Assembly (NCBI GenBank): GCA_006383075.2
Contig: SMNH02000004.1
Span: forward strand, 62,001 to 126,000
Origin: Kordia sp. TARA_039_SRF
Lineage (GTDB): Bacteria > Bacteroidota > Bacteroidia > Flavobacteriales > Flavobacteriaceae
Direction: 5' to 3'
Length of the DNA: 64,000 bases
In this document: positions 1-64,000 of the stretch, in pieces
How positions within the stretch are numbered: the first letter of the stretch is position 1
Layout: each line of letters opens with the position of its first letter
Notes under the pieces: model-generated
Told to the model about the DNA's origin: nothing
Databases searched by the model: none
What the model saw: the letters and a program-made list of their open reading frames with translations, nothing else
Position numbers and translations under genes: made by a program

Positions 1-1
1 T

Positions 2-118
2 CGTTCAGATTTCGAAGGCTTATTTATGACTCTCAAGCGAATGATTTACTGCCATGCAGAAGACTTGATTAAGTGTAAAGCTTGGAAAAGTAAAAAAGAA
101 AAAATCAAAATCAAGTAA
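2..118 (+). CDS. C-terminal fragment of an unidentified phage gene
   Basis: An open frame enters from the left edge and ends at a TAA at 116-118. It encodes about 38 residues that become very Lys-rich at the end. A strong bidirectional hairpin follows it directly, so it is probably the last gene of an upstream rightward (early or middle) phage operon. Too little is present to name a family. It could be chance coding, but no other frame is open across this stretch and the terminator placement fits a gene end. Confidence 0.4.
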   Translation, partial: RSDFEGLFMTLKRMIYCHAEDLIKCKAWKSKKEKIKIK

Positions 119-124
119 AAAAAT

Positions 125-153
125 AAAGGCGATCACTTCACATGATCGCCTTT
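125..153. terminator. Rho-independent bidirectional terminator
   Basis: A perfect 11-bp stem (AAAGGCGATCA paired with TGATCGCCTTT) has a 7-nt loop at 136-142. It has A and T runs on its two sides, so it can work in both directions. It separates the gene entering from the left edge from the small gene at 213. Confidence 0.85.
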
Positions 154-163
154 TAAATTTGGG

Positions 164-194
164 TTGACTCATATGGTAAAGTCGTTTATCTTTG
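164..194 (+). promoter_or_regulatory. Bacteroidetes-type promoter for the 61-aa phage gene
   Basis: The -7 box TATCTTTG at 187-194 matches TAnnTTTG exactly. A TTG at 164-166 lies 20 nt upstream as the -33 element. The start codon follows 18 nt after the box. The same -7 octamer occurs at 22209-22216, at the other end of the prophage. Confidence 0.7.
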
Positions 195-212
195 TAGTAA
201 TTCCCTTTAGCT

Positions 213-398
213 ATGGCAGCAGATAAAGACATCATACAACGTAAACACGAAGACATTTGCAAAGAATGGAAACGGCTGACCAACAAAAAGAAATATGGTG
301 TGCAAGTATATAGTGATGGATACATATTAGCACATCTGGCTCACAAGTTTTATCTAGCTGTAACAACTATTAATAATATCGTTTATAAAAGTCCATAA
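213..398 (+). CDS. Small phage protein, unknown function
   Basis: This 61-residue basic protein has its own promoter and converges on the leftward head operon, ending 3 bp before the stop of that operon's last gene. The N-terminal half is charged and helical (KHEDICKEWKRLT). The C-terminal half, about residues 33-58, could form a compact helix-turn-helix-like fold (LAHKFYLAVTTINNIVYK), which suggests a small DNA-binding or regulatory protein. That is inference from residue pattern only; I do not recognise a named family. Confidence 0.6.
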   Translation: MAADKDIIQRKHEDICKEWKRLTNKKKYGVQVYSDGYILAHLAHKFYLAVTTINNIVYKSP

Positions 399-401
399 CC
401 G

Positions 402-911
402 CTAATTCCCTGTTATGATAATTGGTGTAGTTTCCACTCCTCTAGGTGAAACACCAATTACAACTGGTGATGCAGAATCGTCAGTTACTTCACAGACAAA
501 ATTTTGAACATATAAGTTCCCTGCACTACCAGTATCAACCGGAGCAAACCCTCTTCTTTCCATTGAGGAATACGTTTCTCCAGAAGATCCATGAAACACC
601 TTATGGATTTCAGTAAGTGTATTTAAATACGCAAGCGCATCTTCTTGATTAAATGAACCTTGATATGTATCCAGAAAACTCTCATAGAAATAATACATAT
701 CTACTTGAACCTTAATTTGCTGAGACTTATTTGAATTCTCTTCAATATCTGAGATTCTAAAATTAAAAAATAAGGCTGGAGTTGGAAAAGGATGTTCCTC
801 CACTAAAAAACCAACTTGATTGTGCCAAAGATCTTTCCATTGTATTGAACTAATTTGATTAGCCTTTTCACATAGTTCAGTATAAATATTTGCCCAGTTA
901 AATGTACTCAT
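402..911 (-). CDS. Phage head-tail completion protein, Gp37-like position
   Basis: The 169-residue protein is the last gene of the leftward head operon, directly after the gpG homologue. In Mu this position near gpG is held by small neck and head-tail connector proteins. No catalytic motif or membrane segment is visible; the sequence is a mixed alpha/beta soluble domain with aromatic-rich strands (FFNFRI, VDMYYFYESF). The role as a neck or tail-terminator protein is inferred from gene order and length rather than from a recognised motif. Confidence 0.55.
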   Translation of the reverse strand: MSTFNWANIYTELCEKANQISSIQWKDLWHNQVGFLVEEHPFPTPALFFNFRISDIEENSNKSQQIKVQVDMYYFYESFLDTYQGSFNQEDALAYLNTLTEIHKVFHGSSGETYSSMERRGFAPVDTGSAGNLYVQNFVCEVTDDSASPVVIGVSPRGVETTPIIITGN

Positions 912-912
912 G

Positions 913-1425
913 TTATAAATTATTAAATCGTTTCTCTATTTCCTTAATTACCCACTGTTGTATCTTATCCATCATCACTTTAGATTCCCCGATAAATTGA
1001 CGTTTAGGAATCTTTACAGTAATACTTTTTTTATTTGTCAGAGCCAATGCTTTCCACATACCATTACCAGTAGATTTAAACATATACCAAAAATAACGTC
1101 TAGATTTATCAGTAATTGGAATAGTTACTACACCACCGTTATTATGAATATCGGCATATTCTTGATCCGAGCCAATACGAATCTCACTTGTAGTGGCTTT
1201 AAAAACCTGAATAGAATTTAAAAGCACCGAAGACTTCACCAATATTTTTCGACCAGGATCTACATCATTCTTACGTGGTTGCCAAGGCGAAAAATTTGTA
1301 TCTGTAAATCCTTGATTTTGGAAACTCTCTTTAAAAAAGTTCCTAGCATAGATAGAGGTGTATCTGACTAGGTCTGTTTTGAGTTTCCTAGCCATGGTCA
1401 AGAAGTCTGGAATTTCATTTTCCAT
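913..1425 (-). CDS. Phage virion morphogenesis protein (Mu gpG family)
   Basis: This 170-residue protein has the gpG / phage virion morphogenesis pattern. It shows an N-terminal helical segment, a SFQNQGF...WQPR motif near residues 34-51, a LVKSSVLLNSI segment, a DQEYADIHNNGG stretch around residues 87-98, and KRQFIG near residue 145. In Mu, gpG takes part in head-tail joining. It lies 1 bp downstream of the gpF gene, which fits a tightly coupled head operon transcribed leftward. Length is normal for the family. Confidence 0.85.
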   Translation of the reverse strand: MENEIPDFLTMARKLKTDLVRYTSIYARNFFKESFQNQGFTDTNFSPWQPRKNDVDPGRKILVKSSVLLNSIQVFKATTSEIRIGSDQEYADIHNNGGVVTIPITDKSRRYFWYMFKSTGNGMWKALALTNKKSITVKIPKRQFIGESKVMMDKIQQWVIKEIEKRFNNL

Positions 1426-1426
1426 G

Positions 1427-2152
1427 CTATGGTTGTTTTTTTAGATTCTTTTTCCATTTGGAAAGTTTTATATTTTCCTTCTTTGGAATTGAAAAATAAG
1501 GATGCTTTTTTTGATTGAAAACTTCTTTTGTCTTTCCAACATTATAACTGAATTCTTCTCGAATTTCTGTTTTTATTTTTCTATTGGTCGGCTCATCTTC
1601 TGTAGATTCAACATAACATCTACAACCATATCCATTTGGCGGATAATAGGTATTCCAAAACGGATCGTCGACAGGCTTAATTACTTGATGTAAAGGCTTA
1701 TGATCGTCACGTACTCTTTCATCATCGATGGTGTAATATTTTAGATTGGGAAACAAATCTTTGTTAGCTTGAAAATCTTGCCATTGTCTAACAGCTTGAG
1801 AAGAGCGAACGGCTGTTTGATACTCTACATCCAAATATCTCTTATTGTAATTTTGATGTACGGCAAAGACTTTTCTTTTAAAGTCATTGTAAGTTCTAAT
1901 TTTCCCATTATCATCGACTAAAAAAGAATTCATTTCTTTTAGTTGCTGATACGTTTTTGCTCCAGAGAATCGGTACAAATTATCTTGTATTTTTTCAACT
2001 GTCTCAGAAAACGATTCGTCAGTCCAATCATCACCAAAACCATCAGCAGCTGCTTTGTCAAGCGCGTCGTATGTTTTCCAGAGCAAGTCTTTATGCAAGT
2101 CTTTCGGCTTTAGTTTTCCTTTATAGAGATTCAGGGTAATGGAATCAATCAT
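1427..2152 (-). CDS. Phage minor head protein (Mu gpF-like)
   Basis: The 241-residue protein ends with the gpF hallmark: a TIDDERVRDDHKPLHQ segment followed by DPFWNTYYPPNGYGCRC (about residues 142-180), the conserved SPP1 gp7/Mu gpF C-terminal domain. gpF is a minor capsid protein that acts with the portal during head assembly. The ATG at 2152 is the first possible start, yet the same frame stays open for about 36 more codons upstream without any ATG, GTG or TTG, reaching the A10 tract inside the end of the portal gene. The true N-terminus may therefore come from a frameshift off the portal gene (see findings). Confidence 0.85.
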   Translation of the reverse strand: MIDSITLNLYKGKLKPKDLHKDLLWKTYDALDKAAADGFGDDWTDESFSETVEKIQDNLYRFSGAKTYQQLKEMNSFLVDDNGKIRTYNDFKRKVFAVHQNYNKRYLDVEYQTAVRSSQAVRQWQDFQANKDLFPNLKYYTIDDERVRDDHKPLHQVIKPVDDPFWNTYYPPNGYGCRCYVESTEDEPTNRKIKTEIREEFSYNVGKTKEVFNQKKHPYFSIPKKENIKLSKWKKNLKKQP

Positions 2153-2275
2153 TTTTGTCCAACCGCTGATATCAACAGATTCAATCGAAGTGGCATCCGC
2201 TGAGCATATATGAACATCACTGTAGTACTTTGCTATATCTGCGCTTACTTGTTTTTCAGGCTTTTTTTTTTATCC
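2153..2275 (-). other. A10 tract and start-less open frame joining portal to gpF
   Basis: On the leftward coding strand, ten consecutive A lie in the final codons of the portal gene. One base back (-1), the frame runs on without a stop for about 36 codons straight into the gpF ATG, with a plausible protein sequence (for example YYSDVHICSADATSIESVD). This is what either a programmed -1 shift or a single-base indel in the homopolymer would leave. Confidence 0.6.
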
Positions 2276-3519
2276 TCAGGTTCGACTGAGTTAGTATTTG
2301 CACTGTATCCTGTAATTGGAATGCCTGTTTTTTCAGATATTTGCTCATAGTCGATGGTGTATCCTGCATTGGTGAGTGAAACCACAGAATCTATAAGCTG
2401 CTCTCTTGTCATTTCCTCTGAAGAATCCCAATCGAATCGATATCCTTCAAGTGGCGCATAGAAACTACTGAGTTTGATCAGTTTTGGAATTAGAATTTTA
2501 TTAATGATACTCATCACGAAAAGCTTATCAGATTCATGACGGTCATTGGCTACATCTTGTAATACCTTGAGAGATCCATACGTTCCTGAAGCTTCTTTAT
2601 TGTCTGTAGTTCCATCCTGTCCGAGTATAGCCTTAGAGATACTGGAGTCAATATAGGATAAAAATTCTTTGAATATGTGGTGCGGATCATTTTTCAAAGA
2701 CTCCGAAATTTCAATGGTTTCATTGCCTTGCAATACAGCTACACTATTACTAATTGACTTGATAAGCATGTCAAAAAGTTCTTTTTGTCGCTTTTTAGTC
2801 ATGTTATCCGTTTTGACATATCGAAACGGAATTCCATATTTTTCAATAAGATCGAGCCATGAACCTTTACAGAACTTTTTTGCAATAATCAGTGGCGCCA
2901 AGTCAGTTAGCATTCCCAAATCTCTAGCTTCACCGATTTGGATATAGTATGGTTCGTATGCTCCTTCACGATATGATATACCTTTATCATCCCCAACATT
3001 TTTAAGGATGTGACCAATCTTCGGATTGACATGTTCCATAGGAATCACATCAGATTTTACCAGTTCCAGATTTTGGTCCAGTTCAAAGTTTTCAATCACT
3101 TTGACACCCGTAAAACGAAACATCAAGCAATTTCTAACAAACTGCTCAAACCAAACTGTTTTAAAAAAAGAGCCAAGATCGGGATTTACATCACCGTTTT
3201 CATCGACAAAATGATACACAGATCGCTGCACTTTTAATATACGTGAATCAATCACTGAAGCTGTATGTGGATCAAGAAGTAGATTCTTATGTAAATCGGC
3301 TAATTCAGAGAAGTTCGGAGTTTCAGGATCGGTAGCCATAGCGACTGCGTTTCTCCAATCGCGGACTTTTTTTGGCGTGAAAATCTCAGATTCTCTTTTA
3401 ATCTCACGGGAAGGTATTTTAGAACTTCCACTTGACTCACGCATGACACTTTCTACACGAATTATGGAATCAGGTAGAAATGATGCAATTCTTTGATAAA
3501 ATTTATTTGGTATTTTCAT
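2245..3519 (-). CDS. Phage portal protein (DUF935, Mu gp29 family)
   Basis: The protein has about 424 residues from the ATG at 3519. That start is preferred over the one at 3555 because it follows the upstream stop (3521-3523) by 1 bp. Typical DUF935 features are present: a segment on crossing residues for DNA packaging (DPHTASVIDSRILKVQ), a KYGIPFRYVKTDN region, an AILGQDGTTDN motif and a helical C-terminal part. The portal forms the dodecameric ring through which terminase packages DNA. The gene ends in Lys-rich codons over a run of ten A (coding strand) at 2262-2271, followed by a short tail and TAA. Both the homopolymer and the open -1 frame beyond it make the annotated C-terminus uncertain. 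Confidence 0.9.
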   Translation of the reverse strand: MKIPNKFYQRIASFLPDSIIRVESVMRESSGSSKIPSREIKRESEIFTPKKVRDWRNAVAMATDPETPNFSELADLHKNLLLDPHTASVIDSRILKVQRSVYHFVDENGDVNPDLGSFFKTVWFEQFVRNCLMFRFTGVKVIENFELDQNLELVKSDVIPMEHVNPKIGHILKNVGDDKGISYREGAYEPYYIQIGEARDLGMLTDLAPLIIAKKFCKGSWLDLIEKYGIPFRYVKTDNMTKKRQKELFDMLIKSISNSVAVLQGNETIEISESLKNDPHHIFKEFLSYIDSSISKAILGQDGTTDNKEASGTYGSLKVLQDVANDRHESDKLFVMSIINKILIPKLIKLSSFYAPLEGYRFDWDSSEEMTREQLIDSVVSLTNAGYTIDYEQISEKTGIPITGYSANTNSVEPEDKKKSLKNK

Positions 3520-3520
3520 A

Positions 3521-3946
3521 TTAAAAATAATAGTCTTCGTTTTTATTATTACCATATAAAATGGTAGTACTTACATCTTCATTATCGCTTTGCAATGGAG
3601 GAAGTCCATCAGGATCTTCTTTTCCTGATTTTATTTGCTCTAGAATTTTATTAGCCCATTCCCATTCTTTGACATAATCAGCGGGAACTTTTCTAGCCGC
3701 GTTTCTTCTTACAAAATCATAGATAACTAATTTTGAGAGAATCTTTATAATCAGATAGTGTCGCTCCAAAGGCAGCGCGTTAAAGATAGCTTCTGTATCA
3801 TACTTACCTTTAAGCTTCGTCTTTATTAGTGCTATGTTTTGCAGTTCCAAGTCATCAAGAATCTCATTAGGGTTTTCCTGTCCTTTTTCCGTTAAAAATT
3901 GCGGTTGTATTTGTGACCTTAGGTCGTTGTCATTTAAAAAAATCAT
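3521..3946 (-). CDS. Phage Gp36-like protein (DUF1320)
   Basis: This 141-residue protein opens with the F-L-(N/T)-(D/E)-DLRS-I motif typical of Gp36/DUF1320 and contains the helical segment DLELQNIALIKTKLKGKYD. In Mu, gp36 lies among the head-completion genes. Here it sits between terminase and portal, a rearranged order. Its start overlaps the terminase stop by 4 bp and its stop lies 1 bp before the portal start, so translation is probably coupled. The precise structural role is not settled in the family. Confidence 0.75.
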   Translation of the reverse strand: MIFLNDNDLRSQIQPQFLTEKGQENPNEILDDLELQNIALIKTKLKGKYDTEAIFNALPLERHYLIIKILSKLVIYDFVRRNAARKVPADYVKEWEWANKILEQIKSGKEDPDGLPPLQSDNEDVSTTILYGNNKNEDYYF

Positions 3947-5460
3947 AAAAATCGTGCTTCAGGTTCATATTTTCCCATTATACTTTGATTGCCAGAGTTT
4001 GGCTCTATATGAGGAGATAAAAAAGAAATTGCTTGTTGATCAGCATCTGGAGCATCATCATGAGTATTGTATCCTGGTTGTATAGCATACAGCTGCTCAA
4101 GTCCAATACTAGAATCATTATGAGCCTTCATTTTTATATTATAAAAGATTCTACCATTCTGGAAATAAGGTTGCAATGTTAGAATGCGATCATATTTTTT
4201 ACCTCGAGGAGTATCTACTTTAACAATTCCTAACTCTACATTATTTGCTGCTTCAGAGTCATTAATTGTACGCTGAACTTCATCATTCCAAAATTGTGCT
4301 TCGTACCGCCAATGAACATAGACTCCATTTGGAAGCATTTTTTGAAAATTACACATCCAATCTACAGCTTGGCGCATTTTGGTTTGTTTGACAAAGCAGT
4401 TAATAAAATAAAACGCTTTACCTTTTAGTCCCCAAACACGAACAGCATTATAATCACTTGTGGGAGTTCCAGCGTATGCAATGTCCCAATGTCCAACTAT
4501 GATATCAAAATGATCAATTCTTGGAAGCTTACACCATTGAGTCTCCTCTGGCTTAAAAATCTTCCCAACAATAATTGCTATATGCAAATATTCTGCCCTG
4601 AAGAAAATAGTTCCCATATCAGCATTTTTATCTATCCAATGCTGCCTTGTATATTTTTGATGCCAAACAGGTTCAAAGGTTACTGGATCACAAGCAATTA
4701 CTTCATGCACAAACCAATTTGGGTGCATAACTGCTAATTTCTTGATAAACATTTTAGGTGCAAACCAGTTGTTTGAAAAAATAAGCCGTTCGGTATCTCC
4801 GTCAAAAGTTCCCAGTAACTCACCACTTACCCATTCTACATATTCATCTTGAATACGTTCATTTTTAAGCGTTTTGCGAGTTTCAAGATCATCGCAATTA
4901 AACAATTTAGGTCGCTTGTTACCCACACGTAAACCACGGCAAGATTGTCCAAGTCCTATAGCTTGTCCAATAAAGCCTGAATTGGTTTGAAAGAAACCAT
5001 TTTCCCATTTACCGACATTCTTTTGTTCTCCAAAATCATTAATAATACGAATGTTTTCTTCAAATTCCACTCGGATATCCTCTAGCAATTGACAAGCTCG
5101 GTCATAGTTTTGTCCAACAATTACGAAATACATATCATCTTCATTGAGCCAAAGCCAAAAAGGAATAATAATGTTATTCCATACCGACTTGGCATGACCA
5201 CGCGCCCATTTAGCGAATCCCTTAAACTTTTTGTTCTTCTTTACTTTCTTTGCCCATTGAATTTGAAAGTCCGCACACTCTGAAGTAGCATAATGTGGAA
5301 AGTAATATTCCACACAAAATTTGACATCTTTTTTAGCGCGCTCTTTTCGAGCTTTCTTCTCAGCAGCTGTCTCGTTGGGATCAATTCCACCTCCAGAACT
5401 ACGTACAAGCTTTAGCTTGTTTTGGTATCTCTCAAGTGCTTTTTTATCTGCTAATTTCAT
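3943..5460 (-). CDS. Phage terminase large subunit
   Basis: The 505-residue protein is the ATP-driven packaging motor and headful nuclease. A variant Walker A (ARGHAKS, residues 86-92) is followed by a Walker B-like strand ending FNCDDLE (187-193). The C-terminal RNase H-fold nuclease begins with GHWDIAYAG (D326) and ends with an HDDAPDA acidic cluster. Adenine-recognition and coupling segments lie between (residues 110-235). Length matches Mu gp28-type terminases. It starts with a TAATG overlap to the preceding 80-residue gene. Presence of this gene together with the portal shows that the cluster makes DNA-filled heads and is not a contractile injection device. Confidence 0.93.
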   Translation of the reverse strand: MKLADKKALERYQNKLKLVRSSGGGIDPNETAAEKKARKERAKKDVKFCVEYYFPHYATSECADFQIQWAKKVKKNKKFKGFAKWARGHAKSVWNNIIIPFWLWLNEDDMYFVIVGQNYDRACQLLEDIRVEFEENIRIINDFGEQKNVGKWENGFFQTNSGFIGQAIGLGQSCRGLRVGNKRPKLFNCDDLETRKTLKNERIQDEYVEWVSGELLGTFDGDTERLIFSNNWFAPKMFIKKLAVMHPNWFVHEVIACDPVTFEPVWHQKYTRQHWIDKNADMGTIFFRAEYLHIAIIVGKIFKPEETQWCKLPRIDHFDIIVGHWDIAYAGTPTSDYNAVRVWGLKGKAFYFINCFVKQTKMRQAVDWMCNFQKMLPNGVYVHWRYEAQFWNDEVQRTINDSEAANNVELGIVKVDTPRGKKYDRILTLQPYFQNGRIFYNIKMKAHNDSSIGLEQLYAIQPGYNTHDDAPDADQQAISFLSPHIEPNSGNQSIMGKYEPEARFL

Positions 5461-5702
5461 TAGTCCTGTGTTGTTTGATTATATGAGAGATTGATATTTC
5501 CTGAACCAAAATCGTAAGAGATGTTGGTCACGGTTTTCTGTTCAAAATCACCGTTATCTTTTCTTGCGAGAAAGGTGTCTCCTATTTTATACAGAGATCC
5601 TTTTTTAAGAAAGAATACACCGATTTTAAGATGTAAAGTGTTTTTCCAAAACTTTGGTCTTTTAATAGCTAGTTTTAGTATATCCAATAACAAACACAAC
5701 AT
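5460..5702 (-). CDS. Small phage protein between terminase subunits
   Basis: An 80-residue protein is tightly coupled at both ends: its start overlaps the small-terminase stop by 1 bp and its stop overlaps the large-terminase ATG as TAATG. The first 15 residues are hydrophobic. The second half reads as a small beta-rich domain (SLYKIGDTFLARKDNGDFEQKT region). The start could also be one of the later codons, as the basic segment RPKFWKN is not membrane-like. No family recognised; the context suggests a packaging accessory. Confidence 0.6.
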   Translation of the reverse strand: MLCLLLDILKLAIKRPKFWKNTLHLKIGVFFLKKGSLYKIGDTFLARKDNGDFEQKTVTNISYDFGSGNINLSYNQTTQD

Positions 5703-6187
5703 TAGCCTAGAGTTTGAGATATTAATGTTAGGTGCGAATCTTGAAAATCGAGTAAATCCAAGTAGATATTTTCATTGTAATTTTTGATAGCATCAAATAG
5801 ATGATCCATCACTTGGAGATAAGTGGCAAGAGAAGTTGTATTTTGCTCTTTGTAACTCTCAAGAGTTTTATTGTATTTAGAAATTTCATCAGCAATTGAG
5901 CGTCCTTTTTTTTCCAGTAAGACTATTTCATCTACATCTTTAGCCTTTTCAATCTCTTTAGTGATTTGAATTCTACTCGATATCAATTTTGAGATTACCA
6001 ATTTGATGTTTTCTATGTCAGTTTCTTTACTGGTAAGCCTTGCGTTTCTCTCGGCTTCCCAATTGAATTTTTTAATCCAAGAACTAATTGTTTTCTGGGT
6101 AACTCCAACCTTCTCAGCTATTAGCTTGTTAGTATTGCCCTGAATGTATAGTTCTTTAGCGCGTGTCTTTTGTGCTTCCTTTGCCAT
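5702..6187 (-). CDS. Phage terminase small subunit (HTH type)
   Basis: The 161-residue protein begins with a helix-turn-helix (residues 5-45: ARELY-like first helix, then VGVTQKTISSWIKKFNW), followed by a long coiled-coil-forming region. This is the layout of small terminase subunits that bind phage DNA and recruit the large subunit. It is the first gene of the leftward head operon. The ATG at 6187 lies only 4 nt from a near-consensus -7 box (AACCTTTG on the coding strand, 6192-6199), implying a leaderless transcript. Confidence 0.8.
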   Translation of the reverse strand: MAKEAQKTRAKELYIQGNTNKLIAEKVGVTQKTISSWIKKFNWEAERNARLTSKETDIENIKLVISKLISSRIQITKEIEKAKDVDEIVLLEKKGRSIADEISKYNKTLESYKEQNTTSLATYLQVMDHLFDAIKNYNENIYLDLLDFQDSHLTLISQTLG

Positions 6188-6328
6188 AATACAAAGGTTG
6201 GAAACACCATGATTTTTTACGAATTCTTATTACATGATAGTTAGCAAATTAGACCATCATGGTCTTGTGGGATAACCATGATGTAACGCCAATTTTCTTA
6301 CTCAATTTGGACAGCCCAATTTTGTGGT
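6188..6328. promoter_or_regulatory. Divergent control region of phage structural operons
   Basis: The 141 bp between the leftward head operon and the rightward capsid/tail operon carry ACCATGAT at 6206-6213 and 6275-6282, and the palindrome GACCATcATGGTC at 6252-6264. Each outward side has a -7-like octamer exactly 4 nt from the start codon: AACCTTTG on the minus strand (6192-6199) and CAATTTTG on the plus strand (6317-6324). Both differ from TAnnTTTG by one base, as expected for promoters needing an activator. The repeated sites are candidate binding sites for a Mor/C-like late activator, which is inference. Confidence 0.6.
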
Positions 6329-7534
6329 ATGAAAAACAGAAACGTACCATTTATGATCATTGCTAGTATATATGCTAGTGCGACTGATGTTCCTTTAGAG
6401 ATCACTGCGAAGAAAGTAGATGATACGGCTCACATTTCCATCAAGGGATTTATTTATAATTGGTCAAAGGCATCCTCTACAGAATTGGATCGTCAAATTC
6501 AACAATTAAAAAGCAAGGGAGCAATTAAGGCAGCTGTGTATATCAATACAGGTGGTGGTGATTGCTTTGAAGCAGAAGAAATCTGGAACCTTATCGAGGA
6601 CAACTTCGAAGAGTATAAATTCAGGGTTGGTGCTTTGGCGGCATCAGCTGGTACATACTTTTTAACCAAAGGACATGTAACATGTAAACGCAATTCAAAG
6701 TTCATGATTCATAAGCCTATGGGAAGACCTGAGGGCAATGAAGATCAAATCGAAAGCGGTCTAAAATTGGTTAAAGAAATGACCAATACTTATAGAACTG
6801 CTTATGCTACCAAAATGGATATTTCAGAAGACGAAGTTGATAAATTATGGAGTAAAGGTGACTACTGGATGTCAGCGGCAGAGGCAAAAAAGAAAGGTCT
6901 TGTCGATGTCATCGAAGATCAAGACGAAGTCATTGATGCTACTACCAAACTTCAACTAGTAGCCTGTGGCGCGCCTGGGTTTGAATCAGAACCGCCGCCA
7001 ATTACAACACCTACATCAAAAACAACAAAAAACAAATCAAATACACGTATGGAATTACCAATTTTAGCGGCAACATTGGGATTGCCGCCAGAAGCTACTC
7101 AAGCTGAAGTTGACGCTAAATTGACAGCGTTAAAGGCTGATTCGGCACTATTAGAAACGCTTAAAACTCAAAACGAGCAAAAAGAAAAGCAAGAAAAAGA
7201 AGCTAAAATCAAAGCGATGCTTGATAAGGCTGAACAGGATAAAAAAATTGATGCTACAACCAGAGCGTCATTTGAAACTCTTGCATCATCGGATTACGAG
7301 TCTTGTAAAACGGTTTTAGACTCTATGAAACCTCTTGAGGCAGCATCCAAACAAATTACTCCAAAAGCAACAAATCCAGATGGAGCGCCATCAACTGCAA
7401 CCAATCGTGATAATTGGACTTTTGAAGATTATCAAAAGTGTGATGATCCTAGTGTTTGGGACACATTCGAAGAGCAAAATCCAGAAAAGGCAGCAGCTCT
7501 AATTGAAGCACACTACTCACGAAATGAAGAATAA
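6329..7534 (+). CDS. Head maturation protease (ClpP-like) with scaffold domain
   Basis: The 401-residue protein joins an N-terminal S14/ClpP-type serine protease to a C-terminal scaffold region. Catalytic residues are visible as S106 in AASAGTY, H128 in MIHKP and probably D178 in KGDYW. Residues 241-340 form a charged coiled-coil scaffold (LPPEATQAEVDAKL, then Lys/Glu-rich). An in-frame ATG at 7049 (M241) falls exactly at the domain boundary, matching the Mu I/Z arrangement in which the scaffold is also made from an internal start. First gene of the rightward operon; the major capsid gene follows. Confidence 0.9.
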   Translation: MKNRNVPFMIIASIYASATDVPLEITAKKVDDTAHISIKGFIYNWSKASSTELDRQIQQLKSKGAIKAAVYINTGGGDCFEAEEIWNLIEDNFEEYKFRVGALAASAGTYFLTKGHVTCKRNSKFMIHKPMGRPEGNEDQIESGLKLVKEMTNTYRTAYATKMDISEDEVDKLWSKGDYWMSAAEAKKKGLVDVIEDQDEVIDATTKLQLVACGAPGFESEPPPITTPTSKTTKNKSNTRMELPILAATLGLPPEATQAEVDAKLTALKADSALLETLKTQNEQKEKQEKEAKIKAMLDKAEQDKKIDATTRASFETLASSDYESCKTVLDSMKPLEAASKQITPKATNPDGAPSTATNRDNWTFEDYQKCDDPSVWDTFEEQNPEKAAALIEAHYSRNEE

Positions 7535-7561
7535 TTTTTACAAAAACTCAAACTATTAGTT

Positions 7562-8443
7562 ATGCCAGTAGCAAAGAACGAATTAGCAGCAAAAGAACTT
7601 ATCAAACATTTTAGACATGTTGGTACTTGGCTTTCAGTTGTCCCAAACAAAAGTAAATGGGTCAATAAAGATGTCATTAAGTTAACAGAAATTGGAGCAG
7701 ATCCAAAAGTTTTAATCAACAATAATACATATCCAATTGCAGTGGCATCAAGAGAAGATGATACTGTAGCGATTTCTCTTTTCAAATACGATACCGAGAA
7801 CACGAAAATCACGGATGATGAAATTTATGCTTTGCCTTATGATAAACCAGGGTCAGTACAAGAGCAGCATCGTGAAACATTGGAAGAGACTACAGCTGAA
7901 CACGCGCTGCATTCTTTAGCTCCTATGGGAAACACTACAAATACTCCAATTTTAGTTACCACTGGAGAGGATGATGGAACTGGAAGAAGAAGACTCAGAT
8001 CAGCAGATTTGATCAATTACAAGACTCAGCTTAATGATCTGAAGATTCCAAAAAAAGGACGTGTATTAGTCTTATGTTCAGCACACATTGCTGATTTGCT
8101 ATTGGAAGACAAAAAACTTGAAACGCAATACCATAATCACAAAGATGGTATGATAGCAAAAAACTATTACGGTTTTGAATTGTATGAGGATATCTATGCT
8201 CCAATGTATGATAATTCTCTAAACAAAATTCCATTTTCTGCTGATACGCAAGGAAAAGAAGCATCTGTATTTTTCCTTAAAAAAAGAGTTGCAAAAGCAA
8301 AAGGATCTGCGAAAAGATACTTCAAAAAATCAGAAGATGATCCTGAATATAGAGAAACAAAAGTAGGATATCGTATTTACTTTATTGCGATTCCTATTAG
8401 TGAAAAAGGACAAGGAGCGATTGTATCTGGTACCGCTGCTTAG
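7562..8443 (+). CDS. Phage major capsid protein
   Basis: The 293-residue protein follows the protease/scaffold gene, the invariant position of the major head protein. The sequence starts MPVAKNELAAKEL, has an acidic loop region (residues 110-145) and then alternating beta segments (RVLVLCSAHIADLLLED, YYGFELYEDIYAP) that fit an HK97-fold coat protein. No protease-cleaved delta domain is obvious. It is followed by a strong hairpin, which may reduce read-through into the lysis genes and so keep capsid mRNA most abundant. Confidence 0.8.
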   Translation: MPVAKNELAAKELIKHFRHVGTWLSVVPNKSKWVNKDVIKLTEIGADPKVLINNNTYPIAVASREDDTVAISLFKYDTENTKITDDEIYALPYDKPGSVQEQHRETLEETTAEHALHSLAPMGNTTNTPILVTTGEDDGTGRRRLRSADLINYKTQLNDLKIPKKGRVLVLCSAHIADLLLEDKKLETQYHNHKDGMIAKNYYGFELYEDIYAPMYDNSLNKIPFSADTQGKEASVFFLKKRVAKAKGSAKRYFKKSEDDPEYRETKVGYRIYFIAIPISEKGQGAIVSGTAA

Positions 8444-8462
8444 ATTTTGAATTAGTAAACTG

Positions 8463-8489
8463 ACAGATGCTTCACTGCGAAGCGTCTGT
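8463..8489 (+). terminator. Hairpin after the major capsid gene
   Basis: An 11-bp stem with one G-T pair (8463-8473 with 8479-8489) closes a 5-nt loop. It is followed by TTCCC rather than a long T run, so it is more likely an attenuator or mRNA-end stabiliser than a full terminator. The endolysin gene starts 26 bp further on. Confidence 0.6.
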
Positions 8490-8515
8490 TCCCTTACGGG
8501 GGAAATACTACACAA

Positions 8516-8947
8516 ATGAGAGATACCATTCTACATATAGCACTCAATCAATTTGGAGTAAAAGAGATTTCTGGAGAAAAAGACAATCCAGAAGTACTCA
8601 AATACTTTAATGATATCGGTTTTGATGGAACCGCTATGAAGGATGAAACCGCATGGTGCAGTGCTTTTATGAATTGGGTTGCCTTGCAAGCAAACGCCGA
8701 GCGAACCAATAAACTCAATGCCAGATCATGGCTAACGGTAGGAGTTGAAACCAAATCACCAAAGCAAGGTGATATTGTTATTCTCTGGCGTGAATCGCCT
8801 TCATCTTGGAAAGGTCATGTAGGTGTCTTTATTAGAAAATCAAAAGACAAGGTGTATATCCTTGGCGGAAATCAAAACAATCAGGTTAATATCAAAGCAT
8901 ATTCAGCAGCGAGAGTATTAGCCTACAAAACTCTAAAATCATGCTAA
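8516..8947 (+). CDS. Phage endolysin, CHAP/NlpC-like amidohydrolase (TIGR02594 type)
   Basis: The 143-residue cysteine peptidase-like protein has C48 in ETAWCSAFMNW, H101 in KGHVGVF and the following GGNQNNQV segment. Together these are the signature of TIGR02594/CHAP-like peptidoglycan hydrolases. It has no signal peptide, so it would need the holin encoded at 16593 for access to the wall. The next gene, a spanin-like membrane protein, overlaps it by 7 bp. The lysis pair is thus placed between capsid and tail genes. Confidence 0.82.
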   Translation: MRDTILHIALNQFGVKEISGEKDNPEVLKYFNDIGFDGTAMKDETAWCSAFMNWVALQANAERTNKLNARSWLTVGVETKSPKQGDIVILWRESPSSWKGHVGVFIRKSKDKVYILGGNQNNQVNIKAYSAARVLAYKTLKSC

Positions 8948-9369
8948 AAGCATTCAAATTACCAATAGTTAGACACCTTAGCGCAGGAGTTATCATTTTA
9001 GCGGTTGGTTTTTTTATTGGATGGAAAATATTCAAAAAGAAACTAGATAATTCTAGGCAAGAGACCGCACAAATAAAAGGACAATACAAGCAATTAAAGG
9101 AAAACTTTGACGCTCATACTGCTAGAATAGATACACTACAATCTGTCGTGGTAAGACTCGCAGAACAGGAAAAAATCAAAGTTGAAAACCACATCCAAGA
9201 CACCAAGGTTAAAGATGGTGCAGCACTTTCATTTGTGCCAACTACTACAGCTAGTATTGAAGAATCAAAAAAACAAATAAAAACATCGAAGGATTCAACA
9301 GAAACCAAACCAAGAAAAAAAAGAAGTTGGCTTGGGAGAATTTTTAGAGGTAAAAAAAATAAAAACTAA
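8941..9369 (+). CDS. Spanin-like membrane coiled-coil protein
   Basis: The 142-residue protein has one N-terminal membrane helix (residues 13-30, AGVIILAVGFFIGWKIF), then a coiled coil (32-85) and a basic, low-complexity C-terminus. This is the topology of inner-membrane spanins (Rz), which act after endolysin to disrupt the outer membrane. It overlaps the endolysin gene by 7 bp, which strengthens the lysis assignment. No separate outer-membrane lipoprotein (Rz1) was found in the other frames, so the spanin role is inference. Confidence 0.6.
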   Translation: MLKAFKLPIVRHLSAGVIILAVGFFIGWKIFKKKLDNSRQETAQIKGQYKQLKENFDAHTARIDTLQSVVVRLAEQEKIKVENHIQDTKVKDGAALSFVPTTTASIEESKKQIKTSKDSTETKPRKKRSWLGRIFRGKKNKN

Positions 9370-9375
9370 GCACTT

Positions 9376-9852
9376 ATGAAAAAACAAGAATTGCATACAA
9401 TCGCAGCGGATTTGTTTGAGAAAAACCCAGACGCAGAAAATGCTTATATCACCGAAGATGGTCATGGTTTCTTGCAGCAGAATCGTGCGTATTTGCATGC
9501 CAATACAAATGCAAGTAAAAAGAAGCTACGCGTCCACAAGGTTGCTCGAATTGACGTTGAAACTCAAGAGCCAACTGTAGATGTTTCAAAAATGAAAAAA
9601 CCAGAATTACTCGAATTAGCCAAAGATTTGGGATTGGATTTTAAAACTAGCAATACCGTTGCTGAACTTAAGAAACTCATCAGTGATCATCAATCAAATG
9701 AAGATGATAACAACGAGATGGAAACTGTGGCAATTGAGGAGTTACAAAAAATGGCTTTTCAAAGAGGTATCTCAACTGAAGATGATGAAGCTCGTGATAG
9801 TATTATCAAAAAAATCAAAGATTACGACGCTAATCTTCCAAAACGAGATTAA
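9376..9852 (+). CDS. Phage protein with two SAP/HeH-like motifs
   Basis: This 158-residue protein sits just upstream of the tail sheath gene. An N-terminal domain of about 60 residues (AENAYITEDGHGFLQ) precedes two helix-extension-helix-like motifs of the SAP/HeH/Rho-N kind: VSKMKKPELLELAKDLGL (about 75-102) and IEELQKMAFQRGIS (about 120-150). Such motifs often bind nucleic acid, but in phages they also occur in structural adaptors. In Mu-like phages, small head-tail proteins occupy this slot. The function is not known. Confidence 0.6.
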   Translation: MKKQELHTIAADLFEKNPDAENAYITEDGHGFLQQNRAYLHANTNASKKKLRVHKVARIDVETQEPTVDVSKMKKPELLELAKDLGLDFKTSNTVAELKKLISDHQSNEDDNNEMETVAIEELQKMAFQRGISTEDDEARDSIIKKIKDYDANLPKRD

Positions 9853-9854
9853 TT

Positions 9855-11075
9855 ATGGGATTTGTTGGAGTAAATGTAAATCAGCTGCAAGGGGGACTCG
9901 GAAGAACTACGCCTAATACGGATGGTGTGTTTTTATTAATAATTAATAATGCCGTAGCCACTCCATATTTGCCAATTCGAGTATCGAAAGAATTATTGAC
10001 CCTCAATAATGCTGAAGACTTAGGGATTACAGCATCGTATGATGATAACAATTCTATTTTGGCACATTATCATATTGATGAGTTTTTTAGGATTGCACCA
10101 GAAGGCAACCTTCATATAGTTCTAGATGATGGAACAATGACTGATGACAAGTTAAAATCCTTATTGCGAACTGAAGAAACTATCAAAGGTTTTGGAGTTG
10201 TTAGAAACTCAGAAGATCCATTAGCCGATTTCACAACTCATGTTCTTTATTACCAAAAAATCATAGATGATTTGTCTGAAGAAAATAGAGAAATTGATTT
10301 TTTTCTATTAGAAGGAAACGAATTCACTGCTAATGGCTTGATTAGTGATTATCAAGATGTCAGAGAAATAGGAGCTGAAAATGCTGGTATTGTTATCTCT
10401 CAAGATACACTAATAAGACCTTTAAACTCAGTATCTGAAAAACATGCGTGTATTGGTGCTGCTTTAGGAGCATTGGCAGTAAGAACCATTAGTGAAAATT
10501 TGGGTTCTGTTGACATTCAAAATAAACCTGAAGCCTTCAAAGGAACAAACGACTATCCGTTAACAGACGAGACAAGATCGAGATTTCAAAGTGCATGTTT
10601 ACAGGATGGAAAAGATTTCAATTCTTTATCCAAGAATGAAATCAAAGCTCTTAATGATAAAGGATACATTTTTGTTGGCAAATTCAACGGGTATGCTAAT
10701 TTCTTTTTTAATGATTCGCATACGTGTGTGAGTCGCTCTAGTGATTATTCAAGAATTGAAAACAACAGGGTTTGGAATAAGGCAGCTAGATTGATTCGAA
10801 AAACATTACTACCGAGAGTCAAATCCAATATCTCTACAGATCCTGCTACTGGGTTTATTGCTAATAATGCAGCAAAAGAATTGGAAGAGTTGGTATTAGA
10901 TGTCCTTAAAAAGGAAATGATATCTAGCGGCGATATATCAGGCGCAGGAATTAACATTCCTACAAATCAATCATTATTTGATGATGTGCCGTTGAAGGTT
11001 ACGGCTGAAATCATTATGAATCAAATAATTCATGCAATCGAAGTAGACTTAGGATTAACAGATAAACTCATTTAA
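9855..11075 (+). CDS. Contractile tail sheath protein (DUF2586-like)
   Basis: The 406-residue protein starts MGFVGVNVNQLQGGLGRT and ends with an alpha/beta C-terminal domain (EVDLGLTDKLI). Its size, its position before a tail-tube-like gene, and the C-terminal section containing RVWNKAARLIRKTLLP and FIANNAAKELEELVLDVLKKEMIS fit the DUF2586-type sheath of Bacteroidetes Mu-like phages. Sheath subunits wrap the tube and contract to drive it into the host. This makes the phage a myovirus-type. Confidence 0.85.
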   Translation: MGFVGVNVNQLQGGLGRTTPNTDGVFLLIINNAVATPYLPIRVSKELLTLNNAEDLGITASYDDNNSILAHYHIDEFFRIAPEGNLHIVLDDGTMTDDKLKSLLRTEETIKGFGVVRNSEDPLADFTTHVLYYQKIIDDLSEENREIDFFLLEGNEFTANGLISDYQDVREIGAENAGIVISQDTLIRPLNSVSEKHACIGAALGALAVRTISENLGSVDIQNKPEAFKGTNDYPLTDETRSRFQSACLQDGKDFNSLSKNEIKALNDKGYIFVGKFNGYANFFFNDSHTCVSRSSDYSRIENNRVWNKAARLIRKTLLPRVKSNISTDPATGFIANNAAKELEELVLDVLKKEMISSGDISGAGINIPTNQSLFDDVPLKVTAEIIMNQIIHAIEVDLGLTDKLI

Positions 11076-11076
11076 A

Positions 11077-11505
11077 ATGGCAGCAGTTATAGAAAATAAC
11101 CTAGGTACAATGGTGGGTTGGACTAAGGTAAAATGTAGAATTTTTGGCAGAGATGTAGTTGGTATTAAAAAAATTAAATACAGCGACAACCAAGAAATCA
11201 ATAATGAAATGGGCGCAGGCTCAAAACCCATCGGTGAATCAGAAGGTGAATATAAGGCAGAGTGTACTATTGAATTTACTATTGAGGAGATTTTAAAAAT
11301 TCAAAGTCAACTTCCTAAAGGCACTCACATCTCATCAATTCCTGCATTCCCAATAACGGTAAGCTATGTCTATGAAGGAGTGATTTATACAGACATTATA
11401 AAAGGTTGCAGATTCAAAGGCAGAAACTTTGAAGCAAAACAGGGAGATACCATCATCACAGATGATCAAACATTTAAAATCACAGAAATTTCTTGGAACG
11501 TATAA
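11077..11505 (+). CDS. Phage tail tube protein
   Basis: The 142-residue protein begins 1 bp after the sheath stop, the usual place of the tube gene in contractile phages. It is beta-rich, with motifs GWTKVKCRIFGRDVVGIKKI and EYKAECTIEFTIEEILKIQ, and ends with strands suited to the tube beta-barrel. It has no membrane or catalytic features. Assignment rests on order and size together with general fold expectation. Confidence 0.7.
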   Translation: MAAVIENNLGTMVGWTKVKCRIFGRDVVGIKKIKYSDNQEINNEMGAGSKPIGESEGEYKAECTIEFTIEEILKIQSQLPKGTHISSIPAFPITVSYVYEGVIYTDIIKGCRFKGRNFEAKQGDTIITDDQTFKITEISWNV

Positions 11506-11507
11506 TT

Positions 11508-11858
11508 ATGGATACAAAAAAGCAGACAAATAAGAAAAATTCCAAAATCATTGGAATAGCAACCGCAACTGAAATAGCAAAATGGAAAGCTGATCATACA
11601 TTCATTTTTGAAAGATATGTAACTGATCCTGATGGCAATCATCACATTGCTTACTTGAAGGCTCTTAATTTTACTGAACTTGAAGCTGCGGAACAGACCT
11701 TAGAAAGCGATCCTGAAGATGCAGCAAATATATTCTTTAATGCTTCATTTCTTGGTGGGAGTGATACCATTAAAAACTACTTGCAATTCAAAGTAGGTCT
11801 TGTAGAGGCAATCACTGAAATTTCTAAACCCGTATCGTTTACTGCAAAAAAGCCTTAA
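11508..11858 (+). CDS. Tail assembly chaperone, short (zero-frame) product
   Basis: The 116-residue protein (start ATG 11508, 2 bp after the tube stop; the upstream in-frame TTG at 11493 would overlap the tube gene) lies between tube and tape measure. That is where lambda G, P2 E and Mu gp41 chaperones are found. It ends ...FTAKKP-stop immediately after the slippery heptamer A-AAA-AAG at 11846-11852. The short form is the G-type product; the longer fusion is described separately. These chaperones coat the tape measure protein during tail assembly and are not in the virion. Confidence 0.8.
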   Translation: MDTKKQTNKKNSKIIGIATATEIAKWKADHTFIFERYVTDPDGNHHIAYLKALNFTELEAAEQTLESDPEDAANIFFNASFLGGSDTIKNYLQFKVGLVEAITEISKPVSFTAKKP

Positions 11859-12058
11859 TCGATGCCTCAATCTCACTAGAGGAAGGTGTCGATGAATTCA
11901 AAAAAGGCAATGCACTTATACGAGGTACATTTAATATTGATCCAGCAACCCTTGACATTCACAAGTGGAGTCAACTAGTTGGAGAAGCACAATACTTAGA
12001 ATACAGAAATTTAAAAAATTACGCAAACCTAATATCTCAACTCTTTAAAAAGAAGTAA
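11846..12058 (+). CDS. Tail chaperone -1 frameshift extension (T domain)
   Basis: From the heptamer A AAA AAG (11846-11852), which is in the correct phase for tandem -1 slippage, the -1 frame is open for 70 codons. It begins KKALIDASISLEEG and ends NLISQLFKKK, and the TAA (12056-12058) overlaps the tape measure ATG as TAATG. There is no good independent start, and the sequence has normal codon use. The product would be a chaperone fusion of about 183 residues, equivalent to lambda gpGT. Only the sequence arrangement is seen; the shift itself has not been shown. Confidence 0.85.
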   Translation, partial: KKALIDASISLEEGVDEFKKGNALIRGTFNIDPATLDIHKWSQLVGEAQYLEYRNLKNYANLISQLFKKK

Positions 12059-14034
12059 TGGCATCAGTTTTAACCGAATGGATTTTGCGTCTAAAAGATG
12101 ACGTTTCAAAACCACTTCAAGATGTCAATGGAAAGGCTAAACAGTCTGCCATTGATATGTTGGCGGTGGCTGAGAGTGCCAAAAAAATTCAAGATTCTTT
12201 TAATCAGGCACTCCAACCTGGTATTCAATTTCAGAGTTCGTTAGCGGATGTGGAAGCAATCACAGGAGTTACAGGAAAGGCTCTTGACTCACTTGGTCTT
12301 AAAGCACGTAAAAGCGCCATAGATTTTGGAGGAAACGCTTCTGGAGCAATGGAAAACTACAAAGTACTTCTATCTAAGTTATCTCCAGATTTAGCTAACA
12401 ATCAGGGCGCACTCGATTCTATGAATCGAAGTGCTTTTACACTTTCAAAAACTATGGGCAATGATGTGAGTGCTGCGATGAAAGCCGCTACTACATCTAT
12501 GCTGCAATATCAAGTGCCATTAAAAGATGCGGATGCAGCTGCCAAGGAAATGGATCGGATGATTAATGTCATGGCTGGAGGTGCTAAGTATGGAAGTGCG
12601 GAAGTCAATAGTGTTGCTAAAGCAATTGAGGTTTCTGGTGTCGCCGCATCACAATCAAAAGTATCCTTTGAAGAAGTAAATGCTGCCATTCAAGAATTAT
12701 CTCGTGGAGGAAAAGAAGGTGCAGAAGCTGGTGTGGCACTTCGTAACGTACTTGGTAAAATGGCAGGTAAAGATGTCATTCCAAAAGCGGCACTTGCCAA
12801 GCTCGAGTCTTATGGGGTTAACATGGATATTGTGGGAGATAAGACTATTCCATTTACAGCTAGATTGCGCGAACTATCAAAAGCACAAGGAGATGCAACG
12901 GTTTTTGCACAAGTCTTTGGAGTTGAAAATGCTGCTGCTGCTAATATCTTGGTTAGGTCTGTAGATGCTCAAGATGCTCTTCGCGAAAAGATTACTGGAA
13001 CTAATACAGCTTACGAGCAAGCGGCAGTTAAGATGAATACCTATGCTGAATGGAAGTCTAGAGTTGCCGCTAAAATCACAGATTATAAAATTCGACTATT
13101 CAATTTGACTAAGGGCTTTATTCCGTTTATAAATTTTGGACTTAGCACAGTTCAGATGTTAGCACATCTGAAAAATGCAAAGCAAGGACTTTCGATGGCT
13201 ACAGGAATTTTAAGAGGTGGTATTACCAAATTAAAACTAGGATTGAAATCAGCAGGAAGTACTGCCTTAGGATTCGCTAGAAATTTACTTGTCGCTTCAG
13301 GAAATGCACTTAGGTCTGCGGGAAGTTTTATGTATTCTGCTCTTGTTGGAATTGGAAGCTATGTTTCAGCATTAATTACAGCTACGGCTGCTCAATTAGG
13401 ACTCAATATAGCTATGTCTTCAAACCCACTTGGGCTTTTAGTTTTAGGAATAGGAGCTGTAGTAGGTGGAATAGCGTTAATGGTGAAATATTGGGATAAA
13501 ATAAAAGCTGCTATACTTTCTTTTGGACAATGGATATTAAAAAATAATCCTTTTACTTTTTTAATAAATCTGCTTGATTATATCCTACCAGGATTTGCCG
13601 CAGGAGTCAATAAAGTATTTGGGTTTATTAAAGATTTAATACTTGGATTCTGGGAAGCTATCAAAGCGGTATGGAATGGTATTAAATCTTTTTTTGGATT
13701 CGGAGATGAAGAAAAAGAGCCAGAGGTTACAATTAAAGTTTCTAAAACTTCAGCTACTGATGGCACTCCAGAAGAAGACCCGTTTAAAATTGAAGATGCG
13801 GCACCAACCGATCCGACAATCAACCCAGAGAGTACAACCACATCAACACATAATTCAACAACCACGGGAACTGGTACTGGCGGTTCGGGAAAAATACTCA
13901 ATGTAACAATGAACATCAATAATAACTTTGGACTCAAAGGAAATGGTGTAATTAATAATATTGAAGAGATAGCTGACCAATTAATTGGAAAAATTAATGA
14001 CGGATTGAGAGATTCATTAATAGCAATAGAATGA
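12058..14034 (+). CDS. Tail tape measure protein
   Basis: The 658-residue protein sets tail length and becomes ejected at infection. The N-terminal 300 residues hold the classic tape-measure domain, including a VNSVAKAIEVSGVAASQSKVSFEE-like helical stretch (about 180-205) and LRNVLGKMAG. Hydrophobic segments near 365-385 and 430-475 can insert in the host membrane. The last 120 residues are Thr/Gly-rich and end in a beta segment. It is short for this family (many exceed 1000 residues), predicting a tail of about 100 nm by the usual rule of thumb. The start overlaps the chaperone extension stop. Confidence 0.9.
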   Translation: MASVLTEWILRLKDDVSKPLQDVNGKAKQSAIDMLAVAESAKKIQDSFNQALQPGIQFQSSLADVEAITGVTGKALDSLGLKARKSAIDFGGNASGAMENYKVLLSKLSPDLANNQGALDSMNRSAFTLSKTMGNDVSAAMKAATTSMLQYQVPLKDADAAAKEMDRMINVMAGGAKYGSAEVNSVAKAIEVSGVAASQSKVSFEEVNAAIQELSRGGKEGAEAGVALRNVLGKMAGKDVIPKAALAKLESYGVNMDIVGDKTIPFTARLRELSKAQGDATVFAQVFGVENAAAANILVRSVDAQDALREKITGTNTAYEQAAVKMNTYAEWKSRVAAKITDYKIRLFNLTKGFIPFINFGLSTVQMLAHLKNAKQGLSMATGILRGGITKLKLGLKSAGSTALGFARNLLVASGNALRSAGSFMYSALVGIGSYVSALITATAAQLGLNIAMSSNPLGLLVLGIGAVVGGIALMVKYWDKIKAAILSFGQWILKNNPFTFLINLLDYILPGFAAGVNKVFGFIKDLILGFWEAIKAVWNGIKSFFGFGDEEKEPEVTIKVSKTSATDGTPEEDPFKIEDAAPTDPTINPESTTTSTHNSTTTGTGTGGSGKILNVTMNINNNFGLKGNGVINNIEEIADQLIGKINDGLRDSLIAIE

Positions 14035-14663
14035 TGGATTACAATATAGGAAACTTATTTGAAGAGATATTTGGTTTGAAGGTAAACAATGCTTACAAAC
14101 CAAAACTTATTAATCAAAAACAAGAAAAAGTTGATAGCGGTAGCTACACGGGTATCACATACATAGAGGACGAATCTGAAGTGTCGCGTTTGAGTTATTT
14201 AGGTACTCCAATTATCCATCCTATTACTTTTAAAGCTGGTGTATATCAATATTTTGATCCACAAGGAAAAGTAGTTGATGAGCAACTTCAAGATTTTGAA
14301 TTGCCAGCCACAACACTGGTCAATTTTAGAAGAGCAAAAACACAAACCAAGGTCAAGGTCAATGCAGGTGATGGAACAAATAAAGAGAGATCTGGTTTTA
14401 CTGACTGGAATATAGATATAAGAGGTTTATGCCTAAAAGATCCATCGCATCCACAAGCACAAGATCCTTATGAGCAATTAGAGAAAATATTAAGTTTTGA
14501 AAAACTGATGAGTGCTATCAAAGTGGATGGTTTTTTATTTGAAATTAGAGATATCTACAATATTACTATTGATGATATTTCTACACCACAAGTAAAAGGC
14601 GCACCAGGAGTAGTTCCCTTTCAATTAAGATGTTCAAGTGACAAACCTTTTGAACTTTTTTAA
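14031..14663 (+). CDS. Tail/baseplate protein after tape measure (DUF6046-like)
   Basis: The 210-residue protein overlaps the tape measure stop by 4 bp. It occupies the slot of the Mu gp43 (DNA circularisation/N) protein, ahead of the hub gene. The sequence has an N-terminal 25-residue helix, an acidic strand region (YIEDESEVSRLSYLG), and a central FRRAKTQTKVKV...FTDWNIDIRGLC segment, a pattern I associate with Bacteroidetes phage DUF6046 proteins. A role in linking tape measure tip to baseplate hub is inferred from position. Confidence 0.6.
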   Translation: MMDYNIGNLFEEIFGLKVNNAYKPKLINQKQEKVDSGSYTGITYIEDESEVSRLSYLGTPIIHPITFKAGVYQYFDPQGKVVDEQLQDFELPATTLVNFRRAKTQTKVKVNAGDGTNKERSGFTDWNIDIRGLCLKDPSHPQAQDPYEQLEKILSFEKLMSAIKVDGFLFEIRDIYNITIDDISTPQVKGAPGVVPFQLRCSSDKPFELF

Positions 14664-14664
14664 G

Positions 14665-15657
14665 ATGGTATTTATCATAATTTCAAAAATAACGTTCCCT
14701 AAAACCGAGCATAGAAATGCGATTGAAATTCGTAAACCTAATGCAATATCTATCAATAAAGGTTGGAAAATGCTAACAGATACAGCTGAGATTAAGTTGC
14801 CTAGAAATGTCAACTATTTCAACAAATTTGATGTTAACAAAGTATTTCGTGTTGGTGATCCAGTAATTATTGAGTTGGGATATCATCCAACTTTAGTGAG
14901 AGAATTTGAAGGCTATATTACTAGTGTTTCAGCAGACACTCCTATAATTATTAAGTGTGAAGATGAGATGTATAAATTGAAAAAGCTTCCAGTAAACATT
15001 GTTACAAAAACAATGAAACTGGAGAAGCTTTTGCAAAAGATAGCACCAAAATATCAGATTGATGCTTTGGATGTAGAAATAGCACCGCAACGATTTCCAA
15101 GAACTACGGTAGCTAAAGTACTTGAGTTTTTAAAACAAGAATACTCGCTCTATTCTTACATGAAAGGCGGAACCCTGGTTTGTGGAAAAATTTATACCGA
15201 TGATTCCGATATTGATGTGGTTGATATTGATTTGGAAAAAACAGTTGTTGCAAATCAGCTAGTTTATAAAAACAATGAGGATATCAGTATTCAAATCATC
15301 GCGGTATCAACACTAAGAAACGGAGGCAAAATAGAAGTCAAAGTTGGTGATGAAGACGGAGAACAAAGAGAACTTCCATATTATGGAATTACATCTAAAG
15401 AAGCATTAAAGAAAATTGCTTTGGAAGATTTGAAAAAGTTCAAAATTGACGGTTGGAGCGGATCATTGACTACATACGGACTCATTCTAACAAATAATGG
15501 GTTTGTCAGTTTTGATCATGGAGCAAAACTAAGGCTATTATCAAGACAATATCCTGATAGAAATGGAATCAACTATGTAGAGAGTGTTAAAATAGATTTA
15601 AGTGACGCGCCTTCTTTAAGGCGTACAGCACAATTAGGAGATAAAGCAAGTGCTTAA
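14665..15657 (+). CDS. Baseplate hub protein (gpD/gp44-like)
   Basis: From the ATG at 14665, 1 bp after the preceding stop, the protein has 330 residues. The earlier in-frame start at 14638 would overlap that gene and adds no conserved sequence. It contains a beta-domain with FRVGDPVIIELGYHPTLVREFEGYIT and a KLEKLLQKIAPKY segment, as in late-control gpD / Mu gpP hub proteins that connect tube and spike. Order (hub, then spike, then gp46-like) agrees with Mu. Confidence 0.78.
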   Translation: MVFIIISKITFPKTEHRNAIEIRKPNAISINKGWKMLTDTAEIKLPRNVNYFNKFDVNKVFRVGDPVIIELGYHPTLVREFEGYITSVSADTPIIIKCEDEMYKLKKLPVNIVTKTMKLEKLLQKIAPKYQIDALDVEIAPQRFPRTTVAKVLEFLKQEYSLYSYMKGGTLVCGKIYTDDSDIDVVDIDLEKTVVANQLVYKNNEDISIQIIAVSTLRNGGKIEVKVGDEDGEQRELPYYGITSKEALKKIALEDLKKFKIDGWSGSLTTYGLILTNNGFVSFDHGAKLRLLSRQYPDRNGINYVESVKIDLSDAPSLRRTAQLGDKASA

Positions 15658-16124
15658 TGAAACAGATTGCAGAATTTAAACGATTGCTTCATGATAAGAT
15701 GAACTCTAAAGTTCCAAAATCTGTTGTGTGGGGAGTTGTAGAAAAAGTGGATTGGGATAATAAAACAATGGATGTGAAATCCATAGTCGATGAATTACCC
15801 TATGAAGATGTTATTCTTGGGTTGAATTCAATTTATCGAAAACCAAAAATCGGGAGCAAATGCCTTATTGGGATTATCGGTGGCAACCAAGCGGTTACCT
15901 ACCTAATTGAAGCAGAAGAAATTGAAGAGATTAATTACAATGTGGGTAACACCGAATTCAATATTTCAGAAGATGGAATTTTGCTAAAAAGAAATGAAGA
16001 GTTAATGACAGTATTATCAGACATGATTGATGAAATCAACAAAATAATTGTCATCAAAGGAAGAAGTATTGACGTGGCAGCAATGGTAAATATCAAAAAT
16101 CGATTTAAAAACATACTAAGATGA
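15657..16124 (+). CDS. Baseplate spike / gpV-like OB-fold protein
   Basis: The 155-residue protein overlaps the hub stop by 1 bp. Residues 20-75 read as a small OB-fold barrel (VVWGVVEKVDWDNKTMDV, then GSKCLIGIIGGN), as in gpV/Mu gp45 membrane-puncturing spikes. The C-terminal helix-rich part replaces the usual repetitive beta-helix tip, so this may be only the spike base with the tip supplied by another protein. No metal-binding HxH tip is visible. Confidence 0.65.
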   Translation: MKQIAEFKRLLHDKMNSKVPKSVVWGVVEKVDWDNKTMDVKSIVDELPYEDVILGLNSIYRKPKIGSKCLIGIIGGNQAVTYLIEAEEIEEINYNVGNTEFNISEDGILLKRNEELMTVLSDMIDEINKIIVIKGRSIDVAAMVNIKNRFKNILR

Positions 16125-16324
16125 TGACTCAAGAAGAATTGGCGATAGGCTTACAACAAATATATGATCAGGAATCTGATATTGATGTAGATCCGCAAGA
16201 GGCACGTCAAAGAATAGCTGAAGCTCAGGCTCAACTGATAGCGCAATTTGTAATTGGACGTACTACGGTAGTTACTGGTACTGTCGCTGGAACAGCTGTC
16301 ACTGGAACAGGAATAATTCAATGA
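16121..16324 (+). CDS. Small Gly/Thr-rich phage protein
   Basis: The 67-residue protein overlaps both neighbours by 4 bp. Residues 1-45 form an acidic amphipathic helix (QQIYDQESDIDVDPQEARQR). The last 22 residues are a Gly/Thr/Val run (TVVTGTVAGTAVTGTGIIQ), unusual and suited to a beta-strand spike tip or a hydrophobic plug. The placement right after the short spike gene raises the possibility that it supplies the apex. This is inference; no family recognised. Confidence 0.6.
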   Translation: MMTQEELAIGLQQIYDQESDIDVDPQEARQRIAEAQAQLIAQFVIGRTTVVTGTVAGTAVTGTGIIQ

Positions 16325-16596
16325 TTATGAATGATTTTTTATTTGATAACACTGGAGATGTAAAAATTCAAAATGGAGATTTTGTCATTGGTCAAAGTTT
16401 AGATCAAGAAGTTGAAATGATTCTACGAATGAATCCTGGAGAATTAAAAGAAGACCCAATCATGGGTGCAGGATTGATAAAACTAATCAACTCCAAAGGA
16501 AATGAAAAGGATCTTCGAAGAGCCGCAAAATTACATCTGGCTCGCGACGGGAAAAGTTACCAAAAATTAGAAAAACGAATAAAACTTAACACATGA
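16321..16596 (+). CDS. Phage GP46-like baseplate protein
   Basis: This 91-residue protein contains FDNTGDVKIQNGDFVIGQSLDQEVEMIL and then NPGELKEDPIMGAGLIKLI, the signature of short baseplate wedge proteins of the Mu gp46 / gpW-gp25 group that nucleate sheath assembly. It overlaps the small preceding gene and the holin by 4 bp each. The length is normal. Confidence 0.75.
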   Translation: MIMNDFLFDNTGDVKIQNGDFVIGQSLDQEVEMILRMNPGELKEDPIMGAGLIKLINSKGNEKDLRRAAKLHLARDGKSYQKLEKRIKLNT

Positions 16597-17144
16597 AAAC
16601 ATTAAACTTTATACTTGATGGCTTTGGCTTTTTAAACTTCGCAGATTTCAAAGCAAGTACATTTAAAATTCTGCTATCAGAGAAGTTGTCTTATTTAGTA
16701 CTAGTAGGTTCAAGTATTCTCAAATTTTTACATGAGCATCTTGATATCACCAAAAAAGATTTATTAATCACTGCCATTATAGGTTTTGTGATGACACTTT
16801 TTATTATTTCAGAATTTTTAACAGGATTGGCTTTATCGAGAAAACGCGGAGAAACATTCAAGTCAAGATTACTTGGGAGAATGATTTTGAAGCTTGGAGT
16901 ATATCTGATGCTACTTTTATCTACAGGCTTGTTATCTCTTATCAAATTCCCATCGGTTTTAGGTTTTGAAATAGATCCTTTTTTGATCATGTTTTATTTT
17001 GTCTTATTGGCTTTTGTGTTACAGCTTCTAATTTCAAATTTAGAAAATGTTTCAAAACTTGGACTTGGAAAAAATACAAAACTAGTAAAGGCTATTAACA
17101 AAAAGTTTAACGGTTGGTTAGATATTGATGAGCCAGAAAATTAA
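16593..17144 (+). CDS. Phage holin (holin_4_1-like)
   Basis: The 183-residue membrane protein has four likely transmembrane segments (about residues 25-45, 60-82, 100-120 and 128-152) and the LTGLALSRKRGETFKSRLLGRM loop between helices 2 and 3, characteristic of the phage_holin_4/toxin secretion group. It would time lysis and release the signal-less endolysin encoded about 8 kb upstream. Its place among baseplate genes, separate from endolysin and spanin, is odd. It overlaps the following gene. Confidence 0.8.
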   Translation: MKTLNFILDGFGFLNFADFKASTFKILLSEKLSYLVLVGSSILKFLHEHLDITKKDLLITAIIGFVMTLFIISEFLTGLALSRKRGETFKSRLLGRMILKLGVYLMLLLSTGLLSLIKFPSVLGFEIDPFLIMFYFVLLAFVLQLLISNLENVSKLGLGKNTKLVKAINKKFNGWLDIDEPEN

Positions 17145-17520
17145 CATTATATCACAACAAACACTTTTTGATGTTTCCATTCAGTTGACTGGAACAATAG
17201 AAAATGTATTTGATTTTGCTCAAGAGAATAGTTTGTCAATCACAGATTCTTTGGATATAAATACTAAAGTTGTTATGCCAAATAAAAAATTTGAGCAGAA
17301 TTTGACAAAGGAATATTATTCTAAAAACAATCTCAAACCGTCAACTGATATTTCTTTTGATCAGGTTACAGATTTAGAAGGTATAGATTATTGGATTATA
17401 GAAGAGAATTTTATTGTTCAAGGAGGAATTGGACAAACTTCTGTGGGAGAATTTCAAATAGATTCCAATATGGATACACTAGGAGATATGATAGTAGAAC
17501 AATCACTAATAATTAATTAA
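17128..17520 (+). CDS. LysM-like tail protein (gpX-type)
   Basis: The 130-residue protein starts at ATG 17128, overlapping the holin end. The N-terminal part (IISQQTLFDVSIQLTGTIENVFDFAQENSLSITDSLDINTKVVMP) matches the LysM-like pattern of tail protein X, including the conserved NxLxITDxL region. The remainder is an extended acidic segment. Tail X proteins bind glycan or form part of the baseplate. It is joined directly (TAA-ATG) to the next gene. Confidence 0.7.
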   Translation: MSQKINIISQQTLFDVSIQLTGTIENVFDFAQENSLSITDSLDINTKVVMPNKKFEQNLTKEYYSKNNLKPSTDISFDQVTDLEGIDYWIIEENFIVQGGIGQTSVGEFQIDSNMDTLGDMIVEQSLIIN

Positions 17521-17829
17521 ATGGTAAAGAATAGAGAAACGCTTAAAGAATACTTTAGCACAGGAAAAAAACCAACACAAGGACAATTTGCAGACCTCAT
17601 TGATAGTATGCAACATGTTCAAGATGAACAAATAGTAAAATTTGGTCAATTCAAAATATTTAAGCATCCAAATAACAATGAAGCGACTCTTCAACCATCC
17701 GATAGAGTTCAGGGATGGTTTGATAGCGAAACTTTTTTTGAATCGGCAATTTATCTAGGTGGCGATAAAACCGATATTTCAAATTGGAATGTAATAATTG
17801 ACTCTAAGCCATTCGAACAAGCAGAATAA
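17521..17829 (+). CDS. Tail-fibre associated small protein
   Basis: The 102-residue protein begins directly after the preceding TAA. Its first 40 residues carry the ETLKEYFSTGKKPTQGQFADLIDS motif that recurs at the N-terminus of Bacteroidetes phage tail-fibre and adaptor proteins. The rest is a short beta domain. Likely an adaptor between baseplate and fibre. The family is recognised only by this repeating motif. Confidence 0.6.
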   Translation: MVKNRETLKEYFSTGKKPTQGQFADLIDSMQHVQDEQIVKFGQFKIFKHPNNNEATLQPSDRVQGWFDSETFFESAIYLGGDKTDISNWNVIIDSKPFEQAE

Positions 17830-17844
17830 AAACAAACACATATT

Positions 17845-19077
17845 ATGAGAAAAATCAAAATTTTCGCGATATTATTCTTAATCGCATCAACCACAATTGC
17901 ACAACATGCTAGATTTAATAAGAGAGTAAAAATGCTTAATGTTCCTCAGGGAGAACCAACCGATAGTGTATTGGTGTTAAAATCAAACGGATTAGTTCGG
18001 TATGTAAAACAATCTGATTTAAGTACACCTCAGTTAAGTTACTCCAACGGACTTAATCAAAGCAACGGAGTTGTATCACTTGGAGGAACATTAACCGCTG
18101 ATACAGTCATCGACGGTGACTATGAATTAGAACTTGGAGGCAGCCTACTTCTCCAGCGAGAGCTATCGGTTAATTCTTTAATCAATTACAACGGAGTTAA
18201 TGCCACTGGAGATATTCAAAATGAAATTGTTGTAATCGGACCAAATAATACATTATACAAGTCTATTTTAACAATCGATGATTTACAAAGACAGATTACA
18301 CCATCAGTCAATTTAGTAAGTTACACGCCAAGAGATGGGGAATTATTTAGAGATGCAAATGAACAAAACACTTTAAAATTTTATAACGGCGGTATCATGT
18401 ATAAAGTCATGCTTGAATCGTTAGAGGATCTATATGGAGTTGCCCTATCTCAAGCTAATAATAGCTACATTGCATATGAAGATTATGCACCACAACCAAA
18501 CGTTGATTTTACAGCCAAAATTGTATTTAAGCCTCAAGACATATCAGCAGGATCACAACTTGTTCTCTTAAGTCGTTTTGGCGGAACTACAGGAATTTGT
18601 CTGCAAATAAAAAACCCTTTACTATCAGGAGATCCCACTGAATTAGTTTTCCAATTTGGTGATGCTAGTAATATAATTGTAAGAAACATTGATGATTTAA
18701 TTCTTGGAGATGTCTACACATTAGAAATAGGATATAGTGGAAGAGATGGTGCTTTTTCAAAAATGAAAATTAATGGAGTATCTGTGCTAGAAAATGCAGG
18801 TGGTGGAAATAGTACCTTTGATAAAAACTACAATATTGATTACACATCATCAGAATTCACCAGCAGAAATATCAACTCGCTATACTCAAACATTTTTGCA
18901 GGCATCCCTTCCACGCCAGATATTAGAGGATCATTTGATTTATTTGAAATGACCTATGCATTTGGTGTAAATAATCAAATATTTGAAATTGAAGAAAACA
19001 CGGGTATCACAACTGAATCAAATCAAGGTGTTACTGCTGATTTACTAGGTACGGTACAATGGGTTAATAAAAACTAG
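17845..19077 (+). CDS. Phage-encoded LamG-like protein with signal peptide
   Basis: The 410-residue protein has a clear Sec signal peptide (MRKIKIFAILFLIASTTIA, cut before QHARF). This is followed by a beta-rich shaft-like region (residues 25-170) and a concanavalin/LamG-like domain (about 195-390, with NVDFTAKIVFKPQDIS and LEIGYSGRDGAF). Genes on both sides are tail or baseplate genes on the same strand. Cytoplasmically assembled tail proteins do not normally carry signal peptides, so this may be surface-displayed in the lysogen or during lysis, or a moron. Alternatively the segment may be an N-terminal anchor retained on the virion. Confidence 0.7.
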   Translation: MRKIKIFAILFLIASTTIAQHARFNKRVKMLNVPQGEPTDSVLVLKSNGLVRYVKQSDLSTPQLSYSNGLNQSNGVVSLGGTLTADTVIDGDYELELGGSLLLQRELSVNSLINYNGVNATGDIQNEIVVIGPNNTLYKSILTIDDLQRQITPSVNLVSYTPRDGELFRDANEQNTLKFYNGGIMYKVMLESLEDLYGVALSQANNSYIAYEDYAPQPNVDFTAKIVFKPQDISAGSQLVLLSRFGGTTGICLQIKNPLLSGDPTELVFQFGDASNIIVRNIDDLILGDVYTLEIGYSGRDGAFSKMKINGVSVLENAGGGNSTFDKNYNIDYTSSEFTSRNINSLYSNIFAGIPSTPDIRGSFDLFEMTYAFGVNNQIFEIEENTGITTESNQGVTADLLGTVQWVNKN

Positions 19078-19079
19078 AA

Positions 19080-20000
19080 ATGGCACGTTCGATTAATGAA
19101 ATACAAGAATCATTATTGCAAGCCAAAGAGCAAGCATCGGAATTGTCTGCTTTAGAGGTGTTGACAGAATCAGAGTTAAATACTTTAGAGAATGTCAACA
19201 CCACTTCTAAAGTGGCACTTTGGAGACTTTGGCTATATATACAAGCCGTAGGTATATGGATTTTAGAAAAACTCTTAGATATTACAAAAGATGAAATCAT
19301 TAAAGTAAATGATGAAAAGCAGATTCACAATCGAGAATGGTACCGCAATCAAGCACTCAATTTTCAGCTAGGATATGATTTGGACGAACTCACTAGAGCC
19401 TATGATAATTCTAATCTAGATACTGATCAAATAGCGGGATCCAAAATCATAAAGCATGCCTCAATAGTAAAAAGAGTTACACAAGGTCGTGGAAGTGTGA
19501 TTGTAAAGGTTGCTACTGAAGATGGAGATGGAGAAAGAATTCCATTAAATCAAATCCAGATGGAAGCCTTTACAGATTATATGAATGAAATCACTGATGC
19601 AGGTACAATTATCATTCCCCAATCTGGTGTAGCGGATGACATTAAAATGGAAATTGATGTTTATTTCGATCCTGAGATAATGTCAAACACAGGTCAGCTA
19701 TTGGATGGTAGCAGCGAAACTCCTGTTGTAGATAGCATCAACGAATTTCTTCGCTCTATCAACTTCAATGGTATTTATATCAAGACAGAAAACAAACTAG
19801 AACTGGAAAAAGTAAGTGGAGTAAAATACGCAGTTATCAAGTCCGCTAGCTCAAAATATGGCTTGTATAATTATCAAGATGATACTATTCAAAATGCAGG
19901 TCTTATCAATGAATTTAGAAATGCAGAATCAGGATATTTTAAATTAGATATAGAAAACACCATTATTAATTATATAGCACTTGAACAACAATATTTATAA
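19080..20000 (+). CDS. Baseplate J-like wedge protein
   Basis: This 306-residue protein starts MARSINEIQESLL, the usual N-terminus of gpJ/Mu gp47-like wedge proteins in Bacteroidetes phages. It then has VTQGRGSVIVKVATEDGDG (about residues 135-160) and the long C-terminal beta/alpha region with DIKMEIDVYFDP and SINEFLRSINFNGIYI. It overlaps the next gene by 20 bp. Baseplate J proteins form the wedge scaffold that joins sheath and fibres. Confidence 0.75.
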   Translation: MARSINEIQESLLQAKEQASELSALEVLTESELNTLENVNTTSKVALWRLWLYIQAVGIWILEKLLDITKDEIIKVNDEKQIHNREWYRNQALNFQLGYDLDELTRAYDNSNLDTDQIAGSKIIKHASIVKRVTQGRGSVIVKVATEDGDGERIPLNQIQMEAFTDYMNEITDAGTIIIPQSGVADDIKMEIDVYFDPEIMSNTGQLLDGSSETPVVDSINEFLRSINFNGIYIKTENKLELEKVSGVKYAVIKSASSKYGLYNYQDDTIQNAGLINEFRNAESGYFKLDIENTIINYIALEQQYL

Positions 20001-20493
20001 TATAAATTTTGTCAAATTAATCATTTGGCTATTACCTTCATTCTTGAGAAGAGTACGACAAATTTCATTTTTGAAAGTACTTTTTGTACCTATTGAAGAG
20101 CTATATGAAAGTTTAATGCTTTTCAGAGATGATGAATTATATAAAGCACGGCATAATTCTCAGATAATTTCCTTGCGAAAAGTCTTGAATGATTACTTTG
20201 ATCCCACTCTTAGGCGAATTGAGGTTAAAAACGCGGTATTGACATTTCCAACATATTTTTATGAAGAACAGGACAATCAGCCTGTAATTTTCAGCGAGGA
20301 AAGTGACAACGCTCCTGTGTTGTTTTTTGAAGAGGAGGACTTCAATGGCGGTGAAGCGGATTTCTTTGTTTTAATACCTCCAGATATCGTTCCAACATCA
20401 AATACCGCAGCTGAAGGATTTTTTCTTCAGATAAAAGCCAAAATTGACTATTTCAAATTATTCTCAAAAACTTATCAAATCATACAAACATGA
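19981..20493 (+). CDS. Baseplate protein, gp48/gpI-like
   Basis: The 170-residue protein appears to start at TTG 19981, overlapping the J-like gene, because conserved-looking sequence (NFVKLIIWLLPSFLRRVRQISFLKVL) begins near residue 9, well before the first ATG. Aromatic/acidic repeats QDNQPVIFSEESDNAPVLFFEEED lie around residues 97-125. In Mu, gp48 follows the J homologue and precedes the fibre gene, as here. The role in fibre attachment is inferred from order. Confidence 0.65.
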   Translation: MNNNIYNINFVKLIIWLLPSFLRRVRQISFLKVLFVPIEELYESLMLFRDDELYKARHNSQIISLRKVLNDYFDPTLRRIEVKNAVLTFPTYFYEEQDNQPVIFSEESDNAPVLFFEEEDFNGGEADFFVLIPPDIVPTSNTAAEGFFLQIKAKIDYFKLFSKTYQIIQT

Positions 20494-21224
20494 ATCATCT
20501 CAATATTGAAACTAGTGGTTTTCCAGCTACAAACTACACATGGCGTTTTTTGCAAAATGCTTATCAGGAGGTTATAAATGCACTAACAAATGTTGTGGGA
20601 GATAACCTTATCATAAGCGGAGTCAATCAGTATTCAACCAATCAAATAAGTGATGGATTTATTATTTACAACGGAGAATTGCTTTTGTTTCAAGGTGGAA
20701 TCATTTCTTCCAATGTTATTATTGTAGAGGAAGTAGAGTTTAGAAACTACAATCAGGATAATAATAATGACCAACAGGGAGACTCTCATCCAACCTACAT
20801 TACAAGATATGCCAAATGTGGTTCTGGTGAAGGTCAGTTTCCTCTATCTTCGTTAACTAGAATTGACACAGTAAAGCAATTATCAGAATTTGAACAAATC
20901 CAGTCCGATTGGAATCAAAGCGTTTCAACAGAGCCTGATTTCATAAGAAATAAGCCTACCAACTTTTTGCAAATTTTGAAAAAGGGAACGGTGAGTGTTG
21001 GTGATGTTGCTAATGATCAATCTGTGACCGTTGCGATATCTCCTCCAATATCCTCTAATTACATGGTGATTCCCACTATTGTTTCAAACGGAACAGCTGC
21101 TTTTGATAATGATTTGAGAATTATTGTAGAACAGAAAGCATCGACTTTCTTTAAATTATCAATAGCAGAAGCAAGTGGAGCTGTGCAAAATGTTTCAGTA
21201 GATTACATTTTGATACCGCTTTAA
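20490..21224 (+). CDS. Tail fibre protein
   Basis: The 244-residue protein is the last of the structural operon and overlaps the preceding gene by 4 bp. It has LIISGVNQYSTNQISDGFIIYNGELLLFQGG (about residues 42-73), a motif common in Bacteroidetes phage fibre proteins, plus a C-terminal all-beta domain that would form the receptor-binding tip. It is much shorter than Mu gpS. The signal-peptide protein at 17845 may be part of the same fibre system. Confidence 0.65.
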   Translation: MNHLNIETSGFPATNYTWRFLQNAYQEVINALTNVVGDNLIISGVNQYSTNQISDGFIIYNGELLLFQGGIISSNVIIVEEVEFRNYNQDNNNDQQGDSHPTYITRYAKCGSGEGQFPLSSLTRIDTVKQLSEFEQIQSDWNQSVSTEPDFIRNKPTNFLQILKKGTVSVGDVANDQSVTVAISPPISSNYMVIPTIVSNGTAAFDNDLRIIVEQKASTFFKLSIAEASGAVQNVSVDYILIPL

Positions 21225-21245
21225 AAAACCCTCAGATTTTAGCTG

Positions 21246-21339
21246 TGACCAAACAAACTAAAAAAATACATCGATTAAGACATATACTGAGGGCGTAAAC
21301 CTTAATATGTTTAATTCAATGTATTTGTTTGTTTGGTCA
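21246..21339. repeat. Long inverted repeat between fibre gene and methylase
   Basis: Perfect 13-bp arms TGACCAAACAAAC (21246-21258) and GTTTGTTTGGTCA (21327-21339) enclose further pairing (AATACAT 21265-21271 with ATGTATT 21319-21325). Inside is a hairpin at 21281-21309 (TGAGG with CCTTA, loop GCGTAAA). It can end transcription of the tail operon or form a stable RNA. A related core sequence occurs at 40699-40720. Confidence 0.7.
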
Positions 21340-21365
21340 ATACAAATATAGCTAAATAATGAGAT

Positions 21366-22199
21366 ATGAAACAAGATGGTTTAAAAACGCCTATATCATA
21401 CTATGGCGGAAAGCAAAACCTAATTCCTACCATCCTTCCCCTTTTTCCAAAACACAAATTATACGCTGAAGTGTTCGTTGGCGGCGGAGCTATTTTCTGG
21501 GCAAAACCACCTAGCGAAATAGAAATTATTAATGATACCAATCGAGAGCTTATTAATTTTTATGAAGTAGTTCAGAACGAATACGTAGATCTAGAGAAGA
21601 TGATACGAATCAGCTTGCATTCACGTTCATTGCATAATGACGCATCGGTTATCTACAACAATCCTCACATGTTCAAACGAATCGAGCGTGCGTGGGCGGT
21701 TTGGGTTACAGCAGCTCAAAGCTTCAGTTCTATGCTAGATGGATCATGGGGTTATGATAGATCCAAAGGTACAACCTCACATAAGATAACCAGGAAGCGA
21801 GATTCATTTTCAATTGATTATGCCCTTCGAATTCAAAATGTTCAAATTGAGTGTACTGATGCACTTCGCATTATACGCTCGAGAGATTCTAAAGAATCAT
21901 TTTTCTACTGTGACCCGCCGTATTTTAACAGCGATTGCGGACATTATGATGGGTATAGTAAAGATGACTTTGAAAACCTCTTAAAAACGCTCTCAGGCAT
22001 TCAGGGAAAGTTTTTAATGTCGAGTTATCCAAGTGATATTTTAAGGGAGTACACAAAAGAATACGGGTGGAATACTAAAAAGTTAGAACAGACTGTGAGT
22101 GTTGCAAATAATAGCGGAAAACCACAAAAGAAAAAGATTGAAGTGTTGACGGCTAATTATGATTTGAATAACCCAAGAGAGGATCTAAGGCTGTTTTGA
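21366..22199 (+). CDS. DNA adenine methylase, D12 class (Dam-like)
   Basis: The 277-residue methyltransferase has the D12-class order: motif with YYGGKQNLIP (11-21), SAM-binding VFVGGGAIFW (36-45) and catalytic DPPY at 183-186. Dam-family enzymes make N6-methyladenine. There is no partner restriction enzyme, so it is solitary. Placed at the distal end of the phage genome like Mu mom, it probably protects phage DNA from host restriction. The target sequence cannot be read from the gene. Confidence 0.9.
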   Translation: MKQDGLKTPISYYGGKQNLIPTILPLFPKHKLYAEVFVGGGAIFWAKPPSEIEIINDTNRELINFYEVVQNEYVDLEKMIRISLHSRSLHNDASVIYNNPHMFKRIERAWAVWVTAAQSFSSMLDGSWGYDRSKGTTSHKITRKRDSFSIDYALRIQNVQIECTDALRIIRSRDSKESFFYCDPPYFNSDCGHYDGYSKDDFENLLKTLSGIQGKFLMSSYPSDILREYTKEYGWNTKKLEQTVSVANNSGKPQKKKIEVLTANYDLNNPREDLRLF

Positions 22200-22208
22200 T
22201 ATTATTAG

Positions 22209-22216
22209 TATCTTTG
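22209..22216 (+). promoter_or_regulatory. Promoter -7 box for the 76-aa ORF
   Basis: TATCTTTG matches the Bacteroidetes -7 consensus and lies 17 nt before the ATG at 22234. It sits just after the methylase stop, so the small gene may be expressed on its own, including in the lysogen. Confidence 0.6.
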
Positions 22217-22233
22217 ATAAAACCTAAAGATTT

Positions 22234-22464
22234 ATGATAAAAGAACTTCGCGAATTAGATATAGTTAAGCAATTAGAAGCAGAAGGTTTTACTGTGCATT
22301 TAGTCCATTATGAAGAACTAAATCAAGTTCATTTTAGTCTTAGTAAAGGAAATTTGACATCAAGTCTCAATAAATATCAAACAAACTTAGAAATTGATTT
22401 GTTTATTTTAATGCTTAATATACAGAAAGATGCATTAACTTCACATAGCATGTTCGTATCCTAA
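22234..22464 (+). CDS. Small phage-end protein, unknown
   Basis: The 76-residue protein has its own promoter. The sequence is a compact alpha/beta pattern (IKELRELDIVKQLEAEGFTVHLVHYEELNQVHFSLSK) without membrane segment or metal motif. It converges on, and overlaps by 24 bp, the gene on the other strand. Small genes at the distal end of Mu-like prophages are often morons expressed in the lysogen, a role that fits but is not shown. Confidence 0.5.
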   Translation: MIKELRELDIVKQLEAEGFTVHLVHYEELNQVHFSLSKGNLTSSLNKYQTNLEIDLFILMLNIQKDALTSHSMFVS

Positions 22465-22809
22465 TTTGTGAAGTCTTGAAGCATCAGATGGACAAACCAC
22501 CCAGTAACGATTATCACAACCAAGCATAACCATACTCATTTTTGAAGTGTTTTTCGCCCATCTGAATGCCCTATTTCTATCGTTAAAACGGCTAGGTTCA
22601 TACCTCAGTTTTAATACATCCTTATACTTCAGAAAGCCATGCTTGAGACCAAAACTTATCGCTTCATCTTCAGTGTAAAATCTATAACCAGGGTCGTGAG
22701 TTCCTTCTTTTGATTCGATGTAGAAAAGTGGATAATCTTGATTTTTTTTGTTTTCCTTAAAGCTTTTGACTAGATATTTAGTATTTTCGATCGGCTTGTA
22801 AACAGACAT
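22441..22809 (-). CDS. Unknown 122-aa phage-end protein
   Basis: A soluble, basic and aromatic-rich protein with a KEGTHDPGYRFYTEDEAISFGLKHGF segment and a C-terminal CDNRYWVVCPSDASRLHKLGY segment. The second resembles small single-domain phage or mobile-element proteins in which an aromatic cluster forms a binding surface. A near-consensus -7 box (TGTCTTTG on the coding strand, 22842-22849) lies upstream. It reads toward the prophage interior. Function unknown. Confidence 0.55.
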   Translation of the reverse strand: MSVYKPIENTKYLVKSFKENKKNQDYPLFYIESKEGTHDPGYRFYTEDEAISFGLKHGFLKYKDVLKLRYEPSRFNDRNRAFRWAKNTSKMSMVMLGCDNRYWVVCPSDASRLHKLGYEHAM

Positions 22810-22906
22810 AATTTTTGTTTTTAATTATATCTAAGTTAGCTACAAAGACACTAACATCCTCATTAACATTGTTATGTGAATGTTATGAGTACTAGCTTAA
22901 AAAAAA

Positions 22907-22943
22907 TGTATAATTCGTTTTATCTAATTGTACAATTCGTTTT
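22907..22943 (+). repeat. Direct repeats with 22-bp period, candidate phage right end
   Basis: TGTATAATTCGTTTT (22907-22921) and TGTACAATTCGTTTT (22929-22943) differ at one base and start exactly 22 bp apart. They lie after the last phage gene and within about 20 bp of the start of a chromosomal interspersed repeat. Tandem 22-bp sites at the genome end are how MuA-type transposases bind. An inverted repeat (CATTaACAT with ATGTgAATG, 22861-22882) lies just inside. Confidence 0.5.
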
Positions 22944-22961
22944 GCCGATTATAAGAAATTG

Positions 22962-23211
22962 TTTCTTTTCAATAAAATAAATGTTTAAAAAATTAAAAAT
23001 CAGCTATTTACTTTCTTGTTCTTTGCTTGCCCAAAGAAAAGAAACAAAAGAAAGGGCACTTTTCCAGAGGTGTTTTTGCTTTTCTCTTTAGGGAGAAAAC
23101 CAAAACCGCAGGAATTTTTCTAAATTTCTTCCAAGGCTTCAGAAATTTTTAACGAAAAATTCCTGCTACACTGCGGAAAAGAAAAACTACCATTGATTTT
23201 TATGTCGAAAT
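22962..23211 (+). repeat. Interspersed palindromic repeat, copy A
   Basis: About 250 bp are closely related to 48942-49190 in the same orientation. The last 90 bp fold into a long stem (CCGCAGGAATTTTTC with GAAAAATTCCTG...CGG) enclosing a second stem (AAATTTCT with AGAAATTT). Two shorter hairpins (TTTCTT/AAGAAA and TTTTCTC/GAGAAAA) lie before it. No coding frame. It occupies most of the 440-bp gap 22810-23249. Confidence 0.8.
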
Positions 23212-23249
23212 CACGTTAATTACTAAAAAATGTTGCTTGGATGATTGTA

Positions 23250-24122
23250 TCAAGTAGACTTTTTAGTTGCTGAAAAATAGGTGTTAAAATCGTTTAATTT
23301 TGAACGCGATACGGGAACTGTGTCAGTATACTTTTGAAGTGTCAACTGATATCCTTGCGCATTTCCTTTACACTCAATTATTTTGTCCAAATTCACCAAA
23401 TAGGAGCGATGTGTTTTGTAGATATTTGAAAAATTCTGTAGTTGATTCTCCAAATCTTTCAGTGTAATGCGTACCAATGTTTTGACGACTTTATCATGTT
23501 GTTCGAGGAAGATTTCGGTGTAATTACTTTCTACTTTGGCGAATAGAAAATCTTGTATGTGAAATTGAAAATCGCTTCCAGAAATCTGACAAATTCGGGA
23601 TTTTTTTATTATGTTTTCAGGTTTTGAAAAAGAGAGCTTTTCTAAACTTTTACTGTGTTTTTGAATCAGTCGCTGCAAATTTAGCGGTAAAATTATCAGC
23701 AATAACAGCACGCCAACCATAAACGAATTGCGAACTTCTTCATATAAATAACGAAACGACCAATTGTTTGGATTGTCATAAATAATATCGCGCACCAAAA
23801 AACTACCAACACCAATCAATATGAGCGCAATGCTCAAATGCAGCATTTCTTTGCCAATAGTCCAGCGAGAATCGTCTTTGATGGTGGCGTTTACTATCGT
23901 AAAATATAAAAACACAATCGGAATTGGCAACGTGGCATGCAAAACCAAAATCCAAACGTAGCCTATTTTATGCTCTGTTGTGTTAACTTCAAACGGTTCA
24001 AATGCATATGAAAACACAAAAGCTAACAATGAAATTACGCCTAAAATGATAAGTAATTGCCGCTTGTTTCCATAGATATACGGATACGGTTCACGAAGAT
24101 ATGTTACGAGTGAGTTGCCCAA
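23250..24122 (-). CDS. Membrane-bound LytTR transcription regulator
   Basis: The 290-residue protein has four membrane segments (about residues 23-43, 56-77, 92-112, 135-152) followed by a C-terminal LytTR DNA-binding domain (185-283; LFAKVESNYTEIFL and YKTHRSYLVNLDKI are typical). It lacks a receiver domain, so it is a one-component membrane sensor. The start is a TTG at 24122; no ATG lies nearby and a consensus -7 box (TACATTTG, minus strand, 24141-24148) fits. It ends the BlaI/M23 gene group but has its own promoter. Confidence 0.88.
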   Translation of the reverse strand: MGNSLVTYLREPYPYIYGNKRQLLIILGVISLLAFVFSYAFEPFEVNTTEHKIGYVWILVLHATLPIPIVFLYFTIVNATIKDDSRWTIGKEMLHLSIALILIGVGSFLVRDIIYDNPNNWSFRYLYEEVRNSFMVGVLLLLIILPLNLQRLIQKHSKSLEKLSFSKPENIIKKSRICQISGSDFQFHIQDFLFAKVESNYTEIFLEQHDKVVKTLVRITLKDLENQLQNFSNIYKTHRSYLVNLDKIIECKGNAQGYQLTLQKYTDTVPVSRSKLNDFNTYFSATKKST

Positions 24123-24140
24123 AAATCAGTTTTTGAAACG

Positions 24141-24148
24141 CAAATGTA
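24141..24148 (-). promoter_or_regulatory. Promoter -7 box for the LytTR gene
   Basis: CAAATGTA on the plus strand reads TACATTTG on the coding strand, an exact TAnnTTTG. It lies 18 nt before the TTG start at 24122 and supports that start. Confidence 0.6.
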
Positions 24149-24172
24149 ACGGTAAGAAGCTTTGTATGACAA

Positions 24173-24874
24173 TTATTTCTTCAAAAAAGCCCGAATCTGC
24201 GAACCGATTTCTTGTATCGTTAACAATACCGCTTCGTTTTTGATGCGATTGGCAGCTTCTGCTTCGTTAACTTCGTTTTCCAGACGTTTTGATTGGAATT
24301 CTTTGGTCACAATCGTAGAAAACGGAATCAAACCTGTACGAACATCTAAAATGATGAGTTGTGTCGTGGCAAACGCTTTGATGTCAGACTTTGCAAATAG
24401 TTTATACCGCGCGTACAAATCGCTCGTAATCGCATATACAACCACAATATCCGATTGCGTACGTACGGCAGCTTCACGAATGCTGGTAAATGTTGGATTA
24501 TTGGAAATTAGCATATCTGGAATCTGTGAAACCGTAGTCACGCGAGTGGATTCTTTGAAATTCTTTCTAAATAAATCCAAATATTCTTGTTGCGATTTTA
24601 AATACTGTTCGTTGTTTCCGTAGTAATAACGTTGGTTTTGTGTGCTTTCTAGTTTTACCAACGAAACGCGTAAATTCTGCGGTAATGTGTATGTTCCGTC
24701 TAAAATTCTTTGAATGTTTTCTTCCGAAATTGTTGCTGATTGGTCATTGAATAACGATTTTGTTATCGGCGGATTAGGTTTGTAGATTCTTTGTGTTGGA
24801 TATCCAGTTCCTGTGGTTTTAATTCCGCACGAAGAAAGCGCTACTAACAAAAGTAAATACACTGTATTTTTCAT
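24173..24874 (-). CDS. Lipoprotein of unknown function
   Basis: The 233-residue protein has a lipoprotein signal peptide with lipobox LSSC at residue 16 (VALSSCGIKTTG). After a Pro-rich linker, the rest is a single alpha/beta domain with NLRVSLVKLE, SDIVVVYAITSDLYARYKLF and LIILDVRTGLIPFSTIV segments. This pattern resembles periplasmic lipoproteins of the CsgG/TolB-related kind. That likeness is loose. It lies 47 bp after the M23-LysM gene on the same strand, which suggests an envelope role. Confidence 0.75.
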   Translation of the reverse strand: MKNTVYLLLLVALSSCGIKTTGTGYPTQRIYKPNPPITKSLFNDQSATISEENIQRILDGTYTLPQNLRVSLVKLESTQNQRYYYGNNEQYLKSQQEYLDLFRKNFKESTRVTTVSQIPDMLISNNPTFTSIREAAVRTQSDIVVVYAITSDLYARYKLFAKSDIKAFATTQLIILDVRTGLIPFSTIVTKEFQSKRLENEVNEAEAANRIKNEAVLLTIQEIGSQIRAFLKK

Positions 24875-24921
24875 AGTTCGATGTTAATGTTTCATACGAA
24901 AATAAAGCAAGAAAACGAATT

Positions 24922-25857
24922 TTATTGTTTCACAATCAACTTTTGTCCAATTCGCAAGGTTGAATTTTTACGAATCGCATTGTCTTTACACAAAGATGCA
25001 ATGGAAATATTGTATTTTTTGGAAATTCTCGACAACGTATCGCCGCGACGCACCGTATAAACCTTAGTTTCATTGGCTTTACTCGCAATTGCTTCTGCTT
25101 CCGTGGTACACAATTCAATGTTTGATTTACGTTTTGAGTTGTGTCTATATGCCGTTGTCCAGCGGCGTGTCACCCAAATTTCGTTGTTACGCACCTTATT
25201 TTCTTCGTTAGAAAAATCGAATACATATTCTGGATGAATTGGAATTCCTTGAAACAATACTTCTAAATGTAAATGACTTCCGCGAGCATTTCCTGTAGTA
25301 CCGCCTTTTCCAATAATTTGTCCTTTTTGCACCGTATCGTTGACTTTCACCAATTGTTTTGACAAATGGGCGTACACGGTTTCCAAACCATTAAAATGAC
25401 GCACAACCACCGTTTTCCCATGTCCCGAATGGTAATTGACATAGCGAACGACACCATCAAACATGGTCATGACAGCATCGCCTGTGATTAAATCAATATC
25501 GATTCCATTATGCGCTCTGCGATTTCGCCAGCCGTAACGCGACGTAATGACTTTTTTTCTTGGAATAGGCGAGGCATACGTAGAATCTTCAAAAGTAAGC
25601 TGTAGCGGATATTCTTTTCGAATCTTTTTATACGGATTGAAGACTTTCGTGTTCCAGTTTTCAGCAATCCAGTCTTTTGTAACGATTTTTTCGTCGTCTA
25701 ATTGGTTTAAGAGTAATGAAATTACTGGAAACGCGGTATTAATTTCAATGGTTTCACTTGCTACTGTATTAGATTTTACAGCAAGACTATCTTTTGTTTG
25801 ACAGTTCATGCTAGTAAAAATGGCGCATGAACAAACGAGCAGATATACTTTTTTCAT
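24922..25857 (-). CDS. M23 metallopeptidase with LysM domain
   Basis: The 311-residue exported protein has an N-terminal signal peptide, then a LytM/M23 endopeptidase domain (about 100-215) with the zinc motif H116-x3-D120 and H195-L-H197, plus H164 in VYAHLSK. A LysM peptidoglycan-binding motif (YTVRRGDTLSRISKKYNISIASL) is at 266-309. All active-site residues are present, so it is probably an active cell-wall hydrolase. It lies 90 bp after the M56-M23 fusion gene, whose M23 domain is related but separate. Confidence 0.92.
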   Translation of the reverse strand: MKKVYLLVCSCAIFTSMNCQTKDSLAVKSNTVASETIEINTAFPVISLLLNQLDDEKIVTKDWIAENWNTKVFNPYKKIRKEYPLQLTFEDSTYASPIPRKKVITSRYGWRNRRAHNGIDIDLITGDAVMTMFDGVVRYVNYHSGHGKTVVVRHFNGLETVYAHLSKQLVKVNDTVQKGQIIGKGGTTGNARGSHLHLEVLFQGIPIHPEYVFDFSNEENKVRNNEIWVTRRWTTAYRHNSKRKSNIELCTTEAEAIASKANETKVYTVRRGDTLSRISKKYNISIASLCKDNAIRKNSTLRIGQKLIVKQ

Positions 25858-25947
25858 TATATATTCTATTTCTAATCGATGTAAATTTCTAGGGAACTGC
25901 CACTATAACACACGTTTTGCAAAATAATTGTAGTGACGGTAAAAGCT

Positions 25948-27273
25948 TTATTCTGTGATGTATTTCAGTGGATTTAAACGCTTTCCATGCTGACGAACTT
26001 CGTAGTGTAAATGCGGCGCCGTGGACAATCCGGAATTGCCAACATAGCCTATAATTTCGCCTTTTTTCACTGTTTGTCCAGATTTGATATTGAAGCCTTG
26101 CAAATGCGCGTACCAAGTTTCAAATCCGTCAGCATGCGAAATGATGATTAAATTTCCCCAATTACCTTCGTTGTTGGCTTTTGCGATAGTTCCATCGGCT
26201 GTGGCAACAATTGGTGTTCCTAAAGCGGCTTTGATGTCAATTCCGCCATGTGGTAATTTGTTTTTTAATTTCGGATGTTTCCGAACCGCACCAAATTCCG
26301 ACGAAATATGATTGATACTTTTGTTTTGAACAGGAAATAAGGAAGGAATTCCGCTTTCGCTGATAGCAATTGGCATCAATTCGTGTAAAACGCTATTGCT
26401 TTCTGAGTTTTTAAACGCCATAAATGTCAACGCGATTACAGGAAGTAGCAATACATACGCGAGTTTTGAGCGATTTTTTGAAGGTGATTTTGTCATCATG
26501 TCTATTCGTTTTTTGAGTGTTGATTGTGAAAAATAATTATATGCTGGATTGGCGTTTACAGGTTGTAAACTTGCCAAAAGCAGCGTTAAATACGATGATT
26601 TTTTAATGTTTTCTTTTGCTAAAACAGTAGCATCTGCCTGAAATTCATGAATGGATTTGAGCGATTTTCTATAAAAGTAGGCGAGTGGATTGAACCATTG
26701 AAACGCGATAAATAATTCTGCTACCATCATATCTACCGAATGCAACTTTGCGATATGCGCTTTTTCGTGCGAAAGAATACACTTGTCAATCGTTGCAATG
26801 GGCTTTTTTGGCACAAAAATCCAATGGAAATAGGAGAACACTTCAGAAACGTTTGTAGTATATACTTTTGTATCGTGAAGTGTGATTTGTGTGGCTTTTT
26901 TGCGCAAATGAAACAAGCGAAAAATCGTTCGAGCAAATCGTATTAAAAAGCTGCAAAGAAAAGCCAGATATACTATAAATATCCAAAAACCAATGTCTAC
27001 CGTTTGATGACTTTCAGTTTCAAAAATAGTTAATGTAAAGCTTTCAGTGAATTCGGTAACTTCTTTTAATACAGGAATTTCTATTGGTAGTTGAATTGTT
27101 AAAAATAACGTATCGCTCAATGGCAACAACAAGGATAAAGGAAGAATGCTGACGAGAAAAATTCTATTAAATGTATGAAAAGTAAATCGACTAAAAACGA
27201 ATTTAAAAAGCAAATAAAAACAGCTAAATACCAAGCTTACTTGGAACAGATATATTAAAAAGCTATTCATCAT
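25948..27273 (-). CDS. M56 (BlaR1-like) membrane peptidase fused to M23 domain
   Basis: The 441-residue protein starts with the BlaR1/MecR1-type membrane metallopeptidase: helices at about 5-28, 36-60, 95-118 and 270-288, and the zinc motif HEKAH (169-173) with E210 in HEFQAD. In place of a beta-lactam sensor, the extracytoplasmic C-terminus is a full LytM/M23 domain (about 325-435) with H342-x3-D346, H390 and H421-L-H423. It overlaps the BlaI gene by 11 bp. By analogy with BlaR1 the M56 domain would inactivate BlaI; the M23 domain would bind or cut peptidoglycan. The latter coupling is inference. Confidence 0.92.
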   Translation of the reverse strand: MMNSFLIYLFQVSLVFSCFYLLFKFVFSRFTFHTFNRIFLVSILPLSLLLPLSDTLFLTIQLPIEIPVLKEVTEFTESFTLTIFETESHQTVDIGFWIFIVYLAFLCSFLIRFARTIFRLFHLRKKATQITLHDTKVYTTNVSEVFSYFHWIFVPKKPIATIDKCILSHEKAHIAKLHSVDMMVAELFIAFQWFNPLAYFYRKSLKSIHEFQADATVLAKENIKKSSYLTLLLASLQPVNANPAYNYFSQSTLKKRIDMMTKSPSKNRSKLAYVLLLPVIALTFMAFKNSESNSVLHELMPIAISESGIPSLFPVQNKSINHISSEFGAVRKHPKLKNKLPHGGIDIKAALGTPIVATADGTIAKANNEGNWGNLIIISHADGFETWYAHLQGFNIKSGQTVKKGEIIGYVGNSGLSTAPHLHYEVRQHGKRLNPLKYITE

Positions 27274-27646
27274 TTTCTTTCAGGGTTTTGATTTTTTCTT
27301 CTAAAATAGCTTTCATCTGCTCCATTTCGGTCAGATTGAGCGTGTCACTTTCCGCAAAAAAAGAGGCAAACGAACTGGTAGAACCATTAAAAAAGTTCCC
27401 AATGACGTTTTTAAAATGTTGTGAAAAATAGTGTTGTTTTGAAATCGCAGGCGTATATCTGCGAATCTTTCCAAAAGTTTCAAATTGTAAAAACTTTTTA
27501 CGCACCAATACACGGACAACGGTAGAAATTGTAGTGTATGCAGGTTTCGGTTCTGGAAATTGCTCTACAATGTCTTTTAAAAAGGCTTTGTCCAACTTCC
27601 AGACATATTGCATGACTTGCTCTTCGGCTTTTGTTAACTCGTTCAT
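27263..27646 (-). CDS. BlaI/MecI/CopY family repressor
   Basis: The 127-residue winged-helix repressor begins MNELTKAEEQVMQYVW and contains KPAYTTISTVVRVLVRKKFL (about 34-53), typical of BlaI recognition helix and wing. The C-terminal helices dimerise and in the family carry the site cut by the M56 partner. It is the first gene of the group and overlaps the M56-M23 gene by 11 bp. A perfect palindrome upstream (27673-27698) is its likely operator, giving autorepression. Confidence 0.92.
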   Translation of the reverse strand: MNELTKAEEQVMQYVWKLDKAFLKDIVEQFPEPKPAYTTISTVVRVLVRKKFLQFETFGKIRRYTPAISKQHYFSQHFKNVIGNFFNGSTSSFASFFAESDTLNLTEMEQMKAILEEKIKTLKENDE

Positions 27647-27650
27647 GCAG

Positions 27651-27658
27651 CAAATATA
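27651..27658 (-). promoter_or_regulatory. Leaderless-type promoter of the blaI gene
   Basis: CAAATATA on the plus strand reads TATATTTG on the coding strand, an exact -7 box. The ATG at 27646 begins 4 nt after it, so transcription probably starts at or next to the start codon. Confidence 0.65.
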
Positions 27659-27672
27659 GGAGAATATTTTAA

Positions 27673-27698
27673 TTTACGACTATAAAAATAGTCGTAAA
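27673..27698. promoter_or_regulatory. BlaI-type operator palindrome
   Basis: Perfect 11-bp arms TTTACGACTAT and ATAGTCGTAAA flank AAAA. A second partial half-site, ATAGTCATTAAA, lies at 27709-27720. The site covers the -33 region of the blaI promoter, the expected place for a repressor site. Confidence 0.75.
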
Positions 27699-27803
27699 AC
27701 TAAATTTATAGTCATTAAATTTCAAAATACCTATAAGTGAGTATGTTACAGCAGTTCAAAAGCACATACTTTAGTGTCATTAATATTATAAAAAATTAGA
27801 ATC

Positions 27804-28046
27804 ATGGCAGAATTAAATTTTGAATCCGTAAATGCACAAATTGAAGCATTAGATTTGGATCAACTTGAAAAATCAGTTTCTCAACGAGCAAATGCAGTAG
27901 GAGTTGCTGCAATTCCTACATTTATATGTGAGGTTTGGAGTAAAATAGGAGGAATCATCAAATTAATTGCAAAATTTCCTTTTTTACCACCAAAATGGCG
28001 AAAAGCACTGGAATTACTCATCAAAACGATGGACAGTCTTTGCTAA
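27804..28046 (+). CDS. Orphan 80-residue amphipathic protein
   Basis: The protein has an acidic N-terminal half (LNFESVNAQIEALDLDQLEKS) and a hydrophobic, basic-flanked C-terminal half (EVWSKIGGIIKLIAKFPFLPPKWRKALELLIK) ending in Cys. It has no classical signal peptide. This two-part layout is seen in small secreted peptides and RiPP-type precursors, but no modification enzyme lies nearby. It is monocistronic, followed by a strong bidirectional terminator. Unknown family; expression likely given the terminator. Confidence 0.6.
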   Translation: MAELNFESVNAQIEALDLDQLEKSVSQRANAVGVAAIPTFICEVWSKIGGIIKLIAKFPFLPPKWRKALELLIKTMDSLC

Positions 28047-28063
28047 ATGTGGCATCAAAATTT

Positions 28064-28098
28064 TATAGTTCGCGTCTAATTTTCAGATGCGAACTATA
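28064..28098. terminator. Bidirectional terminator between convergent genes
   Basis: A 14-bp stem with one G-T pair (TATAGTTCGCGTCT at 28064-28077 with AGATGCGAACTATA at 28085-28098) has a 7-nt loop. It lies between the 80-residue gene and the end of the M50-TPR gene (stop at 28094), whose last codons overlap it. Confidence 0.8.
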
Positions 28099-29272
28099 TC
28101 TTTACAAGCTTTTTTACATCATTGATGTAATCGTCTATAAACTTTGTAGAAGCATCCAGTTCCTTCGCTTTTTCATACAATTCCAACGCTTTCTCGTATT
28201 CTTTTTTATAAAAATGATACAATCCTAAGTTACGAAACGCATAACTATTTTGATCATCTAATTGAAGTGATTGTTGAATATCTTGCAATCCAGCTTCCAA
28301 TTGTCCGAGTTTCAACTTAGAAAACCCACGATTGTTCCAAGCAAAGGCAAATTTTGGATTGAGCGAAATTGCTTTGTTCAAATCAGCAATGGCTTTTTCG
28401 TGCTCGTGTAACAATCCGTAATTATATCCGCGATTATTCAAAGCCAGACTATTCTTAGAATCTTCACGTAAAGCTTCTGTATAAAGGGCATTTCCTTTTT
28501 CATATTCATCAAAGAAACCGTGAATAATTCCCGCATTGATAAAATCGTCCGCAGTAAAAGTATCTTTATAATTTTCAGTAAATGTCTCTTGTAGTTGTTT
28601 GGCTTTTTCTCGATTATCGTTTTGAATATGTGCGTAAATCGCCAAGCGATAAAACATACCTGCATTGTGTTTTGCCTGTGGTATGGCTTCTTCAAAAATA
28701 GCCGCTGCTTTTCCAAATTCCGATTGCTCCATGTAATGAGAACCTTTTTGAAATTTTTGATACGACTTTCGAAACTGAAACAGCATCCACAATTGCATGC
28801 CGTCATTATTGGTAAATGTACCGTTGTGTAGCGCAATGGAATCTCTTTTTGGAACCATATTGTTGATAAAATCCAGCAAACACGAAAACACCAAAGCAAA
28901 AATGACCAACTTTGCAACATCACCAAATTCATTATAATAAAGCACTAAAATGCCAATTGTTGCAACAACTAAAGAGAGTAGAGGACCGCAAATAGTTACC
29001 AAAAAACTCGTTCGGACAGAAATATCTTTTTCATGCATAACACACAAACCGCCTTTCCAATAAAACAAATTGAACTTAAAAAAGCATTCCAAGCGTCCCA
29101 ACTGAAACTGCAACGATTTCTCTGGATTTCCCAATGAGCCCATATATACCGTGACTTTTTCATCTGTCAACAACAACGCAGGAATCGCATGTCCCAACTC
29201 ATGAATTACGGTTGTCAACAAACGAAAGGTTAACAACGCAAGCATGAATATGATAGCGACTTCTATGGGCAT
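28094..29272 (-). CDS. M50-like membrane protease with TPR repeats
   Basis: The 392-residue protein has a membrane N-terminus (helices about 3-25, 80-105 and 115-140) carrying HELGH (residues 24-28) as in M50 site-2-type peptidases. About 200 residues of tetratricopeptide repeats follow (ALNNRGYNYGLLHEHEKAIADLNKAISLNP and two more copies to about residue 385). The second metal ligand of M50 (NxxPxxxLDG) is degenerate here, seen only as NNMVPKRDS, so activity is uncertain. The TPR part likely binds protein partners in the cytoplasm. Confidence 0.75.
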   Translation of the reverse strand: MPIEVAIIFMLALLTFRLLTTVIHELGHAIPALLLTDEKVTVYMGSLGNPEKSLQFQLGRLECFFKFNLFYWKGGLCVMHEKDISVRTSFLVTICGPLLSLVVATIGILVLYYNEFGDVAKLVIFALVFSCLLDFINNMVPKRDSIALHNGTFTNNDGMQLWMLFQFRKSYQKFQKGSHYMEQSEFGKAAAIFEEAIPQAKHNAGMFYRLAIYAHIQNDNREKAKQLQETFTENYKDTFTADDFINAGIIHGFFDEYEKGNALYTEALREDSKNSLALNNRGYNYGLLHEHEKAIADLNKAISLNPKFAFAWNNRGFSKLKLGQLEAGLQDIQQSLQLDDQNSYAFRNLGLYHFYKKEYEKALELYEKAKELDASTKFIDDYINDVKKLVKI

Positions 29273-29305
29273 CTATGGAGTTTTTTAAGAGTTGTAAATG
29301 TAATT

Positions 29306-29368
29306 AAATATATCATTAGTAACGATTTGACTTTATTTTTTATTTGTTAAATCGTATATGATATATTA
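29306..29368. promoter_or_regulatory. Inverted repeat operator of the GntR gene
   Basis: AATATATCATtagtaaCGATTT (near 29307-29328) and AAATCGtatATGATATATT (29349-29367) are inverted copies that flank and overlap the promoter. Autoregulation by the encoded GntR protein is the simple reading. Confidence 0.6.
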
Positions 29369-29374
29369 TATTTG
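29343..29374 (+). promoter_or_regulatory. Leaderless-type promoter of the GntR gene
   Basis: TTTG at 29343-29346 (-33) and TATATTTG at 29367-29374 (-7) are separated by 20 nt. The ATG at 29379 follows 4 nt after the -7 box, which argues for that start rather than the in-frame ATG at 29358 inside the promoter. Confidence 0.7.
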
Positions 29375-29378
29375 CATC

Positions 29379-29993
29379 ATGATTGAAAAAATTAGTTATC
29401 GAGATCAAGTGCGGAATATTTTGCTAGAGCGCATGAAAACTGGAAAAATGCAAGCTGGTGACAAAATTTCACTAGCACAATTGTCGCGCGAATTGAATGT
29501 AAGCGTAACGCCAATTCGGGAAGCGTTGACACAATTGCAGCAATCCAATATCATCGAATCGATTCCGAATCGTGGGTTTGTATTGCCAACGCTGAAAAGG
29601 GAAGAAGTGAAGAATCTATACGAATTGGTGGCATGTTTGGAAGGTTTGGCAATTGAAAATTCGAACTATTCGCCCGAAATCATACAAAAATTAAAAGTAC
29701 AACAAGCTATTTTTCAGCAAACTACAACAGCCATCGAGCGTATCAATGCCGATATGTTGTTTCACGAAGTACTGACGTCAGCCTACAATAATCCCATCAG
29801 CGCACAGATTTTGAGCGACTTAAAGATTCGGATTTTCTTCTACGAAAAAGGTTTTATGGATGAAAATGGTTTTTATAAAGAATCGGAACATCATCACGAT
29901 AAAATGATTGCGCATTTGGAAAAAAACGAAACAAAAGAAGCAGCTCAAATAGTACGCGATAACTGGATGCAAATTTTAAATTATACTTCATAA
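29379..29993 (+). CDS. GntR family regulator (FadR/FCD subgroup)
   Basis: The protein has about 204 residues from ATG 29379. The winged helix occupies 1-70, with LAQLSRELNVSVTPIREALTQLQ as the recognition segment, and an all-helical FCD-type ligand domain covers 75-200 (LFHEVLTSAYNN and ESEHHHDKMIAHLEK contain the metal/ligand His residues). FCD regulators respond to small carboxylates. No obvious catabolic operon lies next to it; the closest candidates are the following MORN genes and the reductase operon. Confidence 0.88.
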   Translation: MIEKISYRDQVRNILLERMKTGKMQAGDKISLAQLSRELNVSVTPIREALTQLQQSNIIESIPNRGFVLPTLKREEVKNLYELVACLEGLAIENSNYSPEIIQKLKVQQAIFQQTTTAIERINADMLFHEVLTSAYNNPISAQILSDLKIRIFFYEKGFMDENGFYKESEHHHDKMIAHLEKNETKEAAQIVRDNWMQILNYTS

Positions 29994-30068
29994 AATCTAT
30001 TAAAACAGGAATACTATAGAATCACGCTATTTACAACTCGAATCTTTACTTAATTAAAAACTACTCAC

Positions 30069-30599
30069 ATGCGAATCATTTTTACCATCATTATAAGTAT
30101 CCTTTCAATTACCATATTAAATGCGCAACAGTATGTTTCATCCAAAGAAATTACCAAAAAGAAAGAAAACGGTATTGAAAAAATCTATTACAACAATCAA
30201 CTGTTTTCTGGCGCGATGACAGCTTCTTACGAAAATGGCAAACCAAAATCGTGGATTTCTGTAGAAAAAGGTATTATTGACGGACTTTGGCAAGAATGGT
30301 ATGAAAATGGACAATTGCGCTTCAACGCGTACTGGAAAGCGGGAAAAGGGCACGGATTGTGGCAATATTTTCATGAAAATGGTGTATTACGACAAGAAGA
30401 ATTCTACGATTTAGACCTTGCTACGGGAATTTTCAGAGAGTTTTACAACAACGGACAAATTGCACAACAATCGAGTTGGTTGTTGGGAAAAAAACATGGA
30501 ATTTGGCAGTATTTTGATAATGCTGGCATGCTAGTAAAAACAGAAACCTATCAAAATAATGAGTTGATTTCAACATCAGAAAATAAAAATAAAAAATAA
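30069..30599 (+). CDS. YwqK-type MORN-variant repeat protein
   Basis: The 176-residue exported protein has a signal peptide (MRIIFTIIISILSITILNA) followed by tandem MORN-like repeats of the form (W/Y)-ENGQL-F--YW-GKGHGLWQY-F-ENGVL (from about residue 45 to 165). These are the repeats of the YwqK antitoxin family, which in flavobacteria are usually envelope proteins of unknown role and are not true antitoxins. The adjacent gene encodes a related protein 7 bp away, so they probably arose by duplication and are co-transcribed. Confidence 0.8.
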   Translation: MRIIFTIIISILSITILNAQQYVSSKEITKKKENGIEKIYYNNQLFSGAMTASYENGKPKSWISVEKGIIDGLWQEWYENGQLRFNAYWKAGKGHGLWQYFHENGVLRQEEFYDLDLATGIFREFYNNGQIAQQSSWLLGKKHGIWQYFDNAGMLVKTETYQNNELISTSENKNKK

Positions 30600-30606
30600 A
30601 AACGCT

Positions 30607-31044
30607 ATGAAATATATCTTTACAATTGCTTTGTGCTTTTCCATCACGTTTGGATGTGCACAAATAGACACCTTACAACAAAAAATGCTTCCGATGAGTG
30701 CTACTATTGAAAAACCATATAAAGTTGGTAGTGTGTACTATAAAAAAGGCACCAAAACACCGTATACGGGCGTGTTGTATGGAAAATTTGATAACGGAAA
30801 GTATCTCACGTTGCAAGAATACAAAGGCGGAATTGGCAATGGTACATACATCAATTATTACGAAAATGGCAATCCAAAAGAAGTTGGTACGTATATAGAC
30901 AATAGAGTAGAAGGTCCTGTAAAACTTTATCATTCTAACGGAAAAATCAAAGCTTCGGGCACGTTTAAACATTGGAAACGGCGAACAGGACTTTGGACGT
31001 TTTATGATGAAAATGGAAAACAGGTGAAGACCATTTCCTACTAA
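30607..31044 (+). CDS. Second YwqK-type MORN-variant protein
   Basis: The 145-residue exported protein has a signal peptide whose end reads TFGCAQ, so it may be a lipoprotein (C17). MORN-like units (YKKGTKTPYTGVLYGKF, NYYENGNPKEVGTY, KLYHSNGKIKASGTF and FYDENGKQVKT) follow. It pairs with the preceding gene. A hairpin with 9-bp arms (AATGCAATC 31101-31109, GATTGCATT 31127-31135) follows it. Confidence 0.78.
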   Translation: MKYIFTIALCFSITFGCAQIDTLQQKMLPMSATIEKPYKVGSVYYKKGTKTPYTGVLYGKFDNGKYLTLQEYKGGIGNGTYINYYENGNPKEVGTYIDNRVEGPVKLYHSNGKIKASGTFKHWKRRTGLWTFYDENGKQVKTISY

Positions 31045-31164
31045 AAACAGCACGATTCTCTATATTTTTCGCGCTTCCATTTTTAAAACAATCGATTTTT
31101 AATGCAATCCGTACAAATGTTAACGTGATTGCATTATTTATTTAGAATTCTGTTTATTGTTTCG

Positions 31165-31172
31165 TATTTTTG
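31165..31172 (+). promoter_or_regulatory. Promoter -7 box of the reductase operon
   Basis: TATTTTTG matches TAnnTTTG and lies 28 nt before the ATG at 31200. The hairpin at 31101-31135 is just upstream and might be either the end of the previous transcript or an operator. Confidence 0.55.
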
Positions 31173-31199
31173 GTTAAACAAAATTAAACTACATAGAAC

Positions 31200-32309
31200 A
31201 TGAGCAGTCAACCATTATTATCATCATATAATTTACAAAATTTAGAACTGAATAACCGCGTTGTAATGGCGCCTATGACACGCAGCAGAGCGGACAATGA
31301 AGGAAATGTTCCTACCGACAATTTACAAGGGTTATATTACGAGCAACGCGCATCTGCGGGATTGATTATTACAGAAGGTTCACAAGTTTCGAAAGAAGCC
31401 GTTGGTTATATCAATACGCCAGGAATTCATTCTAAAGAACAAGTTGCAGGTTGGAAAAAAGTAACAGAACGCGTACATGCGAGAGATGGGAAAATCTTTA
31501 TTCAATTGTGGCATGTGGGACGAATTTCGCATCCCGATTTTCACAATGGAGAGTTACCTTTAGCGCCATCTGCCATCAATCCGAATACAAAATCGTACAC
31601 GCCAGAAGGCAATAAAGATACAGTAACGCCAAAAGCAATGACACAAGAAGATATCGATAGAACGATTCAAGATTTTGTCAAAGCGGGAATGAACGCTATG
31701 AAAGCAGGATTTGATGGAGTGGAAGTGCACTCGTCTAACGGATATTTATTTCATCAATTCTTTACGAATTGTTCCAACACGCGTACGGACAAGTATGGTG
31801 GAAGTATTGAAAACAACGCACGATTTTTCTTTGAAACTCTAGACGCACTCAAAAAAGTAATGCCTGAAGAAAAAATAGGTGTTCGTTTAAATCCTTCGTT
31901 ACACGGCATGTCTGGAATTACGATTGATAAGGAAACGATTCCAACTTTTGAGTACATCGTCAAAAAACTCAACGATTACAATCTGGCGTATGTGCATTTG
32001 TCGGAACCTTTTACAGATGTGTCTGAAGTGGAACACGCCGTAACTAACATTGCCAAACACTTTCGTCCGTTATACAATGGCACATTAATCATCAATACCA
32101 ATTTTGATCAAGAATCTGGAAATAAAATTATAGAAGATGGTGATGCGGATTTAGTCGCTTTCGGGAAACCGTTTATTTCAAATCCTGACTTGGTAGAACG
32201 TTTTCGCCATGATGTTGATTTGGCAGATTGGGACAAAGACACTTTTTACACCACAGGAAAAGAAGGATATACAGATTATCCAAAAGCAACCACAAAAATT
32301 AACTTATAA
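31200..32309 (+). CDS. Alkene reductase, Old Yellow Enzyme family
   Basis: This 369-residue FMN-dependent reductase carries the OYE signature: MAPMTRSRAD (23-32), the substrate-binding pair H177-x2-N180 in VEVHSSNGYL, and DKYGGSIENNARF (199-211). It reduces activated C=C bonds (enals, quinones) using NAD(P)H. Length is typical of NemA-like enzymes. It leads an operon with an alcohol dehydrogenase and a peroxiredoxin-like protein, which together suit detoxification of electrophiles and peroxides. Confidence 0.93.
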   Translation: MSSQPLLSSYNLQNLELNNRVVMAPMTRSRADNEGNVPTDNLQGLYYEQRASAGLIITEGSQVSKEAVGYINTPGIHSKEQVAGWKKVTERVHARDGKIFIQLWHVGRISHPDFHNGELPLAPSAINPNTKSYTPEGNKDTVTPKAMTQEDIDRTIQDFVKAGMNAMKAGFDGVEVHSSNGYLFHQFFTNCSNTRTDKYGGSIENNARFFFETLDALKKVMPEEKIGVRLNPSLHGMSGITIDKETIPTFEYIVKKLNDYNLAYVHLSEPFTDVSEVEHAVTNIAKHFRPLYNGTLIINTNFDQESGNKIIEDGDADLVAFGKPFISNPDLVERFRHDVDLADWDKDTFYTTGKEGYTDYPKATTKINL

Positions 32310-32320
32310 AAAATACACAA

Positions 32321-33376
32321 ATGACAACAATAAAAGCATACGGAACCAAATCGGCAGAAGCTGATTTGAAAGAATTAGAAATAGAAAGAAGAAATATTTT
32401 AGAAAACGATGTCAAAATAGACATTTTATATTGTGGCGTTTGCCATAGTGATATTCACGCCGCACGAAACGATTGGGGAAATTCAACCTATCCATTAGTT
32501 CCTGGACACGAAATCATAGGAAAAGTAGTGGAAGTCGGTAGCAGCGTTTCCAAATTCAAAGAAGGTGACTTGGTCGGTGTCGGTTGTATGGTCGATTCTT
32601 GCCAAAAATGCAGTGCCTGCGAGGACGATTTGGAGCAGTTTTGTGAAGAAGGCATGGTAGGAACCTACAACGGGAAAAATGTCCATACAGGCAAACAAAC
32701 CTTTGGAGGCTATTCTACAAGCATTGTTGTGAAAGAAGACTTCGTATTAAGCGTTCCTGAAAACTTAGATACCAAAGGTGTTGCGCCGTTATTGTGCGCA
32801 GGAATTACCACATTTTCGCCACTAAATCATTGGAATGTAAAAGAAGGTGATAAAGTTGGTGTAATTGGACTCGGTGGATTGGGACACATGGGAATCAAAT
32901 TTGCACATGCCATGGGCGCAGAAACCATCATGATTACGACATCGCCTGAAAAAGCAGAAGATGCGAAACGATTAGGCGCTGATGGCGTTTTGATTTCCAA
33001 AAATGAAGATGAAATGGCAAAACACAAAGGAACTTTTGACTTTTTACTAAATACAGTTCCTGTAAAGCATGACATTAATCCGTATTTGAATCTTTTAAAA
33101 CGTGATTCCACCATGGTCATGGTTGGTGCTATTGAGCCTTTAGAAGAAATGCACGGAGGAAATTTAATCATGGGACGAAAAAGAGTCGCTGGTTCGCTAA
33201 TTGGCGGCATTAAAGAAACGCAAGAAATGTTAGACTTCTGCGGAGAACACAACATCGTTTCAGATATTGAAATAATTGACATACAAGATATTAACGTTGC
33301 TTTCGATCGTGTTACAAATAGTGATGTGAAATACCGTTTTGTAATTGATATGGAAAGCCTGAAAAACCAACAATAA
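32321..33376 (+). CDS. Zinc-dependent NAD(P) alcohol dehydrogenase (YahK-like)
   Basis: This 351-residue MDR-family enzyme has the catalytic zinc ligands C41 or C38 (CGVCH), H63-E64 (GHE) and C159, the structural zinc cysteines C94, C97, C100 and C108, and the Rossmann motif GLGGLG (183-188). Aldehyde reductases of this type convert aldehydes to alcohols with NADPH. It sits 11 bp after the alkene reductase, so an unsaturated aldehyde could be reduced first at the double bond, then at the carbonyl. Confidence 0.92.
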   Translation: MTTIKAYGTKSAEADLKELEIERRNILENDVKIDILYCGVCHSDIHAARNDWGNSTYPLVPGHEIIGKVVEVGSSVSKFKEGDLVGVGCMVDSCQKCSACEDDLEQFCEEGMVGTYNGKNVHTGKQTFGGYSTSIVVKEDFVLSVPENLDTKGVAPLLCAGITTFSPLNHWNVKEGDKVGVIGLGGLGHMGIKFAHAMGAETIMITTSPEKAEDAKRLGADGVLISKNEDEMAKHKGTFDFLLNTVPVKHDINPYLNLLKRDSTMVMVGAIEPLEEMHGGNLIMGRKRVAGSLIGGIKETQEMLDFCGEHNIVSDIEIIDIQDINVAFDRVTNSDVKYRFVIDMESLKNQQ

Positions 33377-33378
33377 TA

Positions 33379-33885
33379 ATGATAAAACCTAGAGAAAAAG
33401 CACCCGAAATAAAAATAGATTTAGTAAACGATACGCAATGGAAACTCAGTGATCAATCGCCCGAAAACTTTACCATGATTGTTTTTTACAGAGGAAAACA
33501 TTGTCCGATATGTAAAAAGCAATTGCAGGAATTACAACGAAAGTTAGACAAGTTTACCGAACGCGGTATTGGTGTCATCGCGATAAGTTCAGATACCGAA
33601 GAAGTTGCCAAAGCCACCTACGAAGAATGGGAAATTGGTGATATTCCTGTCGGATACAATTTTTCAATTGAAGAAGCGAGAAATTGGGGATTGTTCATTT
33701 CAAAAGGCATCAAAAAAGAACCTGAATATTTTACCGAACCAGGATTATTCATCCTAAAACCTGACGGAACGGTGTATTGGGAATCCATTCAGTCCATGCC
33801 GTTTGCACGACCAAGTTTTAACGATGTTCTTTCTGGAATCGATTACATACTAAACGAAGGCTATCCCGCTAGAGGAGAAGCATAG
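33379..33885 (+). CDS. Peroxiredoxin-like AhpC/TSA protein
   Basis: The 168-residue thioredoxin-fold protein has a FYRGKHCPICKKQL motif, so the peroxidatic Cys42 is followed by Cys45 in a CxxC arrangement, as in the peroxiredoxin-like family with GxxCPxC. It begins 2 bp after the dehydrogenase stop. A strong terminator follows at 33909. Reduces peroxides or disulfides; the reductant is not identified here. Confidence 0.88.
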   Translation: MIKPREKAPEIKIDLVNDTQWKLSDQSPENFTMIVFYRGKHCPICKKQLQELQRKLDKFTERGIGVIAISSDTEEVAKATYEEWEIGDIPVGYNFSIEEARNWGLFISKGIKKEPEYFTEPGLFILKPDGTVYWESIQSMPFARPSFNDVLSGIDYILNEGYPARGEA

Positions 33886-33908
33886 GAATTGGATGTTTAG
33901 ATGTTTAG

Positions 33909-33944
33909 AAAACGCATAACTTTTTTCATGGTTATGCGTTTTTT
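33909..33944 (+). terminator. Terminator of the reductase operon
   Basis: A 12-bp stem (AAAACGCATAAC with GTTATGCGTTTT) has a 10-nt loop (33921-33930) and runs into a T stretch. It ends the three-gene operon. Confidence 0.85.
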
Positions 33945-34063
33945 GTTGTTTGTTTTTTGACGGTTTTAAGCGTCATTTTGAATTTGATTCAAAATCTTAT
34001 TATAGTGAGCTTCAATAGTCGCTTTATGTGATGTCAAATCAAGTTTGACATGACGTACATAAA

Positions 34064-34096
34064 AAAAAGCGAATAACTTTTAGTTATTCACTTTTT
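34064..34096 (-). terminator. Terminator of the 96-aa gene
   Basis: Stem of GAATAACT (34071-34078) with AGTTATTC (34082-34089), loop TTT. It is extended by A and T runs on the two sides, with one C-A mismatch in between. It lies downstream of the leftward gene at 34133. Confidence 0.75.
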
Positions 34097-34132
34097 ACTA
34101 ATTCCTATTTCCTAATCCCTAATCACAAAAAA

Positions 34133-34423
34133 TCACGATACCGTTTCAATATGATTGGTATTGCGCTCCAAATCGGCATTTTCGTCGCTTCCTTGACTGT
34201 ACAATTGATTTTCTTCATCTTTGATAGAAGTCGTTTGTTTTCCGTTTGGTATATTTCGTCCAGGAACATCTAAATCTTTTCCTGTAAAGTCTACTGCTTT
34301 TTCACGATTTCGTAACATACGGTCATCACCGCCGTCAGTTCTTGTGTTTTCAGTACGTTTGCGCAATGCTTGTGCATCGTCTTTTGTAATATTTGAATTG
34401 TAATTGTTGTCTTTATTTTTCAT
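34133..34423 (-). CDS. Hydrophilic disordered protein, unknown
   Basis: The 96-residue protein is almost free of hydrophobic residues and rich in Asn, Asp, Lys, Arg, Thr and Glu (DNNYNSNITKDDAQALRKR, NTRTDGGDDRML). It looks intrinsically disordered, like small stress-associated hydrophilins. No family recognised. It has its own terminator and lies between a detoxification operon and an alpha/beta hydrolase, so a stress role is possible but only a guess. Confidence 0.65.
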   Translation of the reverse strand: MKNKDNNYNSNITKDDAQALRKRTENTRTDGGDDRMLRNREKAVDFTGKDLDVPGRNIPNGKQTTSIKDEENQLYSQGSDENADLERNTNHIETVS

Positions 34424-34573
34424 AATTTTTTTCTTTTTTTTTATTTACTGTAAGATAGTTAGTATGCTTTGATTTTATTGACGTGATTGCTAGAATCCTT
34501 AATGCATATACTAAAAAAAGTCCTGCTACGCATTGGCAACAGAACTCTTGTCTTTCAACTGAAAATATAGCTA

Positions 34574-35401
34574 CTATTTGATAAAATCAAGTAAAGCTTC
34601 ATTCAATTCATGTTTGTGTGTAATATTCAATCCGTGTGGTCCATTTTTTAGAATTTTAAACGTATTGTTTTCAATTCCTTTGGCAGCTTGTTCCGCAGAA
34701 GTTTCAATCGGAACAATATTATCCGCATCACCATGTACAATCAAAGTTGGAACATTCACATTTTTCAATTCTGATCTAAAATCTGTTTCTGCCCAAGCTT
34801 TTGCTGCTTTAATGGTTGCATTTGGAGACGCATACGCTGCAATAGACCAATCGTAATGCAATTGCGCTTCGCTTACGGTTTTATCTTCTTGGGTGTAATT
34901 GTAAAAGTTTTTATGGAAATTTTGTAAAAATCCAACACGATCATTTTGCAAAGCTTGCATAATTCCGTCCAAATCTTCTTGCGGTACACCAGATGGATTA
35001 TCATCTTTTTTCGCCACAAGCGGAATGATGGAACTTACCAACGCAACTTTATCAATATTTTCTGTTCCGTAATCGGTACAATAACGAACAACTTCGCCGC
35101 CGCCCATGGAAAATCCGACAAGAATTGCATTTTTTAAGTCTAATTGTGTAATAATTTGATTTAAATCAGAAGCTAATGTTGAATAATCATACGAATTCCA
35201 AGGCGCATCCGAATCTCCAAATCCGCGTCTGTCATACGTAATACATCTAAATCCTGCTTCTACGAATGCCCAAACTTGTTGTTCCCAACTACGGTGACTC
35301 AATGGCCAACCGTGAATTAAGATGACAGGTTGTCCGTGTCCGTGGTCTTCAAAGTATATGTCTACATTCTGAGTTTCTGTTTCGTGTGTTAAAAATGGCA
35401 T
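34574..35401 (-). CDS. Alpha/beta hydrolase, arylesterase/perhydrolase type
   Basis: The 275-residue enzyme has an oxyanion-hole motif HGWPLSHRSWE (30-40), the nucleophile elbow GFSMGGGE with S98, an acid in VHGDADNIVP (about 226) and the catalytic His in NGPHGLN (about 255). The very close resemblance to 'non-heme chloroperoxidase' (aryl esterase) enzymes predicts esterase/perhydrolase activity without metal. No signal peptide, so cytoplasmic. Confidence 0.9.
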   Translation of the reverse strand: MPFLTHETETQNVDIYFEDHGHGQPVILIHGWPLSHRSWEQQVWAFVEAGFRCITYDRRGFGDSDAPWNSYDYSTLASDLNQIITQLDLKNAILVGFSMGGGEVVRYCTDYGTENIDKVALVSSIIPLVAKKDDNPSGVPQEDLDGIMQALQNDRVGFLQNFHKNFYNYTQEDKTVSEAQLHYDWSIAAYASPNATIKAAKAWAETDFRSELKNVNVPTLIVHGDADNIVPIETSAEQAAKGIENNTFKILKNGPHGLNITHKHELNEALLDFIK

Positions 35402-35512
35402 AGTATATTTTTTTTTAGTTTTTTAATTCCATTAAATATACTATCAGCTAAGCGATATGCTTGACACAAACGAAAGAATCATTGACGCGAAAGCTGTAAA
35501 AGGTGTTTTTAG

Positions 35513-36325
35513 CTATTGAAAACAATCTCCATCAATAATATTTTGAAATGTTGGATTGAATTGATTGTCAAATACATTATAAATTGTCAAATCAAGATTG
35601 TTTTGCAATGGTGCTTGCAAGGTGCAATAATCGCTCAGTGAGCCGTTTCCAAAGATAAAAACGGTATTTTCTACAGAAGTTAAGCCTTCCAACGCTGTGA
35701 GCGAAGTTAAATTGTCATTGTCAATAATTTGTAATCGCGTGATTTCGGTAAGATTTTCCAAACCTTCAAGCGAAGCCAAACCTGTGTTTTTAATGGTAAC
35801 TTCATGAATGTCTTGCGGATTGATGGTACTCAACGCTTCAATTGAAGTCAACGCAGGATTATCAATCAACGCAATGGCGCCACCTGAAAAGAAAGTTTGT
35901 CCTGTAAGAATCGGGTTAAAATCGACTGTGGTGAAATTGGTCAATCCGTCAAGTGATGTTAGGTTTTGATTGTCTCGAATAATCAAGCCAGAAGCGACAC
36001 GTAAGTTAGACAATCCTTCAAGAGAAGTTAATAAAGGATTGCTTTGTATTTCTATTTGTCGTCCCACACTGGTAATGGTGCTCAACGGTGTTAAATCTAC
36101 AATATCAGAAGGAACAGGCGTGTTTGTTCCTGTAAAAAAGTCGCCAATTACCAGCGTTCCACTAATCACATTATATCCTTGTGTGCCTATTGCATCTACA
36201 TCGGCTTGTGTTTTTAGGACTAAATTCCCATTAAATACAATTGCAGGAGCAGTGCGAATAGAATCGTCTGCTGAACAACCAAAAATCAACAGAAAAAGTG
36301 GAAGAATCAATACTATTTTTTTCAT
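35513..36325 (-). CDS. L-domain (leucine-rich-like) lipoprotein
   Basis: The 270-residue protein has a lipoprotein signal (LLIFGCSADDS, C17). Repeats of 23-25 residues follow, with pattern LTSLEGLSNL-x-x-x-x-x-x-I-x-N (seen at about residues 94, 117, 163 and 185-235), like the receptor L-domain/leucine-rich folds of surface proteins. It probably sits on the outer membrane as a binding protein. It is monocistronic. Confidence 0.8.
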   Translation of the reverse strand: MKKIVLILPLFLLIFGCSADDSIRTAPAIVFNGNLVLKTQADVDAIGTQGYNVISGTLVIGDFFTGTNTPVPSDIVDLTPLSTITSVGRQIEIQSNPLLTSLEGLSNLRVASGLIIRDNQNLTSLDGLTNFTTVDFNPILTGQTFFSGGAIALIDNPALTSIEALSTINPQDIHEVTIKNTGLASLEGLENLTEITRLQIIDNDNLTSLTALEGLTSVENTVFIFGNGSLSDYCTLQAPLQNNLDLTIYNVFDNQFNPTFQNIIDGDCFQ

Positions 36326-36648
36326 AATAATACATTTTTAACTAGATACAAAAAAGTGCGAAAGGTTGCGTTTTTATTTATGTAATCTTTAAACATTTTG
36401 AGTTTTCAAGACTATACACTACGGAAAAGATAAGCTCACTGTTGCGCTTTATATCTACAATACTAAGTTACTTAGTTTCTTGAAAATACAAAATCTTACA
36501 AAACAGGCAAAATTTAACAGTTTGGGCGTGAAAATAGTGTAAAAAAGCAAATGAGTTCAAGGAAATAGCATTCGAGCAAAACAGATTCTTTTGGTGATGT
36601 TATATTGAAATAAATTCAATTATTAACTAAAAAATTAGAAAAAGAAAT
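36326..36648. other. Intergenic gap of 323 bp, no gene seen
   Basis: No frame of convincing length or composition and no exact TAnnTTTG box was found. It contains the short string CTACGGAAAAGATA near 36419, which resembles the end of the interspersed repeat at 23172/49151 (CTGCGGAAAAGATA) and may be a worn remnant. The upstream region of the HPF gene is in this gap. Confidence 0.5.
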
Positions 36649-36954
36649 ATGGAAATTATATTTGAATATGACGGCGTAACCGCTAGTGAATCTTTAGAAA
36701 TATTCGCAAGAGAAAAATTAAACAAATTAGCAGACAAATACCAAATGATTATACGTGCTGATGTGTTTTTTAAGACTGAAAATACAACATCAACCGATAC
36801 TGGAATGATTAGTAATATTCGTTTGAGTCTTCCAGGACCACGTTTGTTTGCGGAATCTAGCAATGATTCGTTTAGAGAATCTCTTGTAGAATCGATTGGC
36901 GAATTGGAACGTCAGTTGCGTAAGCGTAAAGAAATGATGAAAAGTCACGCGTAA
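36649..36954 (+). CDS. hpf: Short ribosome hibernation factor (HPF/RaiA family)
   Basis: The 101-residue protein has the beta-alpha-beta-beta-beta-alpha layout of HPF: VTASESLEIFAREKLNKLADKY (first helix, 10-31), then strands and a basic C-terminal helix (RQLRKRKEMMK). Short HPFs bind the 30S tRNA channel in stationary phase and promote 100S ribosomes. The central part carrying ASSNDSFRESLVES is slightly divergent, yet length and pattern fit. It is followed by an unrelated NAD(P)-binding gene 53 bp on. Confidence 0.82.
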   Translation: MEIIFEYDGVTASESLEIFAREKLNKLADKYQMIIRADVFFKTENTTSTDTGMISNIRLSLPGPRLFAESSNDSFRESLVESIGELERQLRKRKEMMKSHA

Positions 36955-37007
36955 AATATAATTCCACCCATAAATAATTAATCACAACTAAAAAAAGAAA
37001 CGATATT

Positions 37008-37673
37008 ATGAAGAAAGATAAAGAAAATGTATTGGTTGCCGGAGCTACTGGCGCCACCGGAAGAAAAGTAATTAACTTATTAAAAGAATCACAATATTTT
37101 AATCCTGTTGCGATGATTCGAAAAGAATCACAGAAAAAACAGTTTGAAATGGACAATGTTGAAACCGTTTTGGGCGATTTGGAAGAAGATGTATCACACG
37201 TTACTAAAAATATTGATAAAGTAGTTTTTGCCGCGGGATCAAACGGTAAAAAAGTAGATACTGTCGATAGAGAAGGAGCAAAACGATTGATGGATGCTGC
37301 TAAGAAAGAACGTGTACAAAAATTTGTCATGTTAAGTTCTATGGGCGCAGACAAACCAGAATTGGCAGGCGAATTGCGTGAATACATGGAAGCCAAAGCC
37401 AATGCAGACGATTATTTACGTATTAGTACCTTAGATTATGCTATTGTTCGTCCAGGCGCGTTGACAGATAAAGCAGGAATTGGAAAAATTAAATTGGGCG
37501 ACAGTTTAGATCGTTCAGGTTCTATTAGTAGAGATGATGTAGCGCATACGTTGGTACGTTCGTTACACGACAATGCTGCACACAACCGAACTTTTGAAAT
37601 TTTATCTGGAGAAACCTTGATTGGAAAAGCAATGGATAAAGTCGCAAAACGAGATGAATATGTGATTTCATAA
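37008..37673 (+). CDS. NAD(P)-binding atypical SDR protein
   Basis: The 221-residue protein opens with the Rossmann signature VAGATGATGRKV (10-21). It matches the NmrA/HSCARG-like atypical SDRs without the full catalytic YxxxK, as expected for reductases or redox sensors (MLSSMGADKPE around 107-117; RPGALTDKAGIG 148-159). Such proteins (YwnB/YesF-like) bind NADPH and epimerise or reduce small substrates. Followed by a clear terminator. Confidence 0.85.
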   Translation: MKKDKENVLVAGATGATGRKVINLLKESQYFNPVAMIRKESQKKQFEMDNVETVLGDLEEDVSHVTKNIDKVVFAAGSNGKKVDTVDREGAKRLMDAAKKERVQKFVMLSSMGADKPELAGELREYMEAKANADDYLRISTLDYAIVRPGALTDKAGIGKIKLGDSLDRSGSISRDDVAHTLVRSLHDNAAHNRTFEILSGETLIGKAMDKVAKRDEYVIS

Positions 37674-37699
37674 TCATACAATTAGATAGAAAAATTAAT

Positions 37700-37730
37700 A
37701 ATCCTCGGAGCAACATTCGAGGATTTTTTT
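37700..37730 (+). terminator. Terminator after the SDR gene
   Basis: An 8-bp stem AATCCTCG with CGAGGATT, 10-nt loop, runs into T7. Ends transcription from the HPF/SDR region. Confidence 0.85.
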
Positions 37731-37805
37731 ATGTCATCCGAAAAGTAATATTTTATAAAAAGTCAAACTATATAAAATAATAGACGAGAAGTGAAATGAA
37801 GGTTG

Positions 37806-37813
37806 TATTTTTG
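37806..37813 (+). promoter_or_regulatory. Promoter -7 box of the EamA gene
   Basis: TATTTTTG matches TAnnTTTG, 17 nt before the ATG at 37831. It supports that start rather than the GTG at 37825. Confidence 0.6.
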
Positions 37814-37830
37814 CGCTTTATTTAGTGTAC

Positions 37831-38721
37831 ATGAAGCCAATCTCGTCCAAAGTCCTCATTATACTTGCGTTTATCGCGATTTATATTATTTGGGGAAGCA
37901 CGTATTTGATGAATAAAATTGCGGTTACGGAGTTGCCAGCGTTCTTTTTGGCAGCGTTTCGTTTTTTATGTGCCAGCATTTTATTGTTTGGAATTGCAAC
38001 CCTTTCGGGGAAAAAACTCAGCATTACCAAACGCCAATTTCGAAACTCTATTTTTGTCGCCTTTTTATTTATGGTTTCTGGAAACGGATTATTTGTGTGG
38101 GCATTAAAGTTTTTAGACAGCGGATTTGCCGCTTTATTAGCGTCTACTCAACCATTATTTGTATTGCTTTTGATGCGATTGATTGATAAAAAACGCATGC
38201 GTCAAAAATCCATAATTGGTGTCGTTTTCGGAATTGTGGGAATGTATTTATTGGTAAGTCAACGCGAATTGGTGACCGATGAAGACACCTTACTAGGAAT
38301 TTTAATCATCTTTTCCTGTGTCATTGGCTGGAGTTATGCCAGTGTGTTTGTGTCAAAAGCTGATTTACCCAAAAATCATCTTATCAGTACAGGTTATCAA
38401 ATGGGCATTGCGTGTTTTATGCTCGCAATCATCAGTTTGGTGATAGGCGAGGAGTGGACATCGCCATTAGCTTGGAGTACCGATGTACAATGGTCGATGG
38501 CATTGCTGATTATCTTCGGAAGTTTAGCAGCATTTACGGCGTTTAACTATCTTTTAAAACAAGTTTCTACCGAAAAAGTAGCCACAGCTTCTTATGTAAA
38601 TCCAGTAGTTGCTTTATTTTTAGGCTGGTGGATTTTGGGTGAACAACTTACCACACAATCCTTAGTTGCCGCAGGAATCTTGTTGATTGGTGTGTATTTT
38701 ATTACCTCGCGGAAGCGGTAA
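37831..38721 (+). CDS. EamA/DMT family transporter
   Basis: The 296-residue protein has ten hydrophobic helices arranged as two EamA repeats (residues about 8-140 and 150-290). Typical sequences are IIWGSTYLMNKIAV near residue 18 and YVNPVVALFLGWWILGEQL near 253-271. DMT exporters of this subgroup (RhaT/YdcZ-like) export amino acids or related metabolites; the substrate cannot be told. The gene converges on the phosphatase with 2 bp between stops. Confidence 0.92.
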   Translation: MKPISSKVLIILAFIAIYIIWGSTYLMNKIAVTELPAFFLAAFRFLCASILLFGIATLSGKKLSITKRQFRNSIFVAFLFMVSGNGLFVWALKFLDSGFAALLASTQPLFVLLLMRLIDKKRMRQKSIIGVVFGIVGMYLLVSQRELVTDEDTLLGILIIFSCVIGWSYASVFVSKADLPKNHLISTGYQMGIACFMLAIISLVIGEEWTSPLAWSTDVQWSMALLIIFGSLAAFTAFNYLLKQVSTEKVATASYVNPVVALFLGWWILGEQLTTQSLVAAGILLIGVYFITSRKR

Positions 38722-38723
38722 TT

Positions 38724-39272
38724 TTAAATTTTTAATTCTTGCTTAAAACGCGCTACATCTAAATTCTCTAATAATGTAATTAGATGTGGATACCATTTTT
38801 CATGATATCCAAATTGTGGTTTTCTCAATTCGCCAATCGCGGCATGTTTTGGCCAGTTTTCAAAGACTATTCTGTAAGCTGCGGTAATTACGCCAGTTCT
38901 GTCAGAACCATGCCAGCAATGGATAAGCAAGGGTTTTTCAGCATTTTGAATCACGCGGAGTGCATTCAAAATATCATCTTCTGTAATTGCTTTCGTTCGA
39001 AGTCGGATGTGCAGCAATTTCAAATCTGTATTTCTTGCTTTTCGATTATCATCTTTTAAGCGACGTAAATTTAGGATTGTTTTCAATCCCATTTCTTCCA
39101 ACAACACAAATCCGCGTCGACTTGGTTGTTCCGAGCGATATACGGAATCATTGATTTTATAAAGATTGTCAAACGTTTGCAAGTCAACTTTCTGCGCCAC
39201 ATTCGATTGTCCGTAGCCAATCTTAAAGCTTGCCATTGTTAGAGAAATCATAAGAAAGAAAAATCGCGTCAT
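38724..39272 (-). CDS. Exported tyrosine/dual-specificity phosphatase
   Basis: The 182-residue protein has a signal peptide (MTRFFFLMISLTMASFKIGYG) followed by a cysteine phosphatase domain with the P-loop HCWHGSDRTG, catalytic C119 and R125. An upstream acidic general acid may be D100 (TEDD). It is thus a periplasmic DSP-like phosphatase, of the type also acting on phosphoinositides or phytate-like compounds. The substrate is unknown. Confidence 0.88.
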   Translation of the reverse strand: MTRFFFLMISLTMASFKIGYGQSNVAQKVDLQTFDNLYKINDSVYRSEQPSRRGFVLLEEMGLKTILNLRRLKDDNRKARNTDLKLLHIRLRTKAITEDDILNALRVIQNAEKPLLIHCWHGSDRTGVITAAYRIVFENWPKHAAIGELRKPQFGYHEKWYPHLITLLENLDVARFKQELKI

Positions 39273-39470
39273 AACTACTTTTTTGTGTGAGATAAAAATA
39301 CGGTTTATTTTAAGAACGATATATTATGTTGCAATAAAATTAAATTTGGCTTGTGTTGTGTTGAAGAAATACAGTTGGAAGTCAAGTTGTAAAATTTCAT
39401 CTGTAAAAATTATACATATTCGTAAAGATATTTTCTGTATTTTGTGAGTGTATTCATCAACAACTACACC

Positions 39471-40373
39471 ATGCAAAATGAAGATTTATATCAAGTTTTA
39501 GATTTAATATACAACCGTTTTGATGCTTTTCAAGTACTCTGGAGCATTTATACCACCGTAGTTATTGGACTAATTGCTGCCATGATTTCATTTCCAAAAC
39601 ATGTGTCTTCATCATTGGCACGCGTGATTGTCATCATCGGATTCGCTATTTTTGCGTATGCAAATTATGGAGCTTTGAACCTTGTTCGGAACGAACGTGT
39701 AATGTTATGTCAAGAAGCAGAAGCAATTGCAAACGAACTCAAAGCAGATAGTACAGACAAACGTGCCATTTATACACTTGTTATAAAAAAAGATATCCTT
39801 ACAAATAAGGAATTACTCTTGTTTCATGGAATTATGGATTTCTTGGTCATATTACTGATTTGGTTTGTACCTAAGACTTTGATTGCGTTGCGACCTTTTA
39901 AATCCATTTCCGAAACTCGAATTTATATCAAAGGTTCTAAATTGCCCGATCCGAAAATCAGCTGGAATCAACTCAGTAAAATTTGGATTTTAGAAGAAGA
40001 AGTCAACGTAAACATCAACTCAAAACAGGCTTCAAAAGTTGTTGGCGTAAAAATTCCTAAAGGATTTAAGTTTGATTTGTCAACAATTCCTAGATTTTTG
40101 TGGGGATTTGTCGCACCTTTTGAACTTTCCATCATTGCGCCTTTAGTGCATGACTTTTTATATGTAAACAAAGGAAAATTAAAAATCAACAATCAAAAAA
40201 TGCTAAGTCTTGCCAATGATTCTGAAGAAGGCGAAATCATTCAGATTAGTAGGCATGAAGCGGATTCTATCTTCTTAGAACACATGAAATTAGAAGGTGT
40301 CGGATTCTTAAAACGCTGGATTGCATACTTTGGCGTTCGTTTAATTGGTGGAATTTTTTGGAAGGAAAACTAA
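39471..40373 (+). CDS. DUF1353 protein with N-terminal membrane domain
   Basis: From ATG 39471 (the GTG at 39444 is an alternative) the protein has 300 residues. Three membrane helices (about 20-43, 45-62, 110-128) precede a soluble DUF1353 domain (about 150-290) with the hallmark GFKFDLSTIPRFLWGF and APLVHDFLYVNKG. DUF1353 also occurs in phage and tail-fibre-related proteins. The function is unknown; fusion to three helices is less common. Confidence 0.78.
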   Translation: MQNEDLYQVLDLIYNRFDAFQVLWSIYTTVVIGLIAAMISFPKHVSSSLARVIVIIGFAIFAYANYGALNLVRNERVMLCQEAEAIANELKADSTDKRAIYTLVIKKDILTNKELLLFHGIMDFLVILLIWFVPKTLIALRPFKSISETRIYIKGSKLPDPKISWNQLSKIWILEEEVNVNINSKQASKVVGVKIPKGFKFDLSTIPRFLWGFVAPFELSIIAPLVHDFLYVNKGKLKINNQKMLSLANDSEEGEIIQISRHEADSIFLEHMKLEGVGFLKRWIAYFGVRLIGGIFWKEN

Positions 40374-40961
40374 GTTTTATAAAGTATTGTTTTCTAACAA
40401 CTTTCTCTTAAAACAGAATTCATACATTCCACAAAATAAAATCATAATACAACATAACCTTGTATAATCCTGCCTTTCGGTTGATTAATCTTTCTTTTAG
40501 GTTATATAAAGAATCTTTTGCTCAAAACAATCCTAAAATTCGGTTCAACAATAGGAGCGAAGCGGTTCATTCATCAATTTTTGGAGTTGTTTATTATTTC
40601 CTTTCGGTTGCACAAGCCTTTAATTTCTATAAAACACCCAAACCAAAGATTACACAACCTCAAAGAACCTATCATCAACCGCTTTTATGAGGTTCCGTTA
40701 GGGGGCATAACCTTAATATGACCGTTTTTGTTTTGTATTTGATTCTTTGGAGATGTTGGTGGAGGCATTATTTGTGTTTTTTTGTGATGAGTTTGTCGAA
40801 ATGTAGGAGTGAAGTGGAATAGTTGTTGAGTGGGATTCTAAGTAAAGATGTTAATAGTCACAAAAAAATTAATTAAAAATTTTCAAATTAGATATAATTT
40901 AATAGTTTTTTAAATACTTCTCGAATAGTGTATTTTTGTAATCAACCAAATCATAACGAAA
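40374..40961 (+). other. Non-coding gap with structured sequence
   Basis: The 588-bp gap has one open frame of 76 codons (40460) without credible protein features. It carries two direct copies of CCTTTCGGTTG (near 40472 and 40599), GAAGCGGTT (40559) with inverted AACCGCTT (40678), and the core GGGCATAACCTTAATATG (40703-40720) also found at the phage end. A structured RNA is possible. The next gene has its own promoter. Confidence 0.5.
40931..40938 (+). promoter_or_regulatory. Promoter -7 box of the 140-aa gene
   Basis: TATTTTTG matches the consensus and lies 23 nt before ATG 40962. Confidence 0.6.
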
Positions 40962-41384
40962 ATGAATAAAAATTTATTACAATACTCACTAAATGTTGCT
41001 GCTACTATTGCTGAATTGTATTCCAATAATAATGATTATATAGAAGTTAGGAGCTTTTTTCCTAAACAAGACTTACATATAACTGATGATTTTAGAAAAG
41101 CGATGCTTCGTGATAATAGATTTTCGGTGGATGACCCCATTTTTGTAATTATAGCCGCTTCACATGAAACATACAATAATTCTAATGCTATGAAACCAGA
41201 AATTAGACTAGAATATATACCTGAAAAAAATAAAACATATATATGTACAGCGTATATTAGTTCTGAATTTAATGACATAATAGATGATTCAATTACAAAA
41301 GAATTTGAAGCCGAAGATTTAGGTAGAAATCTATATAATCTAATGATTGAAACTCAACATGATTTTAAAAAAGAACTCAAATAA
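40962..41384 (+). CDS. Unknown 140-residue protein
   Basis: Soluble protein with helical start (MNKNLLQYSLNVAATIAELYSNNNDYIEV), a central beta region (DDPIFVIIAAS, EIRLEYIPEKNKTYICTAYI) and an acidic helical C-terminus. No recognised family and no signal peptide. Its promoter and isolation between two long gaps suggest accessory or recently acquired status, and base composition is AT-richer than its neighbours. Confidence 0.6.
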   Translation: MNKNLLQYSLNVAATIAELYSNNNDYIEVRSFFPKQDLHITDDFRKAMLRDNRFSVDDPIFVIIAASHETYNNSNAMKPEIRLEYIPEKNKTYICTAYISSEFNDIIDDSITKEFEAEDLGRNLYNLMIETQHDFKKELK

Positions 41385-42009
41385 TTATTCTTTAGGAAAT
41401 GATATTACTTTTTCCCAGTTCCATAATTAACACGTTTCTTAAAGTCAATAATTTCATCTTTAATTTTTTATTAGCGTTTTCAATAAGCTCATTTTAAATT
41501 TTCATAATACACAACAAATCAAGTTGCTGAGAATCGAGTATTTAAAATTTTCCATACAATCATACAGAATACACGATTCTCAAAAATCTCAAAAACCAAA
41601 TACGCTACGGAAAAATCTAGTAATCAAATTAGATTTCGGTTTTCGCGTTGGTGCATCATGACAGTTGTATATAATGGTAATTCTAAAATTACAGTTATTA
41701 AATTCATTGTTTTTCATAATAGTTAATTATAATGGTTTTATAAATATATAAATACTTTTGATTTATAATTTATATTATGTTAAATAGAAATATGTGTAAA
41801 ACAAACCCACAACTCCATCAATCAACTAAAAACTACCAACATTATCATCCTAACAAAAATATTTACAAAAAAATAATCGCAAACAAAGAACACCAAAAAG
41901 CGCAGCGACCAAAAACCCAACACCTAACACCCAAAAACAATAACATACATTTAACAAAGCTTTTTAGTTAAAAAAAGAGAAACTCATTCAGAAGCCGTAC
42001 TTTTGCAAA
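41385..42009 (+). other. Non-coding gap, 625 bp
   Basis: No gene is supported; a 64-codon frame at 41777 is Asn/His/Lys-rich low complexity. A hairpin AAATCTA/TAGATTT (41613-41636) lies after CTACGGAAAAA, a string similar to that near 36419. The MFS promoter is at the right edge. Confidence 0.5.
41998..42005 (+). promoter_or_regulatory. Leaderless-type promoter of the MFS gene
   Basis: TACTTTTG matches TAnnTTTG. The ATG at 42010 starts 4 nt after the box, so the transcript probably begins at or near the start codon. Confidence 0.65.
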
Positions 42010-43236
42010 ATGATTTCAAAAAAGCAATCGCAAACAGAATTTATTATCCTAATGGCATCGTTGATGTCCATTGTAGCACTCTCCATCGACGCCATTCTTC
42101 CAGCATTGGATGTTATTGGAAATTCTATCGGAATTACAGATGATCGAAACAATCAAACGCTGATTACCATGATTTTTCTCGGTCTAGGCTTCGGACAGTT
42201 GATTTTCGGACCGCTTTCCGACAGTATGGGACGAAAACCAATTATCTATATCGGATTTACGCTGTTCGTTTTTGCGAGTTTTATTTGCGTCCTAGCGCCA
42301 AATTTAGAAATCATGATTCTGGGACGTATTCTGCAAGGTATCGGATTATCCGCTCCACGAACCATCAGTATTGCGATGGTTCGCGATAGTTTTAGCGGTG
42401 ATTATATGGCAAAAATCATGTCGTTTATCGTGGCGATTTTTATCCTAGTTCCTGTCGTAGCACCAGCGTTAGGAAAGCTTTTACTCGATTCATTCGGCTG
42501 GAAAGCTATCTTTAACAGTCAGTTAATTTTTGGTGCAATCATCATGATTTGGCTCTGGAAACGGCAACCCGAAACCCTTCATCCAGAACATAAGATAAAA
42601 GTGTCTAAAAAGTTATTTTTCAATGGATTAAAAGAATTTATGAAATTCAAAACCTCCATAGCTTTTACCTTAATTTCAGGATTCATCACAGGTTCATTTA
42701 TGGTGTATTTAAGTGCTTCGCAAGACATCTTTCAAAATCAATACGGTTTGGTGGAAGAATTTCCATACATCTTTGCAGCACTTGCTATTTCGGTTGGTTT
42801 TGCCACGTTTTTAAATGGTAATTTGGTGCTAAAATTCGGAATGTACAAATTGGTTCGTGCCTTTTTAATTTTATTCACCACAATTCCACTAATCTATTTA
42901 TTGTTCTACTATGGACAACCAAATCCGAATGCTTACGTACTCGTAATCTTTTTTGCCATTCAGTTTTTCTCTATTGGTTTCCTTTTCGGGAATTTACGCT
43001 CGTTGGCGATGCAGCCTGTCGGACACATTGCGGGAGTTGGCGCTGCTATCAACGGTTTTGTCTCAACAATTATGGCGGTTCCGATTGCCACGTTTATTGG
43101 ACGATTTATCACAGATAGTGCTTCTCCTCTATTCATCGGATTCTTAATTTGTGGCGCAACATCGATTGGAATTTTAATCATTCTTAAAAAGTCACTTACT
43201 TCGGGAAAAGCACACGAAGCATTGCGTAGCAACTAG
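42010..43236 (+). CDS. Bcr/CflA-type MFS drug exporter
   Basis: The 408-residue protein has 12 hydrophobic helices and the motif A variant FGPLSDSMGRKPI (residues about 71-83) between helices 2 and 3, characteristic of DHA1 / Bcr-CflA proton-driven exporters. The motif C-like GRILQGIGLSAPR lies at about 107-119. Substrates in the family include bicyclomycin, chloramphenicol and sulfathiazole; here unknown. Leaderless-type promoter. Gene is monocistronic. Confidence 0.92.
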   Translation: MISKKQSQTEFIILMASLMSIVALSIDAILPALDVIGNSIGITDDRNNQTLITMIFLGLGFGQLIFGPLSDSMGRKPIIYIGFTLFVFASFICVLAPNLEIMILGRILQGIGLSAPRTISIAMVRDSFSGDYMAKIMSFIVAIFILVPVVAPALGKLLLDSFGWKAIFNSQLIFGAIIMIWLWKRQPETLHPEHKIKVSKKLFFNGLKEFMKFKTSIAFTLISGFITGSFMVYLSASQDIFQNQYGLVEEFPYIFAALAISVGFATFLNGNLVLKFGMYKLVRAFLILFTTIPLIYLLFYYGQPNPNAYVLVIFFAIQFFSIGFLFGNLRSLAMQPVGHIAGVGAAINGFVSTIMAVPIATFIGRFITDSASPLFIGFLICGATSIGILIILKKSLTSGKAHEALRSN

Positions 43237-43364
43237 TAAAACATTTCAACTTAAATATAAGTCTCGATTATCGATTGACAAAAACAGCTTCATTGTCAAC
43301 CACATAAGTTTGTAAAAAAACAATCTTTTACCTAAGTTTACGGCAAAACCTAGACTGACCGAAC

Positions 43365-45545
43365 ATGAAAAAGATTATTATTGCATTTCTTGTAAGTATA
43401 TTTCTTAGTATTCCCTATGTAAAAGCACAACATTCGGTAGCACGTGATTGGAATGAAGAATTGCTGAACGCCATTAGAAACGACTTTGCACGTCCTACAG
43501 TACATGCGCGAAACCTATTTCACAGTGCCATAGTCATGTATGATATTTGGGCTGTGTTTGATGCTACGTCAGAAACTGTTTTTTTAGGAAAAACCTTTGG
43601 AAACTACACAAGTACCTTCAACGGAATTGCTACGCCAACAGATGTAGATGCTGCACGACATGAAGCCATGAGCTACGCAATGTTCCGATTGCTAAAACAT
43701 CGTTTTCAAAACTCTCCTGGATATACTGCTTCACTAAATTCCTTTCAAACATTACTACAATCGTACGGTTATGATATCAATTTTACGTCTACCGATTACA
43801 GCACAGGTTCGTACGCAGCATTAGGAAATCATATTGCGGATGAAATCATAGCTTTCGGTCTGCAAGATGGTTCTAACGAACAAAATGATTATGCCAACGA
43901 GCACTATCAGCCAGCAAACAGTCCATTAATTCTCGATTTATACGAAGATAACGATAACATCAATCCGAATAAATGGCAACCACTAGCTTTTGACGTATAT
44001 ATAGACCAAAGCGGGAATACATTTCCGCTAAATACACCTGCGTTTTTAAGTCCAGAATGGGGAGAAGTAACTCCTTTTGCTCTAAAACCGCAAGATTTAC
44101 AAATCATTAACGAAGGATTTGATTGTTATGTCTACAACGATCCTGGAGCACCAGAATACATTCAAAACTCCAATGAAGATGGTATTGACGATCCGTACAA
44201 ATGGCATTTTGCATTAGTAGCTTTATGGTCTTCGCATTTAGATCCTGCCGACAATACCATGATTGACATTTCGCCAGGCGCACTTGGAAACCTACCTACA
44301 TCAGCCTTTCCAACAACATTTCAAGAATATCAAAATTTTTATGATATCATCAACGGTGGCGACCCGAGTACGGGACATGCCATCAATCCTGCGACGAATA
44401 TGCCGTACACACCACAAATGGTAAAAAGAGCGGATTATGCGCGTGTTTTAGCAGAGTTTTGGGCAGACGGACCTGATTCTGAAACACCGCCAGGACACTG
44501 GTTTACAATTCTAAACTATGTAAGTGACCATCCACAATTAGAAAAACGTTTGAACGGTTCTGGACCAATTTTGAGCGATTTGGAATGGGATGTAAAATGT
44601 TACTTGACGCTCGGTGGCGCAATGCATGATGCAGCTGTAAATACGTGGGGAATTAAGGGGTATTACGATTACATTCGACCAATTTCTGCCATTCGATACA
44701 TGGCAGCAAAAGGACAAAGTTCCAATGCGTCACTTCCAAGTTATGATCCGCATGGATTGCCATTAATACCAAATTTTATAGAATTAATTGAAACAGGCGA
44801 CCCGTTAGCGGGAACGAATGATGAAAACGTTGGAAAAGTAAAAGTCTACGCATGGAAAGGACCTGATTATATCAACGACCCAACACAAGACATTGCAGGT
44901 GTTGACTGGATTCTAGCGAGTAAATGGTGGCCATATCAACGAGCAACCTTTGTAACGCCTCCTTTTGCAGGATATCTCTCAGGACATTCTACATTTTCAA
45001 GAGCTGCCGCAGAAGTAATGACTTTACTGACTGGTGACGAATTTTTCCCTGGCGGAATGGGAACTTTCGACATTCAACAAGATAACTTTTTAGTCTTTGA
45101 GAAAGGACCAAGTGCGCCATTCACACTGCAATGGGCAACTTATCGTGATGCGTCTGACCAAACTAGTTTATCGAGAATTTGGGGTGGAATTCATCCGCCA
45201 ATCGATGACATACGTGGACGTATCATCGGAATACAAGTAGGAATTGATGCTTATAACAAAGCAACCAATTATTTTAATGGCACATTAAGCACAGAAGAAT
45301 TCACGCAAAACACTACAAAAGTATATCCAGTTCCGTTTACCAATCAACTCACGATTGAAACTGCAAACGAAACCATTTCCAAAGTAGATTTATACAGCAT
45401 TGAAGGACGTTTGGTCTTTACAAAAACCATCAACGCCACTCAAAAAACGATACACATGCCAAGTTTGCAAGCAGGATTATATTTCTTAAAGGGTTATGAT
45501 ACTACGGGGAAAATTGTGCTTCAAGAGAAAGTGATTAAAAAGTAA
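43365..45545 (+). CDS. Vanadium haloperoxidase-like PAP2 protein with T9SS tail
   Basis: The 726-residue exported protein (signal peptide ending VKAQH) has a helical vanadium-haloperoxidase/PAP2 fold with all three active-site motifs: K431-x6-RP (KGYYDYIRP), SGHS at 539-542 and SR-x5-H-x3-D with R604, H610 and D614. The last 75 residues are a type A T9SS sorting domain (KVYPVPFTNQLTIE...QAGLYFLKGY). It is thus surface-secreted. In marine flavobacteria homologues are bromo/iodoperoxidases or acid phosphatases; residues do not decide which. Confidence 0.88.
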   Translation: MKKIIIAFLVSIFLSIPYVKAQHSVARDWNEELLNAIRNDFARPTVHARNLFHSAIVMYDIWAVFDATSETVFLGKTFGNYTSTFNGIATPTDVDAARHEAMSYAMFRLLKHRFQNSPGYTASLNSFQTLLQSYGYDINFTSTDYSTGSYAALGNHIADEIIAFGLQDGSNEQNDYANEHYQPANSPLILDLYEDNDNINPNKWQPLAFDVYIDQSGNTFPLNTPAFLSPEWGEVTPFALKPQDLQIINEGFDCYVYNDPGAPEYIQNSNEDGIDDPYKWHFALVALWSSHLDPADNTMIDISPGALGNLPTSAFPTTFQEYQNFYDIINGGDPSTGHAINPATNMPYTPQMVKRADYARVLAEFWADGPDSETPPGHWFTILNYVSDHPQLEKRLNGSGPILSDLEWDVKCYLTLGGAMHDAAVNTWGIKGYYDYIRPISAIRYMAAKGQSSNASLPSYDPHGLPLIPNFIELIETGDPLAGTNDENVGKVKVYAWKGPDYINDPTQDIAGVDWILASKWWPYQRATFVTPPFAGYLSGHSTFSRAAAEVMTLLTGDEFFPGGMGTFDIQQDNFLVFEKGPSAPFTLQWATYRDASDQTSLSRIWGGIHPPIDDIRGRIIGIQVGIDAYNKATNYFNGTLSTEEFTQNTTKVYPVPFTNQLTIETANETISKVDLYSIEGRLVFTKTINATQKTIHMPSLQAGLYFLKGYDTTGKIVLQEKVIKK

Positions 45546-45986
45546 TTTAGACTTTTTAGATTTTTAGACGCGCTTCACTTCGCAAGCTCAGTTTTCGCTT
45601 TAGAGGCACTTTGCTTTTAGGTTTTATGCGATAAAACACTATATTTCAAAGTACTTCTCGATACATTTTTCCTTTCATTTCGACAAGCTCAATGTGCAGG
45701 AAAAACACTCGAAGTGACGATATTGTTAATGTAGCAATTTGAGAATTTGAAATTGTACCAATGTTTTTATATTTAAGATTGAAAATGCACTTCGTCAAGC
45801 TGAACTTGATTCAGCTTCTCACAAATAGCTAAAATTGAAGTAACGTTTTGTAAAAGCCTAATTATAAATTATAAATGCTAAACATTGAATTGAGCGAAGC
45901 GATATAAAAAAGTCTAAAATCTAGTAGCAAAGCGGTCTAGATTCTAACAGCGAAGCGAATCTAAGCACGAAGTGCATCTAACAAAT
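45546..45986. other. Non-coding gap with small palindromic repeats
   Basis: The 441 bp hold no gene. They contain several short palindromes, including AAGCTGAA/TTCAGCTT (45797-45817) with 5-nt loop, whose 15-bp core CTGAACTTGATTCAG is identical to 57277-57291. Several GCGAAGCG strings also occur (from about 45945). These look like worn interspersed repeats. Confidence 0.6.
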
Positions 45987-47207
45987 CTACTCCACTATCT
46001 CACTTTCAAAAACTACCTGACTCTCCAACGTTCGATGTACAGGACATTTTGCTGCAATTTCTTTGAGTCGTTCTTTTTGTTCGTCCGTAAGATTTCCGAC
46101 GAATTTTAGTTTTTTGGTGATAAAATCCAATCGTGTGGGTTTTTCAAGCTCAATGCCGAGTTCAGTATTTTTCCTTTTACTGTGTGAAATATATACGAAA
46201 ACTTCTTGCAAATCCCACTGTTTGCGGTCTGCGTACATTTTGAGTGTCATGGTGGTACATGCCGCCAAACTCGCATATAATAATTGATATGGCGACGGAC
46301 CAAAATCATCTCCGCCAACAGAAACAGGTTCGTCTGCAATCAAATCGTGGTTTTTCATTTGAATTTTCGTAGTAAAATTATCTTCTATCAGATTCAAATG
46401 TGCAATTAATTGTTCGCCTTCAGTAGCTAACATTTCGTTCTGCTGTCGCGGAAAATAACGGTCTACCCACGCTCCTATCATATTTCCAGCATATACACTA
46501 TCGCGTTCTTTCATTAGTAAATGATCGGCATTATCTAACGAAATAAAGCTTTTCGGATGATGCGCTTTGATGTATAAATCTCTAGCATTTTCAATTCCGA
46601 CAATTGTATCTATCGGCGAATGCATGATTAACAGTGGTTTGCGAAGCTTTTTTACAATCGCAGGCAAATCCGTTTTATCAAAATCATTCACAAACTCTTT
46701 ATTAATCACAAAAGGACGCCCGCCGATATTTACTTCTGTTTTTGTGTTTTCTGGAAGTTCATGAATATCATGAGAAAATAAATGCTTTACATGACTTACC
46801 GTTGAAGGTGCGCCAATAGTAGCTACTGCTTTGATATCGTTTAATTTAGAAGCCGCTACCAAAACCGCCGCGCCACCAAGTGAATGTCCAACTAACAAAC
46901 TTGGTGCTTTATAATTTACTTTTATAAATTCATGAACCGCCAATATATCAGAAACATTCGCAGAAAAGTGACTTTCTGCAAATTCACCTTCACTCCTACC
47001 CAACCCTGTAAAATCGAATCGAACAACGCCAAAACCATGTGTTGTTAAAGCTCTGCTGATATTTTTTACCGCAGAAAGTGTACTACTACAGGTAAAACAA
47101 TGCGCAAAAATTGCGAAATAATTCGGTTTCTGATTGGCAGGTAGTTCTAAATACGCATGTAATTGATATCCGTTTTTATTGACTATTTGAAGTTTGGTAC
47201 TTTTCAT
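45987..47207 (-). CDS. Alpha/beta hydrolase fused to OsmC domain
   Basis: The 406-residue bifunctional protein has an N-terminal alpha/beta hydrolase (residues 1-250: [11 protein letters not shown], nucleophile in GHSLGGA about 108-114, acid in HSPIDTIVG about 197). An OsmC/YhfA-like domain follows (265-400) with the peroxidatic pair Cys in [12 protein letters not shown] (about 319) and CPVHRTLE (about 390). OsmC removes organic hydroperoxides by thiol chemistry. The fusion is known in flavobacteria and other bacteria. Confidence 0.9.
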
Positions 47208-47267
47208 AGGATGATTTTTATCTACGTGTGTTTTTACATAGATTTAGTACGTTAAAAATACAAAACA

Positions 47268-48830
47268 TTACGAACTACACGAAAGCATAGAACAGCCAAC
47301 CTTATGTCGCGCCCACTCAGGACGTTTGGCATACCATTTTTCGTATTCAGGTTGTTCGTTGTACGGACGTTTTAGCAATTCGTACAATTCTTCAATTACT
47401 GAATAATCGCCTTTGTCGGCAGCATTAATCGCGAGTTGTGCCATATAATTTCGCAATACATATTTCGGATTGACGTCATACATATTGAATTTTCGTGTTT
47501 CGTCTTTGGCTTCTTCTGTAATTAATAAAGAAAGATAATTTTCAAACCATTTCAACCACGCAGCCGTTACTTTTCCTGCTAATTCCAGCGGTTTGTAGAA
47601 TGATGTATGTACTTTTTGAAAAGCTTCTTGTGGTGTATTTTTCTTTTGCACACGTGGCAATTCGCGGAAAAAGATGGTCATATCCGTTTCTGTGAGTTGT
47701 AGATTTTCTTCTAAATCTTCAATCAATTGCTCCGTTTGTGTGTTGATTTGCGTCAAACCGAGCTTTTTTGACATCATTTCCACATATTTTTTGTCAAAAT
47801 CTTGCTGATAACCTTCCAAAATGGCTTCCAAAGGTTTAGCATCTTCAATGAGTGGATACAATGCATTTGCTAGTTGAATCAAGTTCCACAAGGTAATTCC
47901 TGGCTGATTTCCATACGCATACCGATGATTTCTGCTATCTGTCGTATTTGGCGTCCAATTTGGATCATATCCTTCCAACCAACCGTACGGTCCGTAATCA
48001 ATCGTCAATCCTAAAATGGACATATTATCCGTATTCATTACACCATGTACAAATCCGACACGTTGCCAGTGTAGTACCATGTCGAGCGAAGCATTTACAA
48101 CGTTTTGAAAGAAGGAAATATATTTTTCTTTTCCTTCTGCTTGAATGTCTTTGTAAAAATGTCGAATCGTGTAATCTGCCAGATTTTTAAGGTTTTTATG
48201 ATCTTTTCGAGCTGTAAATATTTGAAAGTTCCCAAAGCGCACAAAACTCGGTGCTACTCTACATACTACAGCTCCTTTTTCATATTCCTGATTGCCGTCG
48301 TACAACATATCGCGCAACACGTCATCGCCTGTCAGCATCAACGAAAGTGAACGCGTGGTTGGTACGCCCAAATAATACATGGCTTCGCTACACAAATGCT
48401 CTCGGATAGACGAGCGCAGTACTGCTAAACCATCTGCAGTACGTGAATACGGCGTTGCTCCTGCTCCTTTTAATTGCAAAGCCCACTGTTTGCCATTTGC
48501 ACGAACTTCCGCTAAATTAATGGCTCTGCCGTCGCCCAATTGTCCTGCCCAATGCCCAAACTGATGTCCGCCATAGCACATCGCATACGGATTGGTTTTT
48601 GGATAGACTTTTTTCCCTGAGAAAATATTTAAAAATTCTTCCGACTGTGTATCGTTTTCCAAATCGAGCATTGCTGCCACTTCATCGGCAACGTGAATCA
48701 GTTTTGGATTGGACGGAATTCGCGGTGTCACGTATGAATAACAAGCTTCAAACACTTTGCGTCGTGTGTTGTTTTTGTTGGAATCTGCGGGTAATTCTTT
48801 ATTGAATGTATCTTTTATGTTGAGTTTCAT
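47268..48830 (-). CDS. selO: SelO pseudokinase-type protein adenylyltransferase
   Basis: From ATG 48830 the protein has 520 residues. This start is preferred over the one at 48881 because a -7-like box (TATCTTTA, minus strand, 48851-48858) lies between them. It has the SelO/YdiU hallmarks: HQFGHWAGQLGDGRA (about 92-106), LKGAGATPYSRTADG (about 118-132), and the inverted active-site region MNTDNMSILGLTIDYGPYGWL (near 253-273). SelO AMPylates proteins in redox stress. The C-terminus VGCSMLSCSS ends in TAA with Cys, and no in-frame UGA for selenocysteine. Confidence 0.93.
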   Translation of the reverse strand: MKLNIKDTFNKELPADSNKNNTRRKVFEACYSYVTPRIPSNPKLIHVADEVAAMLDLENDTQSEEFLNIFSGKKVYPKTNPYAMCYGGHQFGHWAGQLGDGRAINLAEVRANGKQWALQLKGAGATPYSRTADGLAVLRSSIREHLCSEAMYYLGVPTTRSLSLMLTGDDVLRDMLYDGNQEYEKGAVVCRVAPSFVRFGNFQIFTARKDHKNLKNLADYTIRHFYKDIQAEGKEKYISFFQNVVNASLDMVLHWQRVGFVHGVMNTDNMSILGLTIDYGPYGWLEGYDPNWTPNTTDSRNHRYAYGNQPGITLWNLIQLANALYPLIEDAKPLEAILEGYQQDFDKKYVEMMSKKLGLTQINTQTEQLIEDLEENLQLTETDMTIFFRELPRVQKKNTPQEAFQKVHTSFYKPLELAGKVTAAWLKWFENYLSLLITEEAKDETRKFNMYDVNPKYVLRNYMAQLAINAADKGDYSVIEELYELLKRPYNEQPEYEKWYAKRPEWARHKVGCSMLSCSS

Positions 48831-48941
48831 TAGTAGCAATTTCTTAATTGTAAAGATACTACTTATTCTTTGCTGCGGCAATGATGGTTTTGTATCTATG
48901 ATTAACTTTAGTATTATGCGAGTTTATTCAAATAAAAATTA

Positions 48942-49190
48942 TTTCTTTTCAATGAAACAAATTTCAAAAAACTAAAATTCAGTTATTTACTTTCTTTTCT
49001 TTGCTCGCCCAAAGTAAAGAAACAAAAGAAAAGGCGCTTTTCCAGAGGTGTTTTTACTTTTCTCTTTTAGGGAGAAAAGTAAAACCGCAGGACTTTTTCT
49101 AAATTTCTTCCAAGGCTTCAGAAATTTTTAACGAAAAATTCCTGCTACACTGCGGAAAAGATAAAAACTACTTTTGATTTATATATCGAA
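48942..49190 (+). repeat. Interspersed palindromic repeat, copy B
   Basis: About 250 bp matching 22962-23211 in the same orientation. Most differences are single bases and small indels. It ends 15 bp before a promoter-like TATTTTTG of the following pseudouridine synthase, so it may also affect that gene. It lies in the 386-bp gap from the SelO start to 49216. Confidence 0.8.
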
Positions 49191-49205
49191 CTTATTTTAG
49201 ATTGT

Positions 49206-49213
49206 TATTTTTG
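49206..49213 (+). promoter_or_regulatory. Leaderless-type promoter of the RluA gene
   Basis: TATTTTTG matches TAnnTTTG and lies 3 nt before ATG 49217. The TTG at 49202 is inside the promoter, so 49217 is the right start. Confidence 0.65.
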
Positions 49214-49216
49214 CGC

Positions 49217-49921
49217 ATGATTTTATACGAAGATGATTTTGTAATTGCTGTGGCAAAACCGAATAATGTATTGGTACATCATTCGTCTATGGCGCGAAAT
49301 CAGTCGGAAGCACAAACTTTACTTGAATTACTTCAAGAACGATTTAACAAAAGCTTTTACCCGATTCATCGTTTGGATAGAAAAACCTCTGGAATTGTAT
49401 TGTGTGCTAAGGAAACACAATATGTTTCTGCGTTTCAGCATCTTTTTATGACGAATCAGATTGAAAAAGTGTATTATGGCATTGTAAGAGGATTTGCTCC
49501 CGAAAACGGACAGATTGATTCGCCCGTAAAAGGTCGTGATGCGAAGGTTTATAAAGATGCTTTGACAGCTTTTGAAACGTTAGCGACAGTTGAATTGCCA
49601 ATCGCTGTGCAACCTTTTGAAACATCGCGTTATAGTTTGGTGAAATTGTTGCCAAAAACGGGCAGAATGCATCAATTGCGAATTCACCTCAATAAAATCA
49701 ATCATCCGTTGATTGGCGATCCAAAATACGGAGACCGCTTTCACAACCGAATGTTTCAAGCCGAATTTGACATTTCTGAGTTGTTTCTACATGCAGTTTC
49801 GCTTTCGTTTGTACATCCTTTTCTACAAAAACCAATCGCGATTCAGAGTTCATTCCCAAGACATTGGCATGCGTTTACAGAAAAAAGTAATTGGGACGTA
49901 CGTTCGTTATTGAATGTCTAA
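49217..49921 (+). CDS. RluA-family pseudouridine synthase
   Basis: The protein has about 234 residues from ATG 49217. It has the family signature HRLDRKTSGIVLCAK with catalytic D54 and KTGRMHQLRIHL (about 151-162). It lacks an N-terminal S4 domain, like the shorter TruC-type enzymes that modify tRNA or rRNA uridines. Substrate position is not determined from sequence; TruC (tRNA U65) is a reasonable guess from length. Confidence 0.9.
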   Translation: MILYEDDFVIAVAKPNNVLVHHSSMARNQSEAQTLLELLQERFNKSFYPIHRLDRKTSGIVLCAKETQYVSAFQHLFMTNQIEKVYYGIVRGFAPENGQIDSPVKGRDAKVYKDALTAFETLATVELPIAVQPFETSRYSLVKLLPKTGRMHQLRIHLNKINHPLIGDPKYGDRFHNRMFQAEFDISELFLHAVSLSFVHPFLQKPIAIQSSFPRHWHAFTEKSNWDVRSLLNV

Positions 49922-49956
49922 CGAAAACTGTAGTTTTGTGTCGTAAATAATTTTTC

Positions 49957-51087
49957 ATGGAATTACTTTCTGCTTTAGGCTTAATGATTATCACGTGTAT
50001 TGTGATTTGGCGTGCGTGTGATGGCTTTGAAATGGCTTCTGATTATTTGGGAAGAAATTTAAAAGACGGTATCAAAGGCGCAACAATTAATGCGATTGGA
50101 AGTAGTTTGCCAGAATTATTTACCACACTTTTTTTTCTATTTGTGTTGAAAGATAAGGATGGTTTTTCGGGCGGCATCGGAACAACTGCTGGAAGTGCCG
50201 TTTTTAATGCGATGATTATTCCCGCAGTGGTGATTATGGCAGTGATTGGAAAAGGAATTGTGAATCAAATTCAAATTTCAAAAAAAGTCATAAAACGCGA
50301 CGGAATTTCCTTGATTTTGTGTGAAATCGTACTTATTCTACTGATTTCTGATACAACTTTAGATTGGTATCACGGTTTGGTATTGATGATTTTGTACGTT
50401 ATTTACATTACCTATATGCTAGTGAGTCAAGGAAAAGGAAGTGTTGATGCTGATTATGAAGCCAGTGCAAATGGAGGCAATCGTGCTGTTGCTTTTTTTC
50501 GAGGTGATTTTGCTACAACCGTACTAGGAAATGATCAAATTAATCGTAAAAAAGCTTGGCTCCTACTGTTCATTTCTATCTTTTTTATTGGAATTGCCTG
50601 TTATTGGTTGGTGGAAGCTTGTGAGCAGTTTGGAAACGCTATCGGCATGCCTGTCTACTTTGTTTCGGTGATTTTAGCCTCTGCAGCGACGAGTGTTCCT
50701 GACACCATTATTTCATGGAAAGATGCCATGAAAGGAAACTATGATGACGCGGTTGCCAATGCGTTGGGAAGCAATATTTTTGATATTTGCTTTGCGCTTG
50801 GATTTCCATTGTTCTTATTCACAATCATCAATGGACCGATTACCATAAACGGAGAAACGCTGGAAAATATAGGGCAACTTCGTGTGCTATTATTGATTAT
50901 TACGATTGTTGCTTTTTTTGTGTATTTGCTACCAAAAGCCATCAAAAAGTCACACGGTTATTTTTTAATTAGTCTGTATGCGCTTTTTGTGTTGTATATT
51001 GTGTGTAAAGGAATGGATAGTGAATGGGCGATTATTGCTGATATTTCTAATATATTGTCAATAATTTCAGAGATGTTTTTTATGTAA
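49957..51087 (+). CDS. Sodium/calcium exchanger (CaCA family)
   Basis: This 376-residue membrane protein carries both alpha repeats: NAIGSSLPELFTTLFF plus GTTAGSAVFNAM (about 46-90) and ASAATSVPDTIISW plus NALGSNIFDI (about 236-275). About 10-11 helices. CaCA antiporters exchange Na+ or H+ for Ca2+ or other ions. It begins 35 bp after the pseudouridine synthase and may be co-transcribed. Confidence 0.9.
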   Translation: MELLSALGLMIITCIVIWRACDGFEMASDYLGRNLKDGIKGATINAIGSSLPELFTTLFFLFVLKDKDGFSGGIGTTAGSAVFNAMIIPAVVIMAVIGKGIVNQIQISKKVIKRDGISLILCEIVLILLISDTTLDWYHGLVLMILYVIYITYMLVSQGKGSVDADYEASANGGNRAVAFFRGDFATTVLGNDQINRKKAWLLLFISIFFIGIACYWLVEACEQFGNAIGMPVYFVSVILASAATSVPDTIISWKDAMKGNYDDAVANALGSNIFDICFALGFPLFLFTIINGPITINGETLENIGQLRVLLLIITIVAFFVYLLPKAIKKSHGYFLISLYALFVLYIVCKGMDSEWAIIADISNILSIISEMFFM

Positions 51088-51197
51088 TTAAAATTTTTTA
51101 AGTGAAGTGATTTAAACTATTTTAATTACTATACTAAAGAAAGACAAGTAGTTAAATACTTGGAGATTTACCGTCAATAATATTGCTCTACTTATAA

Positions 51198-52007
51198 ATG
51201 AAATTGTTGATACTACTAATGAAAACGACTCTAAAAATAATATTCTTTCTGTTTTCAATTGGAGCTTTTGCTTGCGATTGTGACTCACCAAATATTACTG
51301 AAAAGTACATCCAATCTGATTTTGTTGCTAATGTGACAATTTTAAAAATCTATCCAAATAAAAAAAATGAACAAGGATATAGAGCAGACATCAAAATAAA
51401 TGAATTATTCAAAGGCAAAAGACTAAAATCAATTTATGTTTATGGTAGAAGCGATAATGGAATTGGTAATTCTTGTGATATTTATATACCTGCCAACACT
51501 CAACTTATTGCGTATGCAAGAAGAAATAATGATGGAAATTATGGAATTGGAATGTGTTCTGGAATAATGTATCTTGATTATTCTCCACGTTATCGAAAAA
51601 AAACTTTAAAAAGTAATAGAGAACTAAAAAAGCAGAAGAGAGAACTGGATATTCTAAATACTTTTAAATCAAAAAATATAAATTTTACCAACAAAATCAA
51701 TTTTCGAGAAAAAGCAAAACTTCACAAGGAATTAAAACAATTTAACGGAATTGAACTTGAAAAAAGTTTTGGAATTTACGAGATAACGTTTACCGCAAAT
51801 TTGAACATCAAAAAAGTGAGAGAAATTAGTGGATTTGAAAACTCAATAGATCAAAATTTAATTGAAATAATCAAAAAAACTGAATGGACAAGTTTTAGTA
51901 AAGGAGTAAAAAATAACGTTCCCGAAAGTAGTAAATTGTTAATCGGAATTTACTTTTATCCAAAAGAAAAGGAGAAATCAAGTTTTTTAAGTCACTATTA
52001 TCTGTAA
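51198..52007 (+). CDS. Exported TIMP/NTR-like protein
   Basis: The 269-residue protein has a signal peptide ending GAFA and a mature N-terminus CDCDSPNITEKYIQSDFVANVTIL. That arrangement of Cys-x-Cys at the new N-terminus, then a strand with the pattern V-x-V, is the one seen in netrin/TIMP (NTR) domains with an OB fold. Later Cys residues (CDIYIPANTQLIAYARR, GMCSGIM) fit disulfides. The C-terminal half has a TonB-like C-terminal tail pattern (SFGIYEITFTANLNIKKV). Start uncertain: either ATG at 51198 or the one at 51219. Distant likeness only. Confidence 0.65.
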   Translation: MKLLILLMKTTLKIIFFLFSIGAFACDCDSPNITEKYIQSDFVANVTILKIYPNKKNEQGYRADIKINELFKGKRLKSIYVYGRSDNGIGNSCDIYIPANTQLIAYARRNNDGNYGIGMCSGIMYLDYSPRYRKKTLKSNRELKKQKRELDILNTFKSKNINFTNKINFREKAKLHKELKQFNGIELEKSFGIYEITFTANLNIKKVREISGFENSIDQNLIEIIKKTEWTSFSKGVKNNVPESSKLLIGIYFYPKEKEKSSFLSHYYL

Positions 52008-52089
52008 ATCGATAACACTAAAGATATTGGGCAAACAGCTGATTCAAACCGTTGAATTATAAAGAAAAAAGCATCTAATCTATAAGTTG

Positions 52090-52965
52090 ATGAATGCAGA
52101 AACAAAATACGTTACTTCAGTTATTAAAGACTTTGATGTAGTTTATCAAAATACATTAAAAGAAATGTTTGATGAACTCATTGAAAATGGTTGGACAACA
52201 GACGTTAAAATTTATTGTAAAGAAAAATATGGCGTGTTTATTTGTGAAATAAACTCCAACCAAAAATTACAGAACATTGCTGATACATACGTTGGTATAA
52301 TTAACTCAATATGTCCAAATTGTGGAGAAAAAGAGAAGCCTTTATTTGAAGATGACACGTCTAGCGAATGGATTGACTATACCTGTTTTGACTGCTGGAG
52401 CGTAAGAACTGAAAAATATTTTACGATATCAAACATCTCAAAATCGGGATTTAACTGTTTACAAATTAATGATAATGTTACAGAAAGGAAAGATTTCAAC
52501 TGGTCTAAAGACGTAAAGCGGATAAAACTAACGAATAAAAGTAGTGCATACTTTGACAAAGAAATTGATGTTGAACTTGAAATTGAACTCCTAAACAACA
52601 AATTTCTCTTTTTTAACAAAAGCTACATACATTTTTATAAACTGCTTAAAAACGTCCCTAGAATATATTTTATAGAGGAAGATGATGTTAGCTGTGTGGA
52701 GTATATTTTTTCAAATATATCAGACTGTCCAATTTGTAAAAAAATAGCACTCTATAAAAATAAATGCCTCGTTTGCCATACGAATTTAGAACTTCTTCTA
52801 AAATGGCCAAGTACAAGACATGACAGTTGGAAGTGGTACAACAAAGTAGACGAAATTATAGTGAATAAAAGAGAAACATTTAGTAAGCTTATTGATAATG
52901 ACCTTATTCTGAAATATAGACTTCATAGAGATGAATCGTTTGAAAAAAGCAGTGCGTTTATCTAG
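52090..52965 (+). CDS. Unknown protein with CxxC zinc-ribbon pairs
   Basis: The 291-residue protein starts at ATG 52090, after an in-frame TTG. It has two CxxC groups that may form zinc ribbons: CPNCGE and CFDCWS (about 76-103), and CPICKK and CLVCHT (about 210-231). It has no signal peptide and no known catalytic motif. Low-GC, isolated, with no conserved neighbours, so it looks accessory. Could be a nucleic-acid or protein-binding factor. Confidence 0.6.
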   Translation: MNAETKYVTSVIKDFDVVYQNTLKEMFDELIENGWTTDVKIYCKEKYGVFICEINSNQKLQNIADTYVGIINSICPNCGEKEKPLFEDDTSSEWIDYTCFDCWSVRTEKYFTISNISKSGFNCLQINDNVTERKDFNWSKDVKRIKLTNKSSAYFDKEIDVELEIELLNNKFLFFNKSYIHFYKLLKNVPRIYFIEEDDVSCVEYIFSNISDCPICKKIALYKNKCLVCHTNLELLLKWPSTRHDSWKWYNKVDEIIVNKRETFSKLIDNDLILKYRLHRDESFEKSSAFI

Positions 52966-53021
52966 CAACAGAAAATAGTACACAAGTGTTAATAAAAGTT
53001 AACTGTTAGAAACTCTAAATA

Positions 53022-53125
53022 ATACATCAATCCAAAACTCAAAAAAATTCCCGCCTTTAAAGTTAAAGTTTCTCTCCGCTTGTGAGATAAAAGTGTCTTC
53101 TCCAAAAAACAGATTATTGACTATC
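53022..53125 (-). pseudogene. Worn 3' fragment of a DUF5777 gene (copy 1)
   Basis: Reading leftward, the segment gives NNLFFGEDTFISQAERNFNF followed by KGGNFFEF. It aligns with the final residues of the intact DUF5777 protein at 60282 (NNPFFVEDTFITQ..RNFNFKDGNFFFGF). It has no start codon and then loses the frame. Part of the 316-bp gap 52966-53281 in front of SulP; the rest of that gap shows nothing else. Confidence 0.75.
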
Positions 53126-53281
53126 ATTGATTCCTACTAACTCATCAATTGAGTGATAAAAAAATCAATTTTTTTAAAACAGTTTTCTAAATATTCTCAA
53201 ACAACTTTCTCTTCACTCCTTTTATAATTCCAAATATTTACTATTTTAGTCAACAAAGCTACTTATAACCAATCTTACTAC

Positions 53282-55513
53282 ATGGAAAACACACCCAAAT
53301 CTGGCATTCAGGGACTCGTTGAAAATTGGCAAAGTGATATAATCGCCGCCGTAAGTGTCTCGCTGATTGCCTTACCTCTTTCGTTAGGAATTGCCTTAGC
53401 CGCAGGCGCTCCAGCTATGGCAGGAATTTTTTCAGCAATCGTCGGTGGCGTGGTGACAACGCTGTATCGCGGAGGACATATTTCCGTTAACGGACCAGCC
53501 AAAGGAGTCATCGGAGTTATCTTATTGGGAATTGCCTTGATGGACGACGGCTCAGGACAAGCGTTCAATTATGTATTAGCGGCGGTAGTAATATCGGGCG
53601 CGCTTCAAATGCTCTTGGGAATACTAAAACTGGGACGATTGGCAGACATTTTTCATTCTTCTGTGATTCACGGAATTTTGGCTGCCATTGGAATTATCAT
53701 TTTTGCCAAACAGATTCATGTCGCCATGGGCACACATTCGGAGAGTCCAAGCATTGTACAAAACCTGATTGATGCCGTTGTATACTTGCCACAAGCCAAT
53801 CCTTTTGTATTGATTATTGCCTTGACAGGATTGCTTTTAATCATATTTCACTCCAAAATCAGCAATCGAATTTTTCACTTATTGCCGACGCCGATGTGGG
53901 TGATTGCGTTGTCTATTCCTTTTGTATATATCTTTAATTTCTTTGATGCACAAACACTTTCTTTTTTTGGAAAAGCCTATGAAGTTGGACCTGATTTGTT
54001 ATTAGATATTCCGGATACGATTACGGATTCCATCATGCATCCTAATTTTGGCAAAATACACACGATTGAATTCTGGACGACCGTATTTTCTATTTTGATT
54101 ATTTCAAGTATTGAATCGCTCGCTATTGCAAAAGCCGTCGATAAAATTGATCCGTACAAACGAAAAACAGATTTGAACAAAGACCTAACAGGCATCGGAT
54201 TGAGCACCGTTGTTGCAGGTATGATTGGTGGTTTGCCAATCATTGCCGTGATTATCCGTAGTACGGTGAATATTCATAACGGCGCAAAAACCAAATGGTC
54301 TAACATGTATCAAGGATTGTTATTGCTGATTTTTATCGTGTTGTTAAGTCCAATCATGCGACAAGTACCGCTGTGTGCGTTTGCTATTTTATTAGTCTAC
54401 ACAGGATTCAAACTAGCATCGCCTTCTGTCTTTAAGCAAATGTATAATCAAGGAACGGAGCAACTCATCTTTTTTATAGTTACCATGGTTTTAACGCTAT
54501 ACACCAATTTATTAGTTGGTTTATTGGGCGGATTGGTCTTTGCGTTGATTACCCACATGTTGCTGGCACGACTACCAATTCCAGAATTTTTCAAAATGGT
54601 GTACAAATCGCGCACAAGATTGATACAGCTTCCCGATAATAGTTACGATTTAAAAATTAGAGGAGTCGCAAATTTCTTAGGCATTATAAAGGTTGACAAA
54701 TTAGTCGCGCAAATTCCTGCTGGAGCGAATGTCAACATCGATTTATCGGAAACCCGACTCGTTGGTATCACGTATATGGACTATTTGGTAGAATACCTAA
54801 AAGCACAACGAGCAACGGGCGGTAAAGTATTTATTACAGGATTGGACTCGCATGTGTCATCATCTACGCATAATAGGGCTTTAAAACTTAGTTTGAAAAA
54901 TGCTACCAAATTATCTCATAGACAGAAACGCTTGCGAAACTTAGCCACAGAAAAAGGATATCAATACACAAGTCAAGTAGATTGGAATACCATCTATTTA
55001 AAAAAGTTTCACTTTTTTGAAATTAGACCTATTGAACGAAAATATAATTGTTTAAAAGGTTCTTTTGATGAGATGGACATATCTTGGGAAATTGCGGATG
55101 TTACCTTCAATGAAGGACAAGCGTTTACCGCAGAAACGTTTAATACTACCTTAATGGTCTTAAAATTGAATACAAAAATACCGGTGTTCACGATGGAAAA
55201 AGAAGGTGTTTTTGAAAAACTATTCGATCGCGTGATGGCATTTACAGGCTATAAAGACATTGATTTTGACATGTATCCCGATTTCTCTAAAAAGTTCTTG
55301 TTGATGGGAAATAACGAAGCCGAGATTCGCTCCTTTTTCACAGAAGATATCATCCGCTTTTTTGAAAATCATCACATCTATCACTTAGAAAGTAATGGCG
55401 AAGCGTTGATTATTTTTGACAAAATCAAACTCGCACGAACAGATGAAACTTTGGCGTTTATTGAGTATGGGGAAAAGTTAGCTAGGTTGTTGGATGGGAA
55501 GTTTGTGTCTTAA
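53282..55513 (+). CDS. SulP family anion transporter
   Basis: The 743-residue protein has 11-12 hydrophobic helices with the SulP motif ALPLSLGIALAAGAPAMAG (about 26-44), a further HISVNGPAKGVIG (about 63-75), then a STAS domain (about 450-560). A less usual C-terminal extension to residue 743 (FFEIRPIERKYNC, VFEKLFDRVMAFTGYKDI) is present, about 150 residues longer than the plain SulP plan. Substrates are sulfate, bicarbonate or other anions; not decided. No carbonic anhydrase gene is adjacent. Confidence 0.9.
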   Translation: MENTPKSGIQGLVENWQSDIIAAVSVSLIALPLSLGIALAAGAPAMAGIFSAIVGGVVTTLYRGGHISVNGPAKGVIGVILLGIALMDDGSGQAFNYVLAAVVISGALQMLLGILKLGRLADIFHSSVIHGILAAIGIIIFAKQIHVAMGTHSESPSIVQNLIDAVVYLPQANPFVLIIALTGLLLIIFHSKISNRIFHLLPTPMWVIALSIPFVYIFNFFDAQTLSFFGKAYEVGPDLLLDIPDTITDSIMHPNFGKIHTIEFWTTVFSILIISSIESLAIAKAVDKIDPYKRKTDLNKDLTGIGLSTVVAGMIGGLPIIAVIIRSTVNIHNGAKTKWSNMYQGLLLLIFIVLLSPIMRQVPLCAFAILLVYTGFKLASPSVFKQMYNQGTEQLIFFIVTMVLTLYTNLLVGLLGGLVFALITHMLLARLPIPEFFKMVYKSRTRLIQLPDNSYDLKIRGVANFLGIIKVDKLVAQIPAGANVNIDLSETRLVGITYMDYLVEYLKAQRATGGKVFITGLDSHVSSSTHNRALKLSLKNATKLSHRQKRLRNLATEKGYQYTSQVDWNTIYLKKFHFFEIRPIERKYNCLKGSFDEMDISWEIADVTFNEGQAFTAETFNTTLMVLKLNTKIPVFTMEKEGVFEKLFDRVMAFTGYKDIDFDMYPDFSKKFLLMGNNEAEIRSFFTEDIIRFFENHHIYHLESNGEALIIFDKIKLARTDETLAFIEYGEKLARLLDGKFVS

Positions 55514-55872
55514 GTAGCTGATTGGCTTCTCTTCTATTTTATTGGTTTTTAGTTAGTCATTGACTTCGTTGAATGTTCAAATTTATGCTTGTCACATTGA
55601 GCGCAGTCGAAATGTTGTCAAGAATACACGAATTGTTTTTATCATTATAGTTTGTCATTCCTGCGAAGGCAGGAATCTATTTTCTCTATGAATTTTAATC
55701 TTTTTTCTCGGAATTACGGAAAACCACATTGTGTATGTGTGAGCTTTGTTTTACATTTATGGAGAATAATAGGAATTAAACATAAAATTTGTTCCTGTTA
55801 TTTACCATATTTGATATAAAAACAGGAATTCCTGTTATACGTACGTTACCTGCCATTTAAAAATGAACAAAA
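55514..55872. other. Intergenic gap with REP-like hairpins
   Basis: The 359 bp hold no gene. ATTCCTGC/GCAGGAAT (55657-55676, loop GAAG) is a typical flavobacterial interspersed palindrome with a relative near 57255. AACAGGAATTCCTGTT (55821-55836) is a perfect 16-bp palindrome. GTTACCTGCC at 55845-55854 is the left arm of the inverted repeat bounding the YfbU cassette. Confidence 0.6.
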
Positions 55873-56388
55873 ATGAAACTAGATACTAAAGAAAGATTAA
55901 GCCTCTCTTTTCAATTGAAAATACTTGAAAAGCTTTATCCAGAAGAAGCCGAATATTATGCTAATCATCGAAAGGCAATAGAAGACGGGTATGAGCTTCA
56001 TTATAGTTGGCTTACAGAACATCTATCAGATGGCTTAACGAGTGATGAGTGCACAGAAGTATTAGACATACTTGATATGTACACAGGACTATATTATTCA
56101 TTTCAAGCACTTAAAGACCCAAAAGAATTAACAATTGAATCGGTAAGATTCCCAGGTTTTGATGGAAACAATGAAATAATGCGGATGGCTTACACAAAGT
56201 ACTTCATTGAAGACTTAGATAGATTTGAATGGATAAAAAAGTTAACTAACGGCTACTACAACAGTCATATGAGAATGATTCCTAAATACCAAAAGATGTT
56301 ATCAAGGTTTAAGGATTATTCGATTGAAGAAAGACATTCGCTAAATGAAGGTCAGATAAAAGAGCTAATTGAAACAACAGGATATTAA
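55873..56388 (+). CDS. YfbU-like protein
   Basis: This 171-residue protein follows the YfbU pattern of E. coli: LSLSFQLKILEKLYPEEAEYY (about 9-29), ECTEVLDILDMYTGLYYSF (57-75), VRFPGFDGNNE (88-98) and a C-terminal helix KYQKMLSRFKDY...LNEGQIKELIE. YfbU in E. coli has been linked to growth arrest and cell death, function otherwise unclear. Here the gene overlaps a small membrane protein gene (TAATG), a pairing that hints at a two-component toxin or defence unit. Inference only. Confidence 0.8.
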   Translation: MKLDTKERLSLSFQLKILEKLYPEEAEYYANHRKAIEDGYELHYSWLTEHLSDGLTSDECTEVLDILDMYTGLYYSFQALKDPKELTIESVRFPGFDGNNEIMRMAYTKYFIEDLDRFEWIKKLTNGYYNSHMRMIPKYQKMLSRFKDYSIEERHSLNEGQIKELIETTGY

Positions 56389-56888
56389 TGGAACTTGCAG
56401 TAATTATAATCGGGATTGCAGGTTCTGTCGCATCAATAATTGGAGCTATTCTAGCTATTCAAGCAGAGAAAAAGGCTAAATCAGCAGCTGAACAAGCTGA
56501 ATTAGCTAAGAACGCTGTAATTAAAAAGCAAAAGACAACCAATCTTGCTGAAATCTTATTCGAAGCTAAACGAGTTCAGAAAATTTTTGGTAAATATTCG
56601 ATAGCACAGTCGAATAGAAGCCTTGCAGGTGTTGAATTTGCCAAAGACAGTGAAACATTACAGGAATATGTTTTCAGTTTTAATGAAAATAGACAGCTTG
56701 TGGAAGAGACAACTGAAATTGAAACCCAAGCTGTATATGATGAGCTAAATAAACTTTTGACAAATTTTAGTGAAGCTAAGGCTGTGGGTGACAAAAAGGA
56801 TTTTGGGAATCAAATACGATTAGCAATTGATGACATCATTTTTAAAATAAGAAAGGAAATTGATGACAGAAATAGCAAAATTGAATAA
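56388..56888 (+). CDS. Membrane-anchored coiled-coil partner of YfbU
   Basis: The 166-residue protein has one N-terminal membrane helix (residues 4-26, IIIGIAGSVASIIGAILAI), an Ala/Lys-rich coiled coil (27-55) and a helical cytoplasmic domain (about 60-166). Its ATG overlaps the YfbU-like stop as TAATG, so the two are co-translated. The layout resembles membrane effectors or anchors in abortive-infection pairs. I do not recognise a family. Confidence 0.65.
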   Translation: MELAVIIIGIAGSVASIIGAILAIQAEKKAKSAAEQAELAKNAVIKKQKTTNLAEILFEAKRVQKIFGKYSIAQSNRSLAGVEFAKDSETLQEYVFSFNENRQLVEETTEIETQAVYDELNKLLTNFSEAKAVGDKKDFGNQIRLAIDDIIFKIRKEIDDRNSKIE

Positions 56889-56907
56889 AAACGGCAGGTA
56901 ACACAAC

Positions 56908-56941
56908 CTATACGCAATGCCCTTCGGGACACTGCGCATAG
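56908..56941 (+). repeat. Imperfect hairpin beside the YfbU cassette
   Basis: CTATACGCAATGCCC pairs with GGGACACTGCGCATAG over 13 bp, with two A-C mismatches, one bulged A (56929) and a TTC loop. Such a folded site with an extrahelical base next to a short inverted repeat resembles an integron attC site, though the GTTRRRY/RYYYAAC core sequences are not matched. Confidence 0.55.
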
Positions 56942-57029
56942 CCAAACCGTCGTACCTCCATACTAATTTTGCAATCAAAAAACCTAAAAATATATTCGAT
57001 TATTGAAATTAAAACACAATAAACAAATA

Positions 57030-57215
57030 CTACAACTGCAAAAAATAAACAGCCCCAAACTCAAAAAAGAAATTTCCATCTTTGAAATTAAAGTTTCGTA
57101 CCGTTTGCGTAATAAACGTATCTTCCACAAAAAACGGATTGTTGGTCATTTTGAATTGTAATAACAACTTACTGACTTCCCAATTGGAGCCCAAAGTAAA
57201 CGCTTCAAGAAACAT
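57030..57215 (-). pseudogene. 3' fragment of a DUF5777 gene (copy 2)
   Basis: The 61-codon frame (LGSNWEVSKLLLQFKMTNNP through FGAVYFLQL) is nearly identical to the last 60 residues of the intact protein at 60282, with three to five changes. The nucleotide match continues past the stop on the left. It lacks the signal peptide and the rest of the barrel, so it is a truncated remnant. It lies in the 628-bp gap 56889-57516 together with hairpins. Confidence 0.8.
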
Positions 57216-57254
57216 GGGTTTAGTGAGTTAGCGGTATTGATATTCTGTCCTAAT

Positions 57255-57304
57255 TTTGTCATTCCTGTAGCCTGTGCTGAACTTGATTCAGTAAAAGCAG
57301 GAAT
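57255..57304. repeat. REP-like hairpin with nested palindrome
   Basis: ATTCCTG (57261-57267) and CAGGAAT (57298-57304) enclose CTGAACTTGATTCAG (57277-57291), which is identical to 45800-45814. The start TTTGTCATTCCTG matches 55651-55663. Confidence 0.65.
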
Positions 57305-57516
57305 TTATTTTTACTCTGAATCTGAATCTTTTTCCTTGAATTCCGTGAATTCAAGTTTATATGTGTAGATTTTATCATCGATTTTAAAAAAATAACCGTA
57401 AAATTGAACTAAATTAATTTCTGTTAGTTGCCGTATTCAGTAAAAAAGCAGGAATTACATATAGACATACCATTGGGCATTAATTAACTAAAAAAGACCC
57501 TTCCAAAAACAAAACG

Positions 57517-60060
57517 ATGAAAAAAACTTTACTTTTTATATTTCTTTTACTCACTATTGGCGCTAGAGCGCAAGAACCTTTTATCATCACATGGGAAGCC
57601 ACAACGACTAATGCAGATTTTGATTTGGTAGTATACTCATATAGTCCAAGTTATAATTATACTATTGACTTTGGAGATGGAACAGTTTTAACAAATCAAA
57701 CCCAATCTGTACAACATTCGTATGCGCAAACAGGTGTATACAATATTAGTATTTCAGGTGTATTTCCAGAATTAAATTTAGGCGATTTTACAAGAGAAAA
57801 TGTGTTAAGCGTGGAACAATGGGGAGATATTGTTTGGAATGCTACGGCTAGTATGTTTTCTTTTTGTCCAAACCTAGTTATTAACGCAACAGACGCACCT
57901 GATTTGAGTCAAGTTACGGATGCCTCATTTATGTTTAATGGCTGCGTAAATTTTAATCAAAATATTAATCATTGGAATGTTTCCAATATCACTAATATGG
58001 TCGGAATGTTTAGAGGATGTACTACTTTTAATCAGCCTTTAAATAATTGGAATACCTTACATGTGAATAATATGGCTGAAATGTTTGCGAATGCAACAAA
58101 TTTTAATCAGTCTCTAGATAGTTGGAATGTGTCTAATGTCTTAGATATGTCCTATATGTTTTCTGGAAGTTCTACGTACAATCAGCCTTTAAATAATTGG
58201 ATTACTTCCAACCTTTCTACCATAAATCACATGTTTTTTGAAGCAACATCTTTTAATCAACCAATCGATAATTGGAATACTTCAAATTTGACAGAATTGA
58301 TCAGTATGTTTGCGTATGCTTCAAGTTATAACAAACCTTTGAATAGCTGGGATATATCCAACGTAACAACTTTGTGGAGCATGTTTTTTGGTGCATCTAG
58401 TTTCAATCAGCCATTAGATAACTGGAACACATCAAATGTTGATTATATGTTTGAAATGTTTGAAAATGCAACTAGTTTTGATCAAGACTTGTCCTATTGG
58501 GACTTTACAAACGTGAGTACTTCTTTTGGTTGGGGTGATATGTTATCCTACTCAAATTTAAGTATTTATCATTACGATAAATTATTATTGAAACTAGCGT
58601 CGTCAGGCATAAGTAATGTAAGTATTGGCGTGCATGGTCTTGAATACTGTAATTTTAATGCGCACAATTATTTGCAATACGGCAAAGGCTGGAGTTTTTC
58701 TGGAGATGGTGGCTCAGCGAATTGCAACACCATCGTAGGTACTGTGTATTACGATATAAATAATGATGGATGTACAAATTCAGATATTGAAGCTACCAAT
58801 TTATTGGTTAAGGCTGAAGATTCAAATATGTTTGATGTTTCTAGTGCTGTCATCAACGGTAGTTATGAGATTCCTGTGCATACAGGAAGCCAAACTGTTT
58901 ATATTTCCAACTTACCCAATTATTTTACAGCAACACCACTAAGTGAAAACGTTGACTTTTCAACCACTTCTACAGAACAAGTTGATTTTTGTTTGACAGC
59001 AAATCAAGTTGTAGAGGATTTGAATATTTCTATTCTTCCAATTAATCAAGCTAGACCTGGATTTGAGTCTCGTTATAAATTAATCATAAAAAATGTAGGC
59101 ACAGAAATTATAAATGGCGTTTCAGCAGAATTTACCTTTGATAATACAAAACAATCATTTGTACTAGCGGTTCCCAATGAAACAAGTGCAACAACCAATA
59201 GTGTAAACTTTAGCTTAGGAACCATACAACCATTTGGAAGTATTGAGGTTGATTTTACCATGCAAAATTTTACGCCGCCAACCGTCAATGCAGATGACAT
59301 TTTAAATTTTACCGCAGTAGTAACACCAGACGCAAATGATTTTACGCCAAATGACAACGTATATGAATTCAATCAAATTGTAGTAAATGCCTTTGATCCA
59401 AATGACAAAAGAGTGTTACAAGGCGAAACCATAACTTTTGATGAAGCAGATGAATATTTAGATTACATTATCAGATTTCAAAACACGGGAAGTGCGAATG
59501 CTACTTTTGTGAGAATTGAAGATGTATTAGACACAGAATTAGATTGGAGCACGCTCACCATAACAGACGCAAGCCATGATCATGTTGTGAGCATTACCAA
59601 TGGGAATGAAGTAGAGTTTTTCTTTGAAAATATAAACTTACCATATCAAGCTGCAGACGAACCGAACAGTCATGGCTACATAGCGTATAAGATTAAACCA
59701 AAAAACACGGCTCAAATTGGAGACATCATGAGTGGAGATGCAAGTATTTATTTTGATTACAACTTGCCAATCATTACGAATATGGTGTCCACAGAAATCA
59801 TAGAAACCCTTAGTATTGAAGATTATTTCTACGATGATGCAATAACCATTTATCCAAATCCAGTAAATGATCATTTTAAAATAGAGAAAACTGACGGACT
59901 ACATATAAAATCTATCAAATTATATAACTTTTCAGGAATGTTAATTAAAGAATTTTCAGCAGCTGATGAGTATACTATGAACGGTTTAGATTCAGGAATC
60001 TATATTTTAAAAATAAAAACAGAAACATCTGAAATCATCAAAAAATTGATAAAATCATAA
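57517..60060 (+). CDS. BspA-like surface protein with T9SS tail
   Basis: The 847-residue exported protein has a signal peptide (ending ARAQEP) and a PKD-like domain (about 35-85, TIDFGDGTVLTNQTQ). About nine BspA/DUF285-type repeats follow (roughly 110-340; MFxxCxxFNQxLNxWNxSxVxxM). Then come a B-domain-like segment (GTVYYDINNDGCTN, 408-421), DUF11/DUF7619-like modules (520-755; NTGSANATFVRIEDVLD) and a T9SS type A sorting domain (VTIYPNPVN-like to the end). Probably a secreted adhesin or cell-surface protein. Nothing suggests enzymatic activity. Confidence 0.88.
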   Translation: MKKTLLFIFLLLTIGARAQEPFIITWEATTTNADFDLVVYSYSPSYNYTIDFGDGTVLTNQTQSVQHSYAQTGVYNISISGVFPELNLGDFTRENVLSVEQWGDIVWNATASMFSFCPNLVINATDAPDLSQVTDASFMFNGCVNFNQNINHWNVSNITNMVGMFRGCTTFNQPLNNWNTLHVNNMAEMFANATNFNQSLDSWNVSNVLDMSYMFSGSSTYNQPLNNWITSNLSTINHMFFEATSFNQPIDNWNTSNLTELISMFAYASSYNKPLNSWDISNVTTLWSMFFGASSFNQPLDNWNTSNVDYMFEMFENATSFDQDLSYWDFTNVSTSFGWGDMLSYSNLSIYHYDKLLLKLASSGISNVSIGVHGLEYCNFNAHNYLQYGKGWSFSGDGGSANCNTIVGTVYYDINNDGCTNSDIEATNLLVKAEDSNMFDVSSAVINGSYEIPVHTGSQTVYISNLPNYFTATPLSENVDFSTTSTEQVDFCLTANQVVEDLNISILPINQARPGFESRYKLIIKNVGTEIINGVSAEFTFDNTKQSFVLAVPNETSATTNSVNFSLGTIQPFGSIEVDFTMQNFTPPTVNADDILNFTAVVTPDANDFTPNDNVYEFNQIVVNAFDPNDKRVLQGETITFDEADEYLDYIIRFQNTGSANATFVRIEDVLDTELDWSTLTITDASHDHVVSITNGNEVEFFFENINLPYQAADEPNSHGYIAYKIKPKNTAQIGDIMSGDASIYFDYNLPIITNMVSTEIIETLSIEDYFYDDAITIYPNPVNDHFKIEKTDGLHIKSIKLYNFSGMLIKEFSAADEYTMNGLDSGIYILKIKTETSEIIKKLIKS

Positions 60061-60281
60061 TAAATTCAAGCTGTAGTGCATTTTAAATTTGAAAGGAGGA
60101 GTCACGTGCTGAGTTTATCGAAGTAATCTGTTTGTTTCAATGCAAAATTGTACTATAAAACTAACGGATTGCCACGAATTTTTCAAATTCTCGCAAAGAC
60201 GAATCATAGCAATATTTTCAATTGAAGCTAAACTAACATTGGTACATTTTCAAATTATAAAATTGCTAGATTAAAGAAAAC

Positions 60282-61154
60282 CTATAACTGCAAAAAATAA
60301 ACAGCCCCAAACCCAAAAAAGAAATTCCCATCTTTGAAATTAAAGTTTCGAGTGGTTTGTGTAATGAAAGTATCTTCTACAAAAAACGGATTGTTGGTCA
60401 TTTTGAATTGCAACAACAACTTACTGACTTCCCAATTGGTGCCTAAAGCAAAAGCGCCAAAGGTTTCGCGCGATTCCAGTTCGTTGGCAACGTAGTAATA
60501 TTCAGAAACCAATGAAACATGATTGCTGACTTTGTAACGCGCGCCAAATCCTAGCGCAAAATGATTGTGGTCGTCTTGTGTAAATCTGGAAGAAGTTCTG
60601 TGAATAAACGTCGGTGCGATTTGCGCAGAGAAATTTCGTGTAAACTTTTTAGCAATCAATACTTGTGAAGTAAACGCAAACTTATCTCCCGAATCTGCGC
60701 GCTGTGTGATGCCGTTTAATCGTCGTGTTCGATAAGTTGCCGTTTGTACTAAAGAAATACTCAGCGGCGTTGTATTGTTAACCGTTTGTCGTAACAATCG
60801 ATATTTCAAATAGGTATCAGCAATTCCATTTGGTGCCGAAGTTCCAAATCCGATGGTGAGTCTGTCGGAGATTCCGTAATCCAATCCAAAACGCGCCGAC
60901 ATTTTATCAGCGATAAACGAATTGCCACCATAATTCGGAATGTTCCAATAACGCGACATAAACGAGATTTCCAACGTATTTTTTTTGCGCGTTTCTACCG
61001 AATGTCCCACAGAAATACGTGTGCCTTTAAAAGTCAACGACACATAATCGTCCATCAACAGTGATTCTGCATTGAGTTTGTCCAACAAATCCTGCGCCAT
61101 CATTCCTGACGACATACTTACAAATACGATGAGCGCTAACAACTTACTTTTCAT
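60282..61154 (-). CDS. DUF5777 family beta-barrel outer-membrane protein
   Basis: From ATG 61154 (31 codons into the longest frame) the protein has 290 residues with signal peptide MKSKLLALIVFVSMSSGMMAQ. It then carries amphipathic beta strands ending in a C-terminal aromatic (GAVYFLQL), a porin-like barrel. It overlaps the YceI gene by 11 bp and is co-transcribed with it. Its last 60 codons occur again as broken copies at 57030 and 53022. Confidence 0.82.
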   Translation of the reverse strand: MKSKLLALIVFVSMSSGMMAQDLLDKLNAESLLMDDYVSLTFKGTRISVGHSVETRKKNTLEISFMSRYWNIPNYGGNSFIADKMSARFGLDYGISDRLTIGFGTSAPNGIADTYLKYRLLRQTVNNTTPLSISLVQTATYRTRRLNGITQRADSGDKFAFTSQVLIAKKFTRNFSAQIAPTFIHRTSSRFTQDDHNHFALGFGARYKVSNHVSLVSEYYYVANELESRETFGAFALGTNWEVSKLLLQFKMTNNPFFVEDTFITQTTRNFNFKDGNFFFGFGAVYFLQL

Positions 61155-61692
61155 ACGGCGCATAATTAAAATTAAACGTGACTTCAATTTTCTTAGAAAT
61201 ATTGGGCGACAGCAACGGTGGAACATTAATATCGTAATCGTCAATCAACACATCCAACGCGCCTGTAATGGTATATCCTGTATCAGTTTTAGTGATGGTT
61301 GCTTTTATATCGATAGTTTTAGTAGTATTTTTTAAGGTGAAATCGCCTCTAATAATTCGTGTTTGCGTGGCAATGTTTGTGTCAAAATCGATAATCTTTC
61401 CGCTAAAGGTTGCTTTCGGATACAAATCAGATTCAATATAACTTTCGTTAAAATGATCGCGCATGAGCGACTTTTCAAATACAAACGCACGCATTAAAAT
61501 ACTCACCGCAATTTCTTGAGAAGACGGATTGAACAAACTCAACACCTGATTGTTCTTCGCCTGTATATTTTCTACAGCAGTGTACGAGAAAAAAGTAACT
61601 TGTCCCTGACGCTCAATAAAATCGTTCGTTTGCGCAGAAACGTTACTGTAACAAAAAAGACTAAAAAGTACAAAGAGTACAACTTTATTCAT
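61144..61692 (-). CDS. YceI family exported lipid-binding protein
   Basis: From ATG 61692 the protein has 182 residues: a signal peptide (MNKVVLFVLFSLFCYSNVSA) and a YceI-like lipocalin fold. Typical segments are KATFSGKIIDFDTNI, RGDFTLKNTTKTIDIKATI and the C-terminal strand KIEVTFNFNYAPYEK. YceI proteins bind polyisoprenoids or amides in the periplasm. It is followed by the DUF5777 barrel gene (11-bp overlap), and preceded by an OB-fold protein gene whose stop overlaps the region upstream. Confidence 0.87.
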   Translation of the reverse strand: MNKVVLFVLFSLFCYSNVSAQTNDFIERQGQVTFFSYTAVENIQAKNNQVLSLFNPSSQEIAVSILMRAFVFEKSLMRDHFNESYIESDLYPKATFSGKIIDFDTNIATQTRIIRGDFTLKNTTKTIDIKATITKTDTGYTITGALDVLIDDYDINVPPLLSPNISKKIEVTFNFNYAPYEK

Positions 61693-61702
61693 ACAAAACT
61701 GC

Positions 61703-62119
61703 TTAAATGATAACACAATGCAACAAAATGACATCTAGCAAAAATCCTTTTAAAATTCCTTTCAATTTGATGTTTTGTCCCGCTTCAAGCTTCTTGACTG
61801 CTGCATGTTGATCGGATTGCATTTCGCATAAAATATAGCTCGCATCCGAATCGCCTTTTAAAATTAAACTATATTTCCCATCTTGAAAGGTAATATCTTT
61901 AATTTTTCCTTCAACCTCAATCGCTTTTTCAATAAAATCTTCCAGCTTTTGCTGCTTGTGTTGAAATTTTGCCAACAATTCATTCGTCGTAAATGATTCT
62001 TCCGTTTGTACAGTATTGGTGTCTGCAATACCGCTGTTGACATGCCGATACAAAAAAAACAAACTCAAACATAGTACGCAACTTATGGCGGATATTTTAT
62101 AGTATTTTAGATATTTCAT
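61703..62119 (-). CDS. Membrane-anchored OB-fold protein (tRNA_anti-like)
   Basis: From ATG 62119 the protein has 138 residues. It has one N-terminal membrane helix (8-24, ISAISCVLCLSLFFLY), a linker, and an OB-fold domain (about 55-138) with EVEGKIKDITFQDGKYSLILKGDSDASYILCEM and KLKGILKGFLLDVILLHCVI, the tRNA_anti-like / DUF4131-type pattern. It probably shares the YceI transcript (10 bp apart). The divergent neighbour is a LytTR regulator. Confidence 0.72.
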   Translation of the reverse strand: MKYLKYYKISAISCVLCLSLFFLYRHVNSGIADTNTVQTEESFTTNELLAKFQHKQQKLEDFIEKAIEVEGKIKDITFQDGKYSLILKGDSDASYILCEMQSDQHAAVKKLEAGQNIKLKGILKGFLLDVILLHCVII

Positions 62120-62287
62120 CCATTTATATTTACAAGATAAAAGTACTGTTTTCTGCAATGTCCTTTGAGTAGATTGTGTGTAAAGCGGAAAATAAACGCC
62201 TAAAAAGGAATATAAAATCTTTAGAAATAGCGGAGAAACCATACGAAATAGTATTTTAGTGTGGAAAATACGAATTGAAAATACGCC

Positions 62288-63415
62288 ATGCGAAATTATA
62301 AAATCTATCTTTATGCAACCGTCAGTTTTCTGTTGGTATATGTGCTTGCCATCAGTTTTATCATACATCCGTTATTGGTGAAACAGAAAAGTGTTGTACA
62401 ACTGCAAAATACCATCAACTTGGCAACCAAGGAAATTCAGCAAATGAGTCTGTTGACGGCGGATGCATTGGCGAACAACCTTCCGAAAGAAACACTTGTA
62501 AACAGTCTGCAAACTGCCATTGACGGAAGCGATAAGGAAAATATGTATTTGTCCGTGTTTGATTGGTCAGGAACTATTGTTTGTCATCCCGATGTCACAA
62601 AATTACGCAGCAAAAACGAACAAAAAAGCAACAGCATTTCCAACATGAAAAGTGAAGTGACTGGCGAAGAATTGTACGCGCTGATACAAAATAATGAAAA
62701 AAATAATTCGGAATCTTCAGAAATTATTGCCTTGCGTCCTGTGGCGAATTCTGATTTGATTATGGCAGCACATTTGAATTTGGAAAACTTTACACAGCAA
62801 ACCAACGCTTTTACAGAAGAAGCCAAAACAAGTTATTTATTGCTTGGGTTGTTATTATTGTTATTATTGTTGATTGTCATCAGATTGGTCTCTGTGTATT
62901 ACGAACAAATTATTGAGCGAAAAACGGCAAAATTAGAAGACGGCGTGCTGAATTTATCCAAACTCAACGATTCGCTCGAAAACTATCAAAAAAGCATTGC
63001 CGAACTAAAAACGATTTCCGAAACCAAAACCGAAGAGTCGACAGAAACTACTACGGAAGAAGACAACAAAGAAATTCCAAAACAGCGACTCCTCACCTAC
63101 ATTCGCAACGAATTGATGCCGATTGCGATTGAAGACATTGCATATATTTATGTGGAAAACTCCATCTCGTACGTCGTTCGGAAAGATGGCAAACGTTACA
63201 CCGCAAATGACAGCTTAGACCAAATTTACGCCACACTCGACCCAAAACTCTTCTTTAGAGCCAACCGACAAACCATTGTAGCGATTTACGCGATTGATAA
63301 AATCATCAAATACGGAAACAGCGCACTCAAAATAGAAATGCAGCCTGTTTCAGAAATTGATATCATTATTGGGAAAAATAAAGTCGCGGTGTTTAAACGT
63401 TGGCTAGATTTGTGA
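62288..63415 (+). CDS. Membrane-bound LytTR regulator with extracytoplasmic sensor
   Basis: The 375-residue protein has two membrane helices (about 7-27 and 178-198) flanking an extracytoplasmic domain of 150 residues with Cache-like features (LSVFDWSGTIVCHPD at 84-98). A coiled coil (205-245) and a C-terminal LytTR domain (265-370; DIAYIYVENSISYVVR, FFRANRQTIVAIYAIDKI) follow. It can therefore bind a ligand outside and regulate DNA directly, with no histidine kinase. It is divergent from the YceI operon, a likely target. Confidence 0.88.
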   Translation: MRNYKIYLYATVSFLLVYVLAISFIIHPLLVKQKSVVQLQNTINLATKEIQQMSLLTADALANNLPKETLVNSLQTAIDGSDKENMYLSVFDWSGTIVCHPDVTKLRSKNEQKSNSISNMKSEVTGEELYALIQNNEKNNSESSEIIALRPVANSDLIMAAHLNLENFTQQTNAFTEEAKTSYLLLGLLLLLLLLIVIRLVSVYYEQIIERKTAKLEDGVLNLSKLNDSLENYQKSIAELKTISETKTEESTETTTEEDNKEIPKQRLLTYIRNELMPIAIEDIAYIYVENSISYVVRKDGKRYTANDSLDQIYATLDPKLFFRANRQTIVAIYAIDKIIKYGNSALKIEMQPVSEIDIIIGKNKVAVFKRWLDL

Positions 63416-63497
63416 TTATATTTCTACCATGCACAGTTAAAGGAATGGTTTTTGCGCATGCTGTCAAGAGAGTTCAAGAAAATACGAATGATAGTTT

Positions 63498-64000
63498 ATG
63501 AAAAAACTACTTATAATTACCTTCTTTATTAGTTTTAAGCTTTTTGCACAAACGCCAAACGAACTGCAAAAGCTAGACACAATTTATCTTTTATTTTCAT
63601 CAGATAAAAATCAAAAAAAGGACGTTGTATACATCAATGAAGAATTAAGAGACACTTCTTTTAATTATTCATATCGAAAAAATGACAAACTACTTTTTGA
63701 TGTTGGATATCGAAAATATTTAGATTTTGATGATTATTTTGACAAAAACAAAACCTACAATAAATACCAAGAAAGGCAATTCATAAAGAAGAATAAGCAG
63801 AAAATAGTTGATATTAAATTTATGCACAGTCTTGCATCAAACTCTTCAACGCTTTTCAATATTTTACAGGGAAAAACGCTTTTTTTAATTGATGAAAGTG
63901 ATGTAAAAAATAACAAAGTATTGGTTCGGGAAGTGTTTTTAAGCATGTTTGACGAAACGACTTGTGTAGATACAGAAGATGATGACTTGTTTTTGGCAAA
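63498..64000 (+). CDS. Exported protein, partial (window end)
   Basis: An open frame runs from ATG 63498 to the window edge (about 167 codons). It starts with a signal peptide (MKKLLIITFFISFKLFAQ) and continues without stop: TPNELQKLDTIYLLFSSDKN, RKNDKLLFDVGYRKYLDFDD, CVDTEDDDLFLA. Beyond a secreted alpha/beta pattern, no family is recognised. It follows the LytTR gene by 82 bp on the same strand. Confidence 0.7.
   Translation, partial: MKKLLIITFFISFKLFAQTPNELQKLDTIYLLFSSDKNQKKDVVYINEELRDTSFNYSYRKNDKLLFDVGYRKYLDFDDYFDKNKTYNKYQERQFIKKNKQKIVDIKFMHSLASNSSTLFNILQGKTLFLIDESDVKNNKVLVREVFLSMFDETTCVDTEDDDLFLA

Follow-up and report, generated by a model that had tools for sequence, protein, structure and literature searches.

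Genes and features of the locus

The window, the whole 64,000-nucleotide stretch of Kordia DNA that was analysed, belongs to a genome of 4.59 Mb and carries on its minus strand, in this order, blaI, the gene of an M56-M23 fusion protein, an M23-LysM gene, a lipoprotein-like ORF and the gene of a LytTR protein. All of the genes named in a preliminary description of this DNA were found where it had placed them, on the minus strand, and the overlap that it reported between the fusion gene and blaI measures 11 bp. The features of the locus are:

27263..27646, minus strand: blaI-type repressor, 127 aa (Penicillinase_R, PF03965, E 1.1e-27)
25948..27273, minus strand: M56-M23 fusion, 441 aa (Pfam; AlphaFold2 model)
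26497..26784, minus strand: Pfam Peptidase_M56 match, fusion residues 164-259 (E 7.3e-11), with HEKAH at 26755-26769
25969..26253, minus strand: complete Peptidase_M23 domain, fusion residues 341-435 (PF01551, E 4e-35)
24922..25857, minus strand: M23-LysM protein, 311 aa, a recurrent partner (Pfam M23 and LysM)
24173..24874, minus strand: lipoprotein-like ORF, 233 aa, lipobox-like start judged by eye; without a family and not conserved in the cassette
23250..24122, minus strand: LytTR protein (Pfam LytTR; N-terminal membrane part judged by eye)
27804..28046, plus strand: divergent 80-aa ORF, whose upstream region also contains the blaI operator; two other Kordia loci (L035, L036) have a homologue at this position
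27675..27696, no strand: candidate operator dyad nearer blaI, TACGACTAT-n4-ATAGTCGTA (dyad search)
27695..27716, no strand: second, imperfect candidate operator dyad, 20 bp farther from blaI
27651..27658, minus strand: TAnnTTTG element, with 4 nt between it and the ATG of blaI

Among named loci, that of K. periserrulae comes nearest to the fusion, at 83% identity, followed by that of K. algicida at 62%. Neither the ORF at 24173-24874 nor the divergent ORF at 27804-28046 gave a Pfam, NCBIfam or PHROG match. The M23-LysM, lipoprotein and LytTR genes do follow the fusion here, as had been described; among the loci mapped, however, lipoprotein and LytTR genes stand beside the fusion only here and in K. 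periserrulae. K. algicida lacks them at this place and they were not seen beside the remaining mapped fusions, which led us to reject them as core members.

The fusion protein and its repressor

The fused protein had been proposed to be a BlaR1-type peptidase that keeps its M56 residues, and both points were borne out. An M56 profile built from 12 relatives matched S. aureus BlaR1 (8exp, residues 7-323) with E 2.5e-8, a match with a large composition bias correction and a domain i-Evalue of 5.7e-7, and the predicted fold aligned with that of BlaR1 8exs (Z 15.9, rmsd 3.2 A, 214 residues). The motifs H169-E170-xx-H173 and E210-xxx-D214 are invariant in alignment A1 (A1 and A4 have 12 rows, with truncated L040 and L052 set aside) and are kept in all 27 distinct fusions of the class. 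Excerpts of a BlaR1 study name HExxH, ExxxD, Tyr261, Arg294 and the autocleavage P1' residue Phe284 as important and also discuss Asp210, beside the zinc site (PMC9834060). When residues were paired through the alignment of the M56 profile with 8exp, Tyr261 corresponded to Y228, Arg294 to R256 and Phe284 to F248, each invariant in 27/27 fusions. In each of the 58 M56 proteins compared (27 fusions and 31 non-fused), His stood at the counterpart of Asp210, with an invariant Asp three residues farther on. The 31 non-fused proteins share these features, the counterpart of Phe 248 being Phe in 30 and Leu in one. Because the M56 features, Phe 248 included, are equally conserved in proteins that are not fused, they reveal nothing specific to M23.

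In the AlphaFold2 model of the fusion (m7733387b9900; mean pLDDT 77.7, pTM 0.56), long helices span residues 2-25, 33-56, 94-126 and 267-287, which we read as probable membrane helices, and an M23 fold occupies about residues 308-441; the pTM makes the relative placement of the M56 and M23 parts unreliable. The extracellular loop (residues about 57-93) was modelled at low confidence. By eye, an EIP-like stretch is seen in this loop in many members of the main M56 clade described below. A Foldseek search with the model returned M23-type matches and no BlaR1 among the best 50 of 308 matches, and BlaR1 is present in the VIA list of structural matches to the model.

On the C-terminal side of the last long helix predicted in the membrane part lies the M23 domain, after a linker of about 20 residues, which may be short enough to keep it from reaching the sacculus. 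Residues H342, D346, H390, H421 and H423, presumably with the roles that their equivalents have in LytM-type enzymes, are invariant in alignment A1. The reported retention of HxxxD and HxH thus holds for all five residues here and in 26 of the 27 fusions, L104 having Gln in place of H390. The best solved profile matches of the domain were 3slu (NMB0315), 6muk, 5j1l and 6ue4 (ShyA), and no Pfam transpeptidase or beta-lactamase match was found in the fusion. Judged from its residues, the intact site would fit an enzyme as much as a sensor.

The repressor matched MecI 1okr (E 6e-08) and BlaI 1sd4 (E 3e-05) in phmmer searches and does not reach the NCBIfam cut-offs set for the named BlaI, MecI and CopY models. 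Phe102, the cleavage position of S. aureus BlaI, aligns with F97, which is invariant in 14/14 BlaI rows; these rows comprise 10 main-clade fusion loci, L052 and the three other blaI of this genome, with L047, L051, L097-L108 and L126 outside the alignment.

Recurrence, neighbouring genes and operator

Near-full-length fusions were found in 10 of 249 family genomes and 12 of 395 class genomes and, at a stricter cut-off, in 4 of 395 genomes of the phylum sample, the genome studied here being included each time. The three samples overlap, and the counts are lower bounds: at most four to six candidates were scored per genome, matches were reported up to a cap, and partial matches (G023, residues 191-438) were uncounted. 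One of the 12 class genomes (G531) has the fusion from residue 90 only, with a stop, and at least one of 3916 matching plasmid records covers 80% of the query. With 27 distinct members in the class, the fusion is not unique to this genome; it is real and conserved.

In every one of the 26 loci with upstream sequence, a blaI lies upstream of the fusion, abutting it in 25 (the truncated L040 is outside this count). Of the 25 loci whose spacing was measured, the two genes overlap by 4-14 bp in 19 and are spaced at -41, -35, -1, -1 and +4 bp in five; in the remaining one, L108, 329 bp separate the two ORFs and the fusion frame contains a stop. In L126, the twenty-sixth locus, blaI likewise overlaps the fusion. 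The pairing of an M56 protein with BlaI had been noted from this locus, where a Penicillinase_R protein adjoins the BlaR1-like M56 protein, and its recurrence in 26 loci argues that it is not due to chance. Four M56 genes were found in this genome; each adjoins a blaI, and their C-terminal parts differ.

The main M56 clade comprises 16 fusions, of which 14 are followed by an M23-LysM homologue, a polysaccharide deacetylase or both; L040 and L099 have neither downstream. Ten further loci have an M23-LysM homologue at the corresponding position (L035, L036, L037, L038, L047, L048, L049, L051, L097 and L126). Deacetylase genes lie downstream in L037, L039, L046, L049 and L050, with PF01522 confirmed for L039, L046 and L049, and a TonB-receptor-like gene intervenes before the deacetylase/M23-LysM partner in L046 and L050. 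The nearest solved relative of the L046 deacetylase is the peptidoglycan GlcNAc deacetylase 5o6y (E 2.6e-11), with every NCBIfam score far under its cut-off, so that the substrate class is putative only. Fusions beyond the main clade had no wall gene among their classified neighbours (about one per locus; none classified for L101 and L102), and a search of the Kordia genome, run without a positive control, found no deacetylase homologue.

The palindrome to which the preliminary description pointed is exact (TTACGACTAT-n4-ATAGTCGTAA, 27674-27697) and is the nearer to blaI of a pair of dyads, both of the form ACTAT-n4-ATAGT, with centres 20 bp apart. Under a criterion of at least 8 of 10 letters and a spacing of 18-25 bp, two dyads starting 18-25 bp apart were found upstream of blaI in 17 of 25 loci, after the blaI starts of L038, L047 and L051 had been shifted to the conserved start; the other eight lack a two-dyad operator. 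The same pattern arose in 0.3% of mononucleotide-shuffled upstream regions, which argues that the dyads are not chance occurrences, and the relatedness of the loci adds to the operator agreement. The operator alignment was drawn from 16 of the 25 loci, picked for having two dyads, and is circular for those loci. In 16/25 loci, a TAnnTTTG element, which we take to be the Bacteroidota -7 box, precedes the ATG of blaI by 4 nt. With the element at this position, the dyads would lie over the upstream element of the promoter, and a -7 box so near the ATG would give a nearly leaderless blaI message.

The exact sequence GACTATn4ATAGTC has a single occurrence in the genome; allowing at most one mismatch gives 9 places, its own site included, compared with 12 for the reversed control. 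When the two-dyad profile R1 was applied to the same genome (150 of 6456 candidates scored), its own site scored E 1.9e-10, and the next matches lay before the blaI genes of two other M56-BlaI pairs, L054 (E 6.8e-4) and L053 (E 0.15). A single strong site among the scored candidates, together with the single exact dyad, does not support a broad regulon and points to a local, self-regulated switch. The genome looks, from these matches, as if it held separate self-regulated M56-BlaI pairs. An envelope-stress circuit had been proposed for this locus; the BlaI-type operator upstream and the wall-enzyme neighbours agree with that proposal, and the more fitting picture is of a local operon that regulates itself. 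In six relatives, five were matched by the profile, which found the cassette operator in G179, G148, G199 and G152 and did not match it in G102 and G135; further matches were present in G199, G148, G102 and G179. Locus L050 has a second two-dyad operator, before a DUF4440 gene and a PF00144 serine hydrolase gene.

A candidate wall sensor, its alternatives and its origin

The locus resembles the BlaR1-BlaI and MecR1-MecI systems in having a BlaI-type repressor beside an M56 membrane protease with HExxH and ExxxD motifs, and, as far as the excerpted BlaR1 study goes, the likeness extends to the counterparts of Tyr261, Arg294 and the P1' residue Phe284 and to a Phe at the BlaI cleavage position (PMC9834060). 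Dyads lie upstream, and a C-terminal domain probably lies beyond the membrane, as in BlaR1. The differences are that the sensor position is taken by a complete M23 domain rather than a penicillin-binding domain, that the counterpart of Asp210 is His, that the host is Gram-negative, that blaI precedes the protease gene and that the operon contains no beta-lactamase. In staphylococci, blaI follows the protease gene. Since its C-terminal domain is M23 and it has no penicillin-binding sensor, the fusion is not BlaR1 in the strict sense, and M23-headed M56-BlaI pair is the better name. Searches of the open PMC literature gave no title or abstract opening that describes the M56-M23 architecture or its role.

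We consider a switch of the BlaI/BlaR1 type with a wall hydrolase as sensor to be the best explanation of the locus, at a probability of about one half. BlaI would bind the two dyads over its own promoter and repress blaI, the fusion gene and the M23-LysM gene, provided that these are co-transcribed. The fusion would be an inner-membrane protein whose M56 site faces the cytoplasm and whose M23 domain lies outside, as the fold and the precedent of BlaR1 suggest. There, M23 would engage peptidoglycan stems, cross-links or released fragments, and this engagement would shift the membrane part, as a beta-lactam does in BlaR1, whereupon M56 would cleave BlaI on the N-terminal side of the conserved Phe 97. 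The operon would then be expressed, supplying more receptor, more repressor for reset, and the M23-LysM hydrolase (elsewhere the deacetylase), which may remodel the wall. The sensor would thus resemble an enzyme under the control of the switch; in BlaR1, the sensor resembles a beta-lactamase. According to the excerpts of the BlaR1 study, ligand displaces an extracellular loop from the groove of the sensor domain and the movement is relayed to the protease (PMC9834060). The best reading of the combined analysis is that M23 senses wall material and may trigger BlaI cleavage, and the recurring fusion-blaI pairing suggests sensing of the state of the wall rather than of an antibiotic. This agrees with much of the preliminary proposal that wall peptides are sensed through M23 and BlaI repression is relieved by proteolysis: the BlaR1-type protease with BlaI, the intact metal sites, the BlaI-type operator and the wall-enzyme neighbours all fit such a circuit, and the lipoprotein and LytTR genes fall outside it.

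The main rival to sensing by M23 is that M23 is the output, a membrane-tethered endopeptidase made on demand, and that M56 reads some other cue, such as the state of the membrane or its own extracellular loop. The five M23 residues kept in 26/27 fusions would be expected of an enzyme, as would best profile matches to M23 peptidases such as NMB0315 and ShyA, which we take to be active enzymes. The M23 fold and all five residues are common to the fusion and the NMB0315/ShyA/MepM-type endopeptidases; we know of no M56 domain or repressor pairing in the latter. We nevertheless regard this alternative as unlikely, given that the operon already has a separate M23-LysM gene, that M23 occupies the position of the BlaR1 sensor domain and that blaI accompanies the fusions in 26/26 loci, as it also does three non-fused M56 genes of this genome.

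Less probable again is a sensor of metals or drugs, in which the zinc occupancy of M23 or an indirect action of beta-lactams would set the activity of M56. There is a precedent for such a cue: as described in the excerpted source, the PetR-PetP pair of cyanobacteria couples a BlaR1-like protease to a BlaI-like regulator under its control, with copper proposed as the cue (PMC7896320). PetR-PetP shares with the Kordia pair a cue other than a beta-lactam and differs in its targets, which are copper-linked photosynthesis genes, and in that the excerpt mentions no M23 domain (PMC7896320). The second operator of L050, before DUF4440 and PF00144 genes, could also be accommodated. Against this stand the fusion's lack of any Pfam transpeptidase or beta-lactamase match and its recurrent partners, an M23-LysM homologue and a polysaccharide deacetylase.

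It is improbable that M23 acts as a LytM-type regulator, binding a partner such as an amidase instead of wall peptides. In its predicted fold, M23 resembles EnvC (8tzl_E, Z 21.2, 2.0 A, 137 residues; 4bh5_A, Z 21.1, 1.3 A, 124 residues) as closely as ShyA (6ue4_A, Z 20.1, 2.3 A, 132 residues), but fold alone cannot separate a regulator from a peptidase, the five residues are present, and by sequence 3slu (E 3e-35) is a better match than EnvC 4bh5 (E 5.4e-12). That the fusion is a functionless product of chance or of assembly, as its presence in only a few percent of the sampled genomes might suggest, is scarcely credible for 27 distinct proteins that keep their motifs and occur with blaI.

Apart from a few systems, the way in which bacteria gauge the condition of their own wall is, to our knowledge, still largely an open matter. 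BlaR1 reads a drug through a domain related to wall enzymes; here, unlike in drug-reading BlaR1, the domain in the sensor position is a hydrolase with its active-site residues retained. If the fusion signals, a single protein would link the cutting of the wall, or the binding of its fragments, to gene control.

The history of the fusion was examined in trees built without near-copies and without M56 pieces shorter than 180 residues. The L052 sequence had been trimmed to 470 residues. On the M56 tree (58 proteins, with long branches flagged), a single clade of fusions was rejected (AU p 0.0001; p 0.041 without L052), and L052 nests with non-fused M56 proteins with support 100/99. On the M23 tree, which is short and has an unsettled bootstrap, a single origin was not rejected (p 0.106; 0.279 without L104); the M23 domain of L104 groups with a stand-alone M23 of the same genome (support 99/80). 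These patterns suggest that, on more than one occasion, an M23 module was attached to a different M56 backbone or exchanged between such backbones; with p 0.106 on the M23 tree, the case for repeated joining comes from the M56 tree with its long branches, and the pattern could also be one of repeated loss.

If M23 does stand on more than one M56 backbone, the M56-BlaI pair would be a general platform with exchangeable sensors. We put forward, tentatively and as a proposal rather more apt to fail than to hold, that a catalytically competent M23 serves as receptor, that its engaging or cutting of cross-links displaces the loop at about residues 57-93 (the counterpart of BlaR1 EL1) and fires M56 on BlaI, and that, with M23 moved onto more than one M56 backbone, M56-BlaI forms a general platform of the Bacteroidota with exchangeable periplasmic sensors. 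The M56-BlaI pairs of the Bacteroidota could then, if the fusion signals, be read as a sensor family with exchangeable heads. The pairs L053, L054 and L055 of this genome, and L043, share with the fusion the same M56 core and a blaI immediately upstream, preceded in L053 and L054 by the dyad-profile matches given above. Their C-terminal parts are other than M23: none is named in L055, L054 has a weak Plug match, L053 has TonB_C, and L043 has CarboxypepD_reg together with TonB_C.

The operator region and its divergent gene

The element TAnnTTTG (27651-27658) ends 4 nt upstream of the blaI ATG, and the same arrangement is found in 16 of the 25 blaI upstream regions compared. Judged from this position in the sequence, the blaI message would be nearly leaderless. 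An ORF of 80 aa (27804-28046) is divergent from blaI and has the operator region in common with it; homologues occupy the same position in K. periserrulae and K. algicida. Searches of Pfam, NCBIfam and PHROG returned no family match for this protein, which is possibly a second target of the BlaI-type repressor.

Neighbours and variants of the fusion gene

The cassette is adjoined by a gene for an M50-like membrane peptidase with TPR repeats (28094-29272), also present beside the cassette in K. periserrulae and K. algicida. Two related loci have a gene for a TonB-receptor-like outer membrane protein (L046, 8209-10602; L050, 3818-6211) situated between the fusion gene and that for the polysaccharide deacetylase. 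L050 carries an additional predicted two-dyad operator (~10197-10237). After it come a truncated blaI-like start and two genes, one for a DUF4440 protein and one for a PF00144 serine hydrolase; this looks like a duplicated promoter beside other genes. The M56-M23 protein of a third locus (L052, 6226-9093) has 955 aa, including some 500 extra C-terminal residues without a Pfam match above the cut-off.

Phage-like genes near the LytTR gene

A series of phage-like genes (7562-22199, forward strand), judged by eye to include sheath-like, tape-measure-like and baseplate-like proteins, is likely a prophage or tail-like element. One of its ORFs (21366-22199) matches phrog_56, a DNA methyltransferase, and the LytTR gene lies ~1 kb from the end of the run.
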